Shown: positions 1-24,501 of the stretch, piece after piece | How positions within the stretch are numbered: position 1 is the stretch's first letter | Layout of the letters: every line of letters starts with the position of its first letter | Source: Thraustochytrium sp. TN22 | Taxonomy: Eukaryota > Sar > Bigyra > Thraustochytrida > Thraustochytriidae | DNA length: 24,501 bases | Direction of reading: 5' to 3' | NCBI GenBank assembly: GCA_013306675.1 | Contig: JABLUY010000375.1 | Span: 1 to 24,501, forward strand | Translations under genes and position numbers: made by a program | Notes under the pieces: model-generated | Told to the model about the DNA's origin: nothing | Databases searched by the model: none | The model's input: only the letters and a program-made list of their open reading frames with translations

Positions 1-54
<54 letters not shown>
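1..54 (+). repeat. CAG trinucleotide repeat, (CAG)17-CAA
   Basis: Seventeen pure CAG codons plus one CAA, in frame with the LRR protein, giving at least 18 Gln followed by T-P-Q-P-R before the ATG at 70. The tract touches the window edge, so its full length is unknown. Confidence 0.97.
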
Positions 55-2823
55 ACACCGCAGCCGAGGATGTACCAGATGCGCATGACGTCGACAGAGG
101 TGATCAAGAGCGTGGCGCAGCGCAACGTGCTGCCCATTGGGCTGCCTCGCAGGCCCAGCGTGAGCGCAATCCCAGCGGAGATTGCCTTCTCGGCGCCCGC
201 AGCGCCGCGCGTCGAGGCGGCCAAGCGCGCGGCGATGCGGTCGGCGTCCGTCATCACCGAGGCGGACGCGTGTGGTGCGGACTACGTGCGGCCGTGCGCG
301 GAGGCGCTCCGCGCCGTGCAGGAAGACAACCCGGTGCGCAGCCCGCTCTCGCTCGTGGAGCTCTGCCTGCGCACGCTCTGCCAGTATACGGGCCAGTGGG
401 TTGCCAGAGATGGGCGCGCGCGCATGAACCTGAACGCGCTGCCGCCAGAGGTCGTCCTGCAGCTCTTCGAGATGGTGCGCAAACACAAGCTGCTGCGCGA
501 GGACATCCTCGCGGCCTTCCATCGCTGCGAGATCACCGCCGTGCGCCTGGCGCAGTACCCAGGGCTCACCGATAGCTGGCTGCCGGACCTGACGCTCGTC
601 GTGGGCCTGCGCGAGCTCGACCTCTCGCACTGCACGCTCATCACGGACGACGGCTTCCGCAGCCTCGGCGCGCTGGGCTTCGGCAAGGGCGCGCTGCGCG
701 TGCTCAAGCTCGAGTGCTGCGTCACGCTCACAGACGCCAGCGTCGCCTTTGTGGTGCACGCGCTGTCCTCGACGCTGCGCGAGCTCAACCTGTCAGGCTG
801 CCCGCGCCTCACGGACGCCACGCTCGCGCGCATCGTCATGTGCCGCGACCTGCGCGCGCTCAACGTGAACCGCTGCCAGCTCTTCTCGCCCGTGTACCTG
901 TGTCAGATCGGCCTGCTCTCCAGCCTGCGCCGCCTCGACGTCGGTCTCATCCCCAACGTCGACCACAACGTGCTGGCCGCCTTTCGCCCCTGCGTGGACC
1001 GCGGCGCGCCGCTGCTGCTCGACGCCATCGAGCGCTGCTACGACGCCGCCGACCTCGTCGTCTACCCGCGCCAGCGCAAGGCGTCGCGCGTCGACGCCGT
1101 CTTCGAGGAGGACGACTCGTACCAGTCCATGGCCGCCTTCTTTGCGGATGACGACCACCTTCTCTTCAAGGCGGCTGCCCACGGCGAGGACGACGACCTC
1201 CTAGACGAGGATGCCGACCTGGACCTGGAGTGCGAGGAGGACGACGAGGACGACGAGGACGACGACGCCGCGCGCGCCTCGCTCGACGAAGACGATGGCG
1301 AGGAAGCCGCGCTGCCGGAGATGTTCGTCTTGGACGGCAGCACTGGCGCCGGCTCTGGTTCTGGTGCCGCGGCCGCACCCGCGCCCACGCCCACGTCCGT
1401 GCCCGCGCCAGGCACATACTACGCTGCGGCGGCCAGCAACTGCAGCGGGAGCGCCAAGGCGCCGGTGGCCGCCGGCGCCGACCCGTTCCTGCGGCGCGTG
1501 CTGCGCAAGCGGTCCTGGAAGCTGCGCAAGGCGCGGCGCCGCATGCTGGGCCAGCGCCGCTCGCTGGGCGCCTTCTCGTCGCCCTCCTCGACCGGGTCCT
1601 CCACTTCGTACTCGTCCTCGTCGCTGTCGTCTTCGGCCTCGTCGCCGCCGCTGCCGCCGACGTTGGCGGCAGCGGGCGCGCGGCCCGTCGTTAGCACCAT
1701 GAACAAGGCCTCGTACGAACTCATGACCATCGCCATGCAGTTCGCCAGCGTGCGGCGCAGCGGGCTCTACCATGTGGAGCACCTGGTGGCCAGCCACTGC
1801 AGCGTGGACGACCAGGGCGCCGCGCACGTGTCTTGCCTGCGCAACCTGCGCACGCTGGACCTTTGCCAGAACCCAGTCACGGCCGCCGCCGTACCGAGTC
1901 TGCTCAAGCTGCGCCTGCTCGAGCGTCTCGAAGCCGCGCACTGCGCATCGCTGGGCAACGCGGCCGGCCAGTTTTGCGCCCTGCCCCGCCTGGAGTCGCT
2001 CAACCTCGAGTACGTGCCGGTGGTCCGCCTCGATGACGGCGCCGACATGTCGCTGCTGGTCGAGGCGAACCTATCCAACACCAGCATCGACGACCGCACG
2101 CTCGCCACGCTCGCCAAGCGCGCGCGCAACCTGCGCTCGCTGCGCCTCGAGGCCTGCCGCGTCTCGGCCAGCGGCCTCGCGCACCTCAGCGCGCTCCTGC
2201 ACCTGCGCCAGCTCGACCTCAGCGACACCTCGCTGGACGATGACTCCATGCGCCACCTCGCGGCGCTCCCGGCGCTCACCGACCTCAACCTCTTCCAAAC
2301 CGGCGTCTCGGACGCTGGCGTGCGAGTGCTGGTGCACCGCCTCTTCAGCCTCGAGCGCCTCAACATCGACACGGGCGACATCTCCGACCGCTGTCTGCTG
2401 CGCCTGCGCAGCCTGCGCAACCTGCGCCACCTCGACCTCTTCGGCGCGCGCATCACGGACCGCGGCTGCTGCCACCTCATGGCCGCCGGCCTCGCGCACC
2501 TCGAGTCCATCGAGATTTGCGGTGGCCTCATCACCAACGTCGGCGTCGCGCACCTGTGCTCCATGCGCGCCAAGCTCAAGCGCGTCAACCTCTCGCAGAA
2601 CGCCGAGATCGGCGATGATGCTGTCAAGTACCTCGCGCAGGCTTTCGGCCTCACGCTGCGCTCGCTCGCGCTCGCCGGCACCAAGGTCTCCCGCGCCTCC
2701 CTCACCATGCTCGCCTCCTTCATCTTCCTCGAGGAGCTCGTCGTGCGCGGCTGCAAGGACCTCGCGCCGCGCCGCGTCACCCTGCGCGACCACCTCCCCG
2801 CGGTCTCCTTCATCGTCCAATAA
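1..2823 (+). CDS. Leucine-rich-repeat protein with BC-box-like motif, 5' partial (ZYG11/ZER1-like substrate receptor candidate)
   Basis: The frame is open from base 1: (CAG)17-CAA runs directly into the ATG at 70, so poly-Q probably belongs to the protein and the true start may lie left of the window. From ATG 70 the product is 917 aa. Residues 94-103 (SLVELCLRTL) fit the elongin BC-box pattern [STP]Lxxx[CSA]xxx[VIL] and resemble the N-terminal SLLDICL motif of ZYG11 proteins; a helical stretch follows (about 118-155). LRRs of the AMN1/RNI type (LxxLDLSxCxxITD) fill about 170-320 and again about 560-910. Between them lies a low-complexity insert: acidic (about 340-420), Ala/Pro-rich, a basic Arg/Lys cluster (about 475-500) that could be a nuclear signal, then poly-Ser. 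Known for the family: LRR proteins with this box recruit substrates to CUL2-type ubiquitin ligases. That role here is inference. No C-terminal ARM domain is seen. The stop is TAA at 2821. Confidence 0.8.
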
Positions 2824-3430
2824 CAAAGGGCTGCCGCCGTCGCCCAATCCCTTGCCATCCGCGCAAAAACCCTGTACGTAGATCGCCACATGTGACAGAA
2901 GAAGCCTTCCATCCCATGCCGTGCGAAGCTTTGTGGCACGCCGTGCTCTGGCTGCTTCGCTTGCCTTTGCAGAAATGCTCTTGACATTACCATGCTGCCA
3001 GCTTGACTCGCCCGGCCAAGTACATTGTTGAATGAGGGCAAGCATACTGTTTGTTCAGTCAACTGGTCGCGAGCTTGCTGTCCGTGGCGATTTTTTGCCT
3101 AGCTAGCTACCTAGTGGAGGATGTCCATCTCCTCGTCGTCGCGTTCGTCCGAGCGCAGCGCGGACCCGGGGGCGACCTCAGCCCAAGAGGCCTGCGCCCG
3201 CGAATGAAACTCATGCTGCGACGCCCTCCAGATCGTTGTCCTGAACTCTCCTGCTTGCTGCCCATGCGCCGCGGGACGGCACGCAAGTGTCCTCTAAACG
3301 GTCACTCGGAAAACGTGGGTGCAGTGCAGTGGCAGGCCCGGGCCCGGGCAGGCGACCAAAGGCACCGAGTCCAAGTCGAGAATCGAGGACCCGCCAGGCA
3401 GGCAGGGCGGCGAGCGCGCGGCGCAGGAGG
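2824..3430. other. Intergenic region between LRR gene and Cys-rich gene
   Basis: About 600 bp without a supported gene. It should hold the 3' end of the LRR gene and the promoter of the Cys-rich secreted protein. Open frames enter it from both sides but show no domain or composition that argues for coding. I see no clear polyadenylation signal, RNA gene or long repeat. Confidence 0.6.
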
Positions 3431-3841
3431 ATGCGCTTGCTTGCGGCGCTCGCGCTCGCGCTCGCGGTCCTGGTCCTGGTCCTGGGGCTGGCCGAGCCCA
3501 CGCAGGGCGCGCCGCGCACGAAAAAGGCAGCGCAGACCGTCCGCATCAAGACGGAGTGCGCCAAGCGCCGGTGCCCGCAAGGCCGCTGCGCCTTTGAGGG
3601 CTGCGCCGAGCCGGTCTCGTGCGAGGGCGGGCTCTGCGACTTCACGGACGCCTTCCGGCCGACCTGCGACGGCGGCGGCTGCACCTTTACGGCCTGCGAG
3701 CACCCGCAGTGCGGGGGCGGGGGCTGCACCTTTCATGAGCCGCGCACCTCGCCCAATGCGGCCTCGTGTCGCGGCGCAGGCTGTCGCTTTAGCTCGGGTC
3801 AGGCCGTCAAGACTGCCTTGGACGAGGACCTCGCCTTTTGA
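3431..3841 (+). CDS. Small secreted cysteine-rich repeat protein
   Basis: A 136-aa protein. The ATG at 3431 opens a classic signal peptide (Met-Arg-Leu-Leu, then an Ala/Leu/Val core, ending near Pro-Thr-Gln-Gly-Ala at about residue 27). An in-frame ATG at 3287 would add 48 Arg/Ser-rich residues before the signal peptide, so I prefer 3431. The mature part has 13 Cys and five copies of C-x4-C-x-F (CPQGRCAF, CEGGLCDF, CDGGGCTF, CGGGGCTF, CRGAGCRF), most rich in Gly between the Cys. This pattern suggests a disulfide- or metal-linked extracellular repeat. No enzyme motif is visible and I do not recognise a named family. The hydrophobic core is encoded by GCTCGC and CTGGTC hexamer runs. The gene converges on the QTGAL-like gene, with 256 bp between stops. 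Confidence 0.72.
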   Translation: MRLLAALALALAVLVLVLGLAEPTQGAPRTKKAAQTVRIKTECAKRRCPQGRCAFEGCAEPVSCEGGLCDFTDAFRPTCDGGGCTFTACEHPQCGGGGCTFHEPRTSPNAASCRGAGCRFSSGQAVKTALDEDLAF

Positions 3842-4097
3842 CTGATCCTGCTGAAATCATGATTTACAGATTCCTGTCCTGACGCAGGCGCGTACATCAC
3901 GAAGCAAGCGAGCGCGATGGCTACCAGAGGCAACTTCGCAGCAAGTCAGAGTCGTCCCTTGCTCGCATGGGCAAGAGTGCTTCTCGCTCTCTTTTGCTGC
4001 AAAGGTGGCCTTCTCGGCCCCACCCCCACGGCTTGCTTCGTGTTTCCTTGCCTCATTTCTGCCTTCTCTACCGTGCCAGTTCCGACTCTTTTTGTCC

Positions 4098-5228
4098 TTA
4101 CACAAAGTGGTAGTAGTCGACGCCCTCAACGAGGTTGAGCGAGGCGAGGTTGGCCTCGAACTCGCCGCCGCGGTCCATGGCCACACAGCAGACGATGGGC
4201 GGTTTGACCTCCGAAAAGTGGCAGACCTCGTAGCGCTTGACGGCGAGGTTCGGATTCACGTAGCCGCGCCCGATCTTGTCCTTGTCAATGTCGCAAAAGC
4301 CGCGACACCGCTTCTGCGCGTCGGGGCTGAGGAACTTGAGCAGCTGCTTGCCGTCGCGGCCGGCGCCCCAAATGGAGAACTCCGGCCATTCCTGCAGGAC
4401 GGTGCGCTCGAGCGCGCGCGCCTTGATCTCAAAGATCACACGCCGGTGCGTCTTGCCGCTCAGCGACCCGTCCAGGTGGCGGTATTGGAGCAGTGGCTCC
4501 GGCACCTTGAACAGGAGGCGCTCGATCGGGGTGCCTGCCGCAACGCCCGCCTCAAGGTGGGCGTAGAAGAGGCGCAGGTCCTCGGCCAGCGCGATGGAGC
4601 CGTCCTCGTTGCGCTCGTGGTAGACACCGGCGCGCTCAAAGGTGTCGCGGCGCATGGCCCAGGTGGGCTGGATGATGGTGAGCTCACGGAAGCGCTGCAG
4701 GACCAGCCCCCGCTGGTCCAGCTCGTTCAGCCACCGCGTGTATCTCGCGGTGGCGTCCTCCGGGATGCGCGTGAAGTTCGTGCCGACGATTGCGTCCGGG
4801 TACTCGTCCAGGGCCTTGACCTGCGCCGAGATGCGGCCCGGCGCGCTAACGTCATCCGCGTCGTGCATGCAGAGCACGTCCCCGGTCGACTGCGCCACAG
4901 CCTTGTTGCGCGCGCCGGCCGCGCCGTGCGCCTCCTTGGACGCGCTCATGACAAAGCTAAAGCGCTCTTCGGCCTCGAACTTGCGCTTCCACGCCTCGCA
5001 CACCTCCTCCGACGCATCCGTGCAGGCGTCCAGGAACACCGAGACCTCCACGGGCCCGGCGTAGTCCTGCGCCAGCAGGCTCGCGAAGGTCTCCTCCAGG
5101 TACGCCGCCGCGTTATGCACCGGCATGGCCACGCTCACCTTGCGCCGCGCCTCCGCCGCCGCCGCGGCCTCGGCCTCGGCCTCGGCCTCGGCCTCGGCCT
5201 CGGCCTCGCCGCGCTTCCGCTTGGACAT
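4098..5228 (-). CDS. QTGAL: Queuosine-tRNA galactosyltransferase-like GT2 enzyme (B3GNTL1/QTGAL orthologue)
   Basis: A 376-aa protein. The GT-A family 2 fold opens with the motif AMPVHNAAAYLEETFASLL, and the metal/sugar-nucleotide DxD is Asp123-Ala-Asp125 (MHDADDV). The rest follows human B3GNTL1 closely: RYTRWLNEL, a PTW motif, the EDL region, a second domain with FSIWGAGRDGKQLLKFL and GFCDIDKDKIGRGY, and an end matching LVEGVDYYHFV. Family knowledge: B3GNTL1 was shown to be QTGAL, which transfers galactose from UDP-galactose to queuosine at position 34 of cytosolic tRNA-Tyr. The length is close to the human protein. The start at 5228 gives MSKRKRG followed by a Glu-Ala dipeptide run made by a GAGGCC hexamer repeat; upstream in-frame codons look non-coding and lie antisense to the neighbour. 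It is divergent from the PHAX-domain gene. No signal peptide, which fits a cytosolic enzyme. Confidence 0.85.
   Translation of the reverse strand: MSKRKRGEAEAEAEAEAEAEAAAAAEARRKVSVAMPVHNAAAYLEETFASLLAQDYAGPVEVSVFLDACTDASEEVCEAWKRKFEAEERFSFVMSASKEAHGAAGARNKAVAQSTGDVLCMHDADDVSAPGRISAQVKALDEYPDAIVGTNFTRIPEDATARYTRWLNELDQRGLVLQRFRELTIIQPTWAMRRDTFERAGVYHERNEDGSIALAEDLRLFYAHLEAGVAAGTPIERLLFKVPEPLLQYRHLDGSLSGKTHRRVIFEIKARALERTVLQEWPEFSIWGAGRDGKQLLKFLSPDAQKRCRGFCDIDKDKIGRGYVNPNLAVKRYEVCHFSEVKPPIVCCVAMDRGGEFEANLASLNLVEGVDYYHFV
5166..5208. repeat. GGCCTC/GAGGCC hexanucleotide microsatellite
   Basis: About seven uninterrupted hexamer units, coding for the Glu-Ala repeat in the N-terminus of the QTGAL-like protein (read on the minus strand). 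Likely polymorphic in length without breaking the frame. Confidence 0.9.
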
Positions 5229-5565
5229 GGCCGCCGCCGCGCCGCGCTGCGCCGCAGCCACGAGCTCCAGCCCGCCCGCGAGGGCCGACGCGCGGCGCCG
5301 CAGCGGCGAGCCGCGAGCGGCGAGGAGCGAGCGGCGGGCGGGCGGCCGCGCGCGCCGGCCCCTGCCGCCGCCGCCGCCGCCGGGTTGCGGTTCTGGCGGC
5401 GGCGGGCGCGCTTGGACACGCGTGCCAAGGTTTGCCGTGACCCTTTTGACGTCATGGGGCAACTTTGGTATCGCGGTGGTTAGGTCGGTCGTTGGAGGAC
5501 ACGAAGCAAAGCAAAGCAAATCAACGCAGGCAGAGCGGCAACGCGCGCGCGGAGGCCGCGAGAGC
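5229..5565. promoter_or_regulatory. Divergent promoter region between QTGAL-like and PHAX-like genes
   Basis: A 337-bp gap between two start codons facing away from each other. The half nearest QTGAL is extremely GC-rich; the half nearest the PHAX gene (about 5430-5530) is more balanced and carries TGACGTCA and AAGCAAAGCAAAGC. Its placement makes a shared bidirectional promoter likely; no TATA box is evident. Confidence 0.5.
5447..5454. promoter_or_regulatory. CRE-like palindrome TGACGTCA
   Basis: Perfect 8-bp consensus site of CREB/ATF-type bZIP factors, 119 bp upstream of the PHAX-domain ATG and 219 bp from the QTGAL ATG. The match is seen directly; use as a binding site is inference from position. 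Confidence 0.4.
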
Positions 5566-6057
5566 ATGGCGAGCGACGACGAGGCCGCGCTCGAGTCGGA
5601 GCTGGCGCGGCTCGAGGCGCAGCTGGCCGACCTGGAGCGCCGCGAGGGCGGGGGCCGCGCCCGGGACCCGGACGAGGACGAGGAGGACGAGGTGGACGAG
5701 GACGACGTGGCGCCTCGGCGAAGGAGGCGCGAGGAGGACAAGGAGGAGGGGAAGCGGCGCGAGGTAGAGGGCCGGCGCGAGCTGGTGCGCGAGATCTGCG
5801 CGGCGCTCAAGGAGCAGAATGAGGAGTTCGTGGCGGATATTGTAGGCGAGCTCGGCGACGCCAGGGCGAGGGAGCTGCTGCGCGAGACGGAGGAGGTCCT
5901 GGCGGGCGGAGGGCTGGCCACGGCGGACGGCCAGCGGCAGCGGAGCGCCGGCGGCTCGTTCTTTATCCTGGCGCGCTCGCGCATCGGGCCGAAGCAGTTC
6001 GCGCGCATGCGGACGCTCGACAGCAGGCGGCGCAAGGCGCGTCGCCAGCGTCGCTGA
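5566..6057 (+). CDS. Small PHAX RNA-binding-domain protein
   Basis: A 163-aa protein from the ATG at 5566 (MASDDEAALESE). Residues 1-30 form a short acidic/Leu coiled-coil-like helix, 30-65 are charged (Asp/Glu run, then an Arg/Lys cluster), and about 66-150 match the PHAX RNA-binding domain: a V-x-x-LG helix (ADIVGELG), LLRETEEV, GG, then a Gly-Gly-x-FF core (SAGGSFFILARS) and an IGPKQF helix equivalent to ISEEQI of human PHAX. The C-terminus is Arg/Lys-rich. Known role: PHAX binds capped snRNA and links it to the cap-binding complex and CRM1 for nuclear export, and helps snoRNA transport. This protein is much shorter than metazoan PHAX (about 390 aa); I see no obvious nuclear export signal. 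The frame is open further upstream but without sensible sequence. Confidence 0.75.
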   Translation: MASDDEAALESELARLEAQLADLERREGGGRARDPDEDEEDEVDEDDVAPRRRRREEDKEEGKRREVEGRRELVREICAALKEQNEEFVADIVGELGDARARELLRETEEVLAGGGLATADGQRQRSAGGSFFILARSRIGPKQFARMRTLDSRRRKARRQRR

Positions 6058-6161
6058 CTCGGACCGAGTGAGTCGTTGGACCGCAATGAAAAGCACAGCA
6101 CAGGGTTAATTTTTTGTAAGAATAAGAGAGCCATGGAAGCGAGCTGTCGCCTCTCATGTGG

Positions 6162-9100
6162 TCAGGCAAACGAGGTCACGAAGGAGTCGCCAGCGGGCAT
6201 GCCATCCTCCGTGAGCGTTTCGGCGGCATCGCCGGGACAGTGGCGCAGATTGAGCCAGACCAGCTTGCTGGCGTAGGTGGAGTCCGAGCCGATGCGGTCG
6301 AGGTCGAGGTCGACGTCAAGGTCCTCGGCGACGTTGGGCATGCGCATGACCTCGGTGGCCGGAATGGGGTCGGTGCGCCAGGCGTCCGAGTAGAGCAGGT
6401 CCAAGTAGGCGCGCGGGAGATGCGGGCAGCGCACCTTTTCGTTGCCGTAGAGGCCGGTGGCGCAGGGCCGCGTGGGGAGCACCCAGTCGAGCGGCACGGG
6501 CTTGCCCTTGGGGCCGACGACGCAGCGGCGCGAGCTGCGCGAGGTGAGGCGCGGCACGATGCGCAGCTTGGCGGAGGACGGCTCGTTCATGTTGACGACC
6601 TCGTAGAAGGACACGTGGTACTTGCTGGAGATCTTGGAGATGGACTTGCACGTGTAGCGCGAGGTCCGGGACGACAAGGAGGACGAGGACGAAGCAGAGG
6701 ACGAGGAAGACGAGGCCGGGTCGGCGTCGGTGTCCTCGTCCGAAGGCAGGTCCTCGATGACCTCGGCCGCCGCGGCGGCCGCCGCGCTGGCAGCGGCCGT
6801 GCCGTTGGCGCCCGCGGCGAGCGCCGCGGCCTCGGCGGCCGCAGCGGCGCCGGCGGCCGAGGTGGTCTTCTTCTTGCGCGAAGAGGCGCTGCGCGCGTAG
6901 CAGCCGCGGATGAGGTAGGGACGGTAGAAGAAGCCCTTGTTGAACTTGTCGAGGATGGTCTTGACGGAGCGCGCGCTCTTGTGGACCATGCTGACGGTGC
7001 CGGAGGTCTGCCATGGCGCCATGACGCCGTCGAGGCGCTCGACGGCGAGCGCGAAGCCCTCGTCGACCCACCAGTCGTTGAAGGAGACCGCGACGAAGTG
7101 CGTGGTGATGGCGCGCATCATCTTGAGCAGCTCGTCGTGGTCGTCGCAGCAGCGCGAGCTCTTGTAGGCGGTGGAGGCCGTGAGGAAGGTGGGCTGCACG
7201 CCAAAGGCCGGCGCGAGGTCTGAGACGTCCTGGCACTCGAGGCTGCGCGGGCACTCGAAGCGGTTGGAGCGCTGCACGGAGGCGTTGATGGCCACGGGCA
7301 GCGGGTCGCGCGGCACCGGGACGAGGCCGTCCTCGTAGCGCGGGAAGATGTCGTGCAGCTCCTGCGAGGCGCGCTTGAGGTTGACGACGCGGTCGCAGTA
7401 GCGGCCCGTGGTCTTGGAGGAGCGCCACTCGCAGGCGAGCTGCGACTCGCACTTGAGCTTGGAGCGCAGCAGCGAGCAGCGCGTGCCGAGCTCCTCCGGG
7501 TTGTCCAGGTAGTAGCGGTCCACGCAGTACTTACCCTTGGACAGCGTCTTGGCAGGCCAGATGCAGTGCCTCATGGCGTCGCACGTGGACCGCACCTTGG
7601 TGGAGGAGCACGGCAGGAACTCGACCTCGGTGTGGCACGTCTTGTCCTTCCAGTAGCAGTGGTCATTGGCCTCGCAGTAGTCCTGACCCGTGAAGAGGCT
7701 GCACTTTTTCAGCGTGTGCGTAACGTTGCCGATGCGCACGCGCGTGACGCTGGCCGGCAGGGCCTCGCCATCGGCGAGGTCGTCCTCGCTCATGAAGAGG
7801 TTGGCGCTGTTGGCGGCGGCCTCGCGGTCGCGCATCTCCACGCAGTAGCGGCCCTTGGTGCGCTTGGTGGAGGACCAGCGGCAGTTGGGGATCTTGCCGC
7901 AGGTGGACTTGACCTTGGTCATGTTGCACGTCATGGCCCAGGGCTCCGTGCGGCACGCGCGGCTGTCCGTGTTCCAGTAGCAGCGGTCCACGGCCTCGCA
8001 CGAGGGCTGGGCCGCCAGCTTGTAGCAGGCCACGTTATTGCTGTTGTTGTCGCTGGCGCCGGCCGCGTCGGTGCCCTCGAGGGCGATCGAGATCTCCTCG
8101 AGCGCCTCGGACACCTCCTCCTCCTCCTCGGCCTGCAGGTTCTCCACGCAGTACCGGCCCTTGGTCTTGGATCGCGACGCCCATGTGCACTTGCTCAGCT
8201 TGGCGCAGGTCGTCTTGACCTTGGTCATGGAGCACTCCATGGCCCACAGCTCGGTGCGGCAGCTCCGCGTGTCCGTGCCCCAGTAGCAGTGCGGGATCTC
8301 TCCGCACCGCGTCTTGGACGTGACGTCCTTGCACCGGATGTCCTGCGGGGTCAGCTGCGAGAGGTCCACGCTCAGGGGCGGCAGCGGGGCGGCCTGCGCG
8401 GCCAATGCGGCCTGCGCGGCGCCGACCGCCTCGGCGGCCGTCTGCTCGTCCGCCTCGTCCGCCTCGGCCTCGGTTTGCGCGCCGGCGTCCACGTCGGCGT
8501 CCGCGATCTCCTCAGCGTCCAGGGCGTCCAGGTCCAGCGTGAACCCGGACCACGCCTCGCCGCTTTGGTTGATTGCCGCCTCTGCCTCGGCCTCGTCGTC
8601 CGAGCGCATGCGCGCGGTCTCCTCGTCCTGCTCCTCGTCCGCCTCGCCCGGCTCTCCCTCGAGCGCGTCCTCGTCTTCCTCGTCCTCGTCGCGCGCCTGG
8701 CCGGCGTCGCCACCTTCTGACGCGTCCTCCTCCTCCTCCTGCTCCTCCTCCTCCGCGGCCAAGCGCTCCTCCTCCTCGCTCAGCACGGCGCGGTCCGCGT
8801 CCTCGTCATCGTCGCTCGCGTCCAGCACGAGCTCGATCTCCACGTTGTCATACGCGTCGCTGCGCTCCTGCGCCACGGCCCTGGCGTCCTGCTCCGCGAG
8901 GGCGCCCTTGCGCGGGGCCCCGCCCGCCGCCGCCGCCGCCCGGCCTTGCTCCTTGCCCACGCCCTCGGCCGCGACGGCCACGTACAGGTACCGCACAGGG
9001 GACATGCTCTCCTCGGCGTCTTCCTGCCGCGCCGCGTACATGTTCGACAGCATGCTGGAGAGCATCACGTGATAGCCCACGGCCACCAGCAGCAGCGCGC

Positions 9101-9194
9101 CGCCCAGCATGAGCCGCGCCGACAGCGACCCGCGCCAGCTCGGCCCGCCGCTCAGAGCGCCGCCGCGCGGGCTGCGCGCCTTGGGGCCCAGCAT
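6162..9194 (-). CDS. Type II membrane protein: acidic stem, seven four-Cys modules, divergent LicD/fukutin-like domain
   Basis: 1010 aa from the ATG at 9194. A basic N-tail precedes one membrane anchor (about 28-50, LMLGGALLLVAVGYHVML), as in Golgi type II enzymes. Residues about 100-285 are a Glu/Asp/Ala-rich stem. Residues 288-600 hold seven copies of a C-x8-C-x5-C-x-W-x(4-10)-C module (starts 288, 321, 390, 423, 498, 529, 573). After about 690 the sequence resembles the LicD/fukutin nucleotidyltransferase family: WWVDEGFALAVERLDGVMAPW (708-728) aligns with the W-L-x-G-G-T-L-L-G-x-x-R and I-P-W motifs, and YLDLLYSDAW (about 920-930) with the usual YL-x3-YG-x-W end. The acidic DxDxD after PW is replaced by QTSGTVS, so catalysis is doubtful. 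A Ser/Ala-rich insert interrupts the domain (about 770-850). Family role (phosphocholine or ribitol-phosphate transfer to glycans) is only a hint here. Upstream in-frame codons to 9545 are GC-rich and lack a better start. Confidence 0.7.
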   Translation of the reverse strand: MLGPKARSPRGGALSGGPSWRGSLSARLMLGGALLLVAVGYHVMLSSMLSNMYAARQEDAEESMSPVRYLYVAVAAEGVGKEQGRAAAAAGGAPRKGALAEQDARAVAQERSDAYDNVEIELVLDASDDDEDADRAVLSEEEERLAAEEEEQEEEEDASEGGDAGQARDEDEEDEDALEGEPGEADEEQDEETARMRSDDEAEAEAAINQSGEAWSGFTLDLDALDAEEIADADVDAGAQTEAEADEADEQTAAEAVGAAQAALAAQAAPLPPLSVDLSQLTPQDIRCKDVTSKTRCGEIPHCYWGTDTRSCRTELWAMECSMTKVKTTCAKLSKCTWASRSKTKGRYCVENLQAEEEEEVSEALEEISIALEGTDAAGASDNNSNNVACYKLAAQPSCEAVDRCYWNTDSRACRTEPWAMTCNMTKVKSTCGKIPNCRWSSTKRTKGRYCVEMRDREAAANSANLFMSEDDLADGEALPASVTRVRIGNVTHTLKKCSLFTGQDYCEANDHCYWKDKTCHTEVEFLPCSSTKVRSTCDAMRHCIWPAKTLSKGKYCVDRYYLDNPEELGTRCSLLRSKLKCESQLACEWRSSKTTGRYCDRVVNLKRASQELHDIFPRYEDGLVPVPRDPLPVAINASVQRSNRFECPRSLECQDVSDLAPAFGVQPTFLTASTAYKSSRCCDDHDELLKMMRAITTHFVAVSFNDWWVDEGFALAVERLDGVMAPWQTSGTVSMVHKSARSVKTILDKFNKGFFYRPYLIRGCYARSASSRKKKTTSAAGAAAAAEAAALAAGANGTAAASAAAAAAAEVIEDLPSDEDTDADPASSSSSSASSSSSLSSRTSRYTCKSISKISSKYHVSFYEVVNMNEPSSAKLRIVPRLTSRSSRRCVVGPKGKPVPLDWVLPTRPCATGLYGNEKVRCPHLPRAYLDLLYSDAWRTDPIPATEVMRMPNVAEDLDVDLDLDRIGSDSTYASKLVWLNLRHCPGDAAETLTEDGMPAGDSFVTSFA
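7395..8333 (-). repeat. Seven tandem C-x8-C-x5-C-x-W-x(n)-C protein modules
   Basis: Codons 288-600 of the type II membrane protein. Modules alternate between an A type (for example CKDVTSKTRCGEIPHCYW, closing Cys five to seven residues later) and a B type (for example CSMTKVKTTCAKLSKCTW, closing with K-G-[RK]-Y-C). There are three A-B pairs and a final A-like module. Spacing between the first three Cys and the Trp is identical in all seven. Confidence 0.85.
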
Positions 9195-9774
9195 CGCGCC
9201 CGGCCCGCCCCTCGCCGCGCCTCCCCGCGCCGCGCCGCGCCGCGCGGCCGGAGTCTCGAGCGGGTTTGAGAAAGATGTGGAAGAGATGGATGGATGGAGA
9301 TGGACGCTCGAGCCGATGCCGCCCGGGACCAGCCGCCGCCGCGCCGCCGCAGCGGCAGCGCGCCGCGCCGCGCCCGCCGGGCCACGGGGAGGGCCGCCGC
9401 CGCCGCGCGACCCGGCGCCGCCGCCGCCGCGCGCGCGCGCGCCGCTCCGGAGCGCGAGCGTAGTTGCGGACTTGCGCGCTCGCAGGCGGGCGCATGGGAT
9501 GCCGCGCCGGCGCCGCCCCGCGCGCCGCGTCCCGCACTGCCGCACGCCCTAATTCCCCTTCCCCCCGCACCGGACCCGGGTGCCCGGTCCTCGCGCCCGC
9601 CCTCGCGGCCGCCGCCCGCGCCGCCCGGCCGCCGCGGCCGCCGCGGGCCGCGCCGCCGGCGGCGCGCGCCGCGCGCGGCGCGGCGCGCCGCCGCCGCGCG
9701 CCCCGCGCGCGCCCCGCCGCGCCGCAGCGCGCCCGCGCCCGAGGAGCGGGGAGCGACACGCCCGCGCGGTCCCC

Positions 9775-9798
9775 CGCGCTACCGTGCACGGTAACGCG
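9775..9798. promoter_or_regulatory. Near-perfect 24-bp palindrome
   Basis: A perfect 14-bp palindrome TACCGTGCACGGTA (9780-9793) is flanked by CGCG on both sides with a single C/A mismatch pair in between. It lies about 580 bp upstream of the start of the minus-strand LicD-like gene. Dyad symmetry of this length suits a dimeric DNA-binding protein; function is not shown. Confidence 0.4.
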
Positions 9799-9865
9799 GC
9801 GCGGCGCAGCGCGTGGAGAACGACCGCGACGAGGACGGCGACGGCGACGGGGAGGACGGCGACGG

Positions 9866-9889
9866 GGACCAGGACCAGGACCAGGACCA
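9866..9889. repeat. GGACCA hexanucleotide repeat, four copies
   Basis: Four perfect GGACCA units inside a wider purine-rich GACGGC/GAGGAC low-complexity block (about 9810-9935). It reads as Asp/Gln on one strand and Leu/Val or Trp/Ser on the other, which explains the open frames here. Confidence 0.85.
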
Positions 9890-10508
9890 GGAGGAGGAAG
9901 AGGACGAGGACGAGGGCAGGCGGAGGACGCGACGCGAGGCCGCCCCGGGCGGAGAAGAAGAGGCGCCGGAGAGGGCGCAGAACCCGGATCGACGGTCTCC
10001 AGAAGTGCGGGCGCGGGAAGATGGGGAAGGAGGCGTACATGATGGCGGCGCCGGGGCAGGAGGCGCGGGACGTGACTGGCAGGGCGCTGGACAGGGACGG
10101 AGGCGAAGGAAAGGATGCGCCAAAGGGAGTGGGGCGAGGCTGGTGGTGCGTGCGGGGCACTGCGTGGCATTGCGTGGGTCCCGTGGAAGTGGACTGCCTC
10201 CCAGGACGACGCGGGACGGCCCGGAGCCAATAGTTAGCTAACGCGCAGCTGGCTGGCTGGCGTGCAGGGAAGGGGACCATGCTGTAGCTTGGTTGCGAGC
10301 TGGATTTTGGTAACAAGGCCCGCACGTCGTGGTGGTGGTGGTAATGGTTGGTACCACCCAACTTGACTGCATTCAGAAGGATGCGTGATGCCTTTGTGGG
10401 GAGAGGAGTCGATGCCGGCCGGGCATTGGCTGCCAGCAGGCTCGGCAGCGCTGTGATCAGACAGCTTAGCAGGCGGGCAAGCGGGAGAGCGGGCGGGCAG
10501 GCAGGCAG

Positions 10509-10560
10509 GCGGGCACTGGCAGTAGGCGGGCACTGGCAGTAGGCGGACACTGGCAGGTAG
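10509..10560. repeat. 17-bp tandem repeat, three copies
   Basis: Units GCGGGCACTGGCAGTAG at 10509-10525 and 10526-10542 are identical; the third (10543-10560) has one substitution and one inserted G. GGCA/GGCG-rich sequence precedes it. Confidence 0.9.
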
Positions 10561-10983
10561 GCAGGCAAGCCGCCCGCGGGCCCGCGGCGGGACAGATGTT
10601 CCAGCTTGGCCGCTATACGAGTGGCCCAGCTCGGCCGCTGGGCGGGCAGTTCTGTGTTGACGTTGGGCGTCCGCGGGAAAGATGGCCGTCATGGTGCGGC
10701 CGTGCGTCATTAATGCACGTACGCGGGCTTGGCCAAGCCTGGTCCGAGTCTCTGCTGCGAGCCACGTGCGCTCGCAGGGTCCACGGTGCTTTTGTGTTCG
10801 AGCACTACGGCTGCCTTTCTTGATGCTCAAAGTGTAATGGCCTGAGACCCGCGTTGGGTTGCCGCGGCTGTAAGCTAGCTCAGAAAGCTCGCGGCGAGTT
10901 CCTCAAGCGGCAAAGTCGTGTCCAAGGACATCGCCGGCCTCATTGATGCACGAAGCGCCACATCGCCGTGCAACTAACCGGAC

Positions 10984-11121
10984 ATGCGGCTTGCAGCGCT
11001 CGTAGCAGCCGCTGTTTGCCTGGCAAAGTGCTGCTGCGCAACATTTGGACCAAACCGTGGTAAGTTACCATCCGCGCCAGGTCAAATCCGGCAAGAACAA
11101 CTCCAGCAGAAGCGGCCATGA
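10984..11121 (+). CDS. Possible tiny secreted-peptide gene, unspliced form 45 aa
   Basis: The ATG at 10984 follows an in-frame TAA at 10975, so the start is well bounded. The first 19 residues (MRLAALVAAAVCLAKCCCA) look like a signal peptide. Read straight through, the frame stops at 11119 after GQIRQEQLQQKRP. A perfect GTAAGT splice donor sits at 11060, and a pyrimidine-rich TTGCTCAG acceptor ends at 11249; splicing these would join in phase to a frame ending at 11371 in the related GQVRQEQLEQKQP, encoded by the second copy of a 250-bp duplication. No family is recognised. There are no homologous residues to judge by, so this could be chance; I keep it as a tentative gene. Confidence 0.25.
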   Translation: MRLAALVAAAVCLAKCCCATFGPNRGKLPSAPGQIRQEQLQQKRP

Positions 11122-11555
11122 GCAAGGCAAGCACGGAGCAAAGCGGCCCTCCACCTCCATCTTCCCTTCCTCCCTCTGCTCTGCTCGTCCCATTCTTCGC
11201 GGTGGTCTTGATCTCGGTCCCGCTCCTTCGCATTCCTGCTCTTGCTCAGCCCTCACAGCCAGCCACGCTCCCCTTCTCGCTCGTTCTGCGCGACATAAAT
11301 CAAAAGGTGGTCAGTTACCACCCGCGCGAGGTCAGGTCCGGCAAGAACAACTCGAGCAGAAGCAGCCATGAGCAAGGCAAGGCGGCGCAAGGCGGCGCTC
11401 CACCTCCATCTTCCTCCCTCTGCTCTGTCCATCCCATTCTTCGCGGTGGTCTCGATCTCGGTCCCGCTCCTTGCTTCACATTGCTCAGCCCGTCCAGTCA
11501 CATCGGTCACGCTGCTGCTCGTCTCCTGCCCGAGGCCCTTCTCGCTCGTCCTCGC
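11057..11555. repeat. Two-copy 250-bp tandem duplication
   Basis: Unit 1 starts at 11057 and unit 2 at 11307. They share GTTACCA, GGTCA, CCGGCAAGAACAACTC, AGCAGAAGC, CATGAGCAAGGCAA, CTCCACCTCCATCTTCC and TTCTTCGCGGTGGTCT in the same order, with substitutions and small indels, then CCTTCTCGCTCGT near each end. The copies have diverged, so the duplication is not recent. The ends are approximate. Confidence 0.85.
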
Positions 11556-11733
11556 CCCCTCGGCGCTCGTGCCCGCGCCGCCTGGCGCCCGGCACGCTGG
11601 CACGCTGGCACGCCGTAACCGGCCCAAGCGCGGTTGGGCCGCGGGCGAGCGAAGACGAGCGAAGCCGGAGACCTGATCGAGAGCTCGATCAATCGCTCAA
11701 TCGCTCGCGCTGGACCGCGCCGCGCTCGCCAGG

Positions 11734-12741
11734 ATGAGCTCCACGGGCGCCGGGGTACGTCGCCGCCGCCTCCCTGCTGCCCGCGCAGTGGCGCTGCCGC
11801 CTCCGGCGCGAGGGGCTGCGCGCGGGAGGGGATGGATGCGAGGATGGAGGCATGGATGAGGGCGGCGCCAACGGCGACGCGGGCCGGGGCCTCGGCTGCG
11901 CGGGGCGCTGCTGGCCAGGGACGTGCTCGCAGCGCGCGGAGGGAAGGAGGAGGAGGAGGAGGACTGACGAGGCGAGCGCTGGACGCAGTATGACCTGGGG
12001 TGCAACATCTACTCGCCGGACGGGCGCGTGTTCCAGATCGAGTACGCGGCCAAGGCCGTGGAGAACAGCGGCGCGCTGATCGGGCTCAAGTGCAAGGATG
12101 GCGTGGTGATCGGCGCGGAGAAGCTGGTGCCATCAAGACTGCTGATGGACTCGAGCGGCCGGAGGGTGCACCCGGTGGGCATGCACGCCGGCATCGCCTT
12201 CACGGGGTACGCCGCGGACGGCCGGCCGGTGGTCAACTACGCGCGGTCCGAGGTGGAGAACTACAGCGACTACTACGGCGTGGACATGCCGCCCCACACG
12301 CTGGCGGAGCGCATGGGCCACATCTTCCACCAGTTCACCACCTACGGCGGCTACCGCCCGCTCGGCCTCTCGCTCATGATCGCCGGCTTCGACGAGGTCG
12401 AGCAGGAGCCCTACCTGCACATGATCGACCCGGCCGGCACGCAGTTCCGCTACCATGGCGCCGCCGCCGGCAAGTCGCGCCAGGCTGCCAAGACCGAGAT
12501 CGAGAAGATCGACCTCAAGAACATCACCTGCGAGGAGGCCCTCAAGCGCATCTCCCTCATCATCCACACCATCCGCGAGGAGGAGAAGGACAAGCCCTTC
12601 ATCCTCGAGGCCGGCTGGATCACCGCCGACACCGACTGGAAGTTCGAGCTCGTGCCCCAGGAGGTGCGCGACCGCGCCTTTGCCTGGGGCAAGTCCGAGC
12701 GCGACAAGATGGAGGAGGACGACGATGACGATGAGGACTAA
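11734..12741 (+). CDS. PSMA3: 20S proteasome subunit alpha type-3 (PSMA3), two exons: 11734-11754 and 11989-12741
   Basis: Spliced product is 257 aa, against 255 for human PSMA3. Exon 1 encodes only MSSTGAG; exon 2 resumes with YDLGCNIYSPDGRVFQIEY, the alpha-subunit N-terminal signature that gates the proteasome pore. Other alpha-3 marks are KAVENSG, CKDGVVIGAEKL, the MIDPAG segment, GKSRQAAKTEIEK and a strongly acidic tail (MEEDDDDDED) like the CK2-phosphorylated tail of PSMA3. As an alpha subunit it has no catalytic Thr; it forms the outer ring. Without the intron there is no usable start: an in-frame TGA lies at 11965, just upstream of the acceptor, and no ATG lies in frame between the acceptor and the signature. 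The O-fucosyltransferase-like gene follows on the same strand. Confidence 0.93.
11755..11988 (+). other. Spliceosomal intron of PSMA3 (234 nt)
   Basis: Donor GTACGT at 11755, acceptor GCAG ending at 11988, phase 0. A CTGAC branch-point-like motif puts its A at 11967, 21 nt before the acceptor. The tract before it is purine-rich (GGAGGAGGAGGAGG) instead of pyrimidine-rich. Joining the exons restores the MSSTGAG-YDL start seen in PSMA3 proteins. Confidence 0.88.
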
Positions 12742-13304
12742 GCTTTACTCGCCACCCCATGTCTCGTGCAAGCGCCTTTTGCTCGGGCGCATCTCGTGCA
12801 CGCGCGACAAAGCCACCCTGCTTCTTCGTAAACACTGGAAACCCATACGTACATGAGATGAGACCTTGTGCGTTGGCGCGGACGCGCCAGACAGAGCAGA
12901 GCAGAGCAGAGCCTCCATGGCCTCGCAACCGAAAAGCGACCTGGCCCCTTGAAGATGATGAGAGACGACTTCGGCACTGGATGGGCAGCGCCAGTGATGT
13001 GATGACAGCGCACGGTTGAGGTCGTCGACCGCGACGACATCATGGGCTCCCTGATGAGAGTCCCTCCCTCTCCCTCCCTCCGGCACGCGCCGCGCTGTCT
13101 GTCACGCGGGCTCGCTCCGGCGCAGCGTCCAGACTCCATTCGCTCGCGCGCGGGCGGCGGCAGGTGTGCGTGACCTGCCGCCGCGCCCGGCAGCGCCGCC
13201 GCGCCGCGCTCGCGCCGCGCCCACCGACGCCGACGCCGCCTCGCTCGCCCGAGGCCGAGGTCGAGGTCGCCGGCGCCGGCGGCGTCAACGTCCGCCTGCT
13301 CGCC
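12742..13304. other. Intergenic region between PSMA3 and O-fucosyltransferase-like gene
   Basis: 563 bp with no supported gene. It holds the PSMA3 3' end, an AGAGC(AGAGC)n short run near 12890-12910, and a CCCTCCCTCT pyrimidine tract at about 13061-13080 that probably belongs to the downstream promoter. An in-frame upstream ATG at 13164 is discussed with the next gene. Confidence 0.55.
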
Positions 13305-14990
13305 ATGTTCCGCCGCAAGACCGGGTCCACGCCGCGCGCGAGCGCAGACCGCAGCGCAGCGTTCGCCGGCGCGGGCCTGGCGCCCGCCCGCGCGCCGGCG
13401 TCGCTCGCCGCGGGGGCGGCCAAAGTCGCGGCGCTGCTGGCCGTGGCGCTGCTGCTCGCGCTGTACGTGAGCAGGGCGACGCAGCTCGTGCTCGAGAAGG
13501 ACCTCGACGACGCAGACACGGTGGCGCGGCGCGATCTGGAGCTCGCGCGCCGCCATGCGATCGACGTCGACGCACGCCTCGGCGCGGCGGGACACGCGCG
13601 CGCGAACGCGGACGTCTCGCACGCAGCCCAGGTCGTCGCGGACGCGCTCGCCGCCGCCGAGGCCATGCAGAATGGGCAGCAAACGCCGCAGCAGGACGCC
13701 TATCACACGGCAGAGGAGAGCGGCGGCAGCGATAGTAGTAGCGACGGCGTGCAGACGAGCGCAATCCAGCACATCGAGGACGAGGACGAGGACGGCGCCG
13801 CCGTGGAGGATGGCGATGCGGAGGGCGTGGACGAGGAGGGCGAGGACGGGGAGGCTGACGAGCCCGAGACCGCTGGCACGCCGGCCGGCAGCCTGGCGGA
13901 GGTAGCCCGCGCCGCAGGCATCGACTGGGGCGGCACCCTGCACACGGACATGGAGGCGTGGCGGCGCGTGCCGGATCGCTTTCGGCTGCGCGAGGAGGAG
14001 CGGGGGCGCTTTTTCCTGTACCAGCCGTCAGGCGGCTGGGGCAATCAGCGGCTCGTGCTGCGATGGGCCATCATCGCGGCCAACGCCATGAACCGCACGC
14101 TCGTGCTGCCGCCGGTCGCGCCGCACGCCAATTTCTACGCGGGCTTCAACCGCTTCAACCGGTCCGAGATACTGCACATGGGCCAAGTACTCGACCTTGA
14201 CCTGCTTGCCACGCGCGTCCACGCCGGCATTCGCGTGCACGAGGGCGACATGACCTCGTACGCGACCGGCATTCTGCGCAGCCAAGACCGGGTGTGGCGC
14301 GTCTACGAGAAGCCCCCCGCCATCTCCTTTTACCAAGAAAAGTCCATCTTTCAGCGCTGGAGCCGCGAGCCCGCCGACGTGGTGTTTTGGCACAAGACAT
14401 CCATGTGGAAGTGCTGCGCCACCAACGACGCGGCCTACTACGCCTTCATCCAGTACGGCATGGAATTTTCCAGGACGCTCAAGGCCGTGGCGCTGCACGC
14501 CGCCGCCACCGAGATGCCGCGTGGCTACAACGCCATCCACTTCCGCCGCGGCGACAGTCAAATCATGGAGCGCCGCTCCATCGCCAAGTATGTCAAGTAC
14601 CACCGTGCCAAGATCCGCCCCATGGACCGCTCGCTGCCGCTCTACGTGGCGACGGACGAGCGCGACCAGTCCATCTTCAAGCCGTTCGTGACCGCGAACA
14701 GCTTTTCCTCGCTCGTCTTCGCCAGTGATTTGAGCCGCGAGGTGCTTGACCCCTTCTTCGCGGCCGTCCCGCCGGCCATGCACGGCGACGTGTACGGTTT
14801 CCTGGACCAGATCGTCTGCGTCTACGCGGATCGCTGGGCCGGGTCGGCGCTTTCCACCTTCTCGTACGTGATTTCAGCAATGCGCAACAAGCGCCTGCGC
14901 AACGGCAAGTACTTTAGCAAGCTACGCTTTAGAAGCGGCGGCGAGGCCAGTTTTTTGCCACGCGATCCTGTTCGCGATTTCTCCAAGTAA
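13305..14990 (+). CDS. Type II membrane O-fucosyltransferase-like protein (GT-B fold)
   Basis: 561 aa from the ATG at 13305. One membrane anchor (about 42-57, VAALLAVALLLALYV) follows a short basic tail, then an acidic low-complexity stem to about 220. The catalytic region starts with FFLYQPSGGWGNQR (GGWGNQ at 243-248) and AMNRTLVLPP, as in GDP-fucose protein O-fucosyltransferases, where the GNQ loop and NRTL..PP follow the first strand. HFRRGD (412-417) corresponds to the conserved H-x-R-x-G-D nucleotide-binding motif, YVATDERD to the next strand, and YADRWAGSALSTFSYVISAMR to the C-terminal sugar-nucleotide region. Substrate and exact sugar cannot be told from sequence; a Golgi or ER lumenal site is expected. 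An ATG at 13164 in frame would add 47 Arg/Pro-rich residues before the anchor; I prefer 13305. It converges on the first TIR-like gene. Confidence 0.75.
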   Translation: MFRRKTGSTPRASADRSAAFAGAGLAPARAPASLAAGAAKVAALLAVALLLALYVSRATQLVLEKDLDDADTVARRDLELARRHAIDVDARLGAAGHARANADVSHAAQVVADALAAAEAMQNGQQTPQQDAYHTAEESGGSDSSSDGVQTSAIQHIEDEDEDGAAVEDGDAEGVDEEGEDGEADEPETAGTPAGSLAEVARAAGIDWGGTLHTDMEAWRRVPDRFRLREEERGRFFLYQPSGGWGNQRLVLRWAIIAANAMNRTLVLPPVAPHANFYAGFNRFNRSEILHMGQVLDLDLLATRVHAGIRVHEGDMTSYATGILRSQDRVWRVYEKPPAISFYQEKSIFQRWSREPADVVFWHKTSMWKCCATNDAAYYAFIQYGMEFSRTLKAVALHAAATEMPRGYNAIHFRRGDSQIMERRSIAKYVKYHRAKIRPMDRSLPLYVATDERDQSIFKPFVTANSFSSLVFASDLSREVLDPFFAAVPPAMHGDVYGFLDQIVCVYADRWAGSALSTFSYVISAMRNKRLRNGKYFSKLRFRSGGEASFLPRDPVRDFSK

Positions 14991-15233
14991 AAAGTACGGG
15001 CCCTACCAACCCAACTGAGTTAGACAAGCAAGAGAGAGAGACGAAAAGCCATTATGTATGTCATCATTGATCTCTGTGTTCAATGCCATGCGTGCAAACC
15101 CCTCGCTCAGCCCCACCAAACTACAAAGGGGAAGAAAGAAAGGAGATCGAGATCGAGAGAGAAAAGGAACGAAAAACCATCAATGAGTTTTGTGTGTTGT
15201 GTGCAATGCCTGAATCGGCGTTTGGGTTCGAGC

Positions 15234-18200
15234 TCACTCGCTCAGCTGCTGCTCCTGTGTCCAGGTCTTGGGCGGCTCAAGGCGGTGGCCGGCGACGTGG
15301 CGACGCAGGTCCGCCTCGTGCGCGATGGACTTGGCCATGTACTCGGGCAGCGCCGCGGCACGAACCTCCTCGCCCTTGGCTGTGCGCGCCGACAGAAGGA
15401 TTAGCGGTCGCGTCCACGAGCAGCCTTCCTCACATAGCATCTGTTGGTGCTCGGCGAGGTCCTTCACATCGGGGTCAGCGGCAAGGTCCTCGGAAATGAC
15501 CCAGAACGCAAAAGGCAGCGCCGAGAGGGCAGCCTGCACCTGCGCCGGCTCATGTACAACGTGTACGAGGTCCTGGTACGGCTCGACCGAACTGTCGTCC
15601 GTGGCGGCAATCATGTCGGCGAGGATGTCGCCCCGGAGGCGATCCGCGCGCGCCGGGTCCGTGTCGAGGATGAGAACGCGCCGGAGGCGGCGCATGATGA
15701 GGAAGCGAAAGTCCTCCAGCTGGTTGCGCAGGACCCTGTGCGCCACGCGCGCCTCGGCGTGCCGCGGCAAGAGGCTGCGCACGGTGGGCTCTGCCGTGCG
15801 CAGCAAGAAGAGGCGCTCCTCGCGCAGCAGGCGGATGCCGCGCCCCGGGCTGCTCGCGATGAGTCCCGCGTAGCACTGGTCGATGCGGTCCAGGTTGGTC
15901 AGCACGCGGTCCAGCGGGCAGAAGCCTTCCATGGCGGCCTCGGACTGGCGCTTAAAGGAGCTGCGGAGCACCGTGAGCGCCGCGCCGTAGTCGCCGCGCC
16001 ACAGCAGGCTGAGGCCCTGGCACATTTCCGTCATGGCCGGGCGCGGCGTGTCGTAGCCGGCCCAGCGCAGGCGCAGGTTGTACGCTTTGACGAAGCAAGC
16101 GTTAACCTCGTTCGCATCGCCATTTTCGAGGTCGAGAAGCTTGGCCCAGTGCACGTAGGCTGAGGCGAGCGAGTCGGGCTGCGGGTCAAGCTGCTCCTGC
16201 GCGCGGATCGAAGCCTGGAGCGCTGGCTTGATGAGCGCCAGATCCGCGTCCATGTCGCGAGACAGCTTGACGCGCCGCGTCTGCGTGTGATGCTGGTTCA
16301 GCAGGATACGCGCCAGCGTGTACTGCGCCGTGTAGAGGTCGCGAGCCTTGGTGGCTTCCAGGTACACGATCGACTCCTGCAGGCAATCCACGGCCTCGTC
16401 GACCAGGTCATCCTCCCAGGTGTCGCCCAGCATGCGGCCCTTCTTGCAGAGCAGGCTGCCCAGCACGGCCTCGAACTGCTCGCGCTCTGGGGACCCGAGC
16501 GGTTTCGCATTCCAGGCGGCGCGCACGTCGTCAAGCACGCTGTCGACAAAGTCGACGCCCTCAAGGTGCGCGCCTTGGATCGTAAAGGCCGCGGCGAGCT
16601 CGTTGTGCACGACGGCGAGGTTCAGGAGGCCGACGTGGCCCTTGATGAGGCCCACGAAGCGCGCCGGGTCGCATCCGGTCTCGTGGCGCTCGATGTTGTC
16701 GCACACGCGCTCCATGATGAGACCCAGCACAGCCTGGCGCACCTCCGTGTCGGCGCGCTCGCGGCGGTTGTGGCGGTCGAAGAAGCGGTCGTGCATGAGC
16801 TTGTCCTCTGGCTTGGCCGCGCGACTCGTCGCGTACGTGGCCTTCTCGAAGATGTACTCGAGGCGCCGCATCGTGGCCTTCAACTCCCGCTCGCTCATGG
16901 GCTCGCGGGACTGCCGGTTGCCCAGGCAGCTCGCACTAAAGTGGTCCAGCTCCTCGTACTCTCGCTTCGGCAGCGCCAGCGCCAGGGGCCGCCGATTCTC
17001 CAGCGCGAGCAGAATCTCGAACCAGCACCAGCTGCGGCCCAGCACCATGGGCGACTCGACGGGCGCGCCCGGCTCAGCCGACTCGTCCTCGGTCGCCGGG
17101 GCGGCCGCCGACTCGTCCGCGGCTCGCCACGTGTCCAGCACCACGAGCACGCCGTCGCGCATGGCCTTGATCTTGCCGTCCAGGTCCAGCTGCAGTTTCT
17201 GGGAGTCCTCCGGGCTCGACTCGTCCGCCGAGGCCGCCCTCGCCGGCTGCGGCAACGCGAAGGCGTCGATCCAGAGATAGGTCGTCTCGGCCGCCACGCG
17301 ATTGCGCGCGGCCCAGGCGCCTAGGGCGTCTGCGAAAGTGGCAAAGCCCACCTTCCAGGCGTGGACCACGTAGCGTGTGGCATCCGCGAACCACTGCTCC
17401 GGCCGCGTGCGAATGCCAGCCTTCTCCGCAAGCGCGCACAGCTCCTCGCGCAGGTCGGCGCCCTCCTCGGACATGAGCAGCTCGACGAGGCTCGGGAAGC
17501 GGCCCACGGCGGTCTGGGCCACCTCCGCCAAGTAGCGGACGGACGGCAGCTCCGGCGCCGACGCCACGCCCTGCACCACATCATACGCCGTCAGCCGATC
17601 GTACATGTCCGCCGGCGCGTGCGCCGCCACGTAGAGCGCGAAGATGCGCACGAAGTCCACGGACACGCCGCGCGTGGGCTCCAGCGCCACCAGCGAGGCG
17701 GCGGCTGGCGCATCGGCGCCCTCATTTCCACCGCCCACAAGGGCCTTGACGCCGCGCTGCCACATGGTGGCGAAAAAGCTGCTCAGCGCGTTGCTGCTCC
17801 CCGCCGGCGACGGCTTGGCTTCGGTGCGCGCAACAGCGTTGCTGCTTGACGACGAGCTCGAAGCTGGGCTGGAAGGCTTCATGCGCCGCTTCGGCCCCTT
17901 GGCCCGCAGGCAGCCGCCGGTCGTCAGGAAAAGGAGCCACTCGCGCGACGCCGCGCTCTCCTTGTCCTCGGACGATATGCTCGCCAAGAAGAGCAGGCCG
18001 GCGCACCACTTGATGAAGCCGTCCGTCACCCTCTCTTGCCAGGGTCCCGCGGGAGCGGCCGAGGAGGCATTCGAAGAGGCGCCAGTCGCACCAGTGGCAC
18101 CGGTGGCACCCGCGCTGGCCCGGACGCTCTGCTGGACGAGGCTGTCGAAGTCGCCGCCGGCATTCTCCAAGATCTCGCCGAGTGCCGTCGGCTCGTCGCA

Positions 18201-19211
18201 CAGGACTGCAGCAAGCTTGCCGGCCGTAGACGACTTGTTGTTCTCGCAGAACACGTGCAGAGCCACCGCGCGCAGGGCGAAGGACCCGAGTTGCCGCTGA
18301 TCCAAGCGCGACGCTGCGTTCGCGGCCCTGTTGTCCAGGATGCGCTGCAGCATGCGGTCCAGAAGCTTGCGCGAACCGTTGTAGACCCACAACTGGTTCG
18401 GGCGCTGCGGCCGTAGGTTTCTCTCGAAGAGGCCGCCGGCCGATACCCAGGCCTTGGCCGTCGCGAGCGCCTCCTCAAGGTCGCTCTCTGCGAGCAGCCA
18501 CAGCATGCCGAGCTCCGCCACGACCCGAGCCCGCCACTCGCCTGTCCTGTCCGTGGTGCCCGGGTCCGAGCGCACCTCGAAGCGCCGCTGCGGATGCTGC
18601 AGTGGCTCGATGCTCACGCCCTGCGCCAGGTCTTGCAGGGGCTGCGTAAGCGCAGTCCGCAGGCGCCCGCAGGCGCTCAGATCTTTGGCATCCTTCTTGT
18701 AGCCAAAGATGAGCCAGACCATGAGCCTGGCCACCCACTCCACGTCGCTCAACTCGAAATCAACAGGACTCGCGCCCTCCACCGTCGCCTTGATCTGCTT
18801 CATCACCTGCGCAAGCGCTGTGTCAAACACGAGCCTGGACGCCGTCCTCTCCGGCGAACCCTGCCCGAGCTGAAAGTTCTCATCCACGTGCATGATCTCC
18901 TTGCACAGCGTCTCATACTCCAGCACCACCTCAAAGTCCTCCAGCCGCCGCGCGTAGTCCACCTGTCCCATGCCCTGCACCGTGCTATTGACGCGGTCCG
19001 TGAAGCTCGGTGCCAGTCCGGCCGCCTGCCCGGCGCCCTGCTGCTGCTGCTGCTGCTGCTGCGTCACCAGCGGCGCCGGCGCCGGCGGCGGGCCGTCGGG
19101 CGCGCGGGGCGCGCCGTCCTCCCTCCGCGGCACGCCGTCCTCCCCGCGCGCCACCTGCACGAAGCCGCCGTCGCTCTCGCCGTCGTTGCTCTCCGCGCCG
19201 TCGGCCATCAT
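15234..19211 (-). CDS. TIR-like/TPR-like/receiver-like multidomain protein, paralogue A
   Basis: 1325 aa, start at 19211 (MMADGAES). Order: disordered N-tail with (Gln)8 at codons 19038-19061; a helical N-domain (about 80-400) containing KLLDRML and FIKWCAGLLFL; a linker rich in Ser/Ala; a TIR-like domain (about 560-760) with HAW (617-619), LWIDAFALPQ (W647, D649), GVLVVLDTW and SWCWFE (E732); a long helical TPR-like part (about 800-1160); and a C-domain from RRVLILDTD (D1183, D1185) through PLILLSA and EYMAKS to RHVAGHRLEPP-x2-W. The middle matches the SHSW/WLD/WCxxE pattern of TIR-like proteins in protists and algae. The C-domain follows the strand order of response-regulator receivers, but Ser replaces the phospho-Asp. 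No membrane segment is seen, so it is probably cytosolic. It has a tandem paralogue upstream on the same strand. Function is inference: signalling or defence. Confidence 0.82.
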   Translation of the reverse strand: MMADGAESNDGESDGGFVQVARGEDGVPRREDGAPRAPDGPPPAPAPLVTQQQQQQQQGAGQAAGLAPSFTDRVNSTVQGMGQVDYARRLEDFEVVLEYETLCKEIMHVDENFQLGQGSPERTASRLVFDTALAQVMKQIKATVEGASPVDFELSDVEWVARLMVWLIFGYKKDAKDLSACGRLRTALTQPLQDLAQGVSIEPLQHPQRRFEVRSDPGTTDRTGEWRARVVAELGMLWLLAESDLEEALATAKAWVSAGGLFERNLRPQRPNQLWVYNGSRKLLDRMLQRILDNRAANAASRLDQRQLGSFALRAVALHVFCENNKSSTAGKLAAVLCDEPTALGEILENAGGDFDSLVQQSVRASAGATGATGATGASSNASSAAPAGPWQERVTDGFIKWCAGLLFLASISSEDKESAASREWLLFLTTGGCLRAKGPKRRMKPSSPASSSSSSSNAVARTEAKPSPAGSSNALSSFFATMWQRGVKALVGGGNEGADAPAAASLVALEPTRGVSVDFVRIFALYVAAHAPADMYDRLTAYDVVQGVASAPELPSVRYLAEVAQTAVGRFPSLVELLMSEEGADLREELCALAEKAGIRTRPEQWFADATRYVVHAWKVGFATFADALGAWAARNRVAAETTYLWIDAFALPQPARAASADESSPEDSQKLQLDLDGKIKAMRDGVLVVLDTWRAADESAAAPATEDESAEPGAPVESPMVLGRSWCWFEILLALENRRPLALALPKREYEELDHFSASCLGNRQSREPMSERELKATMRRLEYIFEKATYATSRAAKPEDKLMHDRFFDRHNRRERADTEVRQAVLGLIMERVCDNIERHETGCDPARFVGLIKGHVGLLNLAVVHNELAAAFTIQGAHLEGVDFVDSVLDDVRAAWNAKPLGSPEREQFEAVLGSLLCKKGRMLGDTWEDDLVDEAVDCLQESIVYLEATKARDLYTAQYTLARILLNQHHTQTRRVKLSRDMDADLALIKPALQASIRAQEQLDPQPDSLASAYVHWAKLLDLENGDANEVNACFVKAYNLRLRWAGYDTPRPAMTEMCQGLSLLWRGDYGAALTVLRSSFKRQSEAAMEGFCPLDRVLTNLDRIDQCYAGLIASSPGRGIRLLREERLFLLRTAEPTVRSLLPRHAEARVAHRVLRNQLEDFRFLIMRRLRRVLILDTDPARADRLRGDILADMIAATDDSSVEPYQDLVHVVHEPAQVQAALSALPFAFWVISEDLAADPDVKDLAEHQQMLCEEGCSWTRPLILLSARTAKGEEVRAAALPEYMAKSIAHEADLRRHVAGHRLEPPKTWTQEQQLSE
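19038..19061 (-). repeat. CAG repeat, eight copies
   Basis: Eight CTG triplets on the plus strand, read as Gln8 near the N-terminus of paralogue A. Paralogue B has a Gln/His tract in the corresponding position. Confidence 0.92.
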
Positions 19212-19685
19212 CCTCCTGCTCCTCGCGCCGCGCCTCGGGCTCGGCCGCGCCGCGCGGGGGTGGAGGCGAGCCTGGCGAGGGGCGCGGGCGGCCGTCGCGT
19301 TCGGGGTCTGCCGCCGCGCCGCGCCGCGCCCGCGCCGCGCCGCCTCGCGCCGCGCCGCGCGTCTGACCAGACTCGGCGCGCGCGGTCCCGGAAACCGGTA
19401 CCCGGCGGGAGCGCGGCGGGAGCGCCGTCTCGCGCCGAGCCCAGGCGCGCCGAGCCGAACCGAAGGCGCGGGGCGCGAGCGAGCGAGCGAGTGCGGCGAG
19501 CAAGCGCGGCCGGCCGCCAGCCAGCCGGCCGGCCGGCCGGCCCGCCGCTGGCCTGGCCTGGCCCGATCGAGGCGGCGCGGGCCCGAGGCGGCGGCGGCCA
19601 GAGCGGCGCTTTACTCGAGTCTGATTGGACGCGAGAAGTGTGGGGAGGGGACAAGGTTTCGGAATGCGCGCTCTCGCGTGCCGCG

Positions 19686-19720
19686 CGTGGCGTGGCGTGG
19701 CGTGGCGTGGCGTGGCGTGG
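19686..19720. repeat. CGTGG pentanucleotide microsatellite, seven copies
   Basis: Seven perfect CGTGG units, followed by one CGTAG and a GCTA-rich stretch with several GCTAGC palindromes (19727-19757). Confidence 0.95.
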
Positions 19721-19760
19721 CGTAGCGCTAGCTAGTCTACGAGCTAGCTAGCTGGCTAGA

Positions 19761-19902
19761 GCGAGCTTCACGAGCTCGTGGCTCGAGCTGGCCACGGCCT
19801 CCAAGCCGATGAGCCTGGCTACTCTCTACTGGCTGGAGTCTGCGAGCGAGCTTCACGAGCTCGTAGCTCGAGCTCGCCAAGGCTTCCAAGCCGATGGGCC
19901 TG
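19761..19902. repeat. Direct repeat, two 57-bp copies 85 bp apart
   Basis: Copies at 19761-19817 and 19846-19902 both begin GCGAGCTTCACGAGCTCGT and end in CCAAGCCGATGxGCCTG, differing at only a few bases. Each contains the self-complementary segments GAGCTC and CTCGAG. Confidence 0.9.
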
Positions 19903-20174
19903 GGCTGCCTGGCCCTGGTTACCGAAGCCAGACTCGGATGGAGTGGGAAGAAAGGGCGAGCCCGGAGGCGGCCCGAGTCTGCACGGATCGCGGTGCCGAT
20001 GGCGAGCGACGGGGCGTGCTCGAGCAGGGAGGCACGACGAGTCTGCAAGGATTACGGTGGTGGACGCCTGGCCGGAGAGAGGCGCGAGTACGAGTCTGCT
20101 GGGATTGCACGATGTGCCGTGTGACACGTGGCTAGGCCCTGGACCACCCTACCACCCCCTGCACTGCCCTGCAG

Positions 20175-20209
20175 CCAGATTTTGCGCAGGAGTGTGCTGG
20201 CAAATCTGG
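20175..20209. repeat. Inverted repeat (hairpin), 10-bp stem
   Basis: CCAGATTTTGC (20175-20185) pairs with GCAAATCTGG (20200-20209), with one bulged T and a loop of about 14 nt. It sits in the spacer between the paralogues. Role unknown. Confidence 0.6.
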
Positions 20210-20458
20210 GTGGTACCCGGGGTAGGCAGACTTGGACGACGTGGGTGAGCCGGGCCAGGGACGTGTCTTGGCGCTCCTGTACAGCGCAAGACTTCAAGTC
20301 TTCGTTGATTCTTGGCCGCGATGAGCTCTCCCGCCCTCCTCCGAGCCTCTTGCGCGTGCTTTTTATTTTCGAAGACTCAGGCTGGATCTCATCTGACTCA
20401 TCTGGATTTAGGATTAGTTAGTTTGGCAGTGATGCTGGTCGAAGAGCACGGCTCAGTC

Positions 20459-23400
20459 CTACTCAGCGAAGCGATGCACGTTGGTCCAGCGCTCGGGCGG
20501 CTCCAGGCGGTGCCGCGCGACGTGCCGGTACAGGTCTTGCGGCGCGAGCCGCGGCAGCTGTGCATGGAAGTCGTCCTCAGGCTGTTCGGCGGGGTACTGC
20601 TTGTCGTCGTCGTCGCCAGGACGGCGCTTTCCGTCGCCCTCGCGCAAAAAGACGGGGTGCGTATAGGCCTTGCCGGCGGCGGAGAGGTCGCGCTGCTCGC
20701 TGAGGAAGTGCTGCACGCGCTTGTCCAAGGCGAGCGACTCAGACACCACGCAGAAAGCAAAGGTGCGGGACTTCAGGGCGTCTTGGAGCTGGGCAGCGTC
20801 GTGCACGGCGTGGACGAGGTCCTGAAGCGCCTTGTCTCCGTCGCAGACGCACCTGGACTTGATGTCGGCCAAAAGGGCGTCACGGAGCTCCCCAGCGCGT
20901 TGCTGGTCAACGTCGAGGATGAGGACGCGGCGGAGGCGACGCATGAGCGTGAAAGTGAAATCGTTGAGCTGGCGCTCGACAACCTTGGCGCTCTGCTCTT
21001 CGATGAGCTTGCGCAGCCTGGGCTCCGCTTTGGTCTGCAAGAAGGTTCGCTCCTCGCGCAGCAACAGCGTTGCGCTCGCCGGGTTGGCCGCAATGAGCCC
21101 GGCGTAGCACTGGTCGATGCGGTCCACGTTGGTGAAGACACGGTCCAGCGGGCAGTAGCCGCGCTCGCAGGCGTCCGCCTGGCGTCCGAAGGCGCCGTGC
21201 AGCTCCTTGAGCGCCGGGCCGAACTTGCGCCGAATCAGCAGGCTGAGGCCGAGGCACATCTCCGACATGACGGACCGCGGCGCGTCGTAGCCGGAGAGGC
21301 CCAGGCGCAGGTTGAACGCCTTGTCGAAGCACGCGTGGACCTCGCTCAGGTCGCCGCCCCTTAGGTCCAGAAGCTTCGCCCAGAACACGTAGGCCGACGC
21401 GAGCGAGTCGGGCTGCGGGTTGAGCTGCTCCTGCGCGCGGATGGATGCCTTAAGCGCCGGCTCGGCGACGGCCAAGTCCGCGGCGAGGTCGCGCTTCGAC
21501 TTGGGATTGCGGCCCGTGGTGTGGTGCTCGGTCAGGAGCACCCGCGCCAGCGTGTACTGCGCGACGTGAAGGTCCGGGTCGGCGGCTGACTCCAGATGCT
21601 CGATGGCCTCTTGCAGGCAGGCCACAGCGTCGCCAACGCGCGACCCGTCCCAGGTGTCGCACAGCAGGCGGCCCTTTCTGCACAGCAAGCGGCCCAGGAC
21701 GGCCACGAACTTGGAGCGGAGCCAGCCCTGAAGCCGAATCGCGTCCAGCTCGGCGCGCACCGCGCTTATCGCACTGTCGACAAACTTGAGGCCCTCTAAA
21801 TGCCGGCCCTGGACCGTGTATGCGATCGCTAGCTCGTCCTGAACGAGCGCCAGGTTGAGCAGGCCGACGCGGTCGCGGATGAAGTTCACGAAGCCCGCAG
21901 GCTCGCAAATCACCTTGTGGGCCTTGATTTGGCCGTGCACGCGCTGTAAAATGAGGCCCAAGACGGCCTGGCGCACCTCCGTATCGACACGCTCGCTACG
22001 GTTGTAGCGCCCGAAGAAGCGATCGTGCATGGCCTTGTCCGCGGGCTTCTTCGCCTGGCTGGACCCGTAGGTGGCCTGCTTCAGCATTGACTCGAGCCAA
22101 ACCTTGGTGGCCTCGTTCGCCTCCTCGTCGACAGGCTCGTCCGATGGCACCCCGAGGCAGATGTTGCTGAATCGGTCCAGCGCGTCGTAGCGGTTCTTGG
22201 ACAGCGCCAGGGCCAGCGTCTTGCGCTCCTCAAGCGCGATCATGATCTCGAACCAGCACCAGCTCCGGCTCAAGAGCGTGTGCCGCTCGCCCACGCCGCT
22301 GCCCTCGGCCTCCGTCTGCTCCGGATCCGGACTTTGGACGGCCCACGAGTCCAGCAGCACGAGCACGCCGTCGCGCACATTGCTGATCAAGCTGGGCAGG
22401 TCCTGCTGGAGCTTCCGTTCCGACACAGGGTCGGAGGCATCCTTGCCGCTCGTGTTCTGGGGCGTCGAGAAGAAATCGATCCACAGGTAGGTCGTCGCGG
22501 CGCTCTCGCGGTTCTGCGCCGCCCAAGCGGCCACGGAGTCCTCGAAGAGATCCGCATTCATCTCCCAAGCGTGCACCACATATCGCGTGGCCTTGCCGAA
22601 CCACGTGCCCGGGTCCGTGCGAATGCCGTCCTTGGCGGCCAGGTCGCAGAGTTCCAGCTCCAGGGCCTTGCCGGCGTCGGACTTGAGCAGCTCGATCAGG
22701 CTGGGCAGGTCCCCGCCGAAGGCGTCCTTGGCCTCGTCGACGAGCGAAGAGATGGACCTGAATGACCCGCGCTCCTCCGAACCCCACACCAGGTCGTAGG
22801 CCGTCCGCGTCGGCGAGCTCTCGGGATCCGCGTGTCTTGCCGCGTACAGCCCGAAGATCCTCACAAACTCCACCGAAACGCCCAGCGTGTGTGGGCCCTC
22901 CACCTCCACGCGCTTTTCGGCCCTGGCCTCGTCCTGGACCCAGGCCTTGAACTGGCCGAACAGCGCCAACACGCCCAGATGCGCAGACCGCATCCAGCGC
23001 CAAGCGGCGCCCAGCCCGCCTTGCAGGCCCTCTACGATGGCTGGCCAAAGCCCGTGTTGCCTCGGCCTTTTCGCAGGAGTGTTGTTGCCATCCTTCGACT
23101 CCGAGAGGCCTCCAGAGCCCGGAGCCGGTTGAGGGCTAGCTTGCGGCTGTGAGAGCTCCTCGAGGCGCCTCAAGAGGTCGCTCGAGCTTTGGCGCACCAT
23201 GATGAGATCGGCAGCCGCGGGCCCAGGGTCCACGCCGAGGAACCCAAGGAAGAGGACCCCGGCGCACCACTTGATAAAGTTGTCGCGCAACTGGTATACC
23301 TTGGCCGCATAATCTCCTGCACCAGTGTCTTCATCGTACGAGACAAGCTCGTGAACGACGGGGCCCAGGACGGAGAGCTTCTCCACCGGGTCACAGAAGA

Positions 23401-24501
23401 CGTATATGGCTTGTCCTTGCATCGCACCGAGAAGCTCTCGGCCATCGAGGTCCGCCGCCACGCGAGGCTCGTAGGTCTTCTGGAAGATCATGTCCAGCAG
23501 CTTCCTGACGCCTCCGCCGATGCGTTCATCCTTGCTACGCGAGAACTGCCTGAAGCAGGGAATGCCACCGAGCCCCACCAGGCGGTTCGCTTCTTCCAGT
23601 GCCTCTTGCACGTCGCCTTGGGCCTGCCTGCAAAGTTCTCCCAGGCGCACCACCACCTCAACCCGCCACCGAATGCGGAGCCAGCTGATCTGTGCTTCAG
23701 GGTATCTCTGCAGGTCGCGCGCCTGAGGCGCCTGGCCCGAGAGGGCGTGCGACAGCATTGCATAAACCGCGCCTGCATTCTGCTCGTCGTCAGCGATGAT
23801 CGCGCCAGACCAGACGCCGACCTGTCCGGTCGTGAAAGCGCGCTCAATGAGGTCGCGGGCGCTCACGTCCGTGCCCTTGGTGAACTTGAGCACGGTGGCA
23901 GCCACCGCTTGGGCCACAGAGCTGAAAGAGGCCGTGTCAATGGGCGCGCCGACGCCACCGCTCTTGATCGTCCTGAGGACTTCGCTGAAGAGCACCCCCA
24001 GAACGCCTTTCGCTGCCGTGTTCGAGCTGCTCGGACCCTTGCATGACTGGGAATTGTCAACCTCGCAGATACTGTTTGCAATGTGCGCGAACAATTGGTT
24101 GTTGGCCCCCAAGAGTCCTTGGAACCGGTCTCTGTAGACGAACGCAGTTGCAATACCACCCGGCGCCAGACGATAATGCTGGTTGACCCTGTTCTGCACG
24201 GCCTCCTCGTGGGCTGTAGCTCTTACAGAGAACAGCTGAAGCGGGCTCACTTCTGCTGGGTGCATGGTGCCACCCTCCTGGGCCTCGCGGAGAAGAAGTG
24301 GAGCTGGGTTCGCAGCGCCTTGCTGGATCGCCGCTGCAGCACCATCCGTCTGGTTCGCAGTGAGAACGTCTTCAAAGAGGTTCAGCTGCTGCTGCTCCTG
24401 CTCCAGGTGCTGTTGCTGGTGCTGCTGGTGCTGGTGCTGCGGGTGCTGCTGGTGCTGGTGCTGGTGCTGGTGCTGCTGGTGCTGCTGGTGCTGCTGGTGC
24501 T
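20459..24501 (-). CDS. TIR-like/TPR-like/receiver-like multidomain protein, paralogue B (5' partial)
   Basis: The first internal ATG (24265) would give 1268 aa, but the frame stays open for at least 78 more codons to the window edge, through a linker and a Gln/His repeat, so the true start is probably outside. Numbered from 24265: helical N-domain (about 20-345) with KLLDMIF and FIKWCAGVLFL; Ser/Pro/Gln linker; TIR-like domain (about 500-700) with HAW (565-567), LWIDFF (W595, D597), GVLVLLDSW and SWCWFE (E673); TPR-like helices (about 740-1090); C-domain from RRVLILDVD (D1118) to RHVARHRLEPP-x2-W. It matches paralogue A along its length, most strongly in the TIR-like part and the TPR-like part. 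In the C-domain both the phospho-Asp position (Ser) and the later Lys are lost. No membrane segment. The role is unknown; the paralogue pair suggests family expansion by tandem duplication. Confidence 0.82.
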   Translation of the reverse strand, partial: HQQHQQHQQHQHQHQHQQHPQHQHQQHQQQHLEQEQQQLNLFEDVLTANQTDGAAAAIQQGAANPAPLLLREAQEGGTMHPAEVSPLQLFSVRATAHEEAVQNRVNQHYRLAPGGIATAFVYRDRFQGLLGANNQLFAHIANSICEVDNSQSCKGPSSSNTAAKGVLGVLFSEVLRTIKSGGVGAPIDTASFSSVAQAVAATVLKFTKGTDVSARDLIERAFTTGQVGVWSGAIIADDEQNAGAVYAMLSHALSGQAPQARDLQRYPEAQISWLRIRWRVEVVVRLGELCRQAQGDVQEALEEANRLVGLGGIPCFRQFSRSKDERIGGGVRKLLDMIFQKTYEPRVAADLDGRELLGAMQGQAIYVFCDPVEKLSVLGPVVHELVSYDEDTGAGDYAAKVYQLRDNFIKWCAGVLFLGFLGVDPGPAAADLIMVRQSSSDLLRRLEELSQPQASPQPAPGSGGLSESKDGNNTPAKRPRQHGLWPAIVEGLQGGLGAAWRWMRSAHLGVLALFGQFKAWVQDEARAEKRVEVEGPHTLGVSVEFVRIFGLYAARHADPESSPTRTAYDLVWGSEERGSFRSISSLVDEAKDAFGGDLPSLIELLKSDAGKALELELCDLAAKDGIRTDPGTWFGKATRYVVHAWEMNADLFEDSVAAWAAQNRESAATTYLWIDFFSTPQNTSGKDASDPVSERKLQQDLPSLISNVRDGVLVLLDSWAVQSPDPEQTEAEGSGVGERHTLLSRSWCWFEIMIALEERKTLALALSKNRYDALDRFSNICLGVPSDEPVDEEANEATKVWLESMLKQATYGSSQAKKPADKAMHDRFFGRYNRSERVDTEVRQAVLGLILQRVHGQIKAHKVICEPAGFVNFIRDRVGLLNLALVQDELAIAYTVQGRHLEGLKFVDSAISAVRAELDAIRLQGWLRSKFVAVLGRLLCRKGRLLCDTWDGSRVGDAVACLQEAIEHLESAADPDLHVAQYTLARVLLTEHHTTGRNPKSKRDLAADLAVAEPALKASIRAQEQLNPQPDSLASAYVFWAKLLDLRGGDLSEVHACFDKAFNLRLGLSGYDAPRSVMSEMCLGLSLLIRRKFGPALKELHGAFGRQADACERGYCPLDRVFTNVDRIDQCYAGLIAANPASATLLLREERTFLQTKAEPRLRKLIEEQSAKVVERQLNDFTFTLMRRLRRVLILDVDQQRAGELRDALLADIKSRCVCDGDKALQDLVHAVHDAAQLQDALKSRTFAFCVVSESLALDKRVQHFLSEQRDLSAAGKAYTHPVFLREGDGKRRPGDDDDKQYPAEQPEDDFHAQLPRLAPQDLYRHVARHRLEPPERWTNVHRFAE
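24366..24501 (-). repeat. CAG/CAC (Gln/His) low-complexity tract at the window edge
   Basis: Plus-strand CTG and GTG triplets, read on the minus strand as HQQ and HQ units followed by a Gln/Glu run. In frame with paralogue B and open to the last base. Confidence 0.92.

Follow-up and report, generated by a model that had tools for sequence, protein, structure and literature searches.

The window analysed here is an entire contig of 24,501 nucleotides, with CAG- and GCTGGT-type repeats at both ends (positions 1-53 and 24385-24501), and it carries two large genes, P0001 and P0002 (Table 1). Because the contig terminates in repeats, the true 5' end of P0002 lies outside view. End-to-end alignment of the two predicted proteins gave 543 identical positions over 1286 columns (42%; 809 bits), and the DNA repeats common to the two genes were in register with a spacing of 5.21-5.23 kb; as judged from these comparisons, P0001 and P0002 are of common descent and represent tandem duplicates. 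With both ORFs present on the minus strand and this level of identity, the head-to-tail pair with one architecture that a sequence-only reading had described was confirmed. GC3 was well above GC2 in both genes (0.88 and 0.83 versus 0.47 and 0.43 for P0001 and P0002, respectively), the pattern expected for coding DNA, and an Rfam scan at the gathering threshold and a tRNA scan of the window returned no matches. The GC content of the window was 68%; the excerpts of two reports on thraustochytrid genomes give 43-47% (PMC7073664 and PMC10101102). The genome also encodes a PfaA-type polyunsaturated fatty acid synthase, found as a 3044-aa frame (2539.7 bits summed) adjoining a 2083-aa frame in opposite orientation. 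This arrangement resembles the thraustochytrid gene order; PfaA occurs in bacteria too. The synthase favours a thraustochytrid as the source and the GC content disfavours one, and placement among thraustochytrids is highly tentative.

Table 1. Genes and predicted protein parts in the window (aa, amino acids)
Feature	Position	Strand	Residues (about)	Details	Basis
P0001 gene	15234..19211	(-)		Complete, ATG start, 1325 aa; N-domain, linker, TIR/HET-like core, TPR-like repeats, conserved C-terminal domain	ORF call
P0001 N-domain	17976..18956	(-)	86-412	C-terminal end FIKWCAGLLFL; possibly ARM-like	Alignment and profile tests
P0001 linker	17688..17975	(-)		Basic cluster GPKRRMK, Ser-rich stretch, short hydrophobic/aromatic stretch	By eye
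P0001 TIR/HET-like core	16932..17399	(-)	605-760	YVVHAW ... YLWIDAF ... RSWCWFE	Core alignment, profile comparison
P0001 WCWFE motif	17016..17030	(-)	728-732 (exact)	Presumed TIR catalytic-glutamate position	Motif reading
P0001 TPR-like repeats	15717..16691	(-)	841-1165	Helical, kinesin-light-chain-like	Profile comparison
P0001 C-terminal domain	15237..15716	(-)	1166-1325	Conserved; MRRLRRVLILDTD...	Alignment of subfamily
P0002 gene	20459..24499	(-)		Tandem paralogue, 1346 aa; open at contig end, 5' end lost	ORF call
P0002 N-domain	23237..24202	(-)	100-421	C-terminal end FIKWCAGVLFL	Alignment and profile tests
P0002 linker	22883..23236	(-)		Basic cluster AKRPRQ, then hydrophobic/aromatic stretch	By eye
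P0002 TIR/HET-like core	22145..22609	(-)	631-785		Core alignment, profile comparison
P0002 WCWFE motif	22247..22261	(-)	747-751 (exact)		Motif reading
P0002 TPR-like repeats	20969..21922	(-)	860-1177	Helical	Profile comparison
P0002 C-terminal domain	20462..20968	(-)	1178-1346	Conserved	Alignment of subfamily

The core and its relatives in the genome

The pair belongs to a subfamily of seven long frames without stops, four of them with a TIR-like core: P0001 and P0002, one paralogue on contig C370 and four on contig C77, where three TIR-less paralogues and one N-only paralogue accompany a single TIR-bearing one. Besides this subfamily, a hand count yielded at least 54 further TIR/HET-like-TPR loci in the genome (matches spanning query residues <=289 to >=472), a lower bound since only 56 of the 230 candidates were scored; six of the 54 contain internal stops, and inspection at the protein level covered some of the others. 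The ordinary members of this kind (KLC/NPHP3-type; for example, P0003 at C44:249263-251665) resemble the window pair in that TPRs come after a core bearing W.D.F and R.WC.WE. When the four subfamily cores were compared with 13 ordinary cores by hhalign, they aligned over 159 columns with a probability of 99.06 (E 1.6e-18), and by this sequence comparison the subfamily core shares descent with the ordinary family. This homology supports the TIR-like domain that had been proposed at residues 560-760, near the core delimited here, in which YVVHAW starts at residue 614 of P0001.

The core set was the anchored ORF set, an iterated core HMM having been discarded after drifting into the TPRs. The motif filter passed 21 ORFs, and 19 of the 21 cores entered the core alignment. 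L010 was left out as a duplicate of L011. An unrooted tree of the 21 cores (200 bootstraps), in which long branches meet at C449 and L041, kept the four TIR-bearing subfamily members together, on the same side of a branch that has 94/95 support and occurs in 95% of trees. Three ORFs set aside by the filter also bear WC(I/T)WE, so that WCxxE is kept in 24 of the 24 TIR-like ORFs read, P0001 and P0002 among them. We take its glutamate to occupy the catalytic-glutamate position of TIRs, and the motif presumably corresponds to that of plant TIRs. A cysteine adjoins the TIR catalytic glutamate in the part of PMC9153377 consulted.

Likeness of the core to fungal HET domains (PF06985) was seen as common VSH.W ... 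(V/L)W(I/L)D..C..Q blocks, whereas all 19 cores scanned scored below the Pfam cut-off of 22.5 bits, only two matching at E<=10 (15.9 and 12.1 bits). The genome's own HET domain lies above that cut-off (28.5 bits); against it, the 13 ordinary cores gave an hhalign E value of 3e-4 with 0 of 100 shuffles as good, at a modest probability of 40, and the mixed 19-sequence profile scored 33.4 (best of 200 shuffles, 21.7; probability 45), while the four subfamily cores alone reached a probability of 1.1, with 2 of 100 shuffles as good. Likeness to TIR domains lay in the betaA-alphaA-betaB register, in which profile positions 40-89 aligned weakly with the bacterial PdTIR structure 3h16 (E 0.51 and 1.1), three unrelated proteins outranking it in the PDB search with the core profile; in contrast, no Pfam TIR model was among the matches of the 19 cores at E<=10 or matched P0001 or P0002. 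The PADLOC ThsB 'TIR-like' model matched one of the 19 cores (E 0.015). In addition, Pfam detected no NACHT or NB-ARC part in P0001 or P0002, a difference from fungal HET NLRs. Excerpts of PMC4986451 and PMC9153377 describe HET as a TIR-related cell-death effector that some fungal NLRs combine with TPR repeats, and those of PMC4986451 also place HET homologues in Stramenopiles.

Helical repeats and end domains

The long helical repeats noticed earlier are of TPR type and resemble those of kinesin light chains: among the 11 best PDB matches of a seven-member repeat profile, ten were chains of kinesin light chain 1/2 and one was a bacterial KLC-like protein (E 0.0019-0.0074). By Pfam, the best TPR match among the seven repeat regions had an E value of 0.0083; P0002 scored 12.2 bits against a gathering score of 30.1, and P0001 gave no match. 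All ten ordinary proteins scanned carry TPRs above a Pfam cut-off, unlike the window proteins, and TPR_NPHP3 matched eight of the ten, six of these above its cut-off. Both the kinesin-light-chain matches and the frequency of TPR_NPHP3 speak for adaptors or scaffolds that take no part in immunity or death, in which KLC/NPHP3-type TPRs would bind cargo or ciliary partners, with the TIR-like core serving only for docking; the loss of activity in some TIRs, mentioned in the consulted part of PMC9153377, points the same way. We regard this explanation as possible but rather unlikely, as retention of WCxxE in every TIR-like ORF read would be needless for a pure docking surface, and the number of loci beside the subfamily would be large for housekeeping adaptors.

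The conserved N-domain that had been reported for the pair was recovered, aligned in both proteins. An N-domain profile of eight sequences, including two C77 rows (1215 and 1172 aa) in which the domain itself is unsupported, matched designed ARM proteins (E 5e-4 and 0.0036); the match was diffuse, with no single stretch passing, and was absent in the reversed control of seven of the eight sequences. The N-domain may possibly be ARM-like on this evidence. First noticed by eye in the C77 ORFs and then tested against 60 shuffles, the domain was supported in three of five (1505, 979 and 731 aa; 0/60 shuffles as good) and unsupported in those of 1215 and 1172 aa (35/60 and 13/60, respectively).

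At the other end, a conserved C-terminal domain exists as had been described, but its supposed receiver identity was backed by none of the sequence tests. The domain opens with R-V-L-I-L-D-x-D like receiver strand 1, and its strands and helices seem by eye to alternate, as would suit two-component-linked sensors whose C-terminal phospho-receiver controls the TIR-like core. Against this, no Pfam receiver matched at E<=10 in any of seven C-terminal domains, no receiver was among the matches of the PDB profile search, and hhalign against Escherichia coli CheY/CheB/PhoB covered six columns with a score of 14.0 (100 column shuffles: 15.3 at the 95% point, 26.8 maximum); furthermore, at neither candidate phospho-acceptor column, placed by eye, was an Asp constant among the seven. 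Receiver identity was rejected at the sequence level by the Pfam, PDB profile and shuffled hhalign comparisons, and such a sensor appears very improbable. Kinship between the C-terminal domain and the TIR-like core was likewise unsupported (hhalign 14.4 versus 20.3 for the best of 60 shuffles). The C-terminal domain beat 60 shuffles in all four C77 ORFs; two matches were strong (probability 96 and 95) and two were weak (24 and 4).

The occurrence of TIR-less and N-only copies, together with the finding that two of the three TIR-less ORFs have no detectable N-domain and, in the same two, a C-terminal domain that is only weakly detectable, could be read as decay of the subfamily, its end domains and degenerate repeats being relics and the TIR-less C77 copies steps on the way. 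That reading seems quite unlikely to us given the seven long stop-free frames and the 26 invariant columns that the repeat region keeps across all seven members, TIR-less ones included. In the searches made, no protein outside the subfamily showed the N-domain or the C-terminal domain, a distinction from the ordinary TIR/HET-like-TPR proteins. The proposal of an undescribed family holds in part: there is a variant with its own end domains, but no stand-alone system, the pair being two members of a subfamily of seven beside the many other TIR/HET-like-TPR loci. Our verdict from these comparisons is that the subfamily represents a divergent branch of TIR/HET-like-TPR proteins and a new variant of that kind.

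A putative sensor/effector subfamily

Across fungi, plants, animals and bacteria, HET and TIR domains drive cell death and the recognition of self and non-self. By analogy with such proteins, we suggest as the likeliest reading, with a probability of roughly 40%, that P0001 and P0002 are tandem duplicates of a divergent TIR/HET-like-TPR subfamily in a eukaryote, perhaps a thraustochytrid, and that the subfamily acts within the cell as a sensor/effector of stress or non-self. The core would have the TIR/HET fold and form the output part, which would either use the WCxxE glutamate to act on NAD or a similar nucleotide or work by assembly with further cores. Sensing or binding a partner would fall to the TPR-like solenoid and the N-domain, which would also restrain the core until a signal arrives, and the C-terminal domain would regulate. 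Paralogues without a core could be regulators or decoys, and the 54-locus expansion would fit a recognition repertoire.

SARM1 has the architecture ARM-SAM-TIR. The window proteins are similar in their possibly ARM-like N-domain ahead of a TIR-like core, and differ in that their likeness to ARM is diffuse and concerns designed proteins, that TPR-like repeats replace SAM, and that the order is different and a C-terminal domain is added. A bolder version, which we think unlikely, is a protist repertoire comprising over 50 TIR/HET-like-TPR proteins that lack an NLR NTPase switch in the members scanned, with one branch having turned into a machine of four parts that resembles SARM1: an ARM-like N-domain would gate a nucleotide-cleaving TIR/HET-like core, the TPR-like repeats would read the signal, the new C-terminal domain would tune the response and the clustered TIR-less paralogues would be partners or decoys. 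Actinobacterial TIR-TPR proteins (group 6), in the part of PMC7075850 consulted, are likewise large with a TIR and multiple TPRs, but have an N-terminal TIR and group-specific motifs, unlike the window proteins; no relatives outside eukaryotes were confirmed in a pattern-based scan of 84,980 prokaryote genomes and a viral scan.

In a partial survey of the literature, including the combination of thraustochytrid and TIR domain, nothing comparable was found for protists of this kind, and an excerpt of PMC10890737 states that the killing mechanism of HET domains is unknown. The TIR/HET-like-TPR genes of this genome could be used to examine whether NAD is cleaved by HET-like domains. With dozens of such genes, among them a branch with distinctive end domains and with partners that lack a TIR, the genome is also suited to asking whether protists of this sort possess innate recognition.

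Gene pair and relatives within the genome

The window is an entire contig (C305) of a 37.9-Mb genome in 453 contigs, and its two head-to-tail genes, P0001 and P0002, are real, mutually related and arranged in tandem. Their products share 42% identity across 1,286 alignment columns and the same domain order, which bears out the single architecture that a sequence-only reading had described for the pair; third-position GC was 0.88 and 0.83, respectively. Both proteins begin with a low-complexity stretch and an N-domain of ~320 residues ending FIKWCAG(L/V)LFL, followed by a linker in which a basic cluster precedes a hydrophobic/aromatic stretch. Beyond a GVSV(D/E)F segment comes the TIR/HET-like core, marked by YVVHAW, YLWID(A/F)F and RSWCWFE; TPR-like helical repeats come next, and the C-terminal domain, starting MRRLRRVLILDxD, closes the protein.

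Searches of the genome with both proteins revealed two further TIR-bearing paralogues, on contigs C370 (1,676 aa) and C77 (1,505 aa), in which the linker pattern was also recognized by eye (Kyte-Doolittle values of the hydrophobic stretch, 1.8 and 1.6, respectively). Since this stretch lies outside the four most hydrophobic stretches of P0001 and P0002 themselves, a membrane role is only a guess. Next to the C77 paralogue lie ORFs of 979, 1,215 and 1,172 aa with repeats and no core, together with a 731-aa ORF containing the N-domain ending; a large ORF of opposite orientation follows the cluster, presumably resembling an EDR2-type START/DUF1336 protein. When the C77 ORFs were scored against a profile built from P0001, P0002 and C370, with 60 shuffles as control, the N-domain was supported in the 1,505-, 979- and 731-aa ORFs (no shuffle as good) and unsupported in the 1,215- and 1,172-aa ORFs; the C-terminal domain matched strongly in the ORFs of 1,505 and 979 aa and weakly in those of 1,215 and 1,172 aa.

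Coordinates of features in the window and elsewhere in the genome
Feature	Location	Strand	Remarks
P0001	window 15234-19211	minus	1,325 aa; start and stop both present
P0002	window 20459-24499	minus	1,346 aa; 5' end missing where contig ends in GCTGGT-type repeat
Direct repeats between P0001 and P0002	window 19759-19903		two of 60 bases, 92% alike, 85 bases apart
Leucine-rich repeat protein	window 1-2823	plus	poly-Q start truncated at contig end
Family 2 glycosyltransferase	window 4098-6134	minus	
Long ORF	window 6162-9545	minus	no Pfam family; by eye, repeated Cys-rich unit in middle, ending KGRYCVE/KGKYCVD
O-fucosyltransferase-like protein	window 13164-14990	plus	
C77 cluster	C77:70682-93892 (L011-L013, L017)	one strand throughout	one TIR-bearing, three TIR-less, one N-only ORF
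Methyltransferase fusion	L016:4664-8260 = C449:52664-56260		N6/N4 DNA methyltransferase joined to core and TPRs; PF01555, E 3.2e-18
HET domain	C110:186306-186632 (L045)		28.5 bits, past Pfam cut-off
PfaA-type polyunsaturated fatty acid synthase	C124:26703-41142		3,044-aa frame adjoining 2,083-aa frame of opposite orientation; arrangement we take to resemble that of thraustochytrids

With an ordinary member (a TIR/HET-like-TPR protein outside this subfamily) as query, 111 matches were obtained, of which at least 54 loci spanned the core by hand count, none of them on C305, C370, C77 or C449; the core and TPRs of the C449 methyltransferase fusion gave 38. Given these loci and the further paralogues, the pair put forward as a candidate family is genuine but comprises only two members of a large one. 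Internal stops occurred in 6 of the 54 loci, which are spread over many contigs, so that some are probably broken or intron-split. In an unrooted tree of 21 cores, P0001, P0002 and the C370 and C77 members fell together on one side of a branch (support 94/95) that recurred in 95% of 200 bootstrap trees; placement of C449 and L041, another core-bearing locus, is unsure because of long branches.

The TIR/HET-like core

No significant TIR match was found for P0001 or P0002 in Pfam, NCBIfam or the PDB profile search, nor did Pfam's TIR families match any of 19 cores at E<=10. The four subfamily cores aligned with 13 ordinary cores by hhalign profile-profile comparison (probability 99, E 1.6e-18), with the blocks HAW/QAR, WxDxF and RxWCxxE in register. 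Ordinary cores compared with the HET domain on C110 scored above 100 of 100 shuffles, yet with a probability of only 40; for the subfamily cores alone, 2 of 100 shuffles were as good (probability 1.1). The genome carrying this HET domain is probably non-fungal. The sole TIR in the PDB profile search was 3h16 (Paracoccus PdTIR), a weak match (E 0.51) ranked under three unrelated proteins, in which FISHAW aligned to fvsqAr and VWYDDFS to vWlDiFc, and the ThsB models of PADLOC matched 1 of 19 cores (E 0.015). The study by Dyrka et al. (2014, PMC4986451) independently relates fungal HET domains to TIR, with PdTIR as one of the two best HHpred matches, and places HET homologues in Stramenopiles, haptophytes and green algae. 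Because of this published link and the matches of the relatives, we named the core TIR/HET-like; it is probably a TIR in the broad sense, through a chain of relatives. The TIR-like domain of the sequence-only reading is supported by way of those relatives, although not by curated TIR models.

Flanking domains

The repeats of P0001 and P0002 yielded no Pfam TPR above cut-off. When a profile of seven subfamily regions was searched against PDB, the best 11 of 26 matches at E<=10 were kinesin light chains 1/2 and a bacterial KLC-like protein (E 0.0019-0.0074), and TPRs passed a Pfam cut-off in all 10 ordinary members scanned; TPR-like, as originally proposed, is a fair label. The N-domain matched no Pfam family over cut-off. 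A profile of eight N-domain endings, two of them without support as N-domains, gave E values of 5e-4 and 0.0036 for two designed armadillo proteins; these matches were made up of numerous short stretches, no one of which passed by itself, and more designed armadillo proteins appeared at E >1. A control with seven of the eight sequences reversed lacked these matches. An ARM-like fold is possible.

The C-terminal domain is kept in seven members, with only R14, L16 and A25 invariant. Its initial description as receiver-like found no match among receiver models and no receiver in PDB, and hhalign comparison with CheY, CheB and PhoB aligned six residues at a score of 14.0, within the range of column shuffles (15.3 at the 95% point, 26.8 maximum); pending structure, the receiver label should be dropped.

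Distribution and proposed function

Both HET/TIR domains and proteins linking TIR or HET to TPRs have been described before. Among the open-access papers listed by literature searches, there was none on this architecture, nor any mention of the subfamily with its own N- and C-terminal domains, the TIR-less cluster mates or the methyltransferase fusion. This fusion, which the CcrM model matched under its cut-off (E 4.7e-11), is unusual in a eukaryote. A single pattern-based scan covering 84,980 prokaryote genomes gave 47 matches, none confirmed as a relative, and no relative was confirmed in viral contigs.

WCxxE was present in all 24 TIR-like ORFs read. Its glutamate is the catalytic residue of plant TIRs. 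PMC9153377 describes a cysteine adjacent to the catalytic glutamate as important for a second activity. The main rival reading is an adaptor or scaffold that performs no catalysis. Our analysis establishes only anatomy and ancestry, and every functional step is inferred; on the best reading, proteins of the P0001/P0002 type would be intracellular sensor/effectors, in which the N-domain and TPR-like repeats may bind a signal or partner, binding would set the TIR/HET-like core free, and the freed core would act through nucleotide cleavage or assembly.
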